From the NCBI RefSeq assembly GCF_006716765.1, contig NZ_VFPO01000001.1:682001-746000 (forward strand): 64,000 nucleotides of DNA, written 5' to 3'. The notes beneath the pieces were generated by a model that worked only from the letters and a program-made list of their open reading frames with translations, did no database searches and was not told the DNA's origin. Below are positions 1-64,000 of this stretch, piece by piece. A program made the position numbers and the translations under genes. Positions within the stretch are counted from its first letter, which is position 1. The number at the start of each line of letters is the position of its first letter. Source of the DNA: Actinomadura hallensis. Its GTDB lineage: Bacteria > Actinomycetota > Actinomycetes > Streptosporangiales > Streptosporangiaceae.

Positions 1-629
1 ACGACGTCCACGACGCCCTCGACCCGGCGGACCATGCGGACGACGATCGGGATCAGGCTCTTCACCTCGACGCGGCCGGTCAGGTGGACGACGCCGTTCT
101 CGACGCGGACGTGCAGGACGGCGGGGTCGTGCCACAGCTTCCTGATGATGACGTCCTCGACGACCTCGTCGCGGATCTCGGCGTCGGAGCGGTGGAACAC
201 GCTCAGCAGGTCGCGGCGGGCCACGATGCCGGCGAGGCGGCCGTCGGCGTCGATGACGGGCATCGCCTTGAACCCGTGGGAGTTCAGCAGGCGCGCGGCC
301 TCGTTGAGCGGGGTGTCCGGCGCGACGGAGACGACCGGCGCGGTCATCAGCCCGCGGGCGTCGACGGCCGCGGCCTTCGCCTCGGCCTCGGCGTCGCGCC
401 GCAGGAGGGCCCGCAGCGAGCGGCGCCCGCCGTCCTCGTCCTTGTACTCCTGCTTGCGGAGCAGGTCCGACTCGGTGACGATGCCGGCGACGCGGCCCTC
501 GCCGTCCACGACGGGCACGCCGCTGATGCCGTGCTCGGCGAGCACCTCGGCGATCTCGGCGAACGGGGTCTCCTCGGTCACGGTCACCACGTTCTCGGTC
601 ATGACGTCCTGGACCGTGCGGCGTTTCAT
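1..629 (-). CDS. CBS-CBS-BON domain protein (C-terminus cut by window edge)
   Basis: Reads from ATG at 629 with a clear AGGAGGA ribosome site just upstream; 209 residues lie in the window and the end is outside it. Two CBS domains are visible (about residues 5-60 and 93-150), each with the typical hydrophobic-G-(V/M)PV(V/I)D signature, followed by a BON domain from about residue 152. CBS pairs bind adenine nucleotides; BON domains are thought to contact membranes or phospholipids. In actinomycetes such proteins are often found among dormancy and stress genes, which suits the STAS and metal-ATPase genes upstream. The ligand is unknown. Confidence 0.9.
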   Translation of the reverse strand, partial: MKRRTVQDVMTENVVTVTEETPFAEIAEVLAEHGISGVPVVDGEGRVAGIVTESDLLRKQEYKDEDGGRRSLRALLRRDAEAEAKAAAVDARGLMTAPVVSVAPDTPLNEAARLLNSHGFKAMPVIDADGRLAGIVARRDLLSVFHRSDAEIRDEVVEDVIIRKLWHDPAVLHVRVENGVVHLTGRVEVKSLIPIVVRMVRRVEGVVDV

Positions 630-808
630 GTCTCCTCCTGGGGGGTCTTCGCTGTACTTCCACCCTCCCTCTCGCGGAGACGAAGGCTCAGAGTCGCCGG
701 TCCCTTACGGACAGGGACCTTCGGCCTTTCCGGCCCCGGCGCCCACGTGACCGCGCGGCCCGGTCCTCGGCCCGGCCAGGAAGCGGCCGGACGGGGCCGG
801 GGCACCGG

Positions 809-1285
809 TCACCGTCGTGCCGCGCGGACGCGTGCGGGCGTCCTCTCCGGCGACCGCGACCATGGCTTCAGCACCGGCCACCGGCCGCCCGGCCGCTCGG
901 GGTCCACGGCGCTTCCGGGGACGCCCCTCGTCCATCCGGCGGCGCGGGGACGCATGAACCGCTCGTCGAGGCGGGTGACGTGCAGGATTCTCGCCAGCTG
1001 GGAGCGGACGCCGGTCAGCGTGACCGATCCGCCGCGGCTCCGCGCCCGCCCGTCGGCGGCGACGAAGGCGGCGAGCCCCCGCGCGTCGCAGAACGTCAGG
1101 CCGGACACGTCGACCACGATGTCGGGCCCGCGCTCCTCGATGAGGCCGGCCAGCTCGATGGCGAAGTCGGCGGCGGACGCGATGTCCAGTTCTCCGGCGA
1201 CCGCCACCCGCGTCGCACCCGTCACATCGCGCGAGATCGCGGTGATCCGCGCGGGCGCGCACTCCCGGGTCGCGTTGACGCTCAT
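809..1285 (-). CDS. STAS-domain anti-sigma factor antagonist
   Basis: 158 residues from ATG 1285, preceded by AAGGAGGA. The first 110 residues form a STAS domain: a beta strand with VAVAGELDIASA, then the loop VDVSGLTFCDARGL. The phospho-acceptor position of SpoIIAA/RsbV proteins falls in this loop, normally Ser or Thr in D-S-(S/A)-G. Here the loop reads C-D-A-R-G, so the usual serine is not present. This makes classical phospho-switch behaviour uncertain. The role inferred from the family is to bind an anti-sigma kinase and release a stress sigma factor. The last 45 residues are Arg/Pro rich and look disordered. Confidence 0.85.
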   Translation of the reverse strand: MSVNATRECAPARITAISRDVTGATRVAVAGELDIASAADFAIELAGLIEERGPDIVVDVSGLTFCDARGLAAFVAADGRARSRGGSVTLTGVRSQLARILHVTRLDERFMRPRAAGWTRGVPGSAVDPERPGGRWPVLKPWSRSPERTPARVRAARR

Positions 1286-1394
1286 GACGGTTCCTCCTTC
1301 TCGATGGCTTCAGGCTCCGCCGCCACGGCCCGGGACGCCAGGGACCAACGTCCCGACGCCCCACGGCCCACCGGCCGTTCGCGGCCGCCTCGGG

Positions 1395-3740
1395 TCACTT
1401 TCGCCGGGCCGGATGGTCGGTGTCGGCGAGGACGAAGTAGTTCTCCTCCTCCTGCGCGAAGTGCAGCCGGAGGACGGCGTACAGCTCCTGGACGGTCCGG
1501 CGCAGGTCCCGCGCCGGTTCCGGGGCGGCGGGCTCGGCCCGCAGCTCCGCGAGCAGCGCGCGGACGCGCCGCGTCAGCCGGGCGATCTCGGTGTGGCCGC
1601 GGCTCATCGCGCCGGTGGGGTCGGTCCCGCCGAGCGCGCGGGCCACCGCCGGGTACAGCAGCCGCTCGTCCTTGCGCTCGTGCTCCGCCAGGTCCGTGAG
1701 GAACTCCGACAGCGTGTCCATCGCCGCCTCCCGCCTCTGGGCGCCATCGGCGCGGGCGCCGTCGCGGGCGCCGTGGCCGGAGATGACGGCGGCCAGCTCC
1801 GGGAGCCGCTCGATCCGCGGCCACAGCGCCCGGTGCTCCTCGTCCAGCCGCCGGACGAGCTCCGCATCGTCCCCGCGCAGCCGAGGCCGCCGGTCGGGTC
1901 CGGGGCCGAGCACGCGCAGCGCCGACAGGATCGCCGCGACGTCGATGCCCTCCTGGAGCAGCGCGCCCGCCGCCGGGGTCAGCAGCCCGAACGCCGCGGC
2001 GACCATCGCGGTCAGCGACAGGCCCATCCCCACCAGGACGCTCTGCCGCGCGACCGACCGGGTGCGCCGCGCGATCGCGAGCGTCTCGGCCAGCCGCTCC
2101 AGCCGGTCCACCGTGATCACGACGTCGGCGGCCTCGGACGAGGCGGTCGCGCCGCGGGCGCCGAGCGCGACGCCGACCCCGGCCGCGGCCAGCGCCGGGG
2201 CGTCGTTGACGCCGTCGCCGACCATCACCGTGGGGGCCCGCGCGCTCTCCTCGCGGACGACCGCGACCTTGCCGGCGGGCGTCTGGTCGGCGTGGACGGC
2301 GTCGGCCCCGACGAGCTCGGCGATCGGCTCGGCGAAGTCCCGCCGGTCCCCGGTGACCATGACCGCGCGGCCGATGCCGGAGCGGCGCAGCAGCCGCATC
2401 GTCCGCGCCGCGTCGGGGCGGACCCGGTCGCGCATCAGCAGGACGCCGGCGATCCGCCCGTCCACCCCGACGAACACGGTGATCGCGCCGCGCGCGGCGG
2501 CCCGGTTGCGGACCCGCCGCAGCCACTCCTCGTCGGCCTCCCCGGCGAAGGCGGCCTTCCCGACGCCGACCCGCCGCCCGCCGACCGTGCCGCGCACGCC
2601 CTCCCCGGCGCTCTCGGTCACGTCGGCGGGGGTGAGGAGCCGATGTCCGCGCTCGCGCGCCGCGCGCACGACCGACGAGGCGAGCACGTGCGGGGACACC
2701 TGGTCGACGGACGCGGCGAGGAGGAGGGGGTCCCCGGGCGGCGCGTCCGGCGCGGTGACGACCTCGTCGAGCGAGGGACGCCCGGTGGTGACGGTGCCGG
2801 TCTTGTCGAACAGCAGCACCCGCGCCTCGGCGAGGCGCTCCAGCGCGCTGCCGCCCTTCACCACCACGCCCCGCCGCGCGGACCGCGACAGGCCGGACAC
2901 GAACGCGATCGGCGCCGCCAGGATCAGCGGGCAGGGCGTCGCGACCACCAGCACGGCCACGGCCCGCACCGCGTCCCCGGCCGCGAGCCACGCCGCCCCC
3001 GCCAGCAGCAGCGTGAGGGGCAGGAACAGCGCCGCGTACCGGTCGGCGAGCCGGACGAACGGCGCGCTCTCGGCGGCGGCCTCCTCGGCGAGCCGGACGA
3101 TCCCCGCGTAGGTGCTGGTGCGGGCGTCGCTGGTGGCGCGCAGCTCGAACGGCGCGCCGGAGTTGACCGTGCCGGCGCGCACCGCGTCCCCGGCCGGGCG
3201 TTCGACGGGCAGCGGCTCCCCGGTGAGCGTCGACTCGTCGAGGACGGCGGTGCCCTCCTCCACCTGCCCGTCCACCGGGACGGTCTCGCCGGAGCGGACG
3301 ACCAGCCGGTCGCCGGGACGTACCTCCCCGACGTCGACGGTCTCGAGGCCGCCGGCGCCGCGGCGGTGCGCCACCCGTGGCGCGAGCGACAGCAGCGTCC
3401 CGAGGTCGCGGCGGGCGCGCCGTCCCGCCCGCTCCTCCAGCAGCTGGCCGCCGGTGAGCATCACCGCGATCACGGATCCGGCGAACGGCTCGCCCACGGC
3501 CAGCGTCCCGGCGAGCGCGAGGACGGCGATCACGTCGCTGCCGAAGCGGCGGCGCGCCAGGTCCTTCCCGACCCACCACACCGCCGGCGCCAGGGCGAAG
3601 AGCGTCACCAGCGACCAGACGGCCCCGGCGGCGTCCGGCGACCACAGCCGGTGCGCCGCCGCGCCCGCGGCGAGCCCGCCGGCGGTCACGGCGAACAGCA
3701 GTTCATGTCCCCGCCGCGTGAGAAAACCGGACGCTTCCAT
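1395..3740 (-). CDS. P1B-type metal ATPase with C-terminal hemerythrin domain
   Basis: 781 residues from ATG 3740 (GAGG upstream); a GTG at 3767 in frame has no ribosome site. It has no N-terminal metal-binding domain. After several membrane helices come the actuator motif TGE (173-175), the membrane motif TPCPL (268-272), the phosphorylation site DKTGT (312-316) and GDGVNDAP (508-515). From about residue 635 to the end there is an HHE/hemerythrin-like helical domain with the repeated ligand pattern EEHRALW, EHERKDE, GHTE and HFAQEEENYF. A TPC transmembrane motif plus hemerythrin tail defines the P1B-5 group, linked in the literature to Fe2+/Ni2+ export. I infer iron or nickel efflux gated by the di-iron domain. 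Confidence 0.93.
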   Translation of the reverse strand: MEASGFLTRRGHELLFAVTAGGLAAGAAAHRLWSPDAAGAVWSLVTLFALAPAVWWVGKDLARRRFGSDVIAVLALAGTLAVGEPFAGSVIAVMLTGGQLLEERAGRRARRDLGTLLSLAPRVAHRRGAGGLETVDVGEVRPGDRLVVRSGETVPVDGQVEEGTAVLDESTLTGEPLPVERPAGDAVRAGTVNSGAPFELRATSDARTSTYAGIVRLAEEAAAESAPFVRLADRYAALFLPLTLLLAGAAWLAAGDAVRAVAVLVVATPCPLILAAPIAFVSGLSRSARRGVVVKGGSALERLAEARVLLFDKTGTVTTGRPSLDEVVTAPDAPPGDPLLLAASVDQVSPHVLASSVVRAARERGHRLLTPADVTESAGEGVRGTVGGRRVGVGKAAFAGEADEEWLRRVRNRAAARGAITVFVGVDGRIAGVLLMRDRVRPDAARTMRLLRRSGIGRAVMVTGDRRDFAEPIAELVGADAVHADQTPAGKVAVVREESARAPTVMVGDGVNDAPALAAAGVGVALGARGATASSEAADVVITVDRLERLAETLAIARRTRSVARQSVLVGMGLSLTAMVAAAFGLLTPAAGALLQEGIDVAAILSALRVLGPGPDRRPRLRGDDAELVRRLDEEHRALWPRIERLPELAAVISGHGARDGARADGAQRREAAMDTLSEFLTDLAEHERKDERLLYPAVARALGGTDPTGAMSRGHTEIARLTRRVRALLAELRAEPAAPEPARDLRRTVQELYAVLRLHFAQEEENYFVLADTDHPARRK

Positions 3741-3832
3741 GCGCACCTCGCCGCCCCGGCCGTTCACCGTTCACCGTTCATGAGAGGATGCCCCGCCGCG
3801 CCCGTGCCTCACCGGGCGTGCGGGACGAGACG

Positions 3833-4162
3833 TCAGCGGGCGGTTCGCACCAGGTCGTGCGGATCGGCGCCGGTGACGCGCCTGCCCGAGCCGTCGTAGA
3901 CGACGGCGTCGGACTTCCGCAGCGCCGTGCGCGACAGCCGGTAGTGGTGCGCGCAGAGGTGGAGGTCGACGGGCCGGTCGTCCGCCCCGAGGACCGGCAT
4001 GACGGCCACCGCGACGGGTTTCGCCAGGCAGCAGCAGGCCCGCTCCTCAAGGGCGGGCGCCGGCGACGGCGGGTCGTGCGTGGGCTCCGGCCGGGGCCGG
4101 TGCGCGGCGGGACCGGGTCTGCCAGTGAGCTGCGAAATGCGCCATTTGTATCCGGTGTTCAT
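3833..4162 (-). CDS. Small Cys/His protein, DUF7455-like
   Basis: 109 residues from ATG 4162, which has GGGAGG nine bases upstream; GTG codons at 4168 and 4171 are alternatives. The N-terminal 40 residues are Pro-rich. The rest has a CCC cluster, an antiparallel core VAVAVMPVLG and the ending LCAHHYR. This is the pattern of the small actinobacterial DUF7455 proteins, where paired Cys and His residues could hold one zinc. Function is unknown. It lies head to tail behind the metal ATPase on the same strand, but a 90-bp gap and its own ribosome site suggest a separate unit. Confidence 0.6.
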   Translation of the reverse strand: MNTGYKWRISQLTGRPGPAAHRPRPEPTHDPPSPAPALEERACCCLAKPVAVAVMPVLGADDRPVDLHLCAHHYRLSRTALRKSDAVVYDGSGRRVTGADPHDLVRTAR

Positions 4163-4289
4163 GCCCACCACCCTCCCGGGGACGGCGCGTCCCCGGCAGG
4201 GCCGACCAGACCATGATCATTGGGACGAAGGTCCCCTCGATTCCGCCGCCACGGATCGGCCCGTCGGGTGAGGGCCCGGGCTTCGCGGT

Positions 4290-5291
4290 TCAGTCGCCGG
4301 TGATGAGGCGCCAGATGTTCTGGTCCGTGGAGGCGGCGGCTCGGGTGAGGAGGTCGTCCCAGTGGTGGAGGGAGCCGAACTCCGCGCGCCAAGCCAGGAC
4401 GGGGAGGGTGTGGCGGTGGAGCGGATGTTCGGTGGTGGTTCCGATGGCGCCGTGGACCTGGTGGGCGTTGCGGACCACCTTCGTGGCCGCGTGACCGGCG
4501 CACGACCTGGCCACGGCGACCGCGAACGAGGTGAGGGCGGTGCCGGACGGGGCGGGGTCGCCGGGCAGCGCGCCGTCCGTCGCCGCCCTGGCCAGTGCGG
4601 ACTCCGCCGCCATGTCGGCGATGAGGTGCTGGACGGCCTGGAAACGGGTCAGGGGGCGGCCGAACTGGGTGCGCGTGGTGGCGTGCTCGATGCTGAGACG
4701 CAGGATCGTGTCCATCGCGCCGGTCATCTGCAGGGCGCGGGCCAGCGCTCCGCGGAGCATGAACTCCTCGGCGGCGTGGTCGCCGACCGGGGCGCCGGAC
4801 AGGACGTCCGCGGGCGCGTGGACGGTGTCGCGGGGTTCGCCGGCCAGGTTCGTTCCGCGTTCGACGCGCAGGGACGAAGGGGGGACGTCGGCCACCCGCC
4901 AGCCGTCGCCGGTCGACCAGAGCACGGTGACGCGGTCGGCGTCGGCGGCCCAGGGCACGGCGTGGGCGGTTCCGGTGTCGTCCAGGACGCAGGCGGTGCG
5001 GCGGCCCGCGTCGGACGGCAGGCCGGCCTCGGCCAGGAGCCAGTTGGCCAGCAGGTCGTTCTCGGCGAGGGGGACGGGGACGCCGTGGGCGGCGGCGGTG
5101 CGCAGGAGCGCGGCGGCCTCGGCCCATCCGGCGCCGCTGCCGCCGCGATCCTCGGGGGTGGTGAGGCGGGCCAGGCCCAGCGATTCCAGCGTCCGCCACA
5201 GGGACTCGGCGGGGGTCTCCGGGTCGTGGTCGGCGAAGACCGACGTCATCATGTCCTGCAGTGCGGGATCAATGGTCGTCGCTCCGGTCAT
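4290..5291 (-). CDS. Acyl-CoA dehydrogenase, small partner subunit
   Basis: 333 residues. ATG 5291 overlaps the stop of the preceding dehydrogenase (ATGA), so the two are translationally coupled. The fold is recognisable by TTRTQFGRPLTRFQAVQHL in the C-terminal helical domain and by NAHQVHGAIGTTTEHPL near the end. The N-terminal part is degenerate compared with full-length enzymes and lacks clear FAD-loop sequences. In actinobacteria, adjacent pairs like this (the FadE26-27 and FadE28-29 type) form mixed tetramers in which only one chain supplies the catalytic base. I infer the same arrangement here; the substrate is unknown. Confidence 0.88.
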   Translation of the reverse strand: MTGATTIDPALQDMMTSVFADHDPETPAESLWRTLESLGLARLTTPEDRGGSGAGWAEAAALLRTAAAHGVPVPLAENDLLANWLLAEAGLPSDAGRRTACVLDDTGTAHAVPWAADADRVTVLWSTGDGWRVADVPPSSLRVERGTNLAGEPRDTVHAPADVLSGAPVGDHAAEEFMLRGALARALQMTGAMDTILRLSIEHATTRTQFGRPLTRFQAVQHLIADMAAESALARAATDGALPGDPAPSGTALTSFAVAVARSCAGHAATKVVRNAHQVHGAIGTTTEHPLHRHTLPVLAWRAEFGSLHHWDDLLTRAAASTDQNIWRLITGD

Positions 5292-6373
5292 CGCAGCCCC
5301 AGCCCCCGCGCGATGACGCCGCGCAGGATCTCGTTGGTGCCGCCGCGCAGGGTGAATCCGGCGCGGCGCAGTTGGGCGGTGGTCAGCAGCGGGTCGGTCA
5401 TGCCGAGGTGGTCGGCGAACTCGACGATGTCGCCCTCCAGGGTGGTTCCGAGCACTTTGACCAGCGCGGCGTCGACGTCGGCGGGCCGGCCCTCCTGAAG
5501 GGTGCGGGCCACGTCCCGGGACATGTGCCGCAGCCCGGCGACGCGGGCCAGGTGGCGGCCCAGGTCGGGGTGGCGGGGCACCTCGCCGCGCCGGGTCGCC
5601 GCGGCCGCCCGGTCCAGCAGCGGCAGGGTGGACAGGAAGCGTTCGGGGCCGCTGCGTTCGTAGCCGAGTTCGGAGGTGACCTGCCGCCAGCCGTCCCCCT
5701 CCCGGCCGAGCAGCCGGTCGTCGGGGACGAACACGCCGGTGAGCGCGACCTCGTTGAAGTGGTGCTCGCCGCCCATCGTCTCGATCGGGCTCACGGTCAC
5801 GCCGGGGGCGCGCAGATCGACGATGAACTGGCTGAGGCCGTCGTGGCGCGCTGACGGGTCGTAGGGCGCGGTGCGGGCCAGGACGAGGAAGGCGTGGGCG
5901 CGGTGCGCGCCGGTCGTCCACACCTTGGTGCCGTTCAGGACCCAGCCGCCGTCGGCGCGCTCGGCGGTGGTGCGGACGCTCGCCAGGTCCGAGCCGGAGT
6001 CCGGCTCGCTCATGCCGATGCCGAAGTAGCATTCGCCCCGCGCGATCGCCGGCAGGAACTCCCGCTTCTGCTCCTCGGTGCCGTAGGCCAGCAGGGACGG
6101 GGCGGTCTGCCGGTCGGCGATCCAGTGCGCGGCGACCGGCGCCCCCGCCGCCAGCAGCTCCTCGGTGACGACGAACCGTTCCATGAAGGTCCGCCCGGCG
6201 CCCCCGTACTCCTCGGGGATCGTCATGCCGACCCAGCCGCGTCCGGCCAGCGCGCGGGTGAAGTCCTCGTCCCACCCGGCGTGCCAGGAGTCGACGGCCG
6301 GGGTGAAGTCGCGGGAGGCCAGGAACGCGCGGACGGAGGAACGCAGATCATCCAGCACCCGTTCGTCCGTCAT
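5288..6373 (-). CDS. Acyl-CoA dehydrogenase, catalytic-type subunit
   Basis: 361 residues from ATG 6373 with GGGGAG upstream. It shows the complete family order: helical N-domain with TIPEEYGGAGRTF, the FAD/substrate strand GIGMSEPDSGSDLASVRTTA, VLNGTKVWTTGAH, and the C-terminal GGTNEILRGVIARGLGL. The motif YERSGPERF, about 235 residues in, is where larger acyl-CoA dehydrogenases carry the catalytic glutamate. It forms a two-gene unit with the downstream partner. No regulator or CoA-ligase lies beside it, so the substrate cannot be guessed from context. Confidence 0.92.
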   Translation of the reverse strand: MTDERVLDDLRSSVRAFLASRDFTPAVDSWHAGWDEDFTRALAGRGWVGMTIPEEYGGAGRTFMERFVVTEELLAAGAPVAAHWIADRQTAPSLLAYGTEEQKREFLPAIARGECYFGIGMSEPDSGSDLASVRTTAERADGGWVLNGTKVWTTGAHRAHAFLVLARTAPYDPSARHDGLSQFIVDLRAPGVTVSPIETMGGEHHFNEVALTGVFVPDDRLLGREGDGWRQVTSELGYERSGPERFLSTLPLLDRAAAATRRGEVPRHPDLGRHLARVAGLRHMSRDVARTLQEGRPADVDAALVKVLGTTLEGDIVEFADHLGMTDPLLTTAQLRRAGFTLRGGTNEILRGVIARGLGLR

Positions 6374-6860
6374 CCGTGCTCCCCGGGTCGCGGCCGGGCC
6401 GGAACGTTCCGCCGGAACCGGATCTCCCACGGCACCTCCAAGGTCGGGGCGACACCGCGAAGCCCTCGCGGTGATCGGCGCGTGCCTGCGGGCGGATAGT
6501 ACCCGCGTCCGCGTCCGCGATCTGCGGCCGTCCCCCGCGGGACCGCGTTCGCGCAGGCAGAGCGAGAATGAGATGTGGCTCCCTGGGTGCTGCACGTCGA
6601 TCTGGACCAGTTCCTCGCCGCCGTCGAGGTGCTGCGCCGCCCCGAGCTGCGCGGGCGGCCGGTGGTCGTCGGCGGGGACGGCGACCCGACGAAGCGGGGC
6701 GTGGTCAGCACGGCGTCGTACGAGGCGCGCGCCTACGGCGTCCACTCGGGGCTGCCGCTGCGCACGGCGGCGCGGCGCTGTCCCGACGCGGTCTTCCTGC
6801 CCGTGGACAAGGACGCCTATGAGGCGGTGTCAGAGCGGGTCATGGCCACGTTGCGTCCGC

Positions 6861-6896
6861 GCCCTGTTCGCCGAATGAGCCCTGTTCGCCGAATGA
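6861..6896. repeat. Tandem 18-bp duplication at the dinB break point
   Basis: Two perfect adjacent copies of an 18-bp unit beginning GCCCTGTTCG (6861-6878 and 6879-6896). They sit exactly where recognisable dinB coding sequence ends. This looks like a replication-slippage or end-joining scar. Confidence 0.8.
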
Positions 6897-6911
6897 GCCG
6901 TTCACTCGGTG

Positions 6912-6925
6912 ACTACACGTGTAGT
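6912..6925. promoter_or_regulatory. BlaI/MecI-type operator
   Basis: Perfect 14-bp palindrome ACTACACGTGTAGT. BlaI and MecI repressors bind TACA-centred palindromes of the form TACTACATATGTAGTA, and this sequence keeps the ACTACA/TGTAGT half-sites. It lies about 60 bp upstream of the transporter-BlaI-peptidase operon, so autoregulation by the BlaI protein encoded two genes downstream is the natural reading. Confidence 0.75.
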
Positions 6926-6985
6926 TAACTGGTCCCTCCGTCCCCGGACGGGACGGACGGCACGATGCAAACGGGGGTCCACCGC

Positions 6986-7906
6986 ATGAGCGCCGAAGGA
7001 AGCACCAGGGCCGTCATCACCGCGCTCGGCGCGAACCTCGGGATCGCGACCACCAAGTTCGTGGCGTTCCTCCTGACGGGCTCGTCGTCGATGCTGGCCG
7101 AGTCGATCCACTCGGTGGCGGACTCCAGCAACCAGGCGCTGCTGCTGATCGGCGGGAAGCGCGCCCGGCGCGACGCCACCGAGGAGCATCCGTTCGGGTA
7201 CGGGCGGGAACGGTACATCTATGCGTTCATCGTCGCGATCGTGCTGTTCAGCCTCGGCGGGCTGTTCGCGCTGTACGAGGCGTGGCACAAGATCCGCGAC
7301 CCGCACGGCATCACGGCCTGGCACTGGGTGCCGATCGTCGTGCTGCTGGTGGCGATCGTCCTGGAGTCGGTGGCGTTGCGCACGGCGGTGAGGGAGTCCA
7401 ACCGCAGCCGGGGCAGGGCGAGCTGGGTGCAGTTCGTCCGGCGGTCCAAGTCGCCCGAGCTGCCGGTGATCCTGCTGGAGGACGCCGGCGCGCTGATCGG
7501 CCTGGTGTTCGCGCTCGCCGGCGTCGGGCTCACGCTGATCACCGGCAACGGCGTCTGGGACGGCCTCGGCACCGCGGCGATCGGCGTCCTGCTCACGGCC
7601 ATCGCGATCGTGCTGGCCGCCGAGGTGAAGAGCCTGCTGATCGGCGAGTCCGCGTCCGCCGAGCAGGTGCGGCTGATCCGGGAGGCGATCGTGGCGAGCC
7701 GCGACGTCCCCGCGGTCATCCACATGCGGACCATGCACCTCGGACCGGAGGAGCTGCTGGTGGCCGCGAAGGTCGCCGTGGACCTGCGGGACGACGCCCG
7801 GGAGGTCGCGCAGGCGATCAACGACGCCGAGGAGCGCATCCGGCGCGCCGTGCCGATCGCCCGGCTGATCTACCTGGAACCCGACGTCCTGCGCACCGAG
7901 GAGTGA
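6986..7906 (+). CDS. Cation diffusion facilitator (SLC30A9-like CDF) transporter
   Basis: 306 residues from ATG 6986 (GGGGG eight bases upstream); ATG 6965 is an in-frame alternative. Six membrane helices and a C-terminal cytosolic domain are visible. The metal site in helix 2 is the HSVAD pattern; the helix-5 counterpart is LLEDAGALIG, where Glu replaces the usual His. That combination is typical of the SLC30A9-like CDF branch. It should exchange a divalent cation (Zn2+ or similar) for protons across the plasma membrane. It is first in an operon with blaI-like and M56 genes and probably shares the palindromic operator upstream. Confidence 0.9.
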   Translation: MSAEGSTRAVITALGANLGIATTKFVAFLLTGSSSMLAESIHSVADSSNQALLLIGGKRARRDATEEHPFGYGRERYIYAFIVAIVLFSLGGLFALYEAWHKIRDPHGITAWHWVPIVVLLVAIVLESVALRTAVRESNRSRGRASWVQFVRRSKSPELPVILLEDAGALIGLVFALAGVGLTLITGNGVWDGLGTAAIGVLLTAIAIVLAAEVKSLLIGESASAEQVRLIREAIVASRDVPAVIHMRTMHLGPEELLVAAKVAVDLRDDAREVAQAINDAEERIRRAVPIARLIYLEPDVLRTEE

Positions 7907-7911
7907 GACCG

Positions 7912-8292
7912 GTGGCGCGCAACCGCAACAGGTCACGCAGGCCGCTCGGGCAGCTGGAGGCCGAGGTCCTCGCCGCGCTGGCGGGTCTCGGCGGCTCGGC
8001 CAGGACGGCGGAGCTGGTCGAGCGGCTGGACGGCGAACCGGCGTACACGACCGTCAACACGATCCTGCACCGGCTGCACGAGAAGGGCCTGGTCACGCGG
8101 ACCCGGGCCGGGCGGCACTACCACTACCGGCTCGCCGTGGACGAGTCGGCGCTGGTCGCCGACCGGATGCACGAGCACCTGCGGCACGCGAGCGACCCCG
8201 TGAGCGTGCTGAACCGGTTCGTCCGGACGCTCACCACCGAGGAGGCCCGCCACCTCCGCGCGATGCTCGAAGGCCCGGAGGGCCGCGAGTGA
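7912..8292 (+). CDS. BlaI/MecI/CopY-family repressor
   Basis: 126 residues from GTG 7912, five bases after the transporter stop. The winged helix is clear: LGQLEAEVLAAL, then AYTTVNTILHRLHEKGLVTRTRAGRHYHYRL, the recognition helix and wing of the family. The C-terminal helices serve for dimerisation. These repressors are normally inactivated when a partner M56 membrane peptidase senses a signal and cleaves them. The next gene overlaps by GTGA and encodes just such a peptidase. The expected target is the palindrome at 6912-6925. Confidence 0.93.
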   Translation: MARNRNRSRRPLGQLEAEVLAALAGLGGSARTAELVERLDGEPAYTTVNTILHRLHEKGLVTRTRAGRHYHYRLAVDESALVADRMHEHLRHASDPVSVLNRFVRTLTTEEARHLRAMLEGPEGRE

Positions 8293-9176
8293 GCTGGGTC
8301 ACCCTCGCGCCGCTGTCCCTCATGCTGGCGCTGGGCACGGTGCTGGGCCGGGCGCCGTTACCGCTCCATCCGTCCTGGTCGGCGCGGCTGCTGGCCACCA
8401 CCTGCGCGACGACCGCCGTCGCCGCGCTCGGCACCGGCGCCGTCGTCTCCGTCAACTACGCCGCGACGCTGGCACCGGCCGCCGCCGGGCGCGTCCCCGA
8501 GTGGGCGCTGTTCGGGGACGACAGCCCCGTCCCCCACCCGGTGGGCCTGCCCGCGGCGCTGCTGACCGCCGCCGGGCTGCTGGCCGTCGCCCGGACCGCC
8601 GCCGCCTGGCGGGCCGAGCTGCGCGGCGCGCGGGCGCAGATGCGCGAACCCCTCGCCACCGACGTCCCGATAGCGCTCGCGGTCCCCGGACGCCGCGGCG
8701 GGGTGGTGCTGTCGCGGGGCATGCTCCGCGGGTTCACGGCGGAGGAGCTCCACGTGGTGCTCCAGCACGAGACGTCCCATCTGCGGCACCGGCACCACCG
8801 CTACGCCGCGTCCGGCGCGCTGCTCCGCGCGGTGCTTCCGCCGCTGCGTCCGCTGAGCGAACGGCTGCGGCTCGCCGTCGAGCGGTGGGCCGACGAGGAC
8901 GCGGCCGAGGCGGTCGGCGACCGCGCCCTCGTCGCCCGCACGATCGCGAAGGCCGCCCTCGCCCACCCGCCCGCCCCGGGCCCGGCCGGGGCGTTCGCCG
9001 ACTCCGGCGTCGTCCAGCGCGTCGAGGCACTGCTCGGCGCCCCGCCGGGCCGGAACACCGTCACGGGCCCGCTGCTGTGCATGGGCAACGGCTTCGTCAC
9101 CAGCTCGCTGACCAGCGTGACCCTGCACCTCGACCACGCCGCGGCCTGCGTCCTGCCGCTCCTGGCCGCTCGCTGA
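8289..9176 (+). CDS. M56-family membrane metallopeptidase (BlaR1-like sensor)
   Basis: 295 residues; GTG 8289 overlaps the blaI-like stop. Hydrophobic helices lie at both ends. The zinc motif HETSHLRHRHH (HExxH) is near residue 160, and WADEDAAE supplies the third ligand further on. This is the peptidase module of BlaR1/MecR1, but no penicillin-binding sensor domain follows the last helix, so the inducing signal is not obviously a beta-lactam. By family analogy it cleaves or licenses cleavage of the BlaI-type repressor. Pairing with a metal transporter suggests a metal or envelope signal. Confidence 0.88.
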   Translation: MSWVTLAPLSLMLALGTVLGRAPLPLHPSWSARLLATTCATTAVAALGTGAVVSVNYAATLAPAAAGRVPEWALFGDDSPVPHPVGLPAALLTAAGLLAVARTAAAWRAELRGARAQMREPLATDVPIALAVPGRRGGVVLSRGMLRGFTAEELHVVLQHETSHLRHRHHRYAASGALLRAVLPPLRPLSERLRLAVERWADEDAAEAVGDRALVARTIAKAALAHPPAPGPAGAFADSGVVQRVEALLGAPPGRNTVTGPLLCMGNGFVTSSLTSVTLHLDHAAACVLPLLAAR

Positions 9177-9332
9177 CCGCCGCCTCGCCGCCCGGGACCG
9201 TGCCGCGCTCGTGCCGGGGTCCGGACGCGCCGTTCGGCGGGCCGGGTCGCGACCGTCCGGCCCGGATCGTCTACACATGGGGTGACGGCGTGCGGGACGC
9301 TCCCGTGCGGGGCATGCGGCGGAGGACCTGGC

Positions 9333-10709
9333 GTGGGCGACTACTGGGTGAACATCGCGCTGGTCGCGGTGCTGATACTGCTGAACGCGGTGTTCGCCGG
9401 CAGTGAGATCGCGCTGATCTCGCTGCGCGAGGGGCAGGTGCGGCGGCTCGACCGCCGGGGCGGCGCCGCGGCGCGCAGGCTCGTCCGGCTGGCGCGCGAC
9501 CCCAACCGGTTCCTCGCGACCATCCAGGTCGGGATCACCCTGGCGGGCTTCCTCGCCTCCGCGACCGCCGCGGTCTCGCTGGCGCGGCCGCTGGTCGCCC
9601 CGCTGGGCTTCCTGGGCGGCGCCGCCGACGCGGTCGCGGTCGCGCTCGTGACGGTCGTGCTGACCTTCGTCACCCTCGTGCTGGGGGAGCTGGCGCCCAA
9701 GCGGCTCGGCATGCAGTTCGCCGAGCGGTGGGCGCTGCTGGTCGCCCGCCCGCTGGACGCGCTGTCGATGATCGCCCGTCCGGTCGTCTGGGCGCTGGGC
9801 GTCTGCACCGACCTGGTGGTCCGGGTGCTCGGCGGCGACCCCCGCGCCGACAAGGAGCAGCTCAGCCCCGAGGAGCTGCGCGACCTGGTGGCCGGGCACC
9901 GGGGCCTGAGCGCCGAGCAGCGCCTCATCATCTCCGGCGCGCTGGAGATCCACGAGCGCACGCTGCGGGAGGTGCTCGTCCCGCGCCGCGAGGTGTTCAC
10001 ACTGCCCGACGACCAGCCGATCGGGGAGGCCCGCCTCGCCCTGGCCGACGCGGGCCACTCCCGCGCCCCGGTGATACGGGCCGGGGAGCTGGACGACGTC
10101 CTCGGCGTGGCGAACCTGCGGGAGCTGATGGGCGGCGACCCCTCCGTCCCCGTCGCGGAGCTGGCCCGTCCCGCCGTCGTCTTCCCCGACTCGGTGCGGG
10201 TGTCGGACGCGCTGCGCCGCTTCAAGGCCGAGCACCAGCAGATGGCGCTGGTCGTGGACGAGCACGGCGGCGTCGAGGGCATCGTCACCCTGGAGGACCT
10301 CCTGGAGGAGATCGTCGGGGAGATCTACGACGAGACCGACCGCGACGTCATGGCCGTGCGCACCGAACCGGACGGGACGCTCGTGCTGCCCGGGGGCTTT
10401 CCCATCCACGACCTTCCGGACGTCGGCGTGGAGGTCGCCGAGCTGCCGCCCGGGGAGTACACGACCGTCGCGGGGCTGGTGCTGGCGCTGCTCCGCCGCG
10501 TCCCCGACCGGCCCGGCGACCGGGTGGAGATCCCCGGCTGGACCATCGAGGTCACCGAGATCGACCGGCACGCCATCACCGGCCTGCGGATGCGCCCCTC
10601 CGACCGGGCCGCGCGCCCCTCCGGGCGCCCGGCCGCGGACCGGGACGCGCCCGGACGCGACGGGCCCGAGCCCGGCGACCCGCCCGGCCGGGCCGGCGGC
10701 CGTCCGTAG
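9333..10709 (+). CDS. CNNM/CorC-type membrane protein (DUF21-CBS-CorC_HlyC)
   Basis: 458 residues from GTG 9333, which has GGAGG seven bases upstream. Order of domains: DUF21 membrane region (residues 1-190) with LLNAVFAGSEIALIS and VLGELAPKRLG, a CBS pair (about 210-335) containing VDEHGGVEGIVTLEDLLEEIVGEI, and a C-terminal CorC_HlyC transporter-associated domain (about 350-430). The last 35 residues are a disordered Pro/Arg/Gly tail. The family transports or regulates Mg2+ (CorC, MpfA, CNNM); annotation as a haemolysin is historical. It is transcribed alone. Confidence 0.92.
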   Translation: MGDYWVNIALVAVLILLNAVFAGSEIALISLREGQVRRLDRRGGAAARRLVRLARDPNRFLATIQVGITLAGFLASATAAVSLARPLVAPLGFLGGAADAVAVALVTVVLTFVTLVLGELAPKRLGMQFAERWALLVARPLDALSMIARPVVWALGVCTDLVVRVLGGDPRADKEQLSPEELRDLVAGHRGLSAEQRLIISGALEIHERTLREVLVPRREVFTLPDDQPIGEARLALADAGHSRAPVIRAGELDDVLGVANLRELMGGDPSVPVAELARPAVVFPDSVRVSDALRRFKAEHQQMALVVDEHGGVEGIVTLEDLLEEIVGEIYDETDRDVMAVRTEPDGTLVLPGGFPIHDLPDVGVEVAELPPGEYTTVAGLVLALLRRVPDRPGDRVEIPGWTIEVTEIDRHAITGLRMRPSDRAARPSGRPAADRDAPGRDGPEPGDPPGRAGGRP

Positions 10710-10807
10710 CCCGATCCGCCCGCGGACCGCTCCCGTAAGACGTCTCATCCCCGTCGGTCACGGCATTCTGTCGTCTGCCGCACACTTGGCCGCCGCACCG
10801 CCGCGAA

Positions 10808-10825
10808 CTACTACAGCCGTAATAG
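10808..10825. promoter_or_regulatory. Imperfect inverted repeat upstream of spo0M
   Basis: CTACTACAGCCGTAATAG has 7-bp arms that pair at six of seven positions around a 4-bp centre, 38 bp before the spo0M-like start. It resembles CTAC/GTAG repressor half-sites. The bound protein is unknown. Confidence 0.4.
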
Positions 10826-10862
10826 CATTCGGTGGGAAACCAACGGACGTTGAGGGAGCGAC

Positions 10863-11900
10863 GTGGTATTCAAACGGGTGCTGGGGACGTTCGGGGTGGG
10901 CGGCCCATCGGTCGACACGGTGCTGGCGTCCCCGGTGTGCAGGCCGGGCGAGCAGCTGGCCGGCGAGGTGCGGATCAAGGCCGCCGAGTACGACGTGGAG
11001 ATCCAGCGGGTCACCCTGGCGCTCGCCACCGTCGTCGAGGTCGAGGGCGGCGACCGCGAGCGCACCGGCGGCCTGGAGTTCCTCCGCGTGGACGTCTCGG
11101 GCCCGTTCAAGCTGCCCCGCGAGCAGGACCGGATCATCCCCTTCCGGCTGGGCGTGCCCTGGGAGATCCCGCTCACCGAGGTCCACGGGCAGCACCTGCA
11201 CGGCATGGCGATGGGGGTCCGCACCGAACTCGCCGTCGCCAAGGCCGTCGACAAGGGCGACCTCGACCCGTTCGGCGTCGCCCCGCTGCCGTCGCAGCAG
11301 CGGGTGCTGGACGCCTTCGCCGAGCTGGGCTTCATGTTCAAGAGCGCCGACGTCGAGTACGGCCAGATCGCCGGCCTCCACCAGGAGCTGCCGTTCTACC
11401 AGGAGATCGAGTTCTACCCGCCGCCCGCCTACCAGGGGCGCGTCAACGAGGTGGAGCTGACGTTCGTCGCGAGCCCGTACGGGCTCGCCGTGGTGCTGGA
11501 GGCCGACAAGCGCGGCGGCATGTTCACCTCCGGCTCCGACGTGTTCGGGCGTTTCCAGGTGAGCCACGAGGAGGCCGAGCAGCTCGACTGGGCCGCGGAG
11601 ATCTCCGGCTGGATGGAGGCCGTGGCGGAGCGCCACGCCGCCGCCTTCCAGCAGGGCCACGCCCCGTACGGGCACGCTCCCTACGGCCAGCCCCAGTACG
11701 GTCAGCCCCCGTACGGTCAGCCGCAGTACGGCCACCCCCAGTACGGCCATCCGCCGCACGGGCACCACCGGGGGTCCGGCGGGCCGGGCTGGGGCGCGGT
11801 GGCCGCGGCCGGGGTCGCCGGGGTCGCCGCCGGAATGGTCGCCGACGAGATCTTCGAGGAGATCTTCGACGGTGACGAGGACGAGGGCGACGAGGACTGA
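10863..11900 (+). CDS. Spo0M-like sporulation control protein
   Basis: 345 residues from GTG 10863 (GAGGGAG four bases upstream). Residues 1-240 match the arrestin-like Spo0M family: an N-terminal beta-sandwich opening FKRVLGTFGVGGPSVDTVL, the PFRLGVPWEIPLTEVHG segment and a second sandwich. From about residue 258 there are seven or eight YG(Q/H)(P)-type repeats, then a Gly-rich stretch, a short hydrophobic segment (GWGAVAAAGVAGVAAGMVA) and an acidic end. In Bacillus Spo0M influences sporulation and cell shape; in actinomycetes the role is not defined. The repeat tail is an addition to the basic family. Confidence 0.9.
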   Translation: MVFKRVLGTFGVGGPSVDTVLASPVCRPGEQLAGEVRIKAAEYDVEIQRVTLALATVVEVEGGDRERTGGLEFLRVDVSGPFKLPREQDRIIPFRLGVPWEIPLTEVHGQHLHGMAMGVRTELAVAKAVDKGDLDPFGVAPLPSQQRVLDAFAELGFMFKSADVEYGQIAGLHQELPFYQEIEFYPPPAYQGRVNEVELTFVASPYGLAVVLEADKRGGMFTSGSDVFGRFQVSHEEAEQLDWAAEISGWMEAVAERHAAAFQQGHAPYGHAPYGQPQYGQPPYGQPQYGHPQYGHPPHGHHRGSGGPGWGAVAAAGVAGVAAGMVADEIFEEIFDGDEDEGDED

Positions 11901-11997
11901 GCCCGCTCCGGCGCGCGGGATCAGATCTCCGTGATCCCCCGCCGGGTGCCGGCGGCGGTGCCTGCGGCATCGGCGTCCGGCCGTCCAGGCGATACCT

Positions 11998-12040
11998 GAA
12001 GGCGGGTGCCGGGCGCCACCGCGCCCCGGCACCCGCCTTC
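11998..12040 (+). terminator. Strong hairpin after spo0M
   Basis: A perfect 16-bp stem (11998-12013 with 12025-12040) around an 11-base loop, very G+C rich and without a T run. It lies about 100 bases after the spo0M-like stop and is likely its terminator. Confidence 0.7.
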
Positions 12041-12206
12041 CCGCCCCCTTCAGGGTGGTCTCCGCCGAGCGGTTCGTGGCCGGGGCATGCCGCTCCTTGC
12101 GCAGGGGAGTGGGGACGGGGCCTTGATGCCCGTCCCGTGACGCTCGGTAACTTCAAGCAAGGGTCATGTAGCCGTTCGTAGTCATTTCCGAAGTCGCATC
12201 TGCCTT

Positions 12207-12276
12207 TGACGTGCACTTTTGCGTCACGCCGTCGCCAGAGCGTCACTGAACGTCATTGACCGGTGACGTTGCGTCA
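12207..12276. promoter_or_regulatory. Array of six TGACG/CGTCA motifs before the biosynthetic cluster
   Basis: Within 70 bases the pentamer TGACG or its complement occurs at 12207, 12222, 12241, 12251, 12264 and 12272; the longer TTGCGTCA occurs twice. The stretch is less G+C rich than its surroundings. It is the only structured element in the gene-free region 12041-12465, about 190 bp before the oxidoreductase gene. I read it as a multi-site operator or activator region for the cluster. Confidence 0.5.
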
Positions 12277-12465
12277 ATTAGCTTGCTCGCTGCCGGACGT
12301 TCGGTTCGTCCCGTCCGGTGTGATCTTCGCGCTTCGGAAGGGGCCTTGACCTGCCATGGCGGATCTGCACTCGCTCATCGTCGGGACGGCCGGGGCGCGA
12401 CGGGACCCGCCCCCGCCCGCGCCCCTCCGAACCCGCTCCGCCGGTTCCGTCCCGCTGGAGCGGTC

Positions 12466-13584
12466 GTGAGGGCGCCGCTGCGGGTCGGCCTCATCGGCCT
12501 CGGGACGATCTCCCGCTTCTATCTGGCGGCGCTGCGCGACTCGCCCGCGATGGAACTGGCCGCCGTCTGCGACAGGGACCCGCAGAAACCGGCCCCGCAC
12601 CCGGTGCCCGGCTACACCGACCACCGGCGGCTCCTCCGCCGGACCCTGCCGGACGCCGTGGTGGTGACCGTGCCCGACGACGCGCGCTACCAGGTCTGCT
12701 CCGACGCGCTGGAGCAGGGCGCGGCCGTCTGCGTCGAGAAGCCGCTCGCCCTCGGCATCGCCCAGGGCATCGCGCTCCGGAAGCTGGCCGAGCACCGGGA
12801 CGTCCCGCTGTTCACCGCCTTCCACCGCCGCTACAACCCGGCGGTCGCCCGGCTGCGGGCCGAATGCGCCGGCACGCCCGTCCGCGAGGTCACCGTCCGC
12901 CACCTGGAGCACGTCGGGGAGCACGTCGGGGAGCACGTCGGGGAGCACGCGGACGCCGTCGGCCGGCACCTCGGTGTGCGGCGGCGCGGCGGCGGATGCG
13001 TCGCCGGCGGCGGGCCCGGCGCCTTCGACCTCGTCCGGCTGTTCCTCGGCCCGGCGGAGGTGACATCCGCGCGGATCACGCGGGACGCGACGGGCGTCGA
13101 CCGGCGGGCCGACCTCCGGCTGCGCGCGGAGGACGGGACCGCGCGGATCGTCCTCGGCCGGTCCTTCGCGGGAGAGCACAACGACATCGAGGTGCGGCTG
13201 GCGGACGGCCGGACGCTGCACGCCGACATGCTCGCCGGCCGTCCCGGCTCCGAGCACGTGCTGCGGCAGGAGTACGCGGGCGTGCTCGACGCCTTCGAGC
13301 GCTGTGTCCGGGGCGTCCGGGAGCAGCCGGACGGCGGCCTGGCGGCGCTCCGCTTCGTCCGCGACGCCTACCGCATGGAGAGGACCGTCCTTGAGGAGGC
13401 GGCCGACCCCGGGGCGCCGGGTCCGGAGGGCACGGGCCTGGAAGCGGCGGGCGAGGCGGCCGACGACCCGGCGTCGGCCGGGCGTCCGCAGCGACCCGGG
13501 CGTCCGCGGGGGCCGGGAGACCGGGGCGCGCCGATCGTTCCGGCGCCCCGAAGCGGGGAGGAGACGCACCGTGAGTTCGGTTGA
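12466..13584 (+). CDS. Gfo/Idh/MocA-family NAD(P)-dependent oxidoreductase
   Basis: 372 residues from GTG 12466 (GGAG five bases upstream). N-terminal Rossmann fold with VGLIGLGTISRFYL, then the family lysine in VCVEKPLAL (about residue 92) and HRRYNP. The C-terminal substrate domain is followed by a 60-residue Pro/Gly/Arg-rich tail. A 12-bp unit repeated three times (12907-12942) inserts EHVG copies in the middle of the protein. The family oxidises or reduces sugars, inositols, biliverdin or imines. It is the first gene of the cluster and ends inside the ribosome site and start of the small peptide gene. Confidence 0.88.
   Translation: MRAPLRVGLIGLGTISRFYLAALRDSPAMELAAVCDRDPQKPAPHPVPGYTDHRRLLRRTLPDAVVVTVPDDARYQVCSDALEQGAAVCVEKPLALGIAQGIALRKLAEHRDVPLFTAFHRRYNPAVARLRAECAGTPVREVTVRHLEHVGEHVGEHVGEHADAVGRHLGVRRRGGGCVAGGGPGAFDLVRLFLGPAEVTSARITRDATGVDRRADLRLRAEDGTARIVLGRSFAGEHNDIEVRLADGRTLHADMLAGRPGSEHVLRQEYAGVLDAFERCVRGVREQPDGGLAALRFVRDAYRMERTVLEEAADPGAPGPEGTGLEAAGEAADDPASAGRPQRPGRPRGPGDRGAPIVPAPRSGEETHREFG
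12907..12942 (+). repeat. In-frame triple 12-bp repeat (Glu-His-Val-Gly)
   Basis: Three identical copies of GAGCACGTCGGG followed by a partial fourth, inside the oxidoreductase gene. It adds EHVG three times between the two domains and should be length-variable between strains. Confidence 0.9.
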
Positions 13585-13711
13585 GGACGGACCGGAGGGC
13601 GCGGTCCCCGCCACGGACGTCAAGGCTCCCGCCCACCACGTCACGGTGACCTCGCCCGTGGTGACCGGTCTCGTGGGCGGGGCGGTTCTCGTGGGCGGGG
13701 CGGCGTCGTGA
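13571..13711 (+). CDS. 46-residue hydrophobic peptide, possible precursor
   Basis: GTG 13571 is preceded by GGGAGGAG at good spacing. The start overlaps the end of the oxidoreductase gene, and the stop overlaps the GTG of the flavin enzyme (GTGA), so it is coupled to both. The first half is acidic and polar; the second half is hydrophobic and Gly/Val rich, ending TGLVGGAVLVGGAAS. The DNA of that end carries a 16-bp direct repeat (LVGGA twice). No cysteine is present. I do not recognise a family. The leader/core shape and the position between two oxidoreductases and an adenylating enzyme make a modified-peptide precursor possible; a small membrane peptide is the alternative. Confidence 0.6.
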   Translation: MSSVEDGPEGAVPATDVKAPAHHVTVTSPVVTGLVGGAVLVGGAAS

Positions 13712-15117
13712 CGCGCCCCATCGCGGAACGCGGCGGCCTCGCGCTCGACGTCCCCCTGCCGGACGTCGTCGTGGTGGGCGCGGGCCTCGCCGGGCTGGCC
13801 ACCGCGCACGCGCTGGCGCAGCAGGGACGGACGGTGCGGGTCCTCGAAGCGGCCGGGGCGGTCGGCGGGCGGATGCGGACCGTCCGCGAGCACGGCTGCC
13901 TGATCGACACCGGCGCCGCGACGTTCCCCGGCCGCGGCGGCCACCCGGCGATCTGGAGGCTCGTCGCCGCGCTCGGGCTCGACCGCGACCCCGCCTCCGT
14001 GCCGCCCGTCCGCGACGCGCTGGCCGTGTGGCGGGGCGGCCGCGCCCGCCCGAACGCCGGCCGCCCGCTGGGCCTGGTGACGGGCGCGGGCCTGAGCCCG
14101 CGCGCCCGGCTCGACCTGGTACGGCTCCGGGCCCGGCTGGCGCGGGTGGACGAGCTCGACCCCGACCATCCCGAGCGGGCCCGCATCGCCGAGGAGACCC
14201 TCGCCGACCTGCTCCGGCCCTACCACCCGGACCTGTACGACTACCTCGTCCACCCGATGGCCGCCGGGTTCTTCGGCTGGGACCCGCGACGCTCGGCCGC
14301 CGCCCCCTTCGCCGCGCACCTGGCCGCGTGCGGCGGCTCCCACACCTGGCGCGCCCACCGCGACGGCATGGACGCCCTGGCCCGCGCCCTCGCGAGCCGC
14401 CTGGACGTCACCACCGACCACCCCGTCACCCGCGTGACCTGCGACGGCGGGCTCGTCCAGGTGGAGTCGCCCCGCGGGACGGTCACCGCGCGGGCGGCGG
14501 TGCTCGCCGTCCCGGCCCCGGTCGCGGCCGGCCTGTACGACGAGCGCCGCCCGGCCGCGCGGGAGTTCCTGGCCGCGTGCGGGTACACGCCGATGCTGCG
14601 CGTCAGCGTCGTCCTGGACCGCCCGCCCGTCCCGCGGGCGGGGCGGCCGAGCTACGCCACGCTGATCCCCGAGGCCGAGGACTCCCTGCTCGGCGTCATC
14701 ACCCTCGAGCACCTCAAGCATCCGGGGCGGGCGCCGGGCGGACGCGGGCTGGTGACGCTCGTCCCGTCGCCGCGCGGCTGCCGCGAACTCCTCGGCGCGC
14801 CCGACCGGGCCGTCGTGCAGCGGCTGGCCGCGCGGGCGGCGCGCTTCCTCCCCGGCCTCCCGGCCGACCCGCCCCGCGCACTGGTGCACCGGTTCCGGTA
14901 CGGCCTGCCCGAGGCGACGCCGCGCGCCCTCAAGCTGCGCGGGGCCTTCGCCGCCCGGCCCGTCGGGGCGGTCGAGTACGCGGGCGACTGGGTCTCGCTG
15001 CGCCCGTGCGCCGAGGGCGCGGCCGCCTCCGCCGCCCTGGCCGCCGAGCGGATCGGGGCCCATCTGTCGCCGGAGCGGCGGGCGGCGGCCGGGTCCCGCT
15101 CCGGCGAGCGGAGGTGA
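13708..15117 (+). CDS. FAD-dependent amine-oxidase/phytoene-desaturase fold oxidoreductase
   Basis: 469 residues from GTG 13708. After a 19-residue lead comes VVVVGAGLAGLATAHAL, then VLEAAGAVGGRMRT, the dinucleotide and GG motifs of the protoporphyrinogen oxidase, monoamine oxidase and phytoene desaturase superfamily. The C-terminal FAD contact reads VEYAGDWVSLRPCAEGAAASA. The substrate domain between them is not diagnostic. It overlaps the small peptide upstream and is followed at once by the adenylating enzyme, so the products should act on a common molecule. Confidence 0.9.
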   Translation: MTRPIAERGGLALDVPLPDVVVVGAGLAGLATAHALAQQGRTVRVLEAAGAVGGRMRTVREHGCLIDTGAATFPGRGGHPAIWRLVAALGLDRDPASVPPVRDALAVWRGGRARPNAGRPLGLVTGAGLSPRARLDLVRLRARLARVDELDPDHPERARIAEETLADLLRPYHPDLYDYLVHPMAAGFFGWDPRRSAAAPFAAHLAACGGSHTWRAHRDGMDALARALASRLDVTTDHPVTRVTCDGGLVQVESPRGTVTARAAVLAVPAPVAAGLYDERRPAAREFLAACGYTPMLRVSVVLDRPPVPRAGRPSYATLIPEAEDSLLGVITLEHLKHPGRAPGGRGLVTLVPSPRGCRELLGAPDRAVVQRLAARAARFLPGLPADPPRALVHRFRYGLPEATPRALKLRGAFAARPVGAVEYAGDWVSLRPCAEGAAASAALAAERIGAHLSPERRAAAGSRSGERR

Positions 15118-15122
15118 CCCGG

Positions 15123-16766
15123 TTGGGCCTCCACGGCAGGCGCCTGTCCGGCAGGCGCATCGAGCTGGGCACCCTGTTCGAGGACGTCGCCGCACGAGGC
15201 CGCACCACCGCGGTCCACCTCAGCCGCCCCCTGGACATCGCCCCGGGCATGGGCACCGTCCTTGACCCGCGGTCCCTGGCGCGGCTGGTGCGGACCGCCG
15301 CCGGATGGTTCGCCGCCGCGGGAGTGGAACCGGGCGACCGCGTCGCCGTCAGCAAGCGCGACCACCTCGACCTGGTGCTGCTGTGCTGCGCGGCGGCCCG
15401 CCTGGGCGCCGTGCCCGTGCCGCTGCCGGCGTCCCTGGAGCCGGACGTGCTGGACGTCCTGCTCAAGCGGCTGGACCCGGCGCTGCTCGTCGTGGACGCG
15501 GCGCGGCGGGCGGAGACCCGCGGGACGGGCTTCGCGGCCCGCCGCACGCTCGTGCTCGGCCACGCGTCCCCGAGCGGCGGCGAGGACCCCTCCGAGCCGC
15601 CGGACCCGTCCGTGCTGTCGCTGGACGACGTGCGCGGACACGGCCCGCCGCCGCCCCGCCGCCCCCGGGCCGACGACCCGCTCGTCATCCTGCCCACGTC
15701 CGGCACCACCGGCGTCCCGAAGCTCGTCGCGCACTCCACCCGCACGCTGCTGCGCCGGCTCGCCGCCTTCGAGGCCCAGCGGTGGCCGGTGCTCGGGAGC
15801 CGGCCGGACGACGTGGTGGCGGCCTCCTTCTCCTTCGCCACCGGGCGCGCGCTCACCTGGACGGCCGCCGTGTCCGCGCTCGGCCCGGCGGCGGTGGTGG
15901 TCGTCACGTCCGCCGACTGGGACGAGGCCCGCGGCCCGCTCGAGGAGCACCGCCCGACGATCCTGGAGGCGCAGCCCTCGACCTTCGTGCGGTGGCGCCC
16001 CTACGCGCGGTCAGGGGCCTTCGACCGCGTCCGCCTCTACGTCAGCGCCTTCGACGCCGTGCACCCGCCGACCGTCCGCGCGTTCCTCGCCGCCACCCGG
16101 CACCCGCGCCCGATCTGGGTGCAGGGCTGGGGGCGGACCGAGACGGGGCCGCTGACCTTCCGCGTCCTCACCCGGCGCGCCCTGCGGACCCGGCGCGGCG
16201 GGCACCCCGCGACCCGTGACCTCGGCCGCCCCGTCCCCGGCCGGACCCGGCTGCGCGTCCTCGACCGCGAGACGCTCCGTCCCGTCCCGCGCGGCGTCCC
16301 CGGCCTGCTGGTGTGCAGCACCGGGGCGCTGTGCCTCGACTACGTCGGCGAACGGGAACGCTACCTGCGCAAGCGCTCGGGACGGTGGTTCGTCACCGGA
16401 GACCTCGGCGTCCTCACCCGGAGCGGGCGCCTGCTCCTGCTCGGCCGGGAGGCCGACGCGCTCCCCGCGGCCGGCTGCCTCGAGATGGAGGACCTCATCG
16501 AGGACCGGCTGCCCGGCGTCGCCGAATGCGTGGTGCTGGGCGTCCCCGGCGGCCCCGCGCAGCCGGTGCTCGTCGTCGAGAACGGCCCCCGCCTCGACCC
16601 GCACCGGTGGCGGGACGCCGTGAGCGACCTGCCGGAACTCGCCGAACCCGTCCTCGTCGAGCGGGAGCGGCTGCCGCGCACGGCGACCGGCAAGGTGCGG
16701 CGGGCCGCCCTCCGCGAACAACTGGGCCTGCCGCCCCGGACGCACGGGACGGGGCGGTGGACGTGA
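15123..16766 (+). CDS. Class I adenylate-forming enzyme (acyl-CoA/AMP ligase-like)
   Basis: 547 residues if read from TTG 15123, which has a full GGAGGTGA ribosome site five bases upstream; GTG 15114 in frame overlaps the previous stop and is an alternative. The phosphate loop ILPTSGTTGVPKLVAHS is intact. The A5 region reads WVQGWGRTETG, A7/A8 TGDLGVLTRSGRLLLLGRE, and the catalytic lysine lies in LPRTATGKVRR. It activates a carboxylic acid as acyl-AMP. The substrate (fatty acid, aromatic acid or peptide end) cannot be read from sequence. It is last in the plus-strand run and converges with the exporter gene. Confidence 0.9.
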   Translation: MGLHGRRLSGRRIELGTLFEDVAARGRTTAVHLSRPLDIAPGMGTVLDPRSLARLVRTAAGWFAAAGVEPGDRVAVSKRDHLDLVLLCCAAARLGAVPVPLPASLEPDVLDVLLKRLDPALLVVDAARRAETRGTGFAARRTLVLGHASPSGGEDPSEPPDPSVLSLDDVRGHGPPPPRRPRADDPLVILPTSGTTGVPKLVAHSTRTLLRRLAAFEAQRWPVLGSRPDDVVAASFSFATGRALTWTAAVSALGPAAVVVVTSADWDEARGPLEEHRPTILEAQPSTFVRWRPYARSGAFDRVRLYVSAFDAVHPPTVRAFLAATRHPRPIWVQGWGRTETGPLTFRVLTRRALRTRRGGHPATRDLGRPVPGRTRLRVLDRETLRPVPRGVPGLLVCSTGALCLDYVGERERYLRKRSGRWFVTGDLGVLTRSGRLLLLGREADALPAAGCLEMEDLIEDRLPGVAECVVLGVPGGPAQPVLVVENGPRLDPHRWRDAVSDLPELAEPVLVERERLPRTATGKVRRAALREQLGLPPRTHGTGRWT

Positions 16767-16811
16767 GCGCGCCACCGCCCCGCGCCGTGGAGGAACGTTC
16801 CGGCCGCGTGG

Positions 16812-18071
16812 TCATCGCCGCGTTCCCGGTGCCGTGAGCATGCCGTGGTCCGGCACGGTGACGGCGTCCGGACCCGGCTCGTCCGCGCCGTCCCGCGCGC
16901 CGTGGGGCGGCCCGGCGTGGGCGACGGGGAGGGAACGTGCGGCGGCGGCCGCCGCGCAGGCGATCAGCGCCAGGACGAGGAGCGCCGCCGTCGCCCCGCG
17001 CGGCCCCGCCTCGAACGCCCGGCTGACGGCGGCGCCGCCGGCGAACGCGAGCAGCCCGGCGAAGAACGCCCGCACCCCCAGGTACGTCCCGTAGCGGGGC
17101 GGCCGGGCGTGCCGGGCGATGGTCTGGAACACCGCGGGCTGCAGCAGCCCGGAGGCGAGCCCGTGCAGCACGGCCGCCGCGACCAGCCCCGCCGGGCGGC
17201 CCGCCGCGCCCGCCGCCAGCAGCAGGTGGCCGCCCCCGGCGAACAGCAGCCCGGCCCGCAGCACGCCCGGCCGTTCGGCGCGGCTCCCCGCCGCGCACCA
17301 CGGCTGGACCGCCGCCGACACCATCGCCACGACGCAGGCGAACACCGTCACCGCGCCCGGGTCCGCGCCGCCGAGCGGGACCACCACCGCGGCCTGGTCC
17401 ACCAGCAGCATCGCGGGCATCGACACGGCGACGAACCCCATGAAGACCCGGTCCCGCAGCGCCGTCCGCACCCCGGCGACCGCCCCGCGTCCGGCGGGGA
17501 CGCGCGGAGCCCGCCGGAGCAGGGAGAACAGGGACGCCGCCAGCAGCCACAGCCCCGCCGACGTCAGCGCCACCAGCCAGTAGCCGGCGTTCAGCAGCGC
17601 GAGCCCGAGGGCCGGGCCGAGCACCGCCGCCGCGTGCAACGTCACCGTGTACGCCGCGTACCCGCGGGTGCGGGCGCGTTCGCCGAGCCCCGCCAGCAGC
17701 GACTGCGCCGCCGGGTGGAACAGCGCCCCGCCGGTGCCCAGCAGCACCGCCGCGACGACCAGCCCGGACGCGGACGACACGGTGCCCAGCAGCCCGAACC
17801 CGGCCGCGCGCAGCAGGCACGCCAGCCTGCCCGCCCGGACCGGGTCGAGCGCGTCGACCAGCGCTCCGACGGGCAGGGACAGCGTGTGCTGCACCAGGTT
17901 GCGCAGCGCCAGCACCAGCCCGATCAGCCCGGCGGCGAGCTCCAGGTCGTCCCTGAGGTGGACGACGAGATGCGCCATCGCCGAGAAGTAGCCCAGCGAG
18001 ATCGCCGCCTGGACCGCGACGACCACGGCGACCGTGCGGCGGTCGCCGTGGCCCGGTGCGGGCGCGTTCAC
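16812..18071 (-). CDS. MFS-family exporter
   Basis: 419 residues; GTG 18071 overlaps the beta-lactamase stop (GTGA). About twelve hydrophobic segments are visible, with the cytoplasmic loop ALVDALDPVRAGRLACL between helices 2 and 3 in the position of the MFS signature, and a hydrophilic C-terminal tail of 40 residues. It is co-transcribed with a class D beta-lactamase and faces the biosynthetic genes across 45 bp. I infer export of the cluster product or of a toxic compound. Confidence 0.85.
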   Translation of the reverse strand: MNAPAPGHGDRRTVAVVVAVQAAISLGYFSAMAHLVVHLRDDLELAAGLIGLVLALRNLVQHTLSLPVGALVDALDPVRAGRLACLLRAAGFGLLGTVSSASGLVVAAVLLGTGGALFHPAAQSLLAGLGERARTRGYAAYTVTLHAAAVLGPALGLALLNAGYWLVALTSAGLWLLAASLFSLLRRAPRVPAGRGAVAGVRTALRDRVFMGFVAVSMPAMLLVDQAAVVVPLGGADPGAVTVFACVVAMVSAAVQPWCAAGSRAERPGVLRAGLLFAGGGHLLLAAGAAGRPAGLVAAAVLHGLASGLLQPAVFQTIARHARPPRYGTYLGVRAFFAGLLAFAGGAAVSRAFEAGPRGATAALLVLALIACAAAAAARSLPVAHAGPPHGARDGADEPGPDAVTVPDHGMLTAPGTRR

Positions 18072-18955
18072 GCGGCGGGCAGCACGCTCAACCGGCGCAG
18101 CAGCTCACGCGCGACCGACTCGCGCTTCCCGGCGTCGTCCGGCCGGACGATGTCGATGTTCAGCGCGAAGGTGTGGACGCGGCCGCCGCGCTCGACCCAC
18201 CCGACCCACCAGCCGGTGCCGGGGTCGGGGGCGTTCTGCCATCCCGACTTGGCGAACAGCGCGTAGCCGTCGCCCTCCTCCTGCCTGATCAGGTCGCGGA
18301 CGGTGCGCTGGTTCTCGCGCGAGGCGGGCAGGCGCCGCTCCGCCAGCCGCCGCAGGAAGCGGGTCTGCTCCACCGCCGAGATCTCCAGCGGGCCGTCCAG
18401 CCAGAACCGGTCCACGGCCGTTCCCGCCTGCCGGTTGCCGTAGCCGAGCCTGTGCAGCCACTGCCTTTCCCGCCGCAGGCCGATGCGGCGCGCGATGACC
18501 TGGAACGCCGCCGCGTTGGAGATCTGCACGGCCTCCCGCATGCTCATGTCCCGCTCCCAGTCGGGGAACGGCTGCGGCGTCCCGTCCCACGGGATCGTCT
18601 CGTCGGGGCTCTTCACGGCGCCGGTCTCGAGCGCGACCAGCGCGTGCGGGATCTTGAAGGAGGACGCGGGGACCAGGCGCCGGCGGGAGCGGCTCCGGTC
18701 CACCACGGTCGTGTGGCGGTGCGTCACGTCCAGCAGCGCGAACGTGCCGCGCACGCCCGCCGCGTCGAACACCGCGCGCAGGTCGTCGCGGACGGTGGTG
18801 CCGGGCCGGACGTGGTCGGCCGCCGCGGCGGGAACGGCGCGCGGGGCGGTCTCGCCGGCGGTCGCGCCGCAGGCGGCGGCGCCGAGGAGCGTGAGCGCGG
18901 CGAGCGCGAGCGCGCCCGCCCGGGAGCGAAGTGAGTGGAATCTGCGTTCGATCAC
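18068..18955 (-). CDS. Class D (OXA-type) beta-lactamase
   Basis: 295 residues from GTG 18955. An N-terminal export signal with Cys29 after LLGAAA may make it a lipoprotein, though the lipobox is imperfect. Class D hallmarks: PASSFKIPHAL with Ser98 and Lys101, WERDMSMREAVQISN, LGYGN, FWLDGPLEISAVEQ and the KSGW box. The second motif is SNA where OXA enzymes have S-x-V, so the residue that lines the carbamylated lysine differs. The role is hydrolysis or binding of beta-lactams outside the membrane. It forms an operon with the MFS exporter, and an unusual palindromic region lies just upstream. Confidence 0.9.
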   Translation of the reverse strand: MIERRFHSLRSRAGALALAALTLLGAAACGATAGETAPRAVPAAAADHVRPGTTVRDDLRAVFDAAGVRGTFALLDVTHRHTTVVDRSRSRRRLVPASSFKIPHALVALETGAVKSPDETIPWDGTPQPFPDWERDMSMREAVQISNAAAFQVIARRIGLRRERQWLHRLGYGNRQAGTAVDRFWLDGPLEISAVEQTRFLRRLAERRLPASRENQRTVRDLIRQEEGDGYALFAKSGWQNAPDPGTGWWVGWVERGGRVHTFALNIDIVRPDDAGKRESVARELLRRLSVLPAA

Positions 18956-18966
18956 GCGTCTTACGT

Positions 18967-19035
18967 GATCATATGGCGGCGTGTCACGTCCAATATTGAT
19001 ATCAATGGGCGAGTGATATCAAGAGGCATATGATC
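18967..19035. promoter_or_regulatory. Concentric palindromes upstream of the beta-lactamase
   Basis: GATCATATG (18967-18975) and CATATGATC (19027-19035) are exact inverted copies whose centre coincides with the 12-bp palindrome ATTGATATCAAT (18995-19006). TGATATCAA is repeated at 18997 and 19014. The stretch is A+T rich in a very G+C-rich genome. It begins 12 bp upstream of the beta-lactamase start and is its probable promoter/operator. Confidence 0.6.
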
Positions 19036-19052
19036 GCAGGTCAGCGCGATTC

Positions 19053-20177
19053 TTATTGCCGATCCGGGCGGTAGGGGACGAGTTCCGGCGACGGCTCTCC
19101 GTGGATTTCCCGATCGGCCGGCACGGCGAGATGGGGGCCCAGCGTGATGCCGCTGTGGGTGACGACCGTGTAGAGGCCGGGCCGCTGGAAACCGACCAGC
19201 GGGTATCCGTCGGCGGGCAGCGGGCGGACGCACCGCCGCACCTCGGCGATGTCCGCCGCCAGGCCGGGGACGAGCACGCGCGCCCGGGCCAGAAGCTCGG
19301 CGCCGACCGTCCGGACCAGCTCCGGGGACGCCGACTCGTCGACACCGGCGTCCAGATCGGTGGCCTCAAGGACGAGACCCCGGTCCTCCGCGGGCCGCGC
19401 CGACAGGTCGGGGGCCTGGACGAGCCCGTTGAGAACGCCGTCCGCCGCGGTGGTGGTCGCGATGAGGCAGGGCGCGGCCGAGCCGGGCTCCGCCGGGTCG
19501 ACCAGCGGAAGCGCGATCCCGGCGGTGGCCAGCAGCGCCGGACTGTGCCTTCCGGCCGCGCAGACCGTGACGTCGGCGCCCAGCTCCCGGCCGTCGTCCA
19601 GCCGGACGCCCGTCACACGGTCCCCGTCGGTGGTGAGGCCGACCGCCCGCCGCCCGGTGACGACCTCCGCACCCGATTCACGCGCACGCCGAACCAGAGC
19701 CCGCGCAGCGGAACCGCCGTACACGTATCCCTCGCCGGGATAGTGCGCGATGAGCGCGCCGTCCGGCGCCCGGACGTGCGGCTCCAGCGCGCGGAGCCGG
19801 TCGGCGCCGATCAGCTCGACGGTGTAGCCGAGTCCGGCCAGGCGGGCGACCCGGTCGGAGAGCCGGGCCTTCTCGTCCTCGGCGGCCGCCCACATCGTGT
19901 TGCCCACCGGCCGGTACCAGGACGGGGCCCCGAACCCCGCCGCCACGTCCCGCCAGGTGGCCAGGGCCGCCGTCCGCAACCGGTGGTAGCCGGGGTCGGC
20001 GGGGTCGTTCGCGTTCAGCCAGGCGTAGCTGGCGCCGGACGTCCCCGCCCCGGGCTCCCGCGCCTCGACGACCGTGACCTCGTCCCGCGCGCCCGGACCG
20101 CCGCCGGGCGCCGGGCGGGTGAGCCGGTCCGCCAGCGCGGCCCCGATGATCCCCGCCCCCACGATCACGATCCGCAT
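19053..20177 (-). CDS. FAD-dependent oxidoreductase, DAO (glycine/D-amino acid oxidase) family
   Basis: 374 residues from ATG 20177. It starts directly with the dinucleotide fold MRIVIVGAGIIGAALADRL and has EAREPGAGTSGASYAWLN typical of the DAO family. Toward the C-terminus RRCVRPLPADGYPLVG and THSGITLGPHLA are the usual substrate/FAD closing motifs. The family oxidises amino acids, sarcosine or related amines, passing electrons to oxygen or a chain. No transporter or regulator flanks it, so the substrate is open. It is transcribed in the same direction as the histidine kinase upstream of it, across an 80-bp gap. Confidence 0.88.
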   Translation of the reverse strand: MRIVIVGAGIIGAALADRLTRPAPGGGPGARDEVTVVEAREPGAGTSGASYAWLNANDPADPGYHRLRTAALATWRDVAAGFGAPSWYRPVGNTMWAAAEDEKARLSDRVARLAGLGYTVELIGADRLRALEPHVRAPDGALIAHYPGEGYVYGGSAARALVRRARESGAEVVTGRRAVGLTTDGDRVTGVRLDDGRELGADVTVCAAGRHSPALLATAGIALPLVDPAEPGSAAPCLIATTTAADGVLNGLVQAPDLSARPAEDRGLVLEATDLDAGVDESASPELVRTVGAELLARARVLVPGLAADIAEVRRCVRPLPADGYPLVGFQRPGLYTVVTHSGITLGPHLAVPADREIHGEPSPELVPYRPDRQ

Positions 20178-20236
20178 GCCTTCAGGATGACACCCGCGAA
20201 GGGGCCGCCATCGTGACCGCGCCCGCCATGAGCCGC

Positions 20237-20257
20237 CCGCGCCGTCCGCCGGCGCGG
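20237..20257 (-). terminator. Short hairpin at the end of the histidine kinase gene
   Basis: An 8-bp perfect G+C stem (CCGCGCCG with CGGCGCGG) around TCCGC, immediately after the kinase stop codon. It is a plausible terminator, but short. Confidence 0.4.
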
Positions 20258-20258
20258 C

Positions 20259-21488
20259 TCAGGACGGCGTCACGACCGGGCCGCCGACCACGGGTAGCCG
20301 CAGGACCAGGCGGGCCCCGGTCGGGTTGTCGGCGATGTGGAGGGTGCCGCCGTGGTTGCCGGCGATCTTGCGGGATATCGGCAGGCCCAGCCCGGTGCCC
20401 TGGGGGTTGAGGCGGCGGGACTCGCGGTGGCGGTAGAAGCGGCGGAACGCCGCCTCGCGGTCGGCGGCGGGGATGCCGGGACCGTCGTCGATCACCTCCA
20501 GCACCGCCCAGTCGTCCTCGGCGGTGACGCGCACCTCGATGCGGCTGCGGGCGTGGCGGTCGGCGTTGCTCACCAGGTTGTTCAGCAGGCGGGTCAGCTG
20601 CACGGCGGAGCCTTCCACGATCGTGCCCGGCCGCAGGTCCATGATCGTGGGATTCTTCGGGGGGTGGCGGGTCAGCTCGTCGCGCACCAGCTCGGCCAGG
20701 TCCAGCCGCTCGGTGTCCATGGGCGTGCCGGAGTCCAGGCGGGCCAGTTCCAGCAGCTCGCTGACGATGGCGTCGAGGTGCTCGGCGTCGTGCAGGGCGG
20801 CGAGCAGCATCTGCCGCAGGTCGTCGTCGGGATCGGTGTCGAGGTCGGCCAGGGCCTCCTCCAGCCGGAGCTGCAGCCCGGTGATCGGGTTCTTGAGGTC
20901 GTGGGAGGTGTCGGCGAGCGCCTCCCGGTGACTCTCGATCTGCCGTTGCAGGATCTGCACGGTCCGGCGCTGATGGTCCTGGGTCACACGGAGCCGCTGG
21001 TTGACCTTCTGGAGGTCCTGTGCCCGGGCGAGAAGCTCCACCTCGATCTGCCGCACCCGTTCCGCCGTCGAGCCGGCCGAGGAGAGGATCTGCTCGCGCG
21101 ACCGGTCGAGGAAGGGGGTGATCTCCTCGATCCGCTGGACGATCAGCCCGACGCCGCCGTCGGCGTCCGGCACCGGGGCGTTCACCACGCTCCAGTGCCG
21201 CTCCTCGAGCGTGCCGGGCTCCCCGGGTTTCTCGAGGTCGTAGCGCGTGAGGGCGATGATGTCGGTCACACCGTCGGCCAGCACCCGCTCCAGGGAGGCC
21301 CGCAGCTCCGGCCCGCTGGACGACGCGCCGGGCAGCTCGAACAGGTGCCGCCCGACCACCTCGCCCCGGCCATGGCCGGTCATCTCCTCGTAGGCCCTGT
21401 TCACGGCCCGGATCACGAGGTCGGGCGACAGCACCGCCGTGGCGGTGGGCTGGGCCTCGAACACCGAGGCGAAGTCCAACTCCTCCAT
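20259..21488 (-). CDS. PAS-domain sensor histidine kinase (orphan)
   Basis: 409 residues from ATG 21488 (GGGG eight bases upstream). Residues 1-130 form a PAS domain (ATAVLSPDLVIRAVNRAYEE, GRHLFEL). Next comes a long coiled coil, then the dimerisation helix with the phospho-acceptor in TSHDLKNPITGL, N-box LNNLVSNADRHA, and the ATP-lid motifs DDGPGI and GTGLGLPISRKIAG. There is no membrane segment, so it senses inside the cell. No response regulator gene is adjacent. The motif SHDLKNP places it with the HisKA group. Confidence 0.92.
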   Translation of the reverse strand: MEELDFASVFEAQPTATAVLSPDLVIRAVNRAYEEMTGHGRGEVVGRHLFELPGASSSGPELRASLERVLADGVTDIIALTRYDLEKPGEPGTLEERHWSVVNAPVPDADGGVGLIVQRIEEITPFLDRSREQILSSAGSTAERVRQIEVELLARAQDLQKVNQRLRVTQDHQRRTVQILQRQIESHREALADTSHDLKNPITGLQLRLEEALADLDTDPDDDLRQMLLAALHDAEHLDAIVSELLELARLDSGTPMDTERLDLAELVRDELTRHPPKNPTIMDLRPGTIVEGSAVQLTRLLNNLVSNADRHARSRIEVRVTAEDDWAVLEVIDDGPGIPAADREAAFRRFYRHRESRRLNPQGTGLGLPISRKIAGNHGGTLHIADNPTGARLVLRLPVVGGPVVTPS

Positions 21489-21634
21489 TGTCGAACCCCT
21501 ACCCGGGTTCTGGACCCCGAACGTTCCGGTTCTCCCGCACCGGAGGAAACGGATGCTCACGCCGCGAGCACCTACCACAGCGGCGGGTAATCCGCCCCAC
21601 CCGCCCGCGAAAACGACGACGGGCTCGACGTCCG

Positions 21635-22165
21635 TCAGTCCTCCGGAGGAGCGGGCGGCAGGAGGGGGCGGATCAGCCGGACGGCCTGTTCGACGAGTTC
21701 GGCGACGGGAGGCGCGACGTCCAGGGAGGCGCCGCGTTCGTCCGGCTGGAGGGGCTCCAGGGTCTCGAACTGGGAGCGCAGCAGTTTGGGCGGCATGAAG
21801 TGCTCGCGGTGCCGCATCCGCTCGCGCAGCAGCTCCTCCGTCCCGTGCAGGTGGAGGAAGTAGGTGTCCGGTACCGGTCGGCGGAGCACGTCCCGGTAGG
21901 AGCGCTTCAGAGCCGAGCAGGCGAGGACCGTGGACGTTCCCTGTGCCCGCTGCTCGCCCGTCCACCCGGCGAGGGCCTCCAGCCACGGCCGCCTGTCGTC
22001 GTCGTCCAGGGGTTCGCCGCTGGACATCTTCGCGATGTTCTCCGGCGGGTGGAACTCGTCGGCCTCCGCCATCCGCAGCCCGAACGCGTCCCGCAGGCGC
22101 CGGGCGATCGTGCTCTTGCCGCTGCCGGACACGCCCATCACCACGAGGTGGAAGCTCGCGCTCAA
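21635..22165 (-). CDS. gntK: Gluconokinase
   Basis: 176 residues from TTG 22165, with GGAG seven bases upstream; this start gives the family's normal length. P-loop GVSGSGKST near residue 12, then the gluconokinase-specific ADEFHPPENIAKMSSGEPLDDDDR and CSALKRSYRDVLR. It phosphorylates D-gluconate to 6-phosphogluconate for the pentose phosphate pathway. It is divergent from the FadR/GntR regulator gene, with starts only 33 bp apart, and a gluconate permease gene follows that regulator, so the three form a gluconate module. Confidence 0.95.
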   Translation of the reverse strand: MSASFHLVVMGVSGSGKSTIARRLRDAFGLRMAEADEFHPPENIAKMSSGEPLDDDDRRPWLEALAGWTGEQRAQGTSTVLACSALKRSYRDVLRRPVPDTYFLHLHGTEELLRERMRHREHFMPPKLLRSQFETLEPLQPDERGASLDVAPPVAELVEQAVRLIRPLLPPAPPED

Positions 22166-22198
22166 GGGGATTCTCCGTTCCTGAGTAGGGTGGCGGGC

Positions 22199-22906
22199 AT
22201 GGCGACGCTGCACGAGGAGGTCCTCGACAAGCTCGGATCCATGATCATCTCGGGTTCCCTCTCGCCGGGGTCGAGGGTCAATCTCGAGTGGGTGCAGCAG
22301 GCGTTCGGCGTGTCACGGACGGTCGCCCGGGACGTCGTCCAGGTTCTCGCGTCGAAGCGGCTCGTCGCCAGCCGCCGGCGGACCGGTGTGACCGTCCTGC
22401 CGGAGGACGAGTGGGACTCCTACGACCGCGCCGTGATCAGGTGGCGGCTGGACGGCCCGGAACGCGACAGGCACCTGCACCAGCTGTCGGAGCTGCGCAC
22501 CGCGATCGAGCCGCCCGCCGCCGCGCTGGCCGCCCGGAACGCGGACGGCGCGCAGCGGGAACGGATCGTCGAGCTCGGCGCGGCGATGGAGGCGGCGGGC
22601 CAGGCCGGCGACCTGGACATGTTCCTCGAACACGACATCGCCTATCACCGGCTGCTGCTGGAGGCGTCCGGCAACGTGATGTTCGCCGGTCTCGCCTACG
22701 TCGTGGAGGAGGTGCTGCGCGGCCGCACCCACCACCACCTGATGCCGCCGAAGCCGAAGCCGGAGGCCCGCCGGCTCCATCTCGTGGTCGCCGAGGCCGT
22801 CGCCGGCCGCGAGGCCGAGGTCGCCAGGGCCGCGATGACGGCGATCTGCGTCGAGGTCGCCGACGAGATGGGACGGCTGGCCGGGGACGGCGCCCCGGCC
22901 TCCTGA
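22199..22906 (+). CDS. GntR-family regulator (FCD/FadR subfamily) of gluconate genes
   Basis: 235 residues from ATG 22199. N-terminal winged helix (LHEEVLDKLGSMIISGSLSPG, then FGVSRTVARDVVQVLASKRLV) and a C-terminal all-helical FCD domain with FLEHDIAYHRLLLEASGN and the distal histidines in RRLHLVVAEAV that bind a metal and the effector. The context (gntK on one side, gntP on the other) implies gluconate or 6-phosphogluconate as effector and repression of both flanking genes. A matching operator candidate lies before gntP at 24366-24380. Confidence 0.92.
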   Translation: MATLHEEVLDKLGSMIISGSLSPGSRVNLEWVQQAFGVSRTVARDVVQVLASKRLVASRRRTGVTVLPEDEWDSYDRAVIRWRLDGPERDRHLHQLSELRTAIEPPAAALAARNADGAQRERIVELGAAMEAAGQAGDLDMFLEHDIAYHRLLLEASGNVMFAGLAYVVEEVLRGRTHHHLMPPKPKPEARRLHLVVAEAVAGREAEVARAAMTAICVEVADEMGRLAGDGAPAS

Positions 22907-22917
22907 CCCCGCCCGGC

Positions 22918-24309
22918 TCATGTGACCAGCCACAGCAGGTACGCGATCGCGAACACGGCCAGCCCGAGCGTCGTCTCCATGACGGTCCAGGTCTTCAGCG
23001 TGGTCTTCTCGTCCATCCCGAACAGGCGGCTCACCAGCCAGAACCCGGAGTCGTTCACGTGCGAGAGCACGGTGGCGCCGGCCGCGATCACGACGACGAT
23101 GAGCGCCAGCTTGAAGTCGCTCAGGTTCGCGTCCGCCACCGCCGAGGCGATGAGCCCACCGGTGGTGGTCAGCGCGACGGTCGCCGACCCCTGCGCGATG
23201 CGCAGCAGGGCCGCGATGACGAACGCCTGCAGGATCACCGAGATGCCGAGGTCGGACAGGCTCCCGCTGAGGGCGTCGCCGATGCCGCTGAGCTTCAGCA
23301 CCCCGCCGAACATGCCGCCCGCGCCGGTGATCAGGATGATCGAGCACACCGGTCCGAGCGCCTGGTCGACGATCCGGGTGACGGTGGCCATCGACGCGTT
23401 GGGCCGGCCGAGCACCACGATCGCGACGATGACCGTGATCAGCAGGGCCACCGGGGTGATGCCGAGCAGGCTGAGGAAGCCCACCCAGTCCTGGCCCTCT
23501 TCGAGGACGCCGCTCTCGACCAGCGTCGACAGCACCGTGTTGAACGAGATCAGCACCAGCGGCAGGAGCAGCAGCATGAGGACGGTGCCGAAGGACGGCG
23601 GCCGCCAGTCCGGCTCGTCGCCGTTCTCGCCGCGCTCCACCTCGCCGAAGACGATGTCCGTGAGCGGCACGTTCACCCTGGCGGCGAGGAACCGCGAGAC
23701 CAGCATGACGCCGAGGTACCACCCCAGCACCGCGATCGGGATGCCGACGAGCAGCGTGAGCCCGACGTTGGCGCCGATCAGGTTCGCCGCCGCGACGGGG
23801 CCGGGGTGCGGCGGGACGACCGCGTGCATCGCGGCGAACGCCCCCGCCGCGGGCAGCGCGTAGTAGAGCACGGACCCGCCGAAGCGCCGCGCCACCGTGA
23901 GGATGATCGGGACGAAGACCACGAGCCCGGCGTCGAAGAAGATCGGGAACCCGAACAGCAGGGACGCGACGCCCAGCGCGAACGGCGCCCGTTTCTCGCC
24001 GAACCGGCCGATGAGGGTGTCGGCCAGCGTCTGCGCTCCGCCGGTCACCTCCAGCAGGCGCCCGAGCATGACGCCGAACGCGACCAGCAGGGCGACCCCG
24101 CCGATCGTGCTGGAGAACCCGGACATCAGCACGTCCGGGATGTCGCCGGGCGGGAACTTGACCGCGACCGCCGTCAGCACGCTGACCAGGACCAGCGAGA
24201 CGAAGGCGTGCAGCTTCACCTTCATGATCAGGAAGAGCAGCACCGCCACGGCGCCTGCGGCGATCAGCAACAGCGGGACGGTGCCGTACTGGGGGTCCAT
24301 CGCTTCCAT
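22918..24309 (-). CDS. gntP: Gluconate permease, GntP family
   Basis: 463 residues from ATG 24309 (GGAG six bases upstream). About twelve to fourteen membrane helices and clear GntP signatures: FGFPIFFDAGLVVFVPI, YALPAAGAFAAMHAVVPPHPG, GSATVALTTTGGLIAS and LSHVNDSGFWLVSRLFGM. It should import gluconate with protons. It converges on the GntR gene, stopping 11 bp from it. Its own promoter region carries the palindrome AAAGGTACTACCTTT. Confidence 0.94.
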   Translation of the reverse strand: MEAMDPQYGTVPLLLIAAGAVAVLLFLIMKVKLHAFVSLVLVSVLTAVAVKFPPGDIPDVLMSGFSSTIGGVALLVAFGVMLGRLLEVTGGAQTLADTLIGRFGEKRAPFALGVASLLFGFPIFFDAGLVVFVPIILTVARRFGGSVLYYALPAAGAFAAMHAVVPPHPGPVAAANLIGANVGLTLLVGIPIAVLGWYLGVMLVSRFLAARVNVPLTDIVFGEVERGENGDEPDWRPPSFGTVLMLLLLPLVLISFNTVLSTLVESGVLEEGQDWVGFLSLLGITPVALLITVIVAIVVLGRPNASMATVTRIVDQALGPVCSIILITGAGGMFGGVLKLSGIGDALSGSLSDLGISVILQAFVIAALLRIAQGSATVALTTTGGLIASAVADANLSDFKLALIVVVIAAGATVLSHVNDSGFWLVSRLFGMDEKTTLKTWTVMETTLGLAVFAIAYLLWLVT

Positions 24310-24365
24310 GGCGACTCCGATGCTCTGCGCCCGCCCGATCTGGGCGCGCACGCACACCCTGCCGC

Positions 24366-24380
24366 AAAGGTACTACCTTT
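24366..24380. promoter_or_regulatory. Putative GntR operator before gntP
   Basis: AAAGGTACTACCTTT is a perfect 6-bp inverted repeat with a 3-bp centre, 57 bp upstream of the gntP start. FCD-type GntR proteins favour GT...AC half-sites of this size. It is the only such palindrome seen in the module. Confidence 0.55.
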
Positions 24381-24454
24381 TCAAGGCCCAGAATCTGCCC
24401 AAAAACCCACCCAAACCCCCACAACACTCCGATGCGCCCGGGGGTGCTCTTTCG

Positions 24455-24787
24455 TCAACTGCGTGGGGCGTACATGATGACGGCGACGCCGGCCAGGCAC
24501 ACGAGGGCGCCGGCGACGTCCCACCGGTCGGGGCGGAATCCGTCCATCACCACTCCCCAGGCCAGCGACCCGGCGACGAACACCCCGCCGTACGCGGCCA
24601 GGATTCGGCCGAAGTTGGCGTCGGGCTGCAGGGTGGCCACGAACCCGTAAAGGCCGAGCGCGACGACCCCGGCGCCGGCCCACAGCAGGCCGCGCTGCTC
24701 GCGGACGCCCTGCCACACCAGCCAGGCGCCGCCGATCTCGGCGAGGGCGGCCAGCACGAACAGGACGATGGAACGGGCCACGAGCAT
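24455..24787 (-). CDS. YnfA/UPF0060 small membrane protein
   Basis: 110 residues from ATG 24787 (GGAGA nine bases upstream). Four membrane helices with the family signature [15 protein letters not shown] near the start and [31 protein letters not shown] in the second half. The length is exactly that of the family. YnfA proteins resemble half-size SMR exporters, and a drug-efflux role has been proposed for some; the function here is unproven. Confidence 0.93.
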
Positions 24788-25052
24788 CCGGGTTCTCTCC
24801 TTCGGCGCGGCATCGGCGGACGCCGCCGAACCGAGACGGTCGGCTCGGCCGGCGGTCGGGTCGACACGAGACGGGCGGCGGGTCGCGAAAGGCGGTACCG
24901 CATCGCGCTCACATCGCCGACCCTAGGGCGTCGGCCCGGCCGGAGCGGTGCCCGTGTACGGCCGCGAGTCGGAGACGACCCGGATGGGCGGAGAACGATC
25001 GCCGTTCGGCGGGTGCGGGTGTCCTCCGGCGTCCCGGCCGCCGTGATGAGGC

Positions 25053-25487
25053 TCAGCCGGCGAGGCCGGCGAAGGGGAGCGGGCAGTCGCGTTCGCCGGC
25101 GCAGACGACCAGGTCGTCGCACCCGGCGTCGAGGGCCAGGCGCAGGGCGTCCGCGACGGTGCGCAGATCGGCGATCTTGGCTTCGACCTCGGCGAGCTTG
25201 GCGCCCGCCCGTGCCCGGAGCCCGGCGTCGGGCCGCCGGTGCCGGTGCGCGCCCGCCTCCAGCAGCTCGGCGACCTCGTCCAGCGTGAACCCGAGCCGCT
25301 GCGCGGTCTTGATCACCCGGAGCAGGGTCACCGCCTCGGCCGGGTACAGCCGGTGCCCGCCCGGCGTCCGCGCGGGCTCCGCGAGCAGGCCCCGCCGCTC
25401 GTAGTACCGGAGGGTCTGGAGGTTCACCCCGGCGGCCGCCGCCACCTGGCCGCTGCGCAGCCCGCCCGTCCCGGGAGGCGCGGTCAC
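25053..25487 (-). CDS. MerR-family regulator with C-terminal cysteines (metal type)
   Basis: 144 residues; GTG 25487 overlaps the stop of the preceding gene (GTGA). N-terminal MerR helix-turn-helix: GLRSGQVAAAAGVNLQTLRYYERRGLL, followed by TPGGHRLYPAEAVTLLRVIKTAQRLGFTLDEV. A long dimerisation helix leads to AGCDDLVVCAGERDCPL, three cysteines spaced like the metal-binding end of MerR, ZntR or CadR proteins. It is probably induced by a soft metal ion. Its only partner is the CC-motif protein translated just before it. Confidence 0.9.
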   Translation of the reverse strand: MTAPPGTGGLRSGQVAAAAGVNLQTLRYYERRGLLAEPARTPGGHRLYPAEAVTLLRVIKTAQRLGFTLDEVAELLEAGAHRHRRPDAGLRARAGAKLAEVEAKIADLRTVADALRLALDAGCDDLVVCAGERDCPLPFAGLAG

Positions 25488-25858
25488 GGCCGCCGCCCCG
25501 AGCCCGCGGCCGTCTCGGACGCCCGGGCCGCCAGCGCGTCCAGCACCTCGACGTGCGGGTCGGCGACGCTCGCGTCCAGCGTCAGCGCACCGCCGGTCGC
25601 CGTCAGGGTGAAGGTGAAGAACGAGCAGCAGCCGGTCTCGCGTGCGGCCAGTTCGGCGGCACGGCCGGCCACCTCCGGCTCCGCCCGCAGCACCAGCCGG
25701 ACGCGGCCGCGCCCGGCCGGCCGGACCTCGGTGACCGCCTCGCCGAACAGGGCGTCGAACTCGGCCAGCCGCAGCGGCCGCTCGGTCGTCGGCAGTGTGC
25801 ACTCCTGCGGAGCCCAGCCCGTTTCGTCCGGTCCGGGTCGCGCTTGTCCTGCTTCCAT
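25484..25858 (-). CDS. Unknown small protein with CC motif, coupled to MerR
   Basis: 124 residues from ATG 25858. It has one Cys in PQECTLP, a central region of beta-type sequence (VRLVLRAEPEVAGRAAEL) and the sequence ARETGCCSFFTFTLTAT, then DPHVEVLDALAARA. The adjacent Cys pair plus the single Cys could bind a thiophilic metal. I have seen this arrangement beside MerR regulators in actinobacteria but know no assigned function. Overlap with the MerR gene implies that it senses, carries or buffers the same metal. Confidence 0.75.
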   Translation of the reverse strand: MEAGQARPGPDETGWAPQECTLPTTERPLRLAEFDALFGEAVTEVRPAGRGRVRLVLRAEPEVAGRAAELAARETGCCSFFTFTLTATGGALTLDASVADPHVEVLDALAARASETAAGSGRRP

Positions 25859-25924
25859 GTTTCGACGGTAAGCCCGTACCCCGGTACCGGATGCAACCCT
25901 CCGGCGGTCGCCGCCGGGTGTGCG

Positions 25925-26314
25925 TCAGCCCGCCGGGCGGTGCCTGCGCAGTTCCGCCGACAGTTCGGCGGAGAACTGCTCGGCGTCGGCCAGGCGGGTG
26001 CGGATCTTCTCGCAGCGTTCCTCGACCAGGGAGCGGTAGACGGCGAGGCGTTTGGTGAGGTCGGTGCGGGTGGGTTCGTCCAGGCCGCCGGACCGGAGCC
26101 GGTCCAGGATGTCCAGCAGGTCGCGCATCTCCTCAAGGGTGAAGTCGAGCGGCTTCATCCGCTTGATGACCAGGAGCCGCGCGACGTCGTCGTCGGTGTA
26201 GAGGCGGAAGCCGCCCTGGGACCGGGCCGTGGGGAGGGCGAGCCCGACCTCCTCGTAGTGGCGGATGGTGCGCAGGCTCAGGCCGGTCCGGTCGGCGACC
26301 TCGCCGATCTGCAT
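25925..26314 (-). CDS. MerR-family transcriptional regulator
   Basis: 129 residues from ATG 26314 (GGAAGG seven bases upstream); ATG 26329 in frame is an alternative. MQIGEVADRTGLSLRTIRHYEEVGL is a classical MerR winged helix, followed by SQGGFRLYTDDDVARLLVIKRMKPLDFTLEEMRDLL. The remainder is a coiled-coil dimer helix with one Cys (EERCEKI), so no cysteine-rich metal site. The effector is unknown. It stands alone; the 318 bp upstream, 26315-26632, hold nothing I can recognise. Confidence 0.9.
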   Translation of the reverse strand: MQIGEVADRTGLSLRTIRHYEEVGLALPTARSQGGFRLYTDDDVARLLVIKRMKPLDFTLEEMRDLLDILDRLRSGGLDEPTRTDLTKRLAVYRSLVEERCEKIRTRLADAEQFSAELSAELRRHRPAG

Positions 26315-26632
26315 GTGCCTGCCTTCCATCGGCTTCCTTTCCCCGCCGCCGGCCTGCCCCGCCGCGGACGGATGATCCTTTTCGTCGGTCAAGCTTGCCA
26401 TCTTCTGTCTCGGGGAGCGGGTGGGGCCGCACCGCGCACCGGTGGCCGGTTCCGGGCTCTCCACCGCGCTCCTCCCACCCCGGACGCCGCGTCGGGTCTC
26501 CCGCCGCGCATCGAAAGCCCGCCTGCCGGGGAGGACTCCGTACCCGGTAGGCCGGTGCGAAGACATCGCGTGCTGCGCGGCGCGGCCGGTGCCTCGGTCA
26601 GTGCCGAGACCGGACGGGCGGGACGGCCGGAG

Positions 26633-27376
26633 TCACCGCTGCGTGATCGCGTCCTCCGGTCCGGGGGTGCGGGCGACGTAGACGGTGTTGGCCGAGGTGC
26701 CGCCCTGGATCGGGTTGCGGAACTCCACGACGTGGGCCGTCACCTCGGCGAAGGCGTCGCGGAGGACGGCGGTGAAGTCGTCGTCCGGGGGATCGTTCGA
26801 CCACAGCGCGAAGACCCCGCCGGGGTGGAGCCGCCGCGCCAGGCGGCTCAGCGGCTCCGGCCGGTAGAACGCCGCGTGCGCCGGGTCGAGCACGTGGCGC
26901 GGCGAGTGGTCGATGTCGAGCAGGACGGCGTGGAAGCGGCCCCCGGGAGGCCGCGGATCCGGCCCGTCCGGCGAGGACGCCATGGAGAAGAAGTCCCCGT
27001 GCACCAGGTCGCAGCGCCCGTCGGTGGTGAGCCGCTTCCCGAGCGGGACCAGCCTGGCGTGATGCCAGTCGATCACTTCGGCCAGCGCCTCCACCACGAC
27101 CAGGGAACGCACCCGCGGATCGTCCAGGACGGCGTCGGCCGTGAATCCCAGCCCGAGCCCGCCGACGAGGACGTCGAGGTCGGCTCCCCGCGCACCGGCC
27201 AGGCCGAGCCGCGCGAGCTCGGTCTCGCCGGCCGTCCACAGGCTCGACATGAGGAACTCGTCGTCGAGCTTGATCTCGTAGACGTCCACGTCCTGCACGG
27301 GATCCCGGCGGCGCCGCAGGCTGAGGTCGCCCATGGGCGTCGGACACCAGACGAGCTCCTCGAAGCGTGCGCCCAT
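26633..27376 (-). CDS. Spermidine-synthase-like methyltransferase-fold protein
   Basis: 247 residues from ATG 27376. It opens with a beta segment (FEELVWCPTPMGDLSLRRR, VYEIKLDDEFLMSS), then the nucleotide-binding loop VLVGGLGLGFTADAVL, the acidic strand end VVVEAL, HGDFFSMA and the catalytic-like LLDIDHSP. This is the polyamine aminopropyltransferase fold. The usual D-x-D/E gatekeeper region reads LLDIDHSPRH. In actinomycetes such proteins often do not make spermidine, so the substrate is uncertain. Confidence 0.8.
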   Translation of the reverse strand: MGARFEELVWCPTPMGDLSLRRRRDPVQDVDVYEIKLDDEFLMSSLWTAGETELARLGLAGARGADLDVLVGGLGLGFTADAVLDDPRVRSLVVVEALAEVIDWHHARLVPLGKRLTTDGRCDLVHGDFFSMASSPDGPDPRPPGGRFHAVLLDIDHSPRHVLDPAHAAFYRPEPLSRLARRLHPGGVFALWSNDPPDDDFTAVLRDAFAEVTAHVVEFRNPIQGGTSANTVYVARTPGPEDAITQR

Positions 27377-27721
27377 GACATTCCGTTCTGTGAGCTGGGC
27401 GACCGGCGGGGGTTTGCCGGTCCTTGGCATTGACCGTGCACTGCCCCACCGATCCGCTCCGGAACCGGAGGGCGCGGGCGGAGCGCATCGCGCCTGTGCT
27501 TCGCCCCCGGAATATACCCTCCCGTAAGGGGAGAGTGGGCCGCTCTGAATTCCCGGCCGGCCCGCGGGACGGAGACCCGCGCCTTCCCGCCGACGGGCGC
27601 GGACCCGGCTTTTCATCGCGAGCGCCGGGGGAGTGTCCCGCGCCGCCGCGAGCACGCCTTGCAGCCGGCGGCGCGGGAACGGCGCACGATCGGAAGGTCC
27701 GGCCCGATCATGCGCGCGAAG

Positions 27722-27740
27722 TACTCTAACGTGAGGTGAG
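27722..27740. promoter_or_regulatory. Motif site 1 (CTCTAACGTGAGG) upstream of prfC
   Basis: CTCTAACGTGAGG at 27724-27736. The exact reverse complement occurs at 30067-30079, and a related copy lies at 29942-29967. It lies about 200 bp before the release-factor gene in the gene-free region 27377-27929, which otherwise holds a three-copy 18-bp tandem repeat. Confidence 0.45.
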
Positions 27741-27815
27741 ATTGGCCGGTCGGACGGGTGGTCGCGCGGATCGGCGAGGGCCCGGGCACCGGCCGGCCGC
27801 GAGCCTTCCGCCCTG

Positions 27816-27869
27816 GCGCCGGAGCAGGTCGCGGTGCCGGAGCAGGTCGCGGCGCCGGAGGAGGTCGCG
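27816..27869 (+). repeat. Three tandem 18-bp repeats before prfC
   Basis: Units at 27816-27833, 27834-27851 and 27852-27869, each a variant of GCGCCGGAGCAGGTCGCG. The frame is open and continuous with prfC (it would read PEQVA repeats), so an N-terminally longer release factor from GTG 27834 cannot be excluded; the ATG with a ribosome site lies further down. Confidence 0.7.
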
Positions 27870-27929
27870 CGACGGCGGGCTCCGGCCCGTCCGACCCGAC
27901 CGGCCGGACGAACCAGGGGAGGGACGGCG

Positions 27930-29537
27930 ATGGGCGGCGACGCGAGCGCACCGCGCGACGTTGCGGAGGAGGCGGCGCGGCGGCGGACGTTCGCGGTGAT
28001 CAGCCACCCCGACGCGGGCAAGTCGACGCTGACCGAGGCGCTCGCCCTGCACGCCGCCGCGATCGACGAGGCCGGAGCGGTGCACGGCAAGGCCGGGCGG
28101 CGCGGGGTGCGGTCCGACTGGATGGACATGGAACGCGCCCGCGGCATCTCCATCACCTCCTCGGTGCTGCGGTTCGAGCACGGCGGCATGCTGCTGAACC
28201 TGCTCGACACCCCCGGCCACGCGGACTTCTCCGAGGACACCTACCGGGTGCTGGCGGCCGTGGACGGCGCGATCATGCTGCTGGACTCGGCCAAGGGCCT
28301 GGAGGCGCAGACGCTGAAGCTGTTCGACGTGTGCCGCCACCGCGGCGTCCCCGTCATCACCTTCGTCAACAAGTGGGACCGTCCCGGCCGCGAGCCCCTC
28401 GAACTGCTGGACGAGATCGAGCAGCGGATCGGCCTGCGCCCGGCCCCGCTGAACTGGCCGGTCGGCGTCGCGGGCGACTTCCGCGGCCTCATCGACCGCG
28501 CGTCGGGCTCGTTCACCCGGTTCCACCGGACGCCCGGCGGAGCCAGGCGCGCGGTCGCCGAGCACGTCCCGGCCGAGCGGGCGGCACGTGAGGAGGGCGG
28601 GGCGTGGGAGACCGCCGTCGAGGAGCTGGCGCTGCTGGACGAGATCGGCGCCGTCCTCGACGCGGAGGCCTTCGCCGCCGGCACCTGCTCCCCCGTGCTG
28701 TTCGGCGCGGCGCTGCCGAACTTCGGGGTCGGGGCGCTGCTGGAGACGGTGTGCCGCCTGGCCCCCGCACCGTCCGCCCGCGAGGACGAGACGGGCGGGG
28801 AGCGTCCGCTGTCGGCTCCGTTCGCCGGGCAGGTGTTCAAGGTGCAGGCCGGGATGGACAGGGCGCACCGCGACAGCCTGGCGTTCGTCCGCGTCTGCTC
28901 CGGCCGGTTCGAGCGGGGTATGCCGCTGACGCACGCGCAGACCGGCCGCCCGCTGGTGACCAAGTACGCCCAGACGGTGTTCGGACGCGACCGCTCGACG
29001 CTGGACGCCGCCTACCCCGGCGACGTGATCGGGCTGCCCAACGCCTCCGGCCTGACCGTCGGCGACACGCTCTACGCCAAGGCGCCCGTGGTGTTCCCGC
29101 CGATCCCGTCGTTCGCCCCGGAGCACTTCATGGTGGCGAGGACGACCGACAACAGCCGCGCCAAGCAGTTCCGCCGCGGCATCGAGCAGCTCGACAAGGA
29201 GGGCGTCGTCCAGGTGCTGCGCAGCGACCTGCGCGGCGACCAGGCGCCGGTGCTGGCCGCGGTCGGGCCGCTGCAGTTCGACGTCGTCGCCGCCCGGATG
29301 GCCGACGAGTTCACGGCGCCCGTCGAGCTCACCCGGCTCGACTACTCGACCGCCCGCGTCACCGACAAGGAGTCCGCCGAGGTCCTGAACGGCCGGCGCG
29401 GAGTCGAGGTCCTCACGCGCACCCTGGACGGCTCGCTCATCGCGGTCTTCGTCGACAGGTGGCGGCTGCGCGCCATCGAGCGCGAACACCCCGGTGTCAC
29501 GCTCACCCCGATGCTCGCCGCCGGCGTCCCCGACTGA
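27930..29537 (+). CDS. prfC: Peptide chain release factor 3
   Basis: 535 residues from ATG 27930, with GGGGAGGG eight bases upstream. GTPase motifs: ISHPDAGKSTLTEAL, the switch I threonine in RGISITSSVLRFE, LDTPGHADFSEDTYR, and VNKWDR. Domain II begins near residue 300 (PFAGQVFKVQAGMDRAHRDSLAFVRVCSG), and the RF3-specific C-domain has FAPEHFMVARTTDNSRAKQFRRGIEQLDKEG. The length is normal for RF3 (about 530). It recycles RF1/RF2 after termination. It stands alone on the plus strand. Two or three copies of a shared motif flank it. Confidence 0.96.
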   Translation: MGGDASAPRDVAEEAARRRTFAVISHPDAGKSTLTEALALHAAAIDEAGAVHGKAGRRGVRSDWMDMERARGISITSSVLRFEHGGMLLNLLDTPGHADFSEDTYRVLAAVDGAIMLLDSAKGLEAQTLKLFDVCRHRGVPVITFVNKWDRPGREPLELLDEIEQRIGLRPAPLNWPVGVAGDFRGLIDRASGSFTRFHRTPGGARRAVAEHVPAERAAREEGGAWETAVEELALLDEIGAVLDAEAFAAGTCSPVLFGAALPNFGVGALLETVCRLAPAPSAREDETGGERPLSAPFAGQVFKVQAGMDRAHRDSLAFVRVCSGRFERGMPLTHAQTGRPLVTKYAQTVFGRDRSTLDAAYPGDVIGLPNASGLTVGDTLYAKAPVVFPPIPSFAPEHFMVARTTDNSRAKQFRRGIEQLDKEGVVQVLRSDLRGDQAPVLAAVGPLQFDVVAARMADEFTAPVELTRLDYSTARVTDKESAEVLNGRRGVEVLTRTLDGSLIAVFVDRWRLRAIEREHPGVTLTPMLAAGVPD

Positions 29538-29636
29538 GTTCCGGCGGGATCGGCATCGTGGACGCGGTCACCGGCGGGGTCCGGCGACGATCTCGTCTCG
29601 GCGGCGTGGTCGTCGATCCGACCCGCCGCCCGGTGG

Positions 29637-29864
29637 TCACAGGGTCATGCGCCGGACCGGCTCGGTCACCCAGATCCAGGAGCCGTTGGTCTCGTTGAGG
29701 CGGCGCTGGACGTGCTGAACCTCGGCCAGGGGAAGCTCAAGCACCGGCTGCCAGCTGCCCTGCACGCGGTCCTCGAAGTAGACGTGCTCGTCGTCGCTGC
29801 GAAAGCGCAGCGCCTGCACTGTGCGCGGGGAGCCTTCGAGTGGCTGTATTCGGTAGGTGGGCAT
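29637..29864 (-). CDS. 75-residue protein of unknown function
   Basis: ATG 29864 has a strong AGGAGGG six bases upstream. The sequence alternates charged and aromatic residues (TYRIQPLEGSPRTVQALRF, HVYFEDRVQGSWQPVLELP, then VQHVQRRLNETNGSWIWV), suggesting a small soluble beta-rich fold ending in a helix. No family is known to me. An inverted motif at 29942-29967 sits in its promoter region. The coding pattern and ribosome site make it a real gene. Confidence 0.75.
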   Translation of the reverse strand: MPTYRIQPLEGSPRTVQALRFRSDDEHVYFEDRVQGSWQPVLELPLAEVQHVQRRLNETNGSWIWVTEPVRRMTL

Positions 29865-29941
29865 GATCCCTCCTGTGTCGGTCGGCCCCGCCTGCGGCCC
29901 GCACGACGGGGTTCTGGGGCGGCGCCGGCCACTCCGAAGGC

Positions 29942-29967
29942 ACTCTACTCTCACGTGACCCGAGAGT
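29942..29967. promoter_or_regulatory. Motif site 2 (ACTCTACTCTCACGTGA)
   Basis: ACTCTACTCTCACGTGA starts at 29942 and an AGAGT closes an inverted repeat at 29963-29967. It matches site 3 at 30060 in 15 of 17 positions, in the same orientation. It lies 78 bp upstream of the small gene transcribed leftward. Confidence 0.5.
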
Positions 29968-30059
29968 ATGGAAGCGGGGCGATATTCACCCGCACGAGCA
30001 ACGAACTACGGGGACCTTGCCGACACCTGACCGTCGCTGACCGGGAAAGTCACGGCGAG

Positions 30060-30079
30060 ACTCTACCCTCACGTTAGAG
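30060..30079. promoter_or_regulatory. Motif site 3 (ACTCTACCCTCACGTTAGAG)
   Basis: ACTCTACCCTCACGTTAGAG, with CTCTA/TAGAG arms. The last 13 bases are the exact reverse complement of site 1 before prfC. It lies in the 425-bp gap 29865-30289, about 210 bp before uppP. Confidence 0.5.
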
Positions 30080-30289
30080 CGGTGCCGAGGTGAAGTCGTC
30101 GTGAACTCGGGCCGACGAGATCGGTGCGGCGGCCATGGCCGCCTGTGATCAGTGGGAAACTTGAACGCACTTGAGTTTGCGTTCACGCGGCCACGGTGCC
30201 GGCGACCCGTGGCCGTGCTCAGCCCGATCGCAGGCCGCGAGGCCGTCCCGTGCCATGGCGGGGCCCACCGCTAGGAGTAGCCACCCCAG

Positions 30290-31180
30290 ATGACCTGGTT
30301 CGAATCCATCATCCTCGGGATCGTCCAGGGGCTGACCGAGTTCCTGCCGATCTCCTCCTCCGCCCACCTGCGGCTGACCGCCGTGGCCGCGGGCTGGCGG
30401 GACCCGGGCGCGGCGTTCACCGCGGTGACGCAGATCGGCACCGAGACGGCGGTGCTCATCTACTTCCGCAAGGACATCGCCCGGATCGTCGGCGCCTGGT
30501 GCCGCTCGCTGGTGAACAAGGAGGCCCGCGCGGACGCCGACGCGAGGATGGGATGGCTGGTGATCATCGGATCGGTGCCCATCGGGGTGCTCGGCCTGAC
30601 GCTGAAGGACTACATCGAAGGGCCCTTCCGCGACCTGCGCCTGATCGCCTGCACCCTGATCGGCCTCGCCGTCCTGCTGGCCCTCGCCGACCGCTACGCC
30701 GCGCGGAACGCGGCCCGCGCCGAGAGCGCCGGGCGGCACCGCGCCGTCCGGCCGGTCAAGGACCTGAGGGACCTGAACGTCCGCGACGGCCTGATCTACG
30801 GGCTGTGCCAGTCCCTCGCCCTGGTCCCCGGCGTGTCGCGCTCCGGCGCGACGATCACGGGCGGTCTCTTCCTCCGCTACAACCGCGCGGCCGCGGCCCG
30901 CTACTCGTTCCTGCTCGCCATCCCCGCCGTCCTCGCCTCCGGCGCCTACGAGCTGACCGAGATCGGCGCGGAGGACAGCCACGTGGACTGGGGCCCGACG
31001 ATCCTCGCGACCGTCGTCGCGGGCGTGATCGGCTACGCGGTCATCGCGTGGTTCATGCGGTTCATCTCCACCCGGAGCTTCATGCCCTTCGTCATCTACC
31101 GCGTCGCGCTGGGCGTCACCGTCCTGGCCCTGATCTGGTTCGGCCTGCTGGACCCCTTCGCCGGCAGCACCGTCCACTGA
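30290..31180 (+). CDS. uppP: Undecaprenyl-diphosphate phosphatase
   Basis: 296 residues from ATG 30290 (AGGAG about ten bases upstream). BacA/UppP signatures: IVQGLTEFLPISSSAHL at the N-terminus with the catalytic glutamate and serine, and LVPGVSRSGATITGGLFL in the middle; about eight membrane helices; PFVIYRVALG near the end. It removes a phosphate from undecaprenyl pyrophosphate so the lipid carrier can return for peptidoglycan synthesis. High copy confers bacitracin resistance. It is monocistronic. Confidence 0.97.
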   Translation: MTWFESIILGIVQGLTEFLPISSSAHLRLTAVAAGWRDPGAAFTAVTQIGTETAVLIYFRKDIARIVGAWCRSLVNKEARADADARMGWLVIIGSVPIGVLGLTLKDYIEGPFRDLRLIACTLIGLAVLLALADRYAARNAARAESAGRHRAVRPVKDLRDLNVRDGLIYGLCQSLALVPGVSRSGATITGGLFLRYNRAAAARYSFLLAIPAVLASGAYELTEIGAEDSHVDWGPTILATVVAGVIGYAVIAWFMRFISTRSFMPFVIYRVALGVTVLALIWFGLLDPFAGSTVH

Positions 31181-31312
31181 CCCGTCGCCCGCCCGCCGGG
31201 CACGGATCACGGCCCCACCGAGCCGTCACCGCGGGCAGCCCGCGCGTCTCTCCTGGTAGACGCCGTTCTGGTGGGGAAGGAGGGGAGGGGTGAGACGCGC
31301 TTGGGGGGAGTT

Positions 31313-32374
31313 GTGCGTGTAGCGGCTGTGCGGACCGTCCTGCCGGAGCATCACTACGACCAGCACCAGATCACCGAGGCCGTGGTGAGCGCCACGCGGG
31401 CCGATCGGCGGGTGGTGGAGCGTTTCCACGCCGCCGCACGCGTGGGGGGCCGGTACCTGTCCCTCCCGATCGACAAGTACGCGAACCTCGACGGTTTCAC
31501 CACCGCGAACGACGCCTACATCGAGGCCGCGTCATCGCTGGGGGAGCGGGCCGTCAGGGATGCCCTGGAGGCGTCCGGGGTGGACGCCTCGCAGGTCGAC
31601 CAGCTGGTGTTCTGCTCCTCGACGGGTGTCGCCACCCCCTCGCCGGACGCCGCGCTGGCCCAGCGCCTGGGGCTGCGGGACGACGTCAAGCGGGTGCCGA
31701 TCTTCGGCCTGGGCTGCGCGGCCGGGGCCGCGGGCCTGTCCCGGCTGTACGACTACCTGCGCGCGTGGCCGGACCAGGCGGCCGTCCTGGTCTGCGTGGA
31801 GCTGTGCTCGCTGACGGCGCAGCGCGATGACGGCTCACTGGCCAACCTGGTGGCCAGCGGCCTGTTCGGCGACGGGGCCGCGGCCGTCGTGGCGGTCGGC
31901 GCCGGCCGCGGGACCGACGGGCCGGGACCGGGCCGGTGGGGACCCCGGATCGTCGCGACCCGCAGCAAGCTGTACCCCGGCACCGCGAGGCTCATGGGCT
32001 GGGACGTCGGTGAGCACGGCTTCCGCATCGTCCTGGCCGCGGACCTGGTCGATCACGTCGAGGCGACGCTGGCGGGGGACGTCGCCGCCTTCCTCGGCGA
32101 GCACGGCCTGTCCCCGGGCGAGGTGTCCTCGTGGGTCTGCCACCCCGGCGGGCCGAAGGTGATCGAGAAGGTCGCCGAGGCGTTCGCCCTCGACGACGGC
32201 GAGCTGGACCTGGCCTGGGACTCCCTGCGGAAGGTCGGGAACATGTCGTCGGTGTCCGTGCTCAACGTGCTGGAGGAGACGATCGAGCGGCGCCGCCCGC
32301 GGGAGGGCGAGAACGGGCTGCTGATGGCGCTCGGGCCCGGGTTCTCCGCCGAACTGCTCCTGCTGCGCTGGTGA
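31313..32374 (+). CDS. Type III polyketide synthase (alkylpyrone/alkylresorcinol type)
   Basis: 353 residues from GTG 31313 with GGGGGGAG just upstream. The catalytic triad of the chalcone-synthase superfamily is visible: Cys135 in FGLGCAAGAAGL, His in WVCHPGGPKVIEKV and Asn in GNMSSVSVL. The product class is suggested by the next gene, a membrane methyltransferase four bases downstream. The same pair makes methylated alkylpyrones in Bacillus (BpsA-BpsB) and phenolic lipids in Streptomyces griseus (SrsA-SrsB). The starter is probably a long-chain acyl-CoA. Confidence 0.93.
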   Translation: MRVAAVRTVLPEHHYDQHQITEAVVSATRADRRVVERFHAAARVGGRYLSLPIDKYANLDGFTTANDAYIEAASSLGERAVRDALEASGVDASQVDQLVFCSSTGVATPSPDAALAQRLGLRDDVKRVPIFGLGCAAGAAGLSRLYDYLRAWPDQAAVLVCVELCSLTAQRDDGSLANLVASGLFGDGAAAVVAVGAGRGTDGPGPGRWGPRIVATRSKLYPGTARLMGWDVGEHGFRIVLAADLVDHVEATLAGDVAAFLGEHGLSPGEVSSWVCHPGGPKVIEKVAEAFALDDGELDLAWDSLRKVGNMSSVSVLNVLEETIERRRPREGENGLLMALGPGFSAELLLLRW

Positions 32375-32378
32375 GCCC

Positions 32379-32909
32379 GTGATCGCGTTCACGCTGCTCA
32401 TCGCCCTCGTCGGAGCCGAACGGACGGCCGAGCTGGTCGTGGCGCGGCGCAACGAGGCATGGGCCGGGCGGAGGGGCGGTGTGGAGTACGGGCGCCGGCA
32501 CTACCCGTGGATCGTCGCCGCCCAGGCCGGCCTGCTGGGCGGGTCGCTCCTGGAGGTGTGGCTGCTCGACCGGCCGTTCCTCCCGGTCCTGGGCTGGCCG
32601 ATGCTGGGCGTGGCCGTCCTCGCGCAGGGGCTCCGCTGGTGGTGCATCGCCACCCTCGGCAGGCGGTGGAACACCCGGGTGATCGTCATTCCGTCCCTGC
32701 CGCTGGTGGACGCGGGCCCCTACCGGCTCCTGCGCCATCCCAACTACGTCGCGGTGGTCGCCGAGGGCGTCGCCCTTCCCCTGGTGCACACCTGCTGGCT
32801 CACCGCCCTGCTCTTCACCGTCGTGAACCTGGGCCTCCTGAGAACCCGCGTCAAAACCGAGAACGCCGCCCTCCGGCCCGCCGCCGGGAGCGCGGCCGCA
32901 CCCGATTAA
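32379..32909 (+). CDS. Isoprenylcysteine-methyltransferase-like polyketide O-methyltransferase
   Basis: 176 residues from GTG 32379, four bases after the PKS stop. Four to five membrane helices and the ICMT signature in the second half: TLGRRWNTRVIVIP, then GPYRLLRHPNYVAVVAEGVALPL. By analogy with BpsB and SrsB it methylates the hydroxyl of an alkylpyrone or alkylquinol using S-adenosylmethionine at the membrane. No flavin hydroxylase (SrsC) follows, so the pathway appears to stop at a methylated pyrone or resorcinol. Confidence 0.88.
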   Translation: MIAFTLLIALVGAERTAELVVARRNEAWAGRRGGVEYGRRHYPWIVAAQAGLLGGSLLEVWLLDRPFLPVLGWPMLGVAVLAQGLRWWCIATLGRRWNTRVIVIPSLPLVDAGPYRLLRHPNYVAVVAEGVALPLVHTCWLTALLFTVVNLGLLRTRVKTENAALRPAAGSAAAPD

Positions 32910-33084
32910 TGCGTTCCGAAAACGGGCCGGTGACGCAATTTCGGACGCGTCTGATATCGGACCCCATCCTGGGTTTCGCCCATTTGTGCTAAACCGAGCC
33001 GTTCGGCCTCGGCCGCCTTGGTCCAGGCTCGCATCTTCCATCGGAGGAAACGGTGACGGCGGGCCTTGGTGGTAATCTGCACGC

Positions 33085-34877
33085 GTGCATGGGGTCTCGT
33101 ACCGTTTCGACGGATTCGAGCTCGATACCTCCCTCTACGAACTCCGGCGCGCGGGGGAACGCATTCCGGTCGAGCCGCGGGCGCTCGACGTCCTCCATTA
33201 TTTGATCGTGAACCGCGACCGGGTCGTGTCCAAGGAAGAGCTTCTCGACGCGGTGTGGGGCGACCGTTTCGTGAGCGAGGCGGCGATCACCACGGCGCTC
33301 CGGACCGCCCGCATGGCGATCGGGGACACCGGCAAGGAGCAGCGGCTGATCCGCACCGTGTTCCGTCGCGGCTACCAGTTCACCGGGACGGTCGCGCAGA
33401 CGGCGGCCGAGCCCCGGCCGGGGGACGGCCGGGGGGACGGCCGGAGGAACGGCCCGACGTTCCGCTTCCCGCCCGGCTGGCGCTGTCGTCCGGTCTGGGG
33501 TTCGCGGGCCGGGAGCGTGAGCGCACAGTGCTCGCCGACGCCTGGAAGGACGTCATCGCCTCGGGGAGGCGGCGGGTCGTGCTGGTGAGCGGAGAGGCCG
33601 GGATCGGCAAGACGACGCTGTGCTCGGTGTTCGCGGCGGAGACGCACCGCGAGGCCGTGGTGCTGTACGGGCGCTGCGACGAGGAGCCCGCGATCCCGTA
33701 CCAGCCCTGGCGGGAAGTGCTGACCGGCCTCGGCCGCGGCGCCCCCGACGTCGTCGCAGGACGCCGCGAAGCGCTCGCGCCGCTGCTGGGCGGAACGGGC
33801 GCCGTGGACCTGGAGTCGGATTCGGCGCGGTTCGCGGTGTACGGCGCGGTCGTCGACGTGCTCGACGCGGTCGCGGCGGGCGGCAGACCGGCGCTCGTCG
33901 TGCTCGACGACCTCCATTGGGCGGACGTCCAGACGCTGGCCCTCACCCGTCACCTCGTCGAGCGGGCCCTGACCACACCGGTGTTGGTGATCGGGACGTT
34001 CCGGGACTCCGACGTCGACGCCTCCCATCCGCTGACCGCGCTGCTGGCCGCGACCCATCGCGAGCCGGGCATCACCCGGCTGGGGTTACGCGGTCTCGAC
34101 GACGGCGAGGTGCTCGACCTCCTGGAGGCGGCCGCGGGCCACGAGATGGACCGCGACGGGCTCGCGTTACGGGACGCCCTGCGGGCGGAGACGGAAGGCA
34201 ACCCGTTCTTCGTCACCGAGATCCTCCGCGATCTCGCCGAGACGGGCGCCATCAGCAAGCGGGACGACGGCCGCTGGAGGACTCCGGCCCGCCTGCACGC
34301 CCGGGGCCTGCCCGTCAGCGTCCGCGAGGTCGTGGTCCGCCGCGTCGAGCGGCTCGGAGCCGGAACGCGCACGGCGCTCGACACCGCGTCGATCCTCGGC
34401 CGGGACTTCGAGCTCGACCTGCTCTCCGAACTGCTCGGCGAGGACCCGGCCCGGACGTTCGAGCGCCTCGCGCCGGCCGTGGACAACGCGCTCGTCACCG
34501 ACGCCGCCGGGCGGTTCGCGTTCACGCATGCCATCGTCGCCCGCACCCTGTACGAGGAGCTGAGCCCCACCGCGCGGGCGCTGGCCCACCAGGCGGTCGG
34601 TGAGGCGCTGGAGCGTCGAGACGACGGCGACCCCGGCGAGCAGGCCGGCGAGATCGCCCACCATTGGACGCACGCCCTCGCCCCCCAGAACCGGGTCAAG
34701 GCCTCCTACTACGCTCAGCGGGCCGGTGACTACGCGCTGGCCCACCTCGCGCCCGACGAGGCGGTCACCTGGTACGCCAAGGCGCTCGAACTCCTTCCCG
34801 CGGACGACCTGACGCAGCGCTGCGAGATCCTCGTCGGCCTCGGGACCGCCCAGCGCGCGCCGCCCCGAGCACGGTGA
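33085..34877 (+). pseudogene. Winged-helix + AAA-type ATPase regulator, frameshifted and C-terminally truncated
   Basis: From GTG 33085 a PhoB/CadC-type DNA-binding domain is intact for about 105 codons (YRFDGFELDTSLYELRRAGE to IRTVFRRGYQFTG). After a G-rich stretch near 33415-33450 the reading frame with protein character switches. The second frame carries an AAA ATPase: LVSGEAGIGKTTL, LVVLDDLHWADVQTL, ETEGNPFFVTEILRDLAE, up to AKALELLPADD. Relatives are usually about 900-1100 residues with a long TPR C-terminus; here the match stops near 34850. One frameshift plus loss of the C-terminus argue for a dead gene, unless the shift is a sequencing error. Confidence 0.75.
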
Positions 34878-34920
34878 GGCTCCGGGCCACGCGCTTGCTC
34901 TGTGCGATGTTGTTCGTCAT
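34853..34920 (-). pseudogene. N-terminal fragment of a small membrane protein gene
   Basis: ATG 34920, with AAGGGCG upstream, starts about 22 codons reading MTNNIAQSKRVARSLTVLGA. This looks like the start of a DUF4267-type protein (a charged lead then LTVLGAAR), but it then runs into the opposite strand of the truncated ATPase gene. Both genes end at the same place, near 34850. Identification of the family is tentative. Confidence 0.4.
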
Positions 34921-35110
34921 GGTCACGCCCTTCGTCGCGGTGGTCAGGGGCACTGCGCCGGATCGGCGTGCCCCCACGCGACCCCGAGTCTGGGCGACCC
35001 CGCCGCCCCAAGCTTGGGGACGGCGAAGCGATCCCCTGCGGAACTTCTGAGGAACCATCGGCGGTCGCCCCGGCGAAGGGCGGCGGATGAAACGACCTCG
35101 AACGGACCTT

Positions 35111-35143
35111 GGACCTGATCGCCGCAGCACGGCGATCAGGTCC
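35111..35143. terminator. Perfect 14-bp hairpin
   Basis: GGACCTGATCGCCG (35111-35124) pairs exactly with 35130-35143 around CAGCA. It lies in the gene-free stretch 34878-35218 between convergent genes. It probably ends transcription in one or both directions. Confidence 0.75.
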
Positions 35144-35149
35144 GCCTGA

Positions 35150-35180
35150 GTGACTTCTGAGGAGAACCCTCAGAAGTCAC
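35150..35180. terminator. Second perfect hairpin (13 bp)
   Basis: GTGACTTCTGAGG (35150-35162) pairs exactly with 35168-35180 around AGAAC, only six bases after the first hairpin and 39 bases past the stop of the minus-strand island. The two hairpins differ in sequence. Confidence 0.75.
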
Positions 35181-35218
35181 CGCGGTCGCGTGTCGTCCTA
35201 GGGGTGTTCTGCTTCCTG

Positions 35219-36328
35219 TCAGGCGGACGGTGCCTGGAGGCCGGGCGGGAGCCCGGACGGGAGGTGCGGGCCGATCGCCACGTGCTCGAAAACACCGACG
35301 CCCTCACTGCCGTCCGACCGGCGGACGACCGACAGCTGCTGGGCGTGCACGTTCTCCGGGCACAGCGGGTCGAGGTCGGCGATGCGCCACGACTCCCGGT
35401 GCACCCGCTCCTCGTCGGCGGCCGCGCCCTGCCGGTGGACGGGGTGGTAGTAGCCCAGCCCCTTCATCTGGAAGGTGCCCAGCGGCTCGTACCGCAGGTC
35501 CAGGTCGAGGCCGCCGCGGGGCCCGACGTCGAGGCGGGCCGACTTCGGCCTGCGCGTGCCCGGCCGGTAGTCGATGTCGCACACGAGGCTGTCGGTGCGC
35601 CGGAGGGCCGCCACGTCGGCGATCGGGGAGCCGCCGGGGGCGAGCTTCGGCACCTCCACGCAGGAGCGGATGTGCCCGCGGCCCTGCTCGTCCTCGTGGA
35701 CGGTCACCTGGACGAAGCAGTCGTCGAAGTGCACCACCGACCAGATCGCGTAGATCGACCCCGGCGTCTTCTTGCCCTCGGCGGCCGTGCCCTGGTGGCG
35801 CACGCCCCAGGAGCGGTCGCGGACGCCCGTCCAGGAGTCGCACTCGATGCGCTCGCCCTGGAACGTCAGCGCCCCGGACCAGTGGCCGAACTGGACGAAC
35901 CGGGTGCGGTCGGAGACGGTGCGGTTGCCCGACACCCGCAGCAGCCGGTTCTCCTCCAGCGCCGGGCTGGCCGCCGTGTAGGTCAGCTCCGCGCCCAGCC
36001 CGTCGACCTCCTCGACCGTGACGCGCAGCGACCGCATCGGCTCCAGGACCTCGACCCGCACCGGGCCGACGCCGAGGCGGCCGCGGTCCGCGGGAAGCGG
36101 TCCCGCGGTGAACAACGACTCCTGCTCACCGTCCCGGGCGATGCTGAACGCCGCGTCCACGACGCCCCGGTTCGGGTGGAGGCTCAGCCCGAACCCCGCG
36201 TGGGTGCCGGTGGCGCGGTCGAACAGCAGGGCGTAGTAGCGCTCGTAGAACGCCGGATCGCCGGACACTGGGTGGGCGACCGGCGCCGAGGTCTGGTGGA
36301 CGGGGAAGTCGTCCCACGTCGTCAGCAT
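35219..36328 (-). CDS. Unknown beta-rich protein (DUF7064/CrtC-like fold)
   Basis: 369 residues; ATG 36328 overlaps the upstream kinase-like gene by 7 bp. The sequence is rich in beta strands with paired Trp/Tyr motifs: RFVQFGHWSGALTFQGER, WTGVRDRSWGVRHQG, SIYAIWSVVHFDDCFVQVTVHE. Such features occur in the DUF7064 family and in lipocalin-like CrtC/AttH proteins that act on hydrophobic substrates, often as hydratases or lipid binders. Function is unknown. It is the last gene of the minus-strand operon that also holds the His-swivel protein and the F420 enzyme. Confidence 0.7.
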   Translation of the reverse strand: MLTTWDDFPVHQTSAPVAHPVSGDPAFYERYYALLFDRATGTHAGFGLSLHPNRGVVDAAFSIARDGEQESLFTAGPLPADRGRLGVGPVRVEVLEPMRSLRVTVEEVDGLGAELTYTAASPALEENRLLRVSGNRTVSDRTRFVQFGHWSGALTFQGERIECDSWTGVRDRSWGVRHQGTAAEGKKTPGSIYAIWSVVHFDDCFVQVTVHEDEQGRGHIRSCVEVPKLAPGGSPIADVAALRRTDSLVCDIDYRPGTRRPKSARLDVGPRGGLDLDLRYEPLGTFQMKGLGYYHPVHRQGAAADEERVHRESWRIADLDPLCPENVHAQQLSVVRRSDGSEGVGVFEHVAIGPHLPSGLPPGLQAPSA

Positions 36329-37404
36329 GGCAGCAGCTCCAGTGCGTCAAGGTCGAGGACCATGGTGGTGGCGCGGTGCCACATCGCCTGGAACATGCGG
36401 CGTCCGCGCGCGTTGTCGGGCAGTTCTCCCGCGGCGGGCACGGTCACCAGGAAGGTCGCGAAGGCAAGGCGGCGGTACTCCAGCCATGCCCGTTCCCGCG
36501 GCCAGTCGGTGACGCCCCGGGCCGCCAGCGCCTCGGCGTGCCGGGCGACGTGGTCGCGTTCCACGCGGCGGCGCAGCTCCGGCTCGGCGGAGCTGCCCAT
36601 CAGGTAGGCCAGGTCCCAGGCGGGGGAGCCCCAGCCGAGCGTCTGCCAGTCGAGCAGCCACACCCGGCCCTGCCCGAACATGAGGTTGTCCAACCGCAGG
36701 TCGTGGTGGGCGAGCGTGAACGGCTCCTGGACGCTCTGCGACCACGCGTCGCACGCGGCGCCGTAGCGCTCCATCACCTCGACCTGGGCGGGGGTGAGCA
36801 TGCCGCGCAGGTCGTCGCGCAGCCGGTGCATGGCCCGCTGGTAGCGCTCCTGCCGGTCGGGGATCGGCGCCCCGGTGCGGCGTTGCAGCCAGCGCTGCCC
36901 ACCCAGGTCTGGATCGTTCCAGAACGGGACCTGGAGCGGGGCGAGCTGGGCGGCGGTGAGATCGAGCTGCGCGGCGGTGGCGCCCTCGATCTGGTCGCCC
37001 TGCCTGGCGCCGCGCAGGTCCTCCAGCAGCAGGCCCGCTTCGTCGCCGACCGGCAGCGTGCCGAGCAGCGCCGGGACGCTGAGCCCGGGCAGCCGCGGCA
37101 CCAGCTCGGTGTAGAAGCGGTGCTCGCGCGCGTAGACGCCGCTCGCCCGGCCGACCTCGCCTGCGGTGTCGCCGGCGGGCAGCTTGGCCACCACCGAGGC
37201 CGGGCCGGAGCCGGCCGGTTCCAGCTCCAGGGTCACCCGGAAGCTGTCGGCCATCTGCCCGGTGCCGGTCGGCTCCGGGCGGGCGGCGGTGACCGTGGCG
37301 CCGGGGCCGATCGTGCCGTGGTCGCGCAGCGCCTCGGTCAGCGCGCCGGGCAGGGCGGCGGGGTCACCGAGCCCGGTGACCCCGCTGACGACGTCCTGCG
37401 TCAA
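36322..37404 (-). CDS. APH-type phosphotransferase/kinase-like protein
   Basis: 360 residues from TTG 37404, which has GGAGG seven bases upstream and overlaps the preceding stop (TTGA). It has an N-lobe with SVVAKLP, and the catalytic loop FTLAHHDLRLDNLMFG followed by VWLLDWQTLGWGSPAWDLAYL, i.e. the Brenner and DxD-type motifs of aminoglycoside/choline kinase-fold enzymes (FadE36-like in mycobacteria). It should transfer phosphate from ATP or GTP to a small hydroxylated molecule. Its place inside the dikinase operon suggests it acts on a pathway intermediate; it is probably not a resistance enzyme. Confidence 0.85.
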   Translation of the reverse strand: MTQDVVSGVTGLGDPAALPGALTEALRDHGTIGPGATVTAARPEPTGTGQMADSFRVTLELEPAGSGPASVVAKLPAGDTAGEVGRASGVYAREHRFYTELVPRLPGLSVPALLGTLPVGDEAGLLLEDLRGARQGDQIEGATAAQLDLTAAQLAPLQVPFWNDPDLGGQRWLQRRTGAPIPDRQERYQRAMHRLRDDLRGMLTPAQVEVMERYGAACDAWSQSVQEPFTLAHHDLRLDNLMFGQGRVWLLDWQTLGWGSPAWDLAYLMGSSAEPELRRRVERDHVARHAEALAARGVTDWPRERAWLEYRRLAFATFLVTVPAAGELPDNARGRRMFQAMWHRATTMVLDLDALELLPC

Positions 37405-37826
37405 TTCCCGGCCTCCGGGGCGGCGGCGAGCACGCGGCCGCGCTCACCGCTGGTGTCGAGGCGCACGATCGTGCCGTCCGCGGGGATGATCTCGCCGCGG
37501 TCGGTCTTGACGCCCTCGGTGAAGGTGACGCTCATGATGCAGGGGATGCCGAACTCGCGGGACAGGATGCCCAGGTGCGAGGTCGGCGCACCCTGCAGGG
37601 TGATCAGCCCCTTCACCCCCATCGACAGGGCGGGCGCCATGAAGGTGGTGGTGCCGCCGCGGGACAGGACGATGCTCTCCTGCGCCTCACCCGACTCCAT
37701 GAACGCGATGACGTCGGCGGGGGAGTCGAGCCACTTGATCGGGCCCTCCACCACCGCGTCGGAGCGCAGCACCGAGGTGCCCTCGCCGACGGTGACGAAC
37801 TCGGGGGCGGTCGCGGAACCGGTCAT
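37401..37826 (-). CDS. Stand-alone PEP-utilising swivelling-His domain
   Basis: 141 residues from ATG 37826 (GGAGAAG upstream). The only domain is the phosphohistidine domain of PEP synthase/PPDK enzymes, with GAPTSHLGILSREFGIPCIM around His84, which would carry phosphate between two active sites. There is no ATP-grasp and no PEP barrel in the same chain, so it must work with other proteins. The 450-residue unknown protein precedes it by 23 bp and the kinase-like protein overlaps its end. I infer a phosphocarrier subunit. Confidence 0.88.
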   Translation of the reverse strand: MTGSATAPEFVTVGEGTSVLRSDAVVEGPIKWLDSPADVIAFMESGEAQESIVLSRGGTTTFMAPALSMGVKGLITLQGAPTSHLGILSREFGIPCIMSVTFTEGVKTDRGEIIPADGTIVRLDTSGERGRVLAAAPEAGN

Positions 37827-37849
37827 CTCTTCTCCAAAAAGGGGGGTGG

Positions 37850-39202
37850 TCAGACGGTCGGGATCAGGGCGGGGGAGAGGGGGTCCTCACCGGTGGCCGG
37901 GACGAAGCCGCAGCCGCCGATCAGCACGCGCGGCAGAACCTCCGCCGCGGTCGCCGGGTCCATGAGGTGGTCGTAGGCCTGGCGGGTCAGCGGGCTGCGG
38001 CCGTACAGGTCGAGCTCGGAGACGGCGCGCTCGGTGACCCCCGCCAGCCGCAGGAACGGCAGCACCATGTCGACCACGTACATCTGGACGCCGTAGTCGA
38101 CCAGCTCCTCCCGCGACATGGAGCCGAACGTCTTGTACAGCTCCATCGTCTTCGTGCGGCTGAGCTTGGTGATCTTCTCCAGCTCGGCCTCGTCCAGCTT
38201 GCGGATCTGCTCGACCGGGGTGTCCCAGCGGTCGCGGGCGTACACGGCGACGGCGGACAGGTACGGCAGGTACTCCGGCGGGTCGGTGAAGGTGGTCGAC
38301 AGGTCGTTGACCGTGAACGTCATGCCCTCCGGCGGGCTGAAGTACAGCGCCTGGGTCACCGCGTGCGGCAGGTCGCTGGAGATCTCGAACCAGGAGTACG
38401 CCGGGTCGTGGAGGAAGTGGTCCCGGACGATGAGCACGCGGCCGTCCGGCATCAGGTACGGGCCGGAGTCCGACAGGCCGAGCCGGCAGTCCATGTGCAG
38501 CAGGAAGGCCAGCAGCTGGGTGGTGGCGTTGAAGGAGGTGTAGAACGACTTGCGCTCGTCGTCGAGCTCGACGCGCTCGTCGTGGAACCGGTCGAGCCAC
38601 TCCGTGCCCGCGAGGAGCGGCGCGTTGTAGGACCGGCCGGTCGCGAACATCTGCCCGTCCTCGCCCCACATGCCGCGGTAGAGGCGGCGGGAGAACTGGA
38701 ACGCCCGCGCCAGCTCCTCCCTGCGGTCGCCCGGCTTGATCAGGTCGAGGCCGAGGCCGAACCCGCGGCCCGACAGCATCGGCATGCAGCAGCACCAGGC
38801 GTGCAGCAGGTTGACCTTGGTGCCGATCTCGCGGCGGGCGACGGCGCCCATCTCGATCACGCCCTCGGCGCCCACCGCGTCGGTGATCAGCTCGAAGAGC
38901 GCCGGGTAGGACGAGTACTGCTCGACGCCGGCGATGGTCTCGTACTCCTGCCGCGGGATGAGGCCGGACTCGCCCTCGGTCGCCCGCTTGCCGAGCATGT
39001 CCCAGACGTTCCAGCCGCAGTAGGCGATGAGGTCGTTGAGCTCCTCGTCGGTCAGCGCCGCCTCGAGCAGGCGGTCCGCGCGCAGGTCGGTGACGCCGCT
39101 GCGCAGCAGGCCCCGCACCTGCTCGTCGCCCGCCGAACCGGGCTCGTAGACGGTCCGGTAGCGCTCAAGCAGCGCGCTGAGGGGGGCCGTGTCGTTGCTC
39201 AT
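37850..39202 (-). CDS. Unknown 450-residue protein in the dikinase operon
   Basis: ATG 39202 overlaps the stop of the F420 enzyme (ATGA). It is mostly helical, and I recognise no family signature. Visible features are a Cys cluster HAWCCCMPMLSGRGFGLGLD, the aromatic stretch RDHFLHDPAYSWFEISSDL and a late acidic/basic helix EELEKITKL-type region. Together with the 141-residue His domain encoded next, it totals about 590 residues, the same size as the fused middle-plus-His protein at 40440-42182. It may therefore be the substrate-binding part of a second split dikinase. That is inference from size and order only. Confidence 0.75.
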   Translation of the reverse strand: MSNDTAPLSALLERYRTVYEPGSAGDEQVRGLLRSGVTDLRADRLLEAALTDEELNDLIAYCGWNVWDMLGKRATEGESGLIPRQEYETIAGVEQYSSYPALFELITDAVGAEGVIEMGAVARREIGTKVNLLHAWCCCMPMLSGRGFGLGLDLIKPGDRREELARAFQFSRRLYRGMWGEDGQMFATGRSYNAPLLAGTEWLDRFHDERVELDDERKSFYTSFNATTQLLAFLLHMDCRLGLSDSGPYLMPDGRVLIVRDHFLHDPAYSWFEISSDLPHAVTQALYFSPPEGMTFTVNDLSTTFTDPPEYLPYLSAVAVYARDRWDTPVEQIRKLDEAELEKITKLSRTKTMELYKTFGSMSREELVDYGVQMYVVDMVLPFLRLAGVTERAVSELDLYGRSPLTRQAYDHLMDPATAAEVLPRVLIGGCGFVPATGEDPLSPALIPTV

Positions 39203-40287
39203 GCGTCGGTCTCCGTTCGGATCAGCTTCCGGTAGGCGTGGATCACGGGTTCGACTTCGGCGGGGGACGAGCAGTGCATGATGACGCCGTCGACGCCGAG
39301 GTCGAACTGGGCCCGGATGCTGCGGGCGCAGTTCTCGGCGGAGCCGGTGGCGGCGGCCTCCAGCCAGGAGGACGGCAGGATCTCGGCGATGTGCTCGATC
39401 TCCGACGGGGTCGCGACCGTGTCGGCCCAGCCCTTCAGCCCGGCGACGACCGGGTCGGCGCGGAACCTGTCGAGCTCGGCGGGGTCCCACTCGTTCGTGC
39501 GGACCAGCAGGTCGCCGTACACCTGCAGGTAGGTGGCCAGCCGGGCGGCGGTGCGGCGCAGCTGGACGTCCTCGGGCAGGTGGTCCGGCACGGTCGCGAA
39601 GCACGACCACACCTGCACGGACGCCGGGTCGCGCCCCGCCTGCTCCGCGGCCTCGCGGACGTGGGCGACGCAGCGCTTCACCGTCTCGTCGGCGAAGTAG
39701 GTGTGCAGCACGACGAAGTCGGCGGCGCGGCCGGCGAGGGCGAGGGTGGCCGGGCCGAACGCGGTCAGGCCGATGGGGATGTCCTCGTCGAAGCCGGGGT
39801 CGAGCTTGAGTTGCGGGTACTTTCCGGCCGGCCCGTCGTGGCCGGTGATCGTCTCACCGCGCCAGAGCCGGCGCATCAGGCCGATGAAGTCCTCCATCTG
39901 CGCGGTGGTCACCGGGGGCAGGCCGAACGCGTCGAGCTGCGGGCGCAGGCCGCGGCCGAGGCCGAGCCCGAAGCGGCCGCCGGTGAGGCGGTGCAGGGTC
40001 GTCGCCCACGCCGCGGTCACCGCGGGGTGCCGCGTGTTGTGGTTGGTGGCGGCGGTGGCGATCCGGAGCCGCTCGGTGACGGCGCCGGCGGCGCCGGTCA
40101 GCGTCGCCGCCTCCTTCACGTTGAACCGCTCGGACAGGAAGGCGGTGTGGAGCCCGAGCCGCTCGGCGTCGCGCAGTTCGTCGAGCATGGTGCGGGGAGA
40201 CTCGACGTGCCCGGCCAGCGTGTAGAAGCCGAGCCGGTCGAGCGGCGAATCGATGGGGACTGAAGTGCTCTTCGGAGTAGGGGACAC
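39199..40287 (-). CDS. LLM-class F420-dependent oxidoreductase
   Basis: 362 residues from GTG 40287 (GGAAGG eight bases upstream). Luciferase-like TIM barrel: LGFYTLAGHVESPRTMLDE, then TERLRIATAATNHNTRHP and GRFGLGLGRGLRPQLDAFG, with HTYFADETVKRCVAHV and an ending GVDGVIMHCSSPAEV. It resembles the mycobacterial F420 family typified by MSMEG_2249 (TIGR03857). It is expected to reduce or oxidise a carbonyl or alcohol with coenzyme F420. It is the first gene of a five-gene minus-strand run. No GTGA-N8-TCRC site is visible before it. Confidence 0.88.
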   Translation of the reverse strand: MSPTPKSTSVPIDSPLDRLGFYTLAGHVESPRTMLDELRDAERLGLHTAFLSERFNVKEAATLTGAAGAVTERLRIATAATNHNTRHPAVTAAWATTLHRLTGGRFGLGLGRGLRPQLDAFGLPPVTTAQMEDFIGLMRRLWRGETITGHDGPAGKYPQLKLDPGFDEDIPIGLTAFGPATLALAGRAADFVVLHTYFADETVKRCVAHVREAAEQAGRDPASVQVWSCFATVPDHLPEDVQLRRTAARLATYLQVYGDLLVRTNEWDPAELDRFRADPVVAGLKGWADTVATPSEIEHIAEILPSSWLEAAATGSAENCARSIRAQFDLGVDGVIMHCSSPAEVEPVIHAYRKLIRTETDA

Positions 40288-40439
40288 GCCGGGACCCTTC
40301 CTCGTGACCAGGGGATGCAAGAACGTGCCGGCGTACCGCCGGATGCGATGCGGAATGCTCCGCCCGAGCCGCCGGTGGTCCGGTGGAGCACCGGCGGCTC
40401 AGGCGGGTTTCAAGGAACGGGGGCGCCCGACCGGGACGG

Positions 40440-42182
40440 TCAGGGCTCGATGACCGTCACCGTGGCGGTGGTGCCGTCGACCTCGATGAGGGCGCCGTCC
40501 TTGATCCGCGACGACGCCTGGGTCGCGGACACGACGCAGGGGATGCCGAGTTCGCGGCTCACGATCGCCGCGTGCGAGAACGGCGCGCCCACGTCGACGA
40601 CGACCGCCGCGGCCGGAACGAACAGCGGCGTCCACGACGGGTCGGTGATCGGCGCGACGAGGATCTCGCCCGGCTCCAGGGCGGTCGGGTCGTCGGGCGA
40701 GGTGATGACCCGGGCGCGCCCGCGGGCGACGCCGCCGCAGCCGGGCACGCCCTGGATGACGGTGCCGGCCTCCACCCCGTCGACGCTCTTCTCCGAACGC
40801 CGCGGCCAGGTCTCCACCGGGTCGGGCCGGCCGACCACGACGAACGGCGGCTCGCGGTCGAACAGGTCCTCGTAGACCCGCTCCCGCTCCTCCAGCACCT
40901 CGGTGAAGTCGCCCGGCCTCTCCAGGAACTTCGGCAGCTCGTCGCCGAACAGCATGAAGATCTGCAGCGGCGAGCGCAGGGCGCCCGCGGCGTGGTGGCG
41001 CCTGCCCAGCTCCAGCGCGGGCAGCCGCAGCTCGTGGATCAGCTTCGCGCACGCGGTGCGGCTGCGCTCCCGGCCCCGCAGCCACAGCGCCGCGCCGTGC
41101 AGCGCCGCCTCGAACTGCGCGAGCGCCTCGGCGTCGCCGGCGAGCGCCTCGCGCACCTGCGCCGTGGCCTCCTCCCGCTGCGCGACGCGCTCGGCGTTCT
41201 TCGCCGCGGGGGACTCCTCGTCGGGGACGCCGCGCATGCGGTCCACGGTGGACAGGACGGGGGTGGGGTCGATGCCCCACGTCTTCGCCCGGATCTCCCA
41301 CTCGGACTGGCCGCGGAAGTCCCACTCGGACAGGAAGACGTCCAGCTTGGCGGTGAACGCCGCGACCTCGGGGTCGTCGGACGCCTTGAGCCGCTCGTGG
41401 AGCTCGGTCATGGGCACCGAGTCGAACAGCTCGGCGACCTTCCCCTCGCGGGCCAGGCGGGACAGCTCCCACATGCCGGTGGACGGCCCGGTGGAGTCCA
41501 CGTCGCCGATGCCCGCGACGAGCGTCAGCGACAGCTCCGGCCGGCCGACGGCCTCGGCGATCTGCGCGACCGCGCCGAGCCCGACGCCGCACTTCAGGCT
41601 GGCCTCCATGTGGCGCCGCAGCATCGGCCGGAACACGTCGCCGAAGGAGGTGAGGCGCTCGACCAGCTCGGCGTCGGTGAGCGCCGAGAGGTCCGGCCGG
41701 TTCTTGCGGATCTCGTCGACGGTGCGCCGGTCGTCGTCGTAGGCGGCGAGGTCGGTGGCGCCGAGCACTTCGTCGGCCAGCCACTCGCCCGCCTTCGCGG
41801 AGAACTCGGGGTTCTCGTCGAAGTCCCGCTTCTCGCTCTCGTAGGACGGGATGCCCGGCATGTCGCCGAAGTACTGCAGGTCCACGGCCTCGGGGGTCAT
41901 GCCGGGGACCCGCACGCCGAACAGCCGCATCAGCGACATGTTGATGTACAGGTAACTGCCGAAGGCCGGGAGGTTGTTGTGCTCGACCTCCTTGTCGTAG
42001 AGGTCGTGGTCCCACACCCGGCACGCGACGAACGCGTCGTCCCAGGCCGGGGACAGGTTGGCCTGGAAGCCCACGGACGCGTTCAACGGGCTGATCGGAT
42101 CGGGGAAGATCTCGCCGACATTGGCACGCGAGTACAGGGGGAACGTCTTGGACGCCCGGTCGTAGATGGGCCACCTGCTCAT
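40440..42182 (-). CDS. Dikinase middle-domain + phosphohistidine protein (PEP-synthase family, no ATP-grasp)
   Basis: 580 residues from ATG 42182 (AGAGG four bases upstream). The N-terminus YSRANVGEIFPDPISPL is the hallmark opening of the central domain of PEP synthase and rifampin phosphotransferase relatives, where the substrate binds. The C-terminal swivel domain has GAPFSHAAIVSRELGIPCVV with His537. The ATP-binding domain that normally precedes these is absent. This matches the layout of the large subunit of anaerobic phenylphosphate synthase. It would need an ATP-grasp partner, and one is encoded at 51939. A 16-bp operator-like site lies 68 bp upstream. Confidence 0.85.
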   Translation of the reverse strand: MSRWPIYDRASKTFPLYSRANVGEIFPDPISPLNASVGFQANLSPAWDDAFVACRVWDHDLYDKEVEHNNLPAFGSYLYINMSLMRLFGVRVPGMTPEAVDLQYFGDMPGIPSYESEKRDFDENPEFSAKAGEWLADEVLGATDLAAYDDDRRTVDEIRKNRPDLSALTDAELVERLTSFGDVFRPMLRRHMEASLKCGVGLGAVAQIAEAVGRPELSLTLVAGIGDVDSTGPSTGMWELSRLAREGKVAELFDSVPMTELHERLKASDDPEVAAFTAKLDVFLSEWDFRGQSEWEIRAKTWGIDPTPVLSTVDRMRGVPDEESPAAKNAERVAQREEATAQVREALAGDAEALAQFEAALHGAALWLRGRERSRTACAKLIHELRLPALELGRRHHAAGALRSPLQIFMLFGDELPKFLERPGDFTEVLEERERVYEDLFDREPPFVVVGRPDPVETWPRRSEKSVDGVEAGTVIQGVPGCGGVARGRARVITSPDDPTALEPGEILVAPITDPSWTPLFVPAAAVVVDVGAPFSHAAIVSRELGIPCVVSATQASSRIKDGALIEVDGTTATVTVIEP

Positions 42183-42249
42183 AGGACCTCTTCCTCGCCC
42201 TGGAAAGGACTTGACTGAGCCACCGCGCGACTTCGCGGCTCCCTCTTTA

Positions 42250-42265
42250 GTGACTCTGGGTTCAC
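42250..42265. promoter_or_regulatory. Island operator 1 (GTGACTCTGGGTTCAC)
   Basis: One of six GTGA-N8-TC(A/G)C sites in island promoters, 68 bp before the dikinase middle-domain gene. The region 42183-42495 holds only this site and the terminator at 42418. Confidence 0.65.
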
Positions 42266-42417
42266 ATTCTGATGTGATGTCGCGCACCCTGTCAAGGGTT
42301 GCCACCGGAAGGTTTCGGCGGGTTGGGGTGCAGGGTAACCCACGGCGCCGGAAGGTACTCAGGGCTATTCAACTGGGAAAAGTTGGCGGCGGGCATGCCG
42401 GAGCCGTCCGGCGACGC

Positions 42418-42454
42418 CGAACCGGCCGCGACCGGGACGGTCGCGGCCGGTTCG
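42418..42454 (-). terminator. 16-bp perfect hairpin after the enoyl-CoA hydratase gene
   Basis: CGAACCGGCCGCGACC pairs exactly with 42439-42454 around GGGAC, 41 bases past the stop of the leftward surE-hpaB-echA run. It is the likely terminator of that operon. Confidence 0.8.
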
Positions 42455-42495
42455 TGACGCAAGGATAGTTCGCGAACGGAGGTTCTCGTTTATTG

Positions 42496-43284
42496 TCAGG
42501 CGCGGTACCGGGGGGAGCGCTTCTCCAGGAACGCCCGGATCCCCTCCCCGGCCTCCGGGCCGGCGGCCAGTTCCGCGATCGCGGCGGCCTCGTCCGCCAG
42601 GTGCGGGACCAGGTCCGACCCGCCCGCCGCGCGGGTCAGCCGCTTGGTGTTCGCCAGCGCCGCGGGCGGGCCGGACGCCAGCGCGCCGGCCAGCGCGTTC
42701 AGCGTCCCCTCCAGCTCCTCCGGCGGGACAACCCGGCTCACCAGCCCGCGGCGCTCGGCCTCCTCGGCGTCGAGCGTCCGGTTCGTCAGCGCCAGGTCGA
42801 GCGCGACGGCGTGCCCGAGGGTCCTCCCGAGCACCCACGAGACCCCGCAGTCCGGCGACAGCCCGACCCCCGTGTAGGCGGTGCGGAACCGCGTGCCGGA
42901 CGCCGCGACGACGAGGTCGGCCAGCAGCGCGAGCCCGACCCCGGCGCCCGCGACCGCCCCGTGCACCCCCGAGATCACCGGCACCGGGGCCTCGACGAGG
43001 GCCGCGATCGCCTCGTGCATGACGCGGGCCAGCTCGGCGATGTGCTCCGACCGGTCCTCGGCGGCGGCGAACCCGGCGAGGTCGCCGCCGACGCAGAACG
43101 CGCCGCCCGCCCCGGTGAGGAGCACCACGCGCACGTCCCCGCCGTCCGCGTCCCGGAGGACCTCCCGCACCGCCCGCCGGAACTCCGTGGCGAGCTCCAT
43201 GCTGATCGCGTTGCCGCGCTCGGGGCGGTTCAGCGTGATCCGCGCGACGCCGCCGTCGAGCGACCGGCGGACGACGCCGCTCAC
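42496..43284 (-). CDS. Enoyl-CoA hydratase/isomerase family protein
   Basis: 262 residues; GTG 43284 overlaps the previous stop (GTGA). Crotonase fold: VARITLNRPERGNAIS, AFCVGGDLAGFA (first oxyanion region), VISGVHGAVAGAGVGLALLADLVVAA (second), and TGVGLSPDCGVSWVLGRTLG, where hydratases carry a glutamate. The second catalytic glutamate position appears to be Asp (SPDCG), so it may be an isomerase or hydrolase. It is coupled to the HpaB-like gene, so the likely substrate is a CoA thioester formed in this island. Confidence 0.9.
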   Translation of the reverse strand: MSGVVRRSLDGGVARITLNRPERGNAISMELATEFRRAVREVLRDADGGDVRVVLLTGAGGAFCVGGDLAGFAAAEDRSEHIAELARVMHEAIAALVEAPVPVISGVHGAVAGAGVGLALLADLVVAASGTRFRTAYTGVGLSPDCGVSWVLGRTLGHAVALDLALTNRTLDAEEAERRGLVSRVVPPEELEGTLNALAGALASGPPAALANTKRLTRAAGGSDLVPHLADEAAAIAELAAGPEAGEGIRAFLEKRSPRYRA

Positions 43285-44687
43285 GCCGACGTCTCCAGAC
43301 CCGCGAGCCGCGCGACGTACTCCCTGGCCCGGGTGGCGTCGTAGGACCGCGCCATCTGCAGCTTCTCGGCCTCCAGGGAGCCCTCGGCGTGCGTGGCGAG
43401 CACGGCCTGGTAGCCGCCGTAGTCGCGGGCGGTGAGGTCGGCGACGAAGTTCAGCAGCCGCAGCCGCTGCTCGGCGGGCACCGCGGCGGCGAAGTACTTC
43501 TCCAGCACCGCGCGCACCTCGGGGTTCGCCCAGTCGGCGCCGCCCGGCCCGGTGGCCAGCAGCCCGCCCGACAGGTCCATCAGGATCGATTTGGCCTCCG
43601 CGTACCCGTGCGCGAAGTGGTACTTCGCCATGTTGGTGGTGAGCGGGTCGGGAAGCTGGATGCCGTGCTCGCCGGGCCGGGAGCGCAGCGCCGCCAGCTC
43701 GGCGAGCCCGCGCACGGTCTCGGCGTAGGAGATCAGCCGCGCCAGCTTGTCCCGGACGTGCCCGGCCTTCGCGATGCCGTTGGCCTCGGCGACCAGCCCG
43801 GCCGCGCCGACGAACATGTCCAGCAGCGGCAGCTTGTAGTTGATCGCGGTGAACCGGTGGTAGTCCACGAACGCGATCGCGAGCCGGCCGGCGCGTTCGG
43901 CCTCGCGGTTGAGGAACACCCGGTCCTTCGGCACGCGCACGTCGTCGAAGACCGTGAGGCTCTCCAGCAGCTTGTGCCGGCTCGACAGCGGGTGCTCGAA
44001 CTCGTTGCGCTCGCCGTGCAGGAACGGGGAGACGTACAGGGTCACCCCGGGGGTGTCGACCGGGATCGCGAACGAGACGGCGTAGTCGGCGTCGTCCGGG
44101 CCCATCGCGCGGGTGGGCAGCACGACCAGCTCGTCGGCGTTGGCGGAGAAGCTGGTGTGGACCTTGGCGCCCCGCACGGTGATCGAGTCCGCGTCCTCGT
44201 CGACGATGCGCAGGTACAGGTCGGGGTCGGGCTGCGCGTGCGGCGGGACCGTCCGGTCGCCCTTGACGTCGGTCTGGGCCACCGCGAGGGCGAGGTCGCC
44301 GTCGCGGCAGCGCCGGTGGAACTCCCGCGCGTTCTCCAGGCCCTCCCCGGTGGTGGCGCGCAGCAGCCCGAACAGCGCGTCCGAGCCGACCTCCTTGAGC
44401 ACGATCGTGCCCGCGCCGAGCCGGGACACCGCCTCGATCAGCCGCCCGCGGCGCACCAGGTCCTCCGGCGTGCGGGGGACGTGGAAGAACGTCGAGTACT
44501 CGCCGTCCTCGTCCTTGCTGACGGCGAGCTCGGGCTCCAGCTCGGTGATGTCGTAGCACAGCGCGGAGTGGTCGACGGCGACCCGCAGCTCGGGGTCGGC
44601 CGTGACGTCGGCGACGGGCTCGCCGTTGTAGATCACCCGGCGGCCGTCCCGCAGTCCGGCGCGGTACTCGTCGGCGTTACGCAGCAT
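43281..44687 (-). CDS. HpaB-family flavoprotein (4-hydroxyphenylacetate 3-hydroxylase-like)
   Basis: 468 residues from ATG 44687. It opens LRNADEYRAGLRDGRRVIYNGE, the normal start of the HpaB/4-hydroxybutyryl-CoA dehydratase family. Flavin and substrate segments are visible in VRGAKVHTSFSANADELVVLPT and FLNREAERAGRLAIAFVDYHRFTAINYKLP. The dehydratase group binds an iron-sulfur cluster through a CxxxC and an H-x6-C; here the segment after DYHRF has no cysteine and no CxxxC is seen. It is therefore more likely a reduced-flavin monooxygenase. The reductase partner is not in the window. Confidence 0.85.
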   Translation of the reverse strand: MLRNADEYRAGLRDGRRVIYNGEPVADVTADPELRVAVDHSALCYDITELEPELAVSKDEDGEYSTFFHVPRTPEDLVRRGRLIEAVSRLGAGTIVLKEVGSDALFGLLRATTGEGLENAREFHRRCRDGDLALAVAQTDVKGDRTVPPHAQPDPDLYLRIVDEDADSITVRGAKVHTSFSANADELVVLPTRAMGPDDADYAVSFAIPVDTPGVTLYVSPFLHGERNEFEHPLSSRHKLLESLTVFDDVRVPKDRVFLNREAERAGRLAIAFVDYHRFTAINYKLPLLDMFVGAAGLVAEANGIAKAGHVRDKLARLISYAETVRGLAELAALRSRPGEHGIQLPDPLTTNMAKYHFAHGYAEAKSILMDLSGGLLATGPGGADWANPEVRAVLEKYFAAAVPAEQRLRLLNFVADLTARDYGGYQAVLATHAEGSLEAEKLQMARSYDATRAREYVARLAGLETSA

Positions 44688-44706
44688 GGGTGTTCGGTCC
44701 TCCCGC

Positions 44707-45513
44707 TCAGGGTCGCGCGCCTTGGGGCGCCGACAGGTCTTCGGCCATCGCCGTGACGATCTCGTCGATCTGCTCGGCCGGCAGTTGCCGCGCTCCGCCC
44801 AGCAGACCCGTCACCGCGACGTACCCGGCGGCGACCAGGCCCGCGTCGGTGTCGGCCAGGCGCGGATCGGCCAGCCGTTCGGTGTTGGCGGACCGGCCCA
44901 GCCGCAGCCCCTCGTCGACGCTGGTCAGGTCCAGGGCGGCGGAGCTGACCGGGCCCGGCGGCGCGCACCGCACGCCCTTGATCGCCGCGGCGTCCACGTC
45001 GGGGACGTTCACGTTCAGCACGGTGCGGGCCCGCGCGTGCCCGACCAGCCAGCGCAGCGCCGACCGGGCCACCAGCGCGGCGGTGTCGAAGCGGGCGCCC
45101 GGCAGGTCGCCGCAGCTGACGGCGAGCGCGGAGCGGCCGACCATCGACGCCGTCAGCGCGGCGCCCACGGTGCTGGAGAACAGCAGGTACCGCCCGGTGT
45201 TCCAGCCCGGGTTGATGCCCGACACGACGACGTCCGGCGGCGGTCCGAACCGCCCCATGCACGCGGCGAGCACGGCGAACGACGGCGGCGCGTCCACCCA
45301 GTGGGTCTCCACGTCCTCAAGGCCGTCCAGCACCATCGTGCCCGCCTTGATCACCGCGCCGTCCGCGATCGTGCCCAGCGAGGTGCCGCTGCCGCTCACG
45401 TCCGCGAGCGGGGCGACGATCACGACCTCGTGGCCCTCGTCGCGCACCGCCCGGGCGAGGACGCGCAGGCCCTCTGCCTCGACTCCGTCGTCGTTGGTCA
45501 GCAGCATCCGCAT
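44707..45513 (-). CDS. surE: SurE-type 5'/3'-nucleotidase (phosphatase)
   Basis: 268 residues from ATG 45513 (GAGGAGAGCC upstream). SurE signatures: LLTNDDGVEAEGL at the start with the metal aspartates, VSGINPGWNTGRYLLFSSTVGAALTA with the metal asparagine, and the late VLNVNVPD. SurE proteins hydrolyse phosphate monoesters from nucleotides and polyphosphate. Housekeeping surE is usually near pcm or nlpD. Here it starts an operon with HpaB-like and crotonase genes, under a GTGA-N8-TCGC site 38 bp upstream, so a role on a phosphorylated catabolite is plausible. Confidence 0.9.
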   Translation of the reverse strand: MRMLLTNDDGVEAEGLRVLARAVRDEGHEVVIVAPLADVSGSGTSLGTIADGAVIKAGTMVLDGLEDVETHWVDAPPSFAVLAACMGRFGPPPDVVVSGINPGWNTGRYLLFSSTVGAALTASMVGRSALAVSCGDLPGARFDTAALVARSALRWLVGHARARTVLNVNVPDVDAAAIKGVRCAPPGPVSSAALDLTSVDEGLRLGRSANTERLADPRLADTDAGLVAAGYVAVTGLLGGARQLPAEQIDEIVTAMAEDLSAPQGARP

Positions 45514-45550
45514 GGCTCTCCTCACTCACTGCCGGTGGCGCAGCACGATT

Positions 45551-45566
45551 GTGACCACAGGTTCGC
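45551..45566. promoter_or_regulatory. Island operator 2 (GTGACCACAGGTTCGC)
   Basis: GTGA-N8-TCGC site 38 bp upstream of the surE-like start, in the divergent region shared with the ferredoxin gene. Confidence 0.6.
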
Positions 45567-45659
45567 TGTTTTGTCCATCCGCCATGTTCGATGATCTATG
45601 TTTCCGCTGTGCACCGGGGGTTCCGATCTGCTTGACCCGCTTCGATCGAGGGGAATAAT

Positions 45660-45675
45660 GTGACTTGTAAGTCAC
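45660..45675. promoter_or_regulatory. Island operator 3 (GTGACTTGTAAGTCAC)
   Basis: The best site: a near-perfect 16-bp palindrome (GTGACTT/AAGTCAC) 22 bp before the ferredoxin start and right after AATAAT, so it probably overlaps a promoter. Confidence 0.75.
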
Positions 45676-45696
45676 AATACAGCCGTGGAGGCAGCC

Positions 45697-45885
45697 ATGA
45701 GGATCCACGTGGACACGGCGGTGTGCGCCAGTCACGGGCAGTGCGAGTTCGCGGCGCCCGAGGTGTTCGGCCTCGACGACGACGGCGAGCTGAGCTACGT
45801 CGCCGAGCCCGCTCCGGAGGAGGCCGAGAACGTGGAGCGCGCGATCCGCGCCTGTCCCACGCGCGCAATCCGCAAGGTGGAGTGA
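45697..45885 (+). CDS. 3Fe-4S ferredoxin (P450-type)
   Basis: 62 residues from ATG 45697 (GGAGG five bases upstream). Cluster ligands are in VCASHGQC (Cys-x5-Cys, with the middle cysteine replaced by His) and RACPTRAI; acidic residues dominate between them. This is the small one-cluster ferredoxin that passes electrons to actinobacterial cytochromes P450. The P450 gene lies 2.6 kb away with a similar operator, so the two are likely partners. A hairpin terminator follows. Confidence 0.95.
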   Translation: MRIHVDTAVCASHGQCEFAAPEVFGLDDDGELSYVAEPAPEEAENVERAIRACPTRAIRKVE

Positions 45886-45892
45886 CCCGGCC

Positions 45893-45939
45893 GCAACGGC
45901 CCCCGCGCAGCGGTGACGACCCTGCACGGGGGCCGTTGC
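45893..45939 (+). terminator. Hairpin after the ferredoxin gene
   Basis: GCAACGGCCCCCG pairs exactly with 45927-45939 across a 21-base loop, eight bases after the ferredoxin stop. Confidence 0.75.
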
Positions 45940-46068
45940 GCTCAAGGGGAACCGGGTCCCGTGGCCGCTGCGGCGGTGCCGCTGAGATGGTGCCGCTGAG
46001 GCTGTGCCGCGCCGAGCGCGGCCGAGGCGGAAACCGGCGGCCCGCCTCGCTGGGGAGTGCCGGTCGGC

Positions 46069-46112
46069 CGGCACGGCGCCGGAGAACCGGAGGAGTCTCC
46101 GGCGCCGTGCCG
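46069..46112 (-). terminator. 17-bp perfect hairpin after the winged-helix gene
   Basis: CGGCACGGCGCCGGAGA (46069-46085) pairs exactly with 46096-46112 around a ten-base loop, six bases past the stop of the leftward gene. Confidence 0.85.
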
Positions 46113-46117
46113 GAGCC

Positions 46118-46747
46118 TCAGCCCTCGTCCTTGGCGTCCCGCTCCTTCTGGAGGCTGAGCAGCAGGTCCTGGTGCAGCTCCATCCAGATGTCGTGGTAGG
46201 AGTCGGCGAGGGGACGGGCGAACGCCGCGACGTCACCGCCCCTGATCCGCTCCAGCGCGTTCTCCAGCCGCCTGATGTAGGCGTCGAACCGGCCGAGGGC
46301 CGTGGCGAGGTCTTTCAGCACCACCGTGATCCGGTCGTGCACCTCGCCGAGCCGCGCCACCACGCCGTCGTCGTACGCGCGGTCGGTGTGGTCGTTCGGC
46401 TCGCCCGTGTCCGAACGCACCTGCCAGTCGGTGCACAGGCGCTTGAACTCACCGTTGACCGGCAGGAACGCCTCGTAGGCGGTGTCCAGCGCCGCCTTGC
46501 GGGCGGGGTCGGCGACGTCGGCCGCCAGCAGCTCCGCATAGGCCTCCTTGCCGGCCGGGGTCAGCATGCTCCCCGCCATGCGGCCCTCCCGCCGCAGGAC
46601 GAGCTTCTCCTCGACCAGCTCCGACAGCCGCGCGGCCGCGTCCCCGGCCGGCAGGCCGGAGATCGCGGCGACCAGCTCGTCGGACGCGAGTCCCTTCACC
46701 CGCAGCGCGTGCAGCACGAGGAAACGGGGGTCGCTTGAAGTGGTCAT
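46118..46747 (-). CDS. Winged-helix protein (PadR/MarR-like), possible dikinase accessory
   Basis: 209 residues; ATG 46747 overlaps the acyl-CoA ligase stop (ATGA). Residues 1-75 form a winged helix (FLVLHALRVKGLASDELVAAI, RLSELVEEKLVLRREGR, GSMLTPAGKEAYAELL). The rest is helical and not typical of PadR dimers: FLPVNGEFKRLCTDWQVRS, then LGRFDAYIRRLENALERI. It may be a regulator or, given its constant company of PEP-utilising proteins here, a non-DNA-binding accessory. I cannot decide between the two. Confidence 0.6.
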   Translation of the reverse strand: MTTSSDPRFLVLHALRVKGLASDELVAAISGLPAGDAAARLSELVEEKLVLRREGRMAGSMLTPAGKEAYAELLAADVADPARKAALDTAYEAFLPVNGEFKRLCTDWQVRSDTGEPNDHTDRAYDDGVVARLGEVHDRITVVLKDLATALGRFDAYIRRLENALERIRGGDVAAFARPLADSYHDIWMELHQDLLLSLQKERDAKDEG

Positions 46748-48288
46748 GCGGTGCCTTCCCTTAGTGCGGGCGAGGCGGCGAGCACCTCGCGCAGTGAGTT
46801 CTTGTTGAGCTTGCCCGTGGGGAGGCGCGGGAGCCCGTCGACGAACACGACCCTCTTCGGGGCCTTGAACCGGGCCAGCCGCTCGCGGCACCACTCGATG
46901 AGCTCCTCCTCGCTCACCTCGCCGGAGGCCTCCACCACGGCGGTCACCCGTTCGCCGAACTCGGGATCGGGCGTGCCGATCACGGCCGCGTCCAGCACCC
47001 GGGGATGCGCCGTCAGGACGTCCTCGATCTCGACCGGGTAGATGTTCACCCCGCCGGAGATGATCGTGTGGCTCTCGCGGCCGCTCAGGTAGAGGTAGCC
47101 GTCCTCGTCGAGGCTCCCCAGGTCGCCGACGCTGCGCCAGCCGTCGCGGTGCACCGGCTCGCCGTCGCCGTCGTTGCTGTAGGCGGCCGTCGCCGCGGGC
47201 TCGAACCACACCTTGCCGACCCGGCCCGGCGGCAGCACCTCGCCCCGCTCGTCGGTGATGTGCACCCGGCCGGACAGGGGCCTGCCGACCGTGCCGGGGC
47301 GGGCGAGCGCCTCCTCCGGCGAGACGTAGGTGTGCCCGTAGCCCTCGGACGCGCCGTAGTACTCGTGCAGGATCGGCCCCCACCACCGCATCACGTCCTC
47401 CTTCAGCTGGGCCGAGCACGGCGCTCCGGAGGTGACGGCCACGCGGTGGTCGCGCAGGGCGTACCGGGCCTTGACGTCGTCGGGCAGGCGCAGCAGCCGC
47501 AGCAGCATCGTCGGCACCCACTGCGAGTGCGTGACGCGGTGCCGGTCGATGGCGGCGAGCGCGGCCTCCGGGTCGAAGCGCTCCAGGCACACCACCGTCC
47601 CCCCGGCCGACATCACCATCAGCTGGAAGGTGAACGGGGCGGCGTGGTAGTTCGGCGCCGGGGACAGGAAGACGGTGTCGGCGCCGAGCCCCAGCTTCTC
47701 GGCGAGCGCACCGTGCCGGGCGGGGGCGTCGGCGGGATGGACGTCGATCAGCCGCTGCCGGAACGCCTTCGGCCGTCCCGTGGTGCCCCCGCTGTACAGC
47801 ACGCGCGCGCCGAGCCGCTCGTCGGCGATCGGGGTCTCCGGCCGGCCGGCGAGCGCGTCCTCGAAGGAGGTGAACCCGGGCGGGGGGTCGTCGACGCACA
47901 GCGCGGCGACCCGGTCGCCGCAGCCGAGCCGGTCGAGCACCTCCGCCACGGCCTCGGCGCACGTCGCGGAGGTGACCACGGCGCCGGGCGCGTCGCCGCC
48001 GAGCGCCTCGGCCAGCAGCGCGGTCAGCTCGGCGACGGTCAGGTGCCAGTTGACGGGGGTGACGTAGAGCCCGGCCCGCATGCCGGCGGCGACGACCACC
48101 GGCCATTCGATGCGGTTCTCCATGACGATCACCAGCGGGCCGCCGCGGCGCACCCCGCGGGCGCGCAGGAAGTGCGCCAGCTGGTTGGACCGCGTGTCGA
48201 GCCGCCCGTAGGTGAGCGACTCTCCACCGCTCCCCATCACATAGGCTTGCGCGTCCGGATGCCGCTGAGCGATCTGGGCCGGGTACAC
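46744..48288 (-). CDS. Acyl-CoA synthetase (FadD-like AMP ligase)
   Basis: 514 residues from GTG 48288 (weak ribosome site). The ATP motif is LYSGGTTGRPKAFRQRL; further motifs are APNYHAAPF, EYYGASEGYGHTY, VHRDGWRSVGDLGSLDEDGYLYLSGR, ISGGVNIYPVEIEDVL and the catalytic lysine in LPTGKLNKNSLRE. It activates a carboxylic acid to its CoA thioester, probably the acid made by the P450 and dehydrogenases of the divergent operon. Operator 4 lies 39 bp upstream. Confidence 0.93.
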   Translation of the reverse strand: MYPAQIAQRHPDAQAYVMGSGGESLTYGRLDTRSNQLAHFLRARGVRRGGPLVIVMENRIEWPVVVAAGMRAGLYVTPVNWHLTVAELTALLAEALGGDAPGAVVTSATCAEAVAEVLDRLGCGDRVAALCVDDPPPGFTSFEDALAGRPETPIADERLGARVLYSGGTTGRPKAFRQRLIDVHPADAPARHGALAEKLGLGADTVFLSPAPNYHAAPFTFQLMVMSAGGTVVCLERFDPEAALAAIDRHRVTHSQWVPTMLLRLLRLPDDVKARYALRDHRVAVTSGAPCSAQLKEDVMRWWGPILHEYYGASEGYGHTYVSPEEALARPGTVGRPLSGRVHITDERGEVLPPGRVGKVWFEPAATAAYSNDGDGEPVHRDGWRSVGDLGSLDEDGYLYLSGRESHTIISGGVNIYPVEIEDVLTAHPRVLDAAVIGTPDPEFGERVTAVVEASGEVSEEELIEWCRERLARFKAPKRVVFVDGLPRLPTGKLNKNSLREVLAASPALREGTA

Positions 48289-48326
48289 GATGCAGGACCG
48301 CCTTCGTCATCGATGCCGTCTCGTTT

Positions 48327-48342
48327 GTGAATGGTAAGTCGC
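48327..48342. promoter_or_regulatory. Island operator 4 (GTGAATGGTAAGTCGC)
   Basis: GTGA-N8-TCGC site 39 bp upstream of the acyl-CoA ligase start, on the left side of the divergent region 48289-48503. Confidence 0.6.
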
Positions 48343-48457
48343 TTAGTCGCCCAGCGCAACGGGATGGTCGGACCCCCTGTGTACTGCACCTTCGCAGGAC
48401 CCTGCCCATAGGGCCGTGGGCCGTCCGCCCTTCCCAACGCTCGCGAGATGTGTTTTA

Positions 48458-48473
48458 GTGATAGTGCGTTCGC
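48458..48473. promoter_or_regulatory. Island operator 5 (GTGATAGTGCGTTCGC)
   Basis: GTGA-N8-TCGC site 31 bp upstream of the P450 start, flanked by TTTTA and AAAC as other sites are. Confidence 0.6.
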
Positions 48474-48503
48474 AAACGAACGGCCGAGCGAGGAGGGACA
48501 GCG

Positions 48504-49718
48504 GTGTCCGAGCAAGCCACCCTCGACCTCATGGACCTGAGCGCCTTCGCCGAAGGCCGGGACCACGAGGTCTTCCGCGCGCTGCGGGATCACGACCCCC
48601 TGCACTGGAACGACGAACCGGACGGTCGCGGGTTCTGGTCCGTGACGCGGTACGCCGACATCCAGCAGGTCGCCTCCGACCACAAGACCTTCTCCTCCGC
48701 CGAGGGCACGCAGATCCAGGACAGGCGCGCCGAAGGCCAGGGCGACCCGAGCATCCACAACATGGACCCGCCCGAGCAGACCGCGCTGCGCCGCATCGTC
48801 GTGCCGCACATGCGCCCGGCGAAGATCCGCCAGATGGAGGGCGTGATCGTCGAGGCGGTCGACGGGCTGCTCGACAAGGCCCTCGCCGAGGGCGGCGCGG
48901 AGGAGGACTTCGACTTCGTCCACCAGATCGCCGCGCAGCTGCCCCTCCTGATCATCGGACGGATGCTCGGCGCGCCCGCCGAGGCCTGCCCCCACATGCA
49001 GCGCTGGACCAACCAGATGGCCTCGGAGGACCCGGAGTACAGCGCCGGCCCGGAGACCATGGCCGCCGCGCGGGACGAGGTGTTCTCGTACTTCCGCGAA
49101 CTCGAGCGGGAACGCCGCGCCGAGCCGCGCGAGGACATCGTCAGCGCGCTCGCCCACGCCGAGCTGAACGGCGAGCCGCTGCGCCGCGGCCAGCTCGACG
49201 CCTACTACCTGCTGCTCATGGTGGCGGGCAACGAGACGACCCGGAACCTGCTCTCGGGCGGCGTCGTCGGCCTCGCCGGCGAGCCCGAGCAGTGGCGCGC
49301 GCTCAAGGCCGACCCCGACCGCGTGCCCTCCGCCGTCGAGGAGATGGTGCGCTGGGTGTCCCCCGTGCTGTCGATGCGCCGCACCGCGACCCGCGACGTC
49401 GAGCTCCACGGCAAGACGATCAAGGCGGGGGAGAAGGTCGTCATGTGGTTCTGCTCGGGCAACCGCGACGAGCGGGTCTTCAAGGACCCGGACCGCTTCC
49501 TGTACGACCGCTCGCCCAACGACCACATCGGGTTCGGGTGGGGCGTGCACGCCTGCCTCGGCGCGCACCTGGCCCGCGTGGAGGCCCGGTTGTTCTTCCA
49601 GCGGCTGATCGAGCGCGGGCTGCGCGTCGAGGTCCGCGGGGAGCCCGAGCGGCTGCAGAGCAACTTCTTCCGCGGCATCAAGCGCCTTCCCGTCCGGCTG
49701 GTGACCGACCGTGGCTGA
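48504..49718 (+). CDS. Cytochrome P450
   Basis: 404 residues from GTG 48504 (GAGGAGGG upstream). I-helix VAGNETTRNLL, K-helix EEMVRW, and the heme loop FGWGVHACLGAHLAR with Cys351. HNMDPPEQTALRRIV is typical of soluble class I bacterial P450s of the CYP107/125-like groups that hydroxylate terpenoids, steroids or fatty chains. Electrons should come from the 3Fe-4S ferredoxin at 45697. It is first of a P450-aldehyde dehydrogenase-SDR-dikinase operon with overlapping genes. Confidence 0.96.
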   Translation: MSEQATLDLMDLSAFAEGRDHEVFRALRDHDPLHWNDEPDGRGFWSVTRYADIQQVASDHKTFSSAEGTQIQDRRAEGQGDPSIHNMDPPEQTALRRIVVPHMRPAKIRQMEGVIVEAVDGLLDKALAEGGAEEDFDFVHQIAAQLPLLIIGRMLGAPAEACPHMQRWTNQMASEDPEYSAGPETMAAARDEVFSYFRELERERRAEPREDIVSALAHAELNGEPLRRGQLDAYYLLLMVAGNETTRNLLSGGVVGLAGEPEQWRALKADPDRVPSAVEEMVRWVSPVLSMRRTATRDVELHGKTIKAGEKVVMWFCSGNRDERVFKDPDRFLYDRSPNDHIGFGWGVHACLGAHLARVEARLFFQRLIERGLRVEVRGEPERLQSNFFRGIKRLPVRLVTDRG

Positions 49719-51150
49719 GCGCGGACGCCGGCGCGACGACTGGCTCGGCCGGGCGCCGTGCCTGATCGGCGGCGACTGGGTGACCACCCCCGGCGACGCC
49801 GTGCCGGTCGTCGACCCCTACACCGAGCGCGCGATCGGGGAGGCCGGCGAGGCCGGGCCCGACCTGGTCGAGAAGGCGGTGGACGCCGCGGCGCGCGCCG
49901 CCGCGTCCTGGGGCGCGAGCGACCCGGAGGCCCGCGCGGAGCTGCTGGAGCGGCTCGCGGCGCTGCTCGACGAGCACGCCGCCGACCTCGCGGCGCTCGT
50001 CACCCGCCAGATGGGGATGCCCGCCGCCCTCGCCAGGGCCAGCCAGGCCGAGCTGCCCGCCGCGGTGCTGCGGTCGTTCGCCGGCCTCGCCCGCACGACC
50101 GCCTGGCGCGAGCGGATCGAGGGCGCCGAACTGGTCCGGGTCCCCCGCGGGGTCGTCGGCGCGATCACGCCGTGGAACATGCCGGTGCACCAGATCGTCG
50201 CGAAGCTCGGCGCGGCGCTCGCGGCGGGCAACACCGTGGTGCTCAAGCCGAGCGAGCAGACGCCGTTCGACGCCGTCCGGTTCGGCGAGCTGTGCCTCGA
50301 CGCCGGTCTCCCGGCCGGCGTCGTGAACATCGTGCACGGCACCGGCCCCGTCACCGGGTCCGCGCTCGCCGCCTCCCCGGGCGTGGACGCGGTGTCGTTC
50401 ACCGGCAGCGTCGGGGCGGGCCGGACGGTCGCCGAACTGGCCGCGCGGCACCTCGCGCCCGTCACCCTCGAGCTCGGCGGCAAGTCCCCGGCCGTGGTCC
50501 TGCCGGACGCCGACCTGGCTTCGGCGGTGCCCGCCGTGGTGCGCTCCGGCCTGGTCAACTCCGGCCAGGCGTGCAACGCCACCACGCGGCTCGTCCTGCC
50601 GCGCGCCCGCGCCGCCGACGCGACCGAGCTGATCGCCCGCGCGCTGGAGGGGCTGACCCCGGGCGACCCGATGCTGCCGGAGACCACGTTCGGCCCGCTG
50701 TCGTCCGCGCGGCAGCGGGACCGCGTGCTGGAGCACCTCGCCGCCGCCGGGGACTCGCCGGCGCTCACCGCCCACGAGGACAACTTGCCCGGCCACGGAT
50801 ACTTCGTGGCCCCGCGGGTGTTCACCGGCCTGCCCGCCGGCTCGCCGCTGCTGCGCGAGGAGATCTTCGGGCCGGTCCTGGCCGTCCAGTGGTACGACGA
50901 CGAGGACGAGGCCGCCCGGCTCGCCGGCGACAACGACTACGGGCTGTCGGCGGAGGTGTGGTCGGCCGACCCCGACCGCGCCGCCGCGTTCGGACGCCGC
51001 CTGCGCGTCGGCCAGGTCAAGGTCAACGGCGTGCGCACCCGGGAGCGTCCCGCCGTCCCGTTCGGCGGGTTCGGACTGTCGGGCTTCGGCCGCGAGCTGG
51101 GCGCCGAGGGACTGCTGGAGATGACGACCGTCCAGGCGGTGATGAGCTGA
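49711..51150 (+). CDS. Aldehyde dehydrogenase
   Basis: 479 residues; GTG 49711 overlaps the P450 stop by 8 bp. NAD(P)-binding ITPWNMPVHQIVAKLG and FTGSVGAGRTVAELA, the general base in LELGGKSPAVVL and the nucleophile in NSGQACNATTRL. EEIFGPVLAVQWY and PFGGFGLSGFGRE close the fold. It oxidises an aldehyde to the acid, in line with a P450/alcohol/aldehyde/acid/CoA-ligase sequence in this island. Confidence 0.95.
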   Translation: MAERGRRRDDWLGRAPCLIGGDWVTTPGDAVPVVDPYTERAIGEAGEAGPDLVEKAVDAAARAAASWGASDPEARAELLERLAALLDEHAADLAALVTRQMGMPAALARASQAELPAAVLRSFAGLARTTAWRERIEGAELVRVPRGVVGAITPWNMPVHQIVAKLGAALAAGNTVVLKPSEQTPFDAVRFGELCLDAGLPAGVVNIVHGTGPVTGSALAASPGVDAVSFTGSVGAGRTVAELAARHLAPVTLELGGKSPAVVLPDADLASAVPAVVRSGLVNSGQACNATTRLVLPRARAADATELIARALEGLTPGDPMLPETTFGPLSSARQRDRVLEHLAAAGDSPALTAHEDNLPGHGYFVAPRVFTGLPAGSPLLREEIFGPVLAVQWYDDEDEAARLAGDNDYGLSAEVWSADPDRAAAFGRRLRVGQVKVNGVRTRERPAVPFGGFGLSGFGRELGAEGLLEMTTVQAVMS

Positions 51151-51917
51151 TGACCGGACGCAGGATCGTGGTGACCGGCGCGGCGTCGGGCATCGGCCTG
51201 GCGCTGGCCGACCGGCTGCTGGCCGCCGGGGACGCCGTCATCGGCCTCGACCGCTCCCCGTGCCCGGACCGGATCACCACCTCGGTCCAGGTCGACCTGG
51301 GCGACCCCGACGCGGTGCGCGCGGCCGTGGCGTCCCTCGACGGTCCCGTGCACGGGATCGCCAACGTCGCCGGCGTGCCCGGAACCGCGCCGCCCGAGGT
51401 CGTCCTGGCGGTCAACCTGCTCGGCGCCCGGGTGCTCACCGAGGCGCTGCTGCCGCGGCTGCCGGAGGGCGCCGCGGTGGTCAACGTCGCGTCCGTCGCG
51501 GCGCACCGCAACACCGTCGCCCCCGAGGCGCTCGACGAGCTGGTCGGGGTCGAGGACGCCGCCGGGGTCCGCGCCTGGCTCACGCGTCACCCGCTGGACG
51601 GGCCCGCCGCCTACGACACCTCCAAGGCGGCGATGCTCGCCTGGACCGAACGGCTCGCGGTGCGCCTGCTGCCGCGCCGCGTGCGGGCCGTCAGCGTCAG
51701 CCCCGGCCCCGTCGACACCCCCATCCTCGACGACTTCCGCACCACGATGGGGGCCGACCGCTTCGACGGCGCGGTCGCGCTGGTCGGCAGGCACGGCACC
51801 GCCGGAGAGATCGCCGCGGTCGTCGAGTTCGTCCTCGGGCCGGACGCCTCCTGGCTGAACGGCGTCGACGTCCCCGTCGAAGGCGGTCTGTACGCCGCCC
51901 GCAAGCACCGCCCGTGA
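51150..51917 (+). CDS. Short-chain dehydrogenase/reductase
   Basis: 255 residues; ATG 51150 shares one base with the aldehyde dehydrogenase stop. Cofactor loop VVTGAASGIGLALADRL, DLGDPDAVR, NVAGVPG, and the active-site YDTSKAAML with Tyr-x3-Lys; SPGPVDTPIL follows. The segment between strand 4 and the active site is longer than usual. It resembles 3-alpha-hydroxysteroid/carveol-type dehydrogenases that oxidise cyclic alcohols. It probably oxidises the P450 product. Confidence 0.94.
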   Translation: MTGRRIVVTGAASGIGLALADRLLAAGDAVIGLDRSPCPDRITTSVQVDLGDPDAVRAAVASLDGPVHGIANVAGVPGTAPPEVVLAVNLLGARVLTEALLPRLPEGAAVVNVASVAAHRNTVAPEALDELVGVEDAAGVRAWLTRHPLDGPAAYDTSKAAMLAWTERLAVRLLPRRVRAVSVSPGPVDTPILDDFRTTMGADRFDGAVALVGRHGTAGEIAAVVEFVLGPDASWLNGVDVPVEGGLYAARKHRP

Positions 51918-51938
51918 CTGGAAAGGAACCCGGAACCG

Positions 51939-53405
51939 ATGGACCAGAGCACCCTCGCCGGTGACGTTCATCTGCTGGACGGCACCCTCCCGCTGACGCG
52001 GGAGGCCGTCGGAGGCAAGGCGTACAGCCTCAACCGCATGAGCGCCCTCGGGCTGCCCGTCCCGCCCGCGTTCGCTATCGGCGTCGACGTCTGCCCCGCC
52101 TACCACGAGGCGGGCGGACGGGTGCCGGACCCGGTGTGGGCGGGCGTGCTGGAGCGCCTCGCCGAACTGGAGCGCCGCACCGGCCGCCGCTTCGGCGACG
52201 CGGCCGCGCCGCTGCTGCTCTCCGTGCGGTCGGGCGCCGAGCGGAGCATGCCCGGCATGATGGACACCGTCTTGAACCTCGGCCTGACCGAGACGCTGCG
52301 CGACGCGCTGGCCGAGCAGTCCGGGAACCGTGAATGGGCCGACGACACCTGGACGCGGTTCGTCCGCTCGTACACCGACATCGTCGGCTCCGCGCCGCCC
52401 GCCGACCCGGTGGAGCAGCTGCGCGAGGCCATCGGCGCCGTCTTCCGGTCCTGGTTCTCCGAGCGGGCGGTCGCCTACCGGGAGCGGCACGGGATCACCG
52501 ACCTGGCGGGCACCGCGGTCACCGTGCAGGCCATGGTCTTCGGCAACCTGAACGCCGACTCGGGCACCGGGGTGCTGTTCACGCGCGACCCCAACACCGG
52601 CGAGCCGGGGCTGTTCGGCGAGTGGCTGGCCAAGGCGCAGGGCGAGGACGTCGTCTCGGGCGAGCGGACCCCGCAGCCGCTGTCGGCCCTCGCGGAGGCG
52701 CAGCCGGGCAACCACGCGGAACTGGAGCGCATCGCGCGGATCCTCGAGGAGGACCACCGCGACATGGTGGACGTCGAGTTCACCATCGAGTCCGGCACGC
52801 TGTACGTGCTGCAGGCCCGGGCCGGCAAGCGCACGGCGCTGGCCGCCGCCCGGATCGCCGTGGACATGGCGAACGAGGGCCTCATCGACCGGCGCACCGC
52901 CCTCGACCGCGTGACGCCGGAGCAGGCGCGGCAGCTGGAGGAGCAGGGCGGCGGCGCGGTCGGCGGGGAGAGGCTCGCCACCGGGCTCGGCGCGAGCCCG
53001 GGCGTCGGGAAGGGCGTCGCGGTCACCGACACCGACGAGGCGCTCCGGCTCGCCGACGCGGGCGAGTCCGTGGTGCTGGTGCGTCCCGCGACGTCGCCGG
53101 AGGACGTGCCCGCCATGTTCGTGTCCGCCGCGGTCGTCACCGAGCACGGCGGCGGCACGTCCCACGCCGCGCTCGTGTGCCGGGAGATCGGGCTGCCCTG
53201 CGTCGTCGGTTGCGGAGACGGCACCATGGGAGCCCTCGACGGCCGTACGATCACGGTCGACGGCACCGCGGGAGTCGTCCTCGACGGTGCGGTCGACACC
53301 GCGGGCGGCGGCGCCGGACAGGAGCTGATCGAGACGCTCACCGCGTGGGCCGGCGAGCTCACCGGACGGACGGGACCGCTGCCGGAACTGCTGTCGGCCC
53401 GTTGA
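51939..53405 (+). CDS. ppdK: PPDK-like ATP-grasp + phosphohistidine protein lacking the PEP barrel
   Basis: 488 residues from ATG 51939 (GGAAAGGAACC upstream). N-terminal ATP-binding domain: VGGKAYSLNRMSALGLPVPP, LLSVRSGAERSMPGMMDTVLNLG, FTRDPNTGEPGLFGEWL and DVEFTIESGTLYVLQAR. The phosphohistidine domain follows, with EHGGGTSHAALVCREIGLPC and His409. Normal PPDK continues for about 350 residues with a PEP/pyruvate barrel; that is absent. Short PpdK proteins of this size exist in mycobacteria (Rv1127c). It can make the phosphohistidine from ATP, but the acceptor must be another protein or a non-pyruvate substrate. Confidence 0.9.
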   Translation: MDQSTLAGDVHLLDGTLPLTREAVGGKAYSLNRMSALGLPVPPAFAIGVDVCPAYHEAGGRVPDPVWAGVLERLAELERRTGRRFGDAAAPLLLSVRSGAERSMPGMMDTVLNLGLTETLRDALAEQSGNREWADDTWTRFVRSYTDIVGSAPPADPVEQLREAIGAVFRSWFSERAVAYRERHGITDLAGTAVTVQAMVFGNLNADSGTGVLFTRDPNTGEPGLFGEWLAKAQGEDVVSGERTPQPLSALAEAQPGNHAELERIARILEEDHRDMVDVEFTIESGTLYVLQARAGKRTALAAARIAVDMANEGLIDRRTALDRVTPEQARQLEEQGGGAVGGERLATGLGASPGVGKGVAVTDTDEALRLADAGESVVLVRPATSPEDVPAMFVSAAVVTEHGGGTSHAALVCREIGLPCVVGCGDGTMGALDGRTITVDGTAGVVLDGAVDTAGGGAGQELIETLTAWAGELTGRTGPLPELLSAR

Positions 53406-53428
53406 CGGTGGATCATCGGAATAATAAA

Positions 53429-53444
53429 GTGAACCGACATTCAC
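53429..53444. promoter_or_regulatory. Island operator 6 (GTGAACCGACATTCAC)
   Basis: GTGA-N8-TCAC site with 5-bp arms, 21 bp upstream of the TetR start and after GGAATAATAA, which also precedes operator 3. It suggests that the TetR protein controls its own gene. Confidence 0.7.
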
Positions 53445-53464
53445 AAACATTGGCGGAGTAGAAC

Positions 53465-54220
53465 GTGGTGATGGAGACGGGCCGGCAGCGGCGCGCGGAC
53501 GGCGCGCCGGCGCCCGACGCCGCGCGGGAGAACGAGGCCGCGCGCCGGCACATCCGGCAGCTGATCGCGAGCCTGCTGCCGGAGAGCGCGGAGAAGCGGC
53601 CCAACAAACGCGGCCAGGAGACCCGCGAGAAGCTCATAGCGGCGGCCGCGGACTGCTTCAGCGACTACGGCTACAACCGGACGCGCATCTCCGACATCGC
53701 CAGTCGCGCGGGCACCGCGCAGGGCAACTTCTACCGCCACTTCTCCAGCCTCGACGAGATCTTCCTCGCCGCGCTGCAGCCCGCCCTGGAGGAGCTCGCG
53801 TCGACCTCGGCGCCGTCGCACCCCAACGAGGGCGGGCTCCAGCACCTGATCAACCAGAACATCACCTACCTGCAGGTCTACAGCCGCAACCGGCACCTGC
53901 TGCGGGTGATGCGCGAGGCCGCCGCGAGCGAGCACGAGGGCTTCGCCTCGCTGTGGCTCCAGCTGCGCGCCGGGTTCGTCCACCGGACCCGGCGCTGGCT
54001 GGAGCGCCTGCACGAGCGCGGCAAGATCGGCTCCGCGGACTTCGGCCTGCTCGCCGAGGCGCTCGGCTCCCTCACCGAGCAGATGGCCTACGTCCACGTC
54101 GGCCTGCCGCCGGTCGCCCCCCGCCCGGAACGCATCAAGGAACTGGCCACGGTGATCGGCGAAGTCTGGTACCGCGCCCTCCCCCCGGTGGACGAGAAGA
54201 CCCCGGACCCGGCCCCCTGA
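53465..54220 (+). CDS. TetR-family regulator with N-terminal extension
   Basis: 251 residues from GTG 53465; GTG 53468 and ATG 53471 are close alternatives. A polar 45-residue extension precedes the helix-turn-helix ([47 protein letters not shown]). The ligand domain runs to residue 240. Its position at the end of the P450-dikinase operon, and the site GTGAACCGACATTCAC before it, make it the best candidate for the island's repressor. The ligand is probably a pathway CoA thioester or substrate. Confidence 0.93.
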
Positions 54221-54281
54221 CCCCACACCACGGCGGCTGGTCGTGCGGGAATACCGCCGCGCGGCGGATTGTCCTACCGGT

Positions 54282-54788
54282 GTGACCACCGAGAAGGCAA
54301 TCCTCGCCGGCGGCTGCTTCTGGGGCATGGAGGAGCTGTTCCGTCATCAGCCCGGCGTCGTGTCGACGCGCGTCGGGTACAGCGGCGGCGACGTCCCGAA
54401 CGCCACCTACCGGAACCACGGCACCCACGCGGAGTCCATCGAGGTCGTCTACGACCCGGAGAAGACCGACTACCGGACGCTCCTCGAGTTCTTCTTCCAG
54501 ATCCACGACCCCACGACGAAGAACCGCCAGGGCAACGACATCGGCACCAGCTACCGGTCGGCCATCTTCTACATCGGCGACGAGCAGAGGCGCATCGCCG
54601 AAGAGACGATCGCGGACGTGGACGCCTCGGGTCTGTGGCCCGGCAAGGTCGTCACCGAGGTCGCCCCTGCGGGCGACTTCTGGGAGGCCGAACCGGAGCA
54701 CCAGGACTACCTGCAGAAGTACCCCGACGGCTACACCTGCCACTTCCCGCGTCCCGGCTGGAAGCTCCCGAAGCGGACGACGGCCTGA
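54282..54788 (+). CDS. msrA: Peptide methionine sulfoxide reductase A
   Basis: 168 residues from GTG 54282. Active-site loop [15 protein letters not shown], then [23 protein letters not shown], the FFQIHDPTT strand, YRSAIFY and [18 protein letters not shown]. It reduces methionine S-sulfoxide in proteins using thioredoxin. The start has only a weak ribosome site. It is monocistronic, and a bidirectional hairpin follows. Confidence 0.97.
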
Positions 54789-54812
54789 CACCGCCGGCCC
54801 GCGACCCCTGGT

Positions 54813-54843
54813 CCGCCCAGGCCGAGGAGATCGGCCTGGGCGG
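54813..54843. terminator. Bidirectional hairpin between msrA and tetR
   Basis: CCGCCCAGGCCGA pairs exactly with 54831-54843 around GGAGA, between two convergent genes. Confidence 0.8.
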
Positions 54844-54902
54844 CGAGAAACCGGCAGCCGTCGCTGGAGACGGCCCGCTGCACGAGCTGGACGCTCACCA
54901 GG

Positions 54903-55553
54903 CTATTCGGAGCCGAGCCGCAGCTCCCGGAGACTTCCGTGCAGGTGTGCGAACACGATTTCGCGGGCCTGTTCCGGCGTGAGGTTTCCGGTGATGACGA
55001 GGCCGGCCAGACCGACCGTCAGCGCCACGACCCGGTACGCGTGGGGGCGAAGCGGGGAAAGGTCGCCTGGAGATTCGGGAGAGCCGGGGGCGACGATCTT
55101 GTAGAGCAGTAGGGTCAGCAGAGTTGCGAGCTCCTCATATCCCTGCGCGACCTGCGCTTTGAGCGAGGGGCGCGGAAGGGCGAACGCCTCAAACGCCTGG
55201 GCGACCCGGAAGAGCCGGCGGTCCTCCTCGGTACGCGGGAGGAGACCGTCCAGGATCTCCATCAGGACGGTCTCGGGGTCGTCGAAGCCGTCCTCCGCGG
55301 CGAGCCGCACGCGCACCCGCTCGGATCCGCGCGCGTTGATCGCCGCGAACGCTTCGGCCAGCAAGGCGTCCTTGCTGGGGAAGTAGTGCTGGACACGGCC
55401 CACGGACACGCCAGCGCGGTCCGCGACGTGCCGGATGCTGATCTGCTCGGTCCCCTCAGCGTCGACGATCGCGAACACCGCATCGAGGATGTGCTGCCGA
55501 CGCTGGGCGTGCGCCGCGCCGGGTCCGCGTACGCCGGGCCGTTGACTGGGCAC
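54903..55553 (-). CDS. TetR-family regulator
   Basis: 216 residues from GTG 55553, chosen because AGAGG lies five bases upstream; GTG 55559 is two codons earlier. Helix-turn-helix: ILDAVFAIVDAEGTEQISIRHVADRAGVSVGRVQHYFPSKDALL. The C-terminal domain is of the TetR_C_6 kind (LFRVAQAFEAFALPRPSLKAQV). It is divergent from the small membrane protein-carboxylesterase operon and probably represses it through the TACGAACG repeats at 55634. Confidence 0.92.
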   Translation of the reverse strand: MPSQRPGVRGPGAAHAQRRQHILDAVFAIVDAEGTEQISIRHVADRAGVSVGRVQHYFPSKDALLAEAFAAINARGSERVRVRLAAEDGFDDPETVLMEILDGLLPRTEEDRRLFRVAQAFEAFALPRPSLKAQVAQGYEELATLLTLLLYKIVAPGSPESPGDLSPLRPHAYRVVALTVGLAGLVITGNLTPEQAREIVFAHLHGSLRELRLGSE

Positions 55554-55633
55554 GACCACCTCTCTTTTCCGATTCGACTGTATTGGCTTGACCGTCGTGG
55601 TCGCCTCAGGCTACCGTCGCCTCATCAAACCAA

Positions 55634-55652
55634 TACGAACGTACGAACGTAC
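55634..55652. promoter_or_regulatory. Tandem TACGAACG repeats, probable TetR operator
   Basis: TACGAACGTACGAACGTAC: an 8-bp unit repeated twice, just upstream of the small membrane protein gene. GTATTGG (55580) and CCAATAC (55630) form an additional inverted pair in the divergent promoter region. Confidence 0.6.
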
Positions 55653-55676
55653 TGATCTTCTGATGAAGGTGGCGCG

Positions 55677-55880
55677 ATGCCGGTGACGCTAGGGCTCGTC
55701 CTTCTCGTTCAGGGCGGCGGAGGCCTGATCAACAACCTGTTCGCCGATTCCAAGAGCTGGTTCCTGCTGAACCATCTGGAGCTGCCGGCGGCCGTCCGCC
55801 TGGCCGGGCACGCGGTGCTGCTCGTCATCGGGCTCCTCCTCCTTGCCCGGCGCGACGGCTGGGCACGGCTGCTCCCATGA
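55677..55880 (+). CDS. 67-residue membrane protein
   Basis: ATG 55677 with AAGGTGG upstream; the stop overlaps the esterase start (ATGA). Two hydrophobic helices (VTLGLVLLVQGGGGLI and VRLAGHAVLLVIGLLLLA) joined by a polar loop NLFADSKSWFLLNHLELP. No family is known to me. It is translated ahead of a secreted carboxylesterase and is probably controlled by the divergent TetR. Confidence 0.75.
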   Translation: MPVTLGLVLLVQGGGGLINNLFADSKSWFLLNHLELPAAVRLAGHAVLLVIGLLLLARRDGWARLLP

Positions 55881-57511
55881 CCGGCGGCTTCGGGGCGAGT
55901 GCGCGGCGCGAGAGGAGGACGGCGGCCGGACTTGCGATGGCGTCGGCGGTGGCCGCGACCATCGCGGCCTGTGCCGTAACGCCGGCGCGAGTGCTCGCGG
56001 CAGGTGACGACGGCACGGTCGTGCCGACCGACAAGGGCAAGGTGCGCGGTGTTCAACGCGACGGATACCGTGAGTTCCTGGGGATCCCGTTCGCCGCGCC
56101 GCCGACGGGGAACCGACGCTGGACAGCCCCGGCGGCGCATACACGTTGGTCAGGCGTACGGGAGGCGACCGCGCCCGGCGACCGCTGTGCGCAGAATTCC
56201 TCCTCCACGGGGACGCCCGCCTCCTACGCCGAAGACTGCTTGTACCTCAACGTCACCGCACCCGACTCGGCGTCGTCCGGCAGAACGAAACCCGTAATGG
56301 TCTGGCTGCACGGCGGCGGTTTCGTTGAAGGCTCGGGCGGCGAGTACGATCCACGCCGCCTGGCCGTTCTAGGTGACGTGGTGGTCGTGACGGTGAACTA
56401 CCGGCTGGGCGTCTTCGGCAACTTCGGTCACCCGGAACTGGACGGCTCGGGAAGTTTCGGCCTACAGGACCAGCAGGCCGCGCTGCGCTGGGTACGGCGG
56501 AACGCCCGCGCATTCGGCGGCGACCCGCACAACGTCACCCTTTTCGGACAGTCCGCGGGCGGGCAGAGCGTCTGTGCCCATCTGTCATCGCCGCAGGCGG
56601 CGGGCCTCTTCGACCGCGCCATCGTGCAGAGCTCCTTCTGCACCCGGGACATCCCGGCCAACCTGTTGGCGCCCGGCCTGCCCAACGTCCCTCCCTGGGA
56701 GGGGCCGGAGAGCCTGGCCTCCCGCGGACAGCAGGCCGCCGCCGAACTGGGCTGCGACGCCCCGTCCACCGCACTGGACTGCCTGCGCCGGCTTCCCACC
56801 GCCCGCCTCATGAAAATCTTCGGGCAGTTCGCGGGACTTTCCTACGGCAGTCGAACCCTGCCTGACAATCCACATCTCGCGTTCAGGACGGGGAAGTTCG
56901 CCAGAATACCTGTGCTGTCCGGAACAACACGCGATGAGACGACCTACATTCAAGCGATCAACGACCTCGCCGCCGGCCCGCTGACTGCGGCGCTGTACCG
57001 CCAGTACCTCGTCCGGGCCTTCGGTCGCCGGGCCGTTGAGGTTGCCGCCAGATATCCTCTCCGCCAAGGGCGGCCGCCAAGCCGCACCTGGGCCGCCGTC
57101 ACCACCGACAGCGGACTGGCCTGCCCCACCCTTGAGCGCAACCGCGTGATGAGCCGGTTCGTGCCGACCTACGCCTACGAGTTTGCTGACCGAACCGCCC
57201 CGCCGGTACTTCCCGACGTCGGCTATCCCTACGGTGCCTACCATTCTGCGGACGCCTTCTACCTGTTCGATGTCAGACCGCCCGCCAAACAACCAAAACT
57301 CGACCTCGCGCAACGCCGGCTTTCCGATGCTATGATCCGTTACTGGACCAATTTTGCCCGCACGGGCGACCCCAACGGAAAAGACTTGCCGCGTTGGGAG
57401 GAATTTCGCGCCGGCGCGCAGAGTGAGAATATACGGTCGCTGACCACTGAACTGCCTCTCCCCAAACCTGTCGACTTCTCTCGGGAGCATAAATGCGACT
57501 TCTGGCTGTGA
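55877..57511 (+). CDS. Secreted type-B carboxylesterase
   Basis: 544 residues from ATG 55877, coupled to the small membrane protein. Signal sequence with RRERR then a hydrophobic run ending ARVLAAG. Family marks: EDCLYLNVTAP, WLHGGGFVEGSGG (oxyanion hole), the nucleophile in FGQSAGGQSV, the acid in GTTRDETTY and the His in GAYHSADAFYLF. Codon use is visibly less G+C biased in the last third than in neighbours. It hydrolyses carboxylic esters outside the cell. Regulation by the adjacent TetR suggests a response to an ester or its product. Confidence 0.94.
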   Translation: MTGGFGASARRERRTAAGLAMASAVAATIAACAVTPARVLAAGDDGTVVPTDKGKVRGVQRDGYREFLGIPFAAPPTGNRRWTAPAAHTRWSGVREATAPGDRCAQNSSSTGTPASYAEDCLYLNVTAPDSASSGRTKPVMVWLHGGGFVEGSGGEYDPRRLAVLGDVVVVTVNYRLGVFGNFGHPELDGSGSFGLQDQQAALRWVRRNARAFGGDPHNVTLFGQSAGGQSVCAHLSSPQAAGLFDRAIVQSSFCTRDIPANLLAPGLPNVPPWEGPESLASRGQQAAAELGCDAPSTALDCLRRLPTARLMKIFGQFAGLSYGSRTLPDNPHLAFRTGKFARIPVLSGTTRDETTYIQAINDLAAGPLTAALYRQYLVRAFGRRAVEVAARYPLRQGRPPSRTWAAVTTDSGLACPTLERNRVMSRFVPTYAYEFADRTAPPVLPDVGYPYGAYHSADAFYLFDVRPPAKQPKLDLAQRRLSDAMIRYWTNFARTGDPNGKDLPRWEEFRAGAQSENIRSLTTELPLPKPVDFSREHKCDFWL

Positions 57512-57619
57512 CTTGAGATGCATGGAACACAGGTCCATCGGCATCGTCATGAACGGCGCTGCCGACCTGGGCCCGGCATCCCGTCGAGGTCGCGCTGCGC
57601 GTCGGCGGCGAGGCCGACT

Positions 57620-57657
57620 CCCGGCCGTCCGGAGCGGTCGGTCACCGGACGGCCGGG
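57620..57657. terminator. Bidirectional hairpin between esterase and aldehyde dehydrogenase
   Basis: CCCGGCCGTCCGG pairs exactly with 57645-57657 across a 12-base loop, in the 155-bp gap between convergent genes. Confidence 0.75.
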
Positions 57658-57666
57658 GTCCTCTCG

Positions 57667-59130
57667 TCAGAAGGGGTAGGCCGGAGGCTCGCCGCGCATG
57701 GTGATCCAGCGGGTCTCGGTGAAGGCCTCCATGTTCGCGGTGGCGCCGCCGAAGCGGGAGCCGGTGCCGGAGGCGCGGATGCCGCCGAACGGGGCGTTGG
57801 CCTCGTCGTTGACGGTCTGGTCGTTGATGTGGACGATGCCCGTCGGGATCTTCTCGGCGACCGCCAGGCCGCGCATAGCGTCGCGGGTCACGATGCCCAG
57901 GGACAGGCCGTACTCGCTGTCGGCCGCCAGCTCCGCGGCCTGCTCGACCGAGGTCACGCGGGTGACCGGCGCGACCGGGCCGAAGACCTCCTCGGCGAAC
58001 GCGGGCGCGTCCAGGGGGACGTCGGCCAGGACCGTCGGCCGGTAGAAGAGCTGCTCGTACGTCCCGCCGGAGGCCAGCTTCGCGCCCTGGTCGACGCTCG
58101 CGGTGACCATGCCGTGGATCCGGTCCCGCTGCCCGGCGTCGATGACGGGGCCGAGGGCGACCTCGCCGGACGCCGGGTCGCCGACCGGAAGCGCGTCGGC
58201 CTTCGCGGCGAGACGCTCCACGAAGTCGTCGTAGAGGCGGTCGGCGATGAAGTGCCGGCCGGCGGTCATGCAGATCTGGCCCTGGTGGAAGAACGAACCC
58301 CAGGTGGCCAGGTTCACCGCCTGGTCGACGTCGGCGTCGTCCAGCACGAGCAGCGCGGAGTTGCCGCCGAGCTCCAGGTGGGCGCGCTTGAGGTGCCTGC
58401 CCGCCAGCTCCCCGATGCGGCGGCCGGCGGCCGTGGAGCCGGTGAAGGACACGACCTGGACGTTCGGGTCGGTGATCAGCGCCTCGCCCACGTCGACGCC
58501 GCCGGGCAGCATCTGCAGGACGCCCGGGGGCAGCCCCGCCTCCTCGAACACGCGGGCCATCAGCGTGCCGCCGGTGACGGCGGTCCGCGGGTCCGGCTTG
58601 AGGACGACGGCGTTGCCGAGCGCGAGGGCCGGGGCGACCGAGCGCACCCCGAGGATGATCGGGACGTTGAACGGCGAGATCACCGCGACCACGCCGACCG
58701 GCATGCGGCGCGCCATGGACAGCCGCGGCTCCTCCGACGGCAGGATCTCGCCGATCGCCCGGCTCGGCAGCCCGGCCGCCTGGTAGCACTCCTCGGCCGC
58801 GACGTGCAGGGCGAACGCGGCGAGGCCCGGGACCGCTCCAACCTCGCGGACGTTCCAGCCGCTGATCTCCTCGGCGTACTTCTGCCACAGGTCACCGGCC
58901 TTGCGCAGGACGGCGGCACGGGCGGTGTGCGGCTGGGCGGCCCACTCCCGCTGCGCCTCGGCCGCGCTCGCGGCCGCCTCTGCGGCGTCCTCCGGAGTCG
59001 GCTTGCCCATCCGGCCGAGTTCGTTCCCGGTGGCGGGCTCCACCACGGGGTAGTCGCCACCGCGGGCGGCCGTCCACTCGCCGTTCCTGAAAATGCTCCC
59101 CTGCCAGTCAACGCTGTCGAGCAGTCCCAC
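57667..59130 (-). CDS. Benzaldehyde-dehydrogenase-like aldehyde dehydrogenase
   Basis: 487 residues from GTG 59130 with AGGAGGAACC upstream. VVAVISPFNVPIILGVRSV, FTGSTAAGRRIGELAG, LELGGNSALLVLDDAD with the base, and the nucleophile in FFHQGQICMTAGRH. The HQGQICM pattern and the C-terminal INDQTVNDEANAPFGG are characteristic of the benzaldehyde/vanillin dehydrogenase group, so an aromatic aldehyde is the likely substrate. It is monocistronic. Confidence 0.94.
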   Translation of the reverse strand: MGLLDSVDWQGSIFRNGEWTAARGGDYPVVEPATGNELGRMGKPTPEDAAEAAASAAEAQREWAAQPHTARAAVLRKAGDLWQKYAEEISGWNVREVGAVPGLAAFALHVAAEECYQAAGLPSRAIGEILPSEEPRLSMARRMPVGVVAVISPFNVPIILGVRSVAPALALGNAVVLKPDPRTAVTGGTLMARVFEEAGLPPGVLQMLPGGVDVGEALITDPNVQVVSFTGSTAAGRRIGELAGRHLKRAHLELGGNSALLVLDDADVDQAVNLATWGSFFHQGQICMTAGRHFIADRLYDDFVERLAAKADALPVGDPASGEVALGPVIDAGQRDRIHGMVTASVDQGAKLASGGTYEQLFYRPTVLADVPLDAPAFAEEVFGPVAPVTRVTSVEQAAELAADSEYGLSLGIVTRDAMRGLAVAEKIPTGIVHINDQTVNDEANAPFGGIRASGTGSRFGGATANMEAFTETRWITMRGEPPAYPF

Positions 59131-59479
59131 GGCGGTTCCTCCTAGTCGTCATCGGATCGGTCTCGCTGTCAACGATTCGCGCAGCACGGGCTCGCGTCCC
59201 CGCCGCGTCGGCCGTCGTAGAACGGGACGGCGCCGTGACCGACGCCACACTGCGACCATACGTCCGGATCATCACTTTGTCCCTGTCCGGCCGGACTGAT
59301 TCGGCCGCGGTTCGCGCCGCCGTCCTCCATCCCGGTGACACATGTTCCGCGGTCGGGCCGGCGGGTAGGTGCGAGCTCGGGAATCGCCGTCAAGGCGTGA
59401 AGCTCACCACCGAGGTGGTCGCCGCCGTGTCGGGCGAGTACGTGGTGCGTCCATGGGACGCCTGGCACGTATGGGGCGG

Positions 59480-59730
59480 CCACTACGAGGAACGGCACGC
59501 TCATCCACGTCAACCGGTGGGTCGGCACGGGCTTCATCATCGAGTGCAGGGAGGCGCTGGCGGCGCCGGCCGCGCCGGAGCGACTGGTCGTGCTGCGCAG
59601 GATCAGGGCGGTGCAGGGTACGGCCGGCGTGCAGGTGCTGCTCGATCCGCGGCCGGGATTCGGGCGGCACGCCATGGACCTGCGCCGCGAGGCGGGCTTC
59701 TGGTGCGCCTCCGGCGCCGGGAACGCATGA
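59480..59730 (+). pseudogene. Remnant of a GH15-type trehalase/glucoamylase-like gene
   Basis: In one frame ending with TGA 59728-59730 there is a short stretch of protein-like sequence: NRWVGTGFIIECREALAAP, then ERLVVLRRIRAVQGTAGVQV and LLDPRPGFGRHAMDLRREA. This resembles the N-terminal beta domain of actinobacterial GH15 proteins (R-x-V-x-G-x-V then PRxxYGR). The catalytic (alpha/alpha)6 barrel is absent. The rest of the 672-bp region 59131-59803 shows no gene. Confidence 0.4.
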
Positions 59731-59803
59731 ACGGCCCTCCGCGGATGTCCTACCCGATGGTCACCATGGCCACTGGACCGCGAGCCGCCTTCGGAGATGA
59801 GCC

Positions 59804-60724
59804 ATGACCTTTCCCGTGCTGCCCGCGCCGGCGGATGGCGAAGTGCTGATGGTCTGTACTCGCTATAGGGACGGCAAGGCGTTCTGGGGGAGCCTGCTCA
59901 ATGAGATCGGGGAGCGCCGCGACGGCGATGTGCTCGTCCCGGAGGGCGGCCGGATACGGCTCCGGGTGGTCGAGAACACCGGATGGGACTCCCTACTCGG
60001 CGGGAACGTACCGGCGCTCGTCCCGGCCGGTGGCCGGACACCGCCGGTCGTGGTCTTGGCGGACGGCTCGTCGGCATACGGGGGCGGTGGCCCGTTGCTC
60101 GTGGACATGGCGGTGCTGCCTGGCCGGGGTGTGCGGGTGTGGCGGTCCCGCCTGGGCGGAGTCCTGACCGCATTGCTGGGCGGTGAACTCGCCTTCGATC
60201 ACCTGGTGCAGGACATGGACGTGAGCGGGGTGTACCAGGGCGGCGATGGCCGTCCGGCCTTCCCCGCGCCGGTAGGGACGCCGCAACGGGCATTCCCGGC
60301 ACTGCCCTCCACGTCCGGCGCGCTGCTCGTCCGCACCTCCTTCGATGACGAAGAAGCCTGGCAGGCCCTGCTCACCGAGCTGGGCGCGGCGAACGAGGCG
60401 GACGAGATCGACGTGGAGAATCCCCCGCTGAACGCCCAGGTCGTCGACGACCGGGCTTTCGAGGGCATGCAGCCCGGCCAGGTCCCGGCACTGGTCCCGC
60501 CCAAGAAGCAGACCACGCTGGTCGCACTCGCCGACACCAGGACCTTCACCGGGCCCGAACTGCCACTGACCGTCGTGGACCTGTGCGACACCCCGGGACA
60601 GCCCGCCGTGCTTCCCTTCCGCCTGGTCGGATCGATGGCCTGCAACCTGGAACTCGCCAACATGGACTTCCGCGACTTCGTCGCCCGCGCAGGCACCCGC
60701 CCATGGTGGGAGGACCTCGCTTGA
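59804..60724 (+). CDS. Tandem DUF6924 protein
   Basis: 306 residues from ATG 59804 (GGAG seven bases upstream). Two copies of one domain: the first (about residues 10-150) with VLMVCTRYRDGKAFWGSLLNEI and LAFDHLVQDMDVSGV, the second (about 170-300) with ALLVRTSFDDEEAWQALLTELG and MACNLELANMDFRDFV. This is the pattern of DUF6924, usually a single-domain actinobacterial protein of unknown function. The copies have diverged: the first lacks the NLxxANMDF ending. The duplication suggests an intramolecular pair. Confidence 0.8.
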   Translation: MTFPVLPAPADGEVLMVCTRYRDGKAFWGSLLNEIGERRDGDVLVPEGGRIRLRVVENTGWDSLLGGNVPALVPAGGRTPPVVVLADGSSAYGGGGPLLVDMAVLPGRGVRVWRSRLGGVLTALLGGELAFDHLVQDMDVSGVYQGGDGRPAFPAPVGTPQRAFPALPSTSGALLVRTSFDDEEAWQALLTELGAANEADEIDVENPPLNAQVVDDRAFEGMQPGQVPALVPPKKQTTLVALADTRTFTGPELPLTVVDLCDTPGQPAVLPFRLVGSMACNLELANMDFRDFVARAGTRPWWEDLA

Positions 60725-60759
60725 GGGGTGCGTGTGATCGTCGTGAGAGGCTGGGTGGC

Positions 60760-61209
60760 ATGTCCGTAACCGATCGGTTCACCGGCTTGACCAGCATCGG
60801 CTATCAGGGGCATGACCTCGACTCCTTCTTGGCGCGGTTGTCCGCTGAAGGGGTCTCCCTGCTGGTCGACGTCCGGCTGAACCCGGTCTCGCGCAAGCGT
60901 GGCTTCAGCAAGCGGGCCCTGGCCGCGGCGCTGGACTCGGTGGGCATCGGCTACGAACACGCCCGGCCGCTGGGCAACCCCAAGGACAACCGCGCAGGCT
61001 TCGGCGGCGGCCCTGACGAACTCCAAGCTGCCAAACAGCGCTTCTCCGAGCGACTGGACGAACCGGCCGCGCGCGAATGGATCGCGAACATCGCGAGTTG
61101 GTCGACCGAGCGCAAGGTGGCGCTTCTCTGCTTCGAAGCCGACCAGGAGCGCTGCCACAGGGACGTGGTCGCCGCCGCCGTCAAGACCGAGGCTCGTCGG
61201 CTGGGCTAG
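60760..61209 (+). CDS. DUF488-family protein
   Basis: 149 residues from ATG 60760. It shows TSIGYQGHDLDSFLARL, LLVDVRLNPVSRKRGFSKRAL, YEHARPLGNPKD and the conserved ending KVALLCFEADQERCHRDVVA. The Cys-His of the last motif and the VDVR strand are family marks. Function is unknown; the family has been linked to DNA-processing loci and stress in several phyla. It follows the DUF6924 gene by 35 bp, possibly in one transcript. Confidence 0.93.
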   Translation: MSVTDRFTGLTSIGYQGHDLDSFLARLSAEGVSLLVDVRLNPVSRKRGFSKRALAAALDSVGIGYEHARPLGNPKDNRAGFGGGPDELQAAKQRFSERLDEPAAREWIANIASWSTERKVALLCFEADQERCHRDVVAAAVKTEARRLG

Positions 61210-61222
61210 AGGACTCCCCAGA

Positions 61223-61570
61223 TCATGGACGCCCGCGCCAGAGCAGCGTCTTCGTAGTGAGCATGCACAACTGGTTGATCGGCTCCGGGACGGGACCGTC
61301 GGGCCGCAGGTAGGGCTCCAGATCCACCGCTTCCGGCGCGTCCCAGCGTTCGGTCAACGCCGCCCGCACTTCTTGGAGAGCCGTGTCGATCTCATCCTCG
61401 GCCGCCTGGAAGGTTTCCTCATCACGGCCGTCCCAGAAATCCCGGCTGGCCTTAAGCGCCTGTACGTGATAGCCGGGCCCGCTGGAGCGTTCTCCGTCCC
61501 GGGTTTCTTGCCGCGGAAAGGGAAGAACGAGGAGCTCGTCGACGACGGCATCAAGATCCCGCATCGCCAT
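61223..61570 (-). CDS. Unknown 115-residue acidic protein
   Basis: ATG 61570, or ATG 61564 two codons later; no clear ribosome site for either. It is an acidic helical protein (QAAEDEIDTALQEVRAALTERW in the middle) with a C-terminal segment INQLCMLTTKTLLWRGRP. It converges on the DUF488 gene with a 13-bp gap. I recognise no family. Codon bias supports coding in this frame. Confidence 0.6.
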   Translation of the reverse strand: MAMRDLDAVVDELLVLPFPRQETRDGERSSGPGYHVQALKASRDFWDGRDEETFQAAEDEIDTALQEVRAALTERWDAPEAVDLEPYLRPDGPVPEPINQLCMLTTKTLLWRGRP

Positions 61571-61814
61571 GGTGCGAGCGTAACGGCGAGGTAGGACACG
61601 AGAACCTCCGGAACGTCAATGCCCGCCCTACGCTCCGCACCGAGCGGCCCCAGACAAAAGGGGGCCTACCCACGCACGGGGTAGTTCCACAACACTCGCA
61701 GCAGGCTTCTAATGCTCAGGCACGGCTTGTCGCCGCTCTTCACAGTGAGTCGTGAAAGGGCGGCTGTCCGTGTACGCCTGACTTGATCGGCGACCTCAGC
61801 CCTGGAGGTAGGCG

Positions 61815-62687
61815 ATGTCGCGCCTGCGGACGATGGCGGAGAAATCCCTGGTCACCGCAGGCGTGACGTCGGCGCTGTCCGGGGTTGTCATAGCCGTTGT
61901 CGCCAACGTTCCCGGTGATGGTGGCAACGAATATCAGCGCACCGGGCGACGTCCGGACGATCCGGAAAGCTGGTCCACTGGACTGGCTCTCGCGTTGACG
62001 TTCGCCTGCCTGGCATGGGTGTGGGCCCTTTGGGCCACGCGGAACGCGCAGATCGGCCGACGGCGTCGAGCGCGGGTCGTCGCGAGTTCGGTCTTCGCCG
62101 CCGGATGTGCGGCCGCGTTGGTCGTGGTGGTGCTGCGGATGCCGGCTCCGGGCCCGTCCGGCGGTGTGGACATGAGCCTGCCGCTGATGCTGCTGGCTCT
62201 TGCCCTGGCGGCTGTCGGCGCCCTCGCGACAGCGACGAGCAGCTTGTGTCGGCCGGATGAGGACCCGTTGCTCGCCGCGGCCGGCACGGCGGTCTTCGCC
62301 GAAAACGTCCGCACCGGGTCGGACGATGAAACGCGCTACTCGACGGCCTTGCACGCCTTCGACGTCCGGACCGGCGAAAAGTCGTGGTCCCACACCATCC
62401 CCGACGCCGAGGTCCGCGACCTGAACGATGTTCCCGGCCCCCAGACCCTTCTCAGGGACGGCCAATTGTTCGTCGCATACCGCGAATCGACCGCCACAGG
62501 CGAGTTCGACGGGTGTGCGATGGCTGCCTGGAACATCACCACCGGCGAACGCCACGACCCACTCCAACCGGACGCCGCTCCAGACGACGAATGGTGCCTG
62601 ACCAGCTCCCTAGAGGCAGCGGAAATCCCCGGCGCCGTAGCCCTGCACCTGAAGGAAGGCACAGGAGCAATCTTCACCCTCGACTGA
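61815..62687 (+). CDS. Membrane protein with PQQ-like C-terminal segment
   Basis: 290 residues from ATG 61815 (GGAGG six bases upstream). Four hydrophobic helices lie in residues 15-135 (VTAGVTSALSGVVIAVVANV, ALALTFACLAWVWALWA, and two more). An extracytoplasmic or cytoplasmic part follows with ALHAFDVRTGEKSWSHTIPD and LLRDGQLFVAYRES, like two blades of a PQQ-type beta propeller. A whole propeller would need more repeats, so this is a short or partial one. Function is unknown. Confidence 0.7.
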   Translation: MSRLRTMAEKSLVTAGVTSALSGVVIAVVANVPGDGGNEYQRTGRRPDDPESWSTGLALALTFACLAWVWALWATRNAQIGRRRRARVVASSVFAAGCAAALVVVVLRMPAPGPSGGVDMSLPLMLLALALAAVGALATATSSLCRPDEDPLLAAAGTAVFAENVRTGSDDETRYSTALHAFDVRTGEKSWSHTIPDAEVRDLNDVPGPQTLLRDGQLFVAYRESTATGEFDGCAMAAWNITTGERHDPLQPDAAPDDEWCLTSSLEAAEIPGAVALHLKEGTGAIFTLD

Positions 62688-62940
62688 GGCCCGAGTATCC
62701 GTGATCGCCAGTACTCGTCCGGACGACCTCGACAATGCAGTCAGCGCAGACCTGAACGCCCACGAACTGATGCAATGCACACTCTTGGCCATTGCCGCCG
62801 GCTTCATCCGAGCCGCCATTCGACCAGCTCGCACGGTTCTTTCGGCGATCTTGGTAATGCGGAACATGCGAGACGCTGGAAAGGTCGTTTTCCTTCCGGG
62901 CACGTTGTGGCAACTATGCTCTCCGCGACGGGCGGCCGAT

Positions 62941-63490
62941 ATGGAAGGGCGAATGCTCCGGTTGCAGGTCGGCCCCCCGGCGGCCGTGTGGGTCGTCTGG
63001 CTGGGGTGCCTCGCCCCGGTGGTCGCCCTGCTGAGCGTGGTGATAGGGGCGCTCGGCTGGATGCTCCTCGCGTCGGAGGACATGGCGCTGGGCGTCCTGG
63101 TCCTGCTGCCGATCGTGCTTCTTGACGCGTTCATCGGCCTGATGCGGGTCCAGCACTACCGCAGCACGTACTGGCTCGACGGCAGGGTCCTCGTCCGGCG
63201 GGTCATCCTGGGCCGGTGAAGGTACGACCTCACCGCCGCCTACGTCAGCGCGGACAGCGCACAACCGGTATGGAGCAGCTGGCGCGGCGGCGTCCTGCCC
63301 CGCCTGGTCGTGCAGGTGCCCGGACACGAGCCGGTCAAGATGTGGCTGCGCGACCCGGCCCGCGGTGGGGCTCTGCTCCCTCCGGGTCAGCTGGCCGTAC
63401 TAGCGCAAGCGTCGACCCGGGGTTGCGGCACCCGGTGGCCAGGAGGCTCTGGGAACTTTCCGCCAGCCTCCTCGGAGGCCCTGCGACCGC
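62941..63490 (+). pseudogene. Decayed membrane protein gene (nonsense codon and frameshift)
   Basis: From ATG 62941 the frame encodes two membrane helices (AAVWVVWLGCLAPVVALLSV, LGVLVLLPIVLLDAFIGL) and YWLDGRVLVRRVILGR, then meets TGA at 63217. The same frame continues with a convincing cytoplasmic domain (RYDLTAAYVSADSAQ, LPRLVVQVPGHEPVKMWL, LLPPGQLAVLAQA). Near 63412 protein character moves to another frame (DPGLRHPVARRLWELSAS). One stop and one shift point to a dead gene. The 13-residue link across TGA looks natural, so the stop is recent. Confidence 0.7.
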
Positions 63491-63595
63491 GGCGGGAAGA
63501 ACGGTCACCCCCGGTGGCTCGCGGGTTCGGCGCGTCCGGCGTGGCGGATCACCTCGGACGAATCCAGAGGAGTGGCCTTCTGTGAGTCGGTCGGT

Positions 63596-64000
63596 TCAGT
63601 GTCCGAAGCGGTTGGACTGCGCGGCGACCTCTCGGGCGAACTCGTTGAGGGCGCGCGTGGCCGACCAGAGCTGCGTGCGCGGCTGGATCAGGAACACCAG
63701 GCCCGTCAGGGTGCCGAGACCCGCCAGCACGCGCTGCGTCCCGTCGTAGGCGAACAGGGTCAGCACACCGGCGATGACGGTGATCCCGAGGCCCGCGAAC
63801 CAGAGCACGTGGAGCACCCTCAGCCGCTCACCGATCTCGGCGGAGCCCCAGGACCCCCGCCCCTCGACCCACAGGGCGCGCCGCAGTGACGACGTCTTCG
63901 TCCCCACCCCTAAGGACAGCACCGCCCCCGCGAGAAGGCCGGTCGACCACGGAACGAGGACGGCGCCCAGTCCTCCGCCCTGAAGCGCAGCCGCCACCAT
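63596..64000 (-). CDS. Small membrane protein (right-edge, start uncertain)
   Basis: 134 residues visible; the first codon in the window is an ATG at the last bases, but the gene may begin beyond the edge. Three or four hydrophobic segments (AVLVPWSTGLLAGAVLSLGV, RVLHVLWFAGLGITVIAGVLTLF, VLAGLGTLTGLVFLI) and a hydrophilic C-terminus. No family is recognised. Confidence 0.65.
   Translation of the reverse strand: MVAAALQGGGLGAVLVPWSTGLLAGAVLSLGVGTKTSSLRRALWVEGRGSWGSAEIGERLRVLHVLWFAGLGITVIAGVLTLFAYDGTQRVLAGLGTLTGLVFLIQPRTQLWSATRALNEFAREVAAQSNRFGH

Follow-up and report, generated by a model that had tools for sequence, protein, structure and literature searches.

The window, by which we mean the whole 64,000-nucleotide stretch of DNA that was analysed, carries an island of catabolic genes together with two candidate regulators. 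On the plus strand lie a 62-aa ferredoxin (45697–45885; PF13370), a cytochrome P450 (48504–49718), an aldehyde dehydrogenase (ALDH; 49711–51150; best NCBIfam model PRK13473 at 385 bits, below the cut-off of 615), a short-chain dehydrogenase (SDR; 51150–51917; PF13561), a PPDK-like protein of 488 residues with ATP-grasp and swivel domains (51939–53405; PF01326 and PF00391) and a TetR-family regulator (53465–54220). A search for a close solved P450 structure found none, the nearest being CYP125-like, then CYP126, CYP153 and CYP124. The minus strand encodes a FadD4-like acyl-CoA synthetase (46744–48288; 500 bits, below the cut-off of 850), a winged-helix protein annotated as MarR in Rhodococcus pyridinivorans P23 (46118–46747), a SurE-family phosphatase (44707–45525; PF01975), an HpaB-family flavin monooxygenase (43281–44687; PF11794 and PF03241), an enoyl-CoA hydratase (ECH; 42496–43284; PF00378) and an RPH-like PEP-utilising enzyme with substrate-binding and swivel domains (40440–42182; PF00391, with a match to 5fbs/5fbt). 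These are followed, at 35219–40287, by an LLM oxidoreductase, an unknown protein, a swivel domain, a phosphotransferase and a DUF7065-like protein (below cut-off).

Six intergenic copies of a 16-bp palindrome, GTGA-N8-TC(A/G)C, reported in the initial annotation at 42250, 45551, 45660, 48327, 48458 and 53429, are all present at those places with their A/T flanks, and the distance of 21–68 bp then given to the downstream genes is about right: 67, 25, 21, 38, 30 and 20 bases, respectively, separate them from the assumed start codons. Putative operator 1 (42250–42265) precedes the PEP-utilising enzyme (minus strand, assumed ATG at 42182) and scores 30.6 bits with a matrix trained only on relatives; operator 2 (45551–45566; 23.3 bits) precedes a SurE-HpaB-ECH operon (minus strand, GTG at 45525) and operator 3 (45660–45675; 37.6 bits) the ferredoxin (plus strand, ATG at 45697). 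Operator 4 (48327–48342; 29.1 bits) lies before the acyl-CoA synthetase and the MarR-annotated gene (minus strand, GTG at 48288), operator 5 (48458–48473; 26.4 bits) before a P450-ALDH-SDR-PPDK operon (plus strand, GTG at 48504), and operator 6 (53429–53444; 33.2 bits) before tetR itself (plus strand, GTG at 53465), which thus has its own site, as had been noted. The sites at 42250, 45660 and 53429 match the pattern on both strands, and the TTTA/AAAC flanks of operator 5 are the same at the P450 promoter in many relatives. The operon starting at 40287 has no visible site, as the annotation had it, the top score near its start being -1.8 (at 40260, relatives-only matrix).

The 16-mer in its loose form is less rare than was first thought. 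The estimate of about two chance matches in 64 kb was too low, as shuffles (n = 100; largest count 12) gave 5.8 with both strands counted; the window has 13 strand-wise matches at 10 distinct places, four of them outside the island stretch (32371, 33275, 34060 and 58472), and the genome has 348 + 312 strand-wise matches, or about 6.3 per 64 kb. Perfect palindromes allowing one mismatch show no excess in the window (21 observed vs. 20.8 expected). The signal emerges when the pattern is extended by the flanks and by one more inner base: WWGTGAHN6DTCRC occurs at only 12 distinct places in the 6.70-Mb genome, half of which are the six island sites (uniform expectation 0.02) while the other six have matrix scores of 3.1 to 16.7, and all five occurrences of the stringent WWGYGAHN6DTCRCWW in the 6.70-Mb genome fall in the island, 45551 missing this pattern through its right flank. 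Neither extended pattern is blind, because the window sites, as well as the column frequencies of the relatives, had already been seen when both were picked. The relatives-only matrix is blind, and it ranks the six sites 1 to 6 in the window at 23–38 bits, with the next match at 14.0 and a background maximum of 14.6 bits over 400 kb from this genome; one further place in the genome (L084) scores 16.7 bits. In 64 same-genus genomes lacking the TetR orthologue the stringent pattern occurred 102 times (0–5 each); single matches therefore mean little and only clustering counts.

TetR orthologue, gene cluster and sites co-occur across genomes, nearly always of actinobacteria; in the genus survey the orthologue was present only in its own genome (next best 35% identity among 64 others). 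Over the window and 38 cluster records, 132 sites exceed 17 bits, and 128 of them are close to the start of a cluster gene (tetR in 11 cases); most of the 132 had trained the matrix. Held-out loci also carry sites at the same promoters: two plasmid clusters have six (L062; 25.7–33.0 bits) and four (L098; 31.0–34.8 bits), and five further genome loci have 4–5 each, with 17 of these 21 sites not identical to any training site. Both plasmid clusters are on pA of R. pyridinivorans P23; each is a copy of the core gene set that carries the same sites, and their TetR proteins are 64% and 60% identical to that of the island. The arrangement there differs in that the cluster is plasmid-borne and the PEP-utiliser and SurE genes lie next to each other in divergent orientation. 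When no motif was chosen beforehand, the top dyad was GTGA-N8-TCAC, found in 26 of 38 relatives' loci (10 for the best dyad in 20 shuffles); in the window it occurs at five of the six promoters and the next dyad at four. In 15 of the 38 relatives' records, three sites or fewer exceed 17 bits, and several contigs end early; L026 and L027 have nothing above 14 bits, yet each shows the core pattern at two promoters. L099, a dikinase/P450 cluster that lacks this TetR, has no site (best 11.7), and one of eight distant PEP-utiliser paralogue loci reaches 15.4 (L090). Fifteen of the 20 contigs from a second orthologue search agree in length with first-search contigs; they were taken as repeats of these and were excluded from the promoter-proximity, cluster-record, GTGA-N8-TCAC dyad and N6-dyad counts.

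Four of the six sites overlap, or directly adjoin on the downstream side, a sigma-70-like -10 box, and these are the only such promoters in the 14 kb scanned. Operator 1 follows directly on the -10 box of TTGACA-18-CAGAAT (42266–42295, minus strand) and operator 3 on that of TTGACC-16-AATAAT, while operator 2 overlaps the -10 box of TGGACA-18-CACAAT and operator 6 the last two bases of that in TTGACG-17-TAAAGT. By an E. coli-type consensus, a promoter-like match lies within 40 nt of 34 of the 132 sites compared with 31 of 7800 random positions; the remaining 98 sites, 48327 and 48458 included, have no such match within that distance by the same E. coli-type consensus. The spacing between site and promoter recurs in relatives, with an offset of +8 in 25 cases and of -11 in six.

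The protein encoded at 53465 has an N-terminal TetR helix-turn-helix domain (PF00440, 54.1 bits against a cut-off of 24; recognition helix residues 86–92), and its AF2 model (pLDDT 90.8) is an all-helical TetR fold with a ligand domain that matches EthR chains with a target-normalised TM of up to 0.84. No named TetR subfamily fits (best NCBIfam match ScbR-like, 63 bits vs. a cut-off of 150), and no close solved TetR structure was found, the best 50 folds being 15–24% identical. In the first-search loci the invariance of the recognition helix QGNFYRHF carries a bias, as the peptide itself was among the search patterns; a second search was therefore run without it, and the helix was kept in 20 of 20 orthologues. 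The protein's gene has the palindrome at its own promoter here (53429), and in the 39 records, the window included, 11 sites are close to tetR; in many Gordonia and Rhodococcus loci tetR lacks a site of its own. The arrangement is like that of autoregulated local repressors of this family such as EthR, DarR, FasR and SaFadR, which share the TetR fold and helix-turn-helix, in that the gene lies within its putative regulon and a palindromic site stands at the promoters, its own included.

Taken together, the joint occurrence of motif, TetR and cluster, the invariant helix and the position of sites at -10 boxes make a single regulon at about 40–54 kb under the 53465 protein, as originally proposed, the best reading. 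The palindrome is very probably the operator of this protein: a dimer would bind the two half-sites, GTGA...TCRC, on top of the -10 box or immediately behind it, and repress six units (PEP-utilising enzyme; SurE-HpaB-ECH; ferredoxin; acyl-CoA synthetase with the MarR-like gene; P450-ALDH-SDR-PPDK; tetR), and the pathway substrate or an intermediate would act as the ligand that releases it. Transcription of the 40287 operon, which has no site, probably comes by read-through from the unit at 42250; the operon lies on the same strand as the PEP-utilising gene across a 152-base gap in which no terminator-like match was found, and the PEPutil-APH-LLM genes are contiguous in L122. A variant compatible with this reading, in which TetR binds but activates, or represses some units and tunes others, has a small probability: 48327 and 48458 have no promoter-like match and the surE promoter has an offset of -11, unlike the +8 elsewhere, but an operator on or after the -10 box usually blocks polymerase.

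That the six sites arose by chance, or are no more than generic A/T-rich promoter sequence in a genome of 73% G+C, is hardly credible. The 660 strand-wise genome matches of the loose 16-mer and the unremarkable count of one-mismatch palindromes would fit it, but we reject it on the blind ranking, the background maximum, the confinement of the stringent form and the dyad test, and the same promoters were looked for and found to carry sites in held-out clusters. A CRP/GlxR-type global regulator is a very unlikely reader. Its operator, TGTGA-N6-TCACA, has the GTGA/TCAC half-sites in common, and a separate TGTGA-N6-TCAC dyad stands at one promoter in 21 relatives' loci; the island sites, however, have N8 spacing, their stringent form is island-only where a global regulator would be expected genome-wide, and the N8 and N6 dyads stand next to each other at a constant distance of 23 bp and are therefore different elements. 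With the spacing failing and the N6 dyads separate, CRP/GlxR was rejected for the N8 sites. A degenerate TGTGA-N6-TCACA dyad (42273–42288) is present in the spacer of the promoter of the operator 1 unit.

The second candidate regulator of the island, the MarR-annotated protein (46118–46747), is also unlikely to read the sites, if less so than CRP/GlxR. Its gene belongs to the same regulon and to most relatives' clusters (30 of 33; 35 of 39 records), and residues 7–62 model as a winged helix aligning to MarR domains. However, its helix-turn-helix stretch belongs to the least conserved regions of the protein and is net negative in 31 of 31 rows, 22 of the 24 invariant residues fall at position 94 or later, and the fold as a whole has no match among solved structures at E 0.001, the best matches aligning about 70 of 209 residues at a query TM of about 0.3. 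The family is also wider than the island, with matches in 30 of 396 genomes (PEP-utiliser relatives occur in five of the 396, four of them only 37–45% identical); all 11 of its 30 other matches that were examined, at 3.6 kb each, lack a site (best 12.6), and the 14-kb L028 contig, which carries the TetR and two sites, yielded no homologue. The TetR protein remains the preferred reader.

The operator and regulon appear to be new but of a known kind: a literature search by title and abstract opening found no description of this TetR, operator or cluster, and we know of no TetR operator with this sequence. With this operator, one catabolic regulon can be defined cleanly and testably in many actinobacteria, and the TetR protein, usable as a sensor for the inducer, offers a route to the pathway substrate; in other respects the system is that of an ordinary local repressor. 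The gene content points to a P450 pathway primed by phosphate, chemistry that to our knowledge has been reported for few substrates. Tentatively, at somewhat less than even chances, we read the island as an undescribed catabolic pathway, sparse but wide in actinobacteria, in which the dikinase would phosphorylate the substrate, the P450 and dehydrogenases oxidise it and SurE dephosphorylate it, with one TetR sensing the substrate or its phosphate and a CRP-like dyad in the -35/-10 spacer of the dikinase promoter.

Judged by analogy, the pathway appears to resemble dikinase-plus-P450 catabolism of the CreHI/HpeHI type. As in CreHI, HpeHI and PpsAB (4-cresol, hydroxyphenylethanones and phenol), compared by description, a PEP-utilising substrate-plus-swivel protein stands beside a separate ATP-grasp protein. 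Beyond CreHI, the cre set of C. glutamicum includes a P450, an SDR, an ALDH and a phosphatase, and the island has parallels to all four. The island differs from those systems in that its P450 is nearest to CYP125-like structures, its phosphatase is of SurE type and no carboxylase was found among the island proteins scanned. Its 488-residue ATP-grasp partner holds both PF01326 and PF00391 and so keeps its own swivel domain, PPDK-like, whereas HpeI is given as the ATP-grasp part alone in PMC12167813, which also identifies 5fbs/5fbt as RPH. The 580-residue PEP-utilising protein matches RPH residues 572–866 plus the PEP-utilizers domain, and its conserved His is visible in the translation.

All six GTGA-N8-TC(A/G)C sites of the initial annotation were confirmed in the catabolic island (35219-54220), at 42250, 45551, 45660, 48327, 48458 and 53429, with start codons 20-67 bases downstream; the starts at 42182 and 40287 were chosen among several possible in their open frames. 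The bare 16-mer with TC(A/G)C is not rare, with 660 strand-wise matches across the 6.70-Mb genome and 13 in the window vs. 5.8 expected, a chance figure that had initially been set too low, at about two; the perfect palindrome with one mismatch allowed showed no excess in the window. The distinguishing mark of the six sites is an A/T flank together with the next inner base. WWGTGAHN6DTCRC occurs at 12 distinct genome places, six of them inside the island, and WWGYGAHN6DTCRCWW at five, all five inside the island, both patterns having been composed with knowledge of the window sites and of base frequencies in the relatives.

With the TetR protein (53465-54220, plus strand) as query, we obtained 31 loci, all from named genomes and all but one with an actinobacterial label, and the core pattern recurs between cluster genes across these loci. 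From 88 of the relatives' sites (82 distinct), chosen by a training rule that combined the annotated core with A/T flanks, we derived a 28-column matrix, leaving the window out. Applied to the window, it gave its six highest scores to the six sites (37.6 to 23.3 bits), followed by a probable chance match at 57425-57440 (14.0 bits, within the open frame 55877-57511) and then by 6.4 bits; across 400 kb taken from this genome the top score was 14.6 bits, and the six WWGTGAHN6DTCRC places outside the island scored at most 16.7 bits. Motif-free dyad counts also returned GTGA-N8-TCAC as commonest, both upstream of the relatives' cluster genes (26 of 38 loci, the best dyad in 20 shuffles reaching 10 loci) and in the window, where it fits 5 of 6 promoters if one mismatch is tolerated and the next dyad fits 4 of 6.

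Clusters outside the training set carried the same sites. On Rhodococcus pyridinivorans P23 plasmid pA, which holds two cluster copies, one copy (L062) has six sites of 25.7-33.0 bits and the other (L098) four of 31.0-34.8 bits plus two of 17.3 and 16.9; acyl-CoA carboxylase subunits lie near one copy. When 401 genomes from one family were searched at the protein level, 20 proved to encode the TetR, every one with E below 1e-76; the search listed nothing else at E values up to 1e-40. Five of these 20 loci, on contigs outside the 31-locus set, show 4-5 sites apiece, located at the same promoters, and 4 of their 21 sites are identical to training sites. The nearest TetR found is that of Sinosporangium album (72%), and the other 64 searched genomes of the genus hold no close relative (best 35% identity). 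At least 102 stringent-pattern matches occur in these 64 genomes, at 0-5 per genome, so it is clustering and not single matches that carries weight; all 10 of the 20 TetR genomes searched have matches within about 13 kb of tetR, accounting for 34 of 52. A related dikinase/P450 cluster without TetR in Rhodococcus sp. ZPP scored 11.7 at best, and the highest score among eight short loci that carry distant PEP-utiliser paralogues was 15.4. Two TetR loci (L026 and L027) count against the assignment: no site there exceeds 14 bits, although the core pattern is present near their tetR and PEP-utiliser genes, with G+C-rich flanks. A MAG contig labelled gammaproteobacterial, possibly through misbinning, has one site (22.1 bits) between divergent PEP-utiliser and tetR genes; its cluster genes are in a different order and its TetR is 43% identical.

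A sigma-70-like scan of 40200-54300 found four promoters vs. 0.2 expected, all at sites: TTGACA-18-CAGAAT (on the minus strand, its end at 42266 abutting the site at 42265-42250), TGGACA-18-CACAAT (also on the minus strand, with its end at 45548 and an overlap with the site at 45551), TTGACC-16-AATAAT (ending at 45659) and TTGACG-17-TAAAGT (ending at 53430); none was found at 48327 or 48458. Across 39 records, 34 of 132 sites above 17 bits had a promoter within 40 nt, compared with 31 of 7800 random positions, at offsets of +8 (25), -11 (6) and four single others. A dimer bound at these positions would overlie either the -10 box or the transcription start, where repressors usually sit.

The high-confidence TetR structure model (pLDDT 90.8) has a fold as in EthR, DarR and FasR, and its predicted recognition helix is residues 86-92 (QGNFYRH); QGNFYRHF is kept in all 20 orthologues of the 401-genome search. 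The sites might instead be read by the island's MarR-annotated protein (46118-46747, minus strand), so named in the P23 plasmid annotation, but the winged helix of this protein shows little conservation and is acidic in 31 of 31 rows, and 22 of the protein's 24 invariant residues lie at position 94 or beyond. Moreover, a search of 396 genomes turned up matches to it in 30, and none of the 11 fetched from the 30 non-island matches had the motif. Given this poor fit, we assign the six sites to TetR as its putative operator. The MarR-annotated protein combines a winged helix with a helical bundle, has no whole-fold match in the PDB and has a 38%-identical relative in the same genome (3737778-3738359); its C-terminal half contains invariant Asn, His, Asp, Trp and Glu residues, which suggests that it works as a partner or an enzyme.

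Transcription units were inferred from strand and spacing. The PEP-utiliser (42182 to 40440) would be followed, 152 bases on, by 40287 to 35219; the gap has no terminator-like match, and read-through is supported by three relatives (L122, L137 and L098) in which the PEP-utiliser, phosphotransferase and LLM genes are consecutive on one strand. The 450-residue protein at 37853-39202 has no Pfam match at E up to 1. The remaining predicted units are SurE, HpaB and ECH (45525 to 42496), ferredoxin (45697 to 45885), acyl-CoA synthetase and the MarR-like gene (48288 to 46118), P450, ALDH, SDR and PPDK-like (48504 to 53405), and tetR (53465 onward), perhaps with the next gene, read as msrA by eye.

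A second dyad, the CRP/GlxR-like GTGA-N6-TCAC, lies at the PEP-utiliser promoter, its centre exactly 23 bp from that of the TetR operator; the window copy (42273-42288) falls inside the -35/-10 spacer. It accompanies the operator in 21 relatives' loci (e.g., L062:11444 and L120:3675), and of 27 exact N6 dyads in 823,587 bases, 21 have an operator no more than 120 bp away, in every case at the 23-bp spacing. The window copy departs from TGTGA-N6-TCACA at two positions, a level of mismatch at which the window holds 6 matches vs. 9.3 expected; since looser matches show no excess, it is exact position alone that argues for this copy.

The island's P450, SDR, ALDH and phosphatase beside an HpeHI-like kinase form a set that we take to resemble the cre pathway of Corynebacterium glutamicum. 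PMC9618137 presents HpeHI, CreHI and phenylphosphate synthase as related kinases, and in PMC12167813 HpeI is the ATP-grasp part and HpeH the substrate and swivel part. The island's two-protein dikinase pair is like HpeHI, although its ATP-grasp partner, unlike that of HpeHI, carries a swivel domain of its own. In the main text of PMC13101518 the terms PEP-utilizing, dikinase and CreH do not occur; a P450 is listed there with an LLM F420 oxidoreductase, with no evident tie to this cluster. Because the closest structures to the island P450 are CYP125-like, a branched or terpenoid side chain would suit it.
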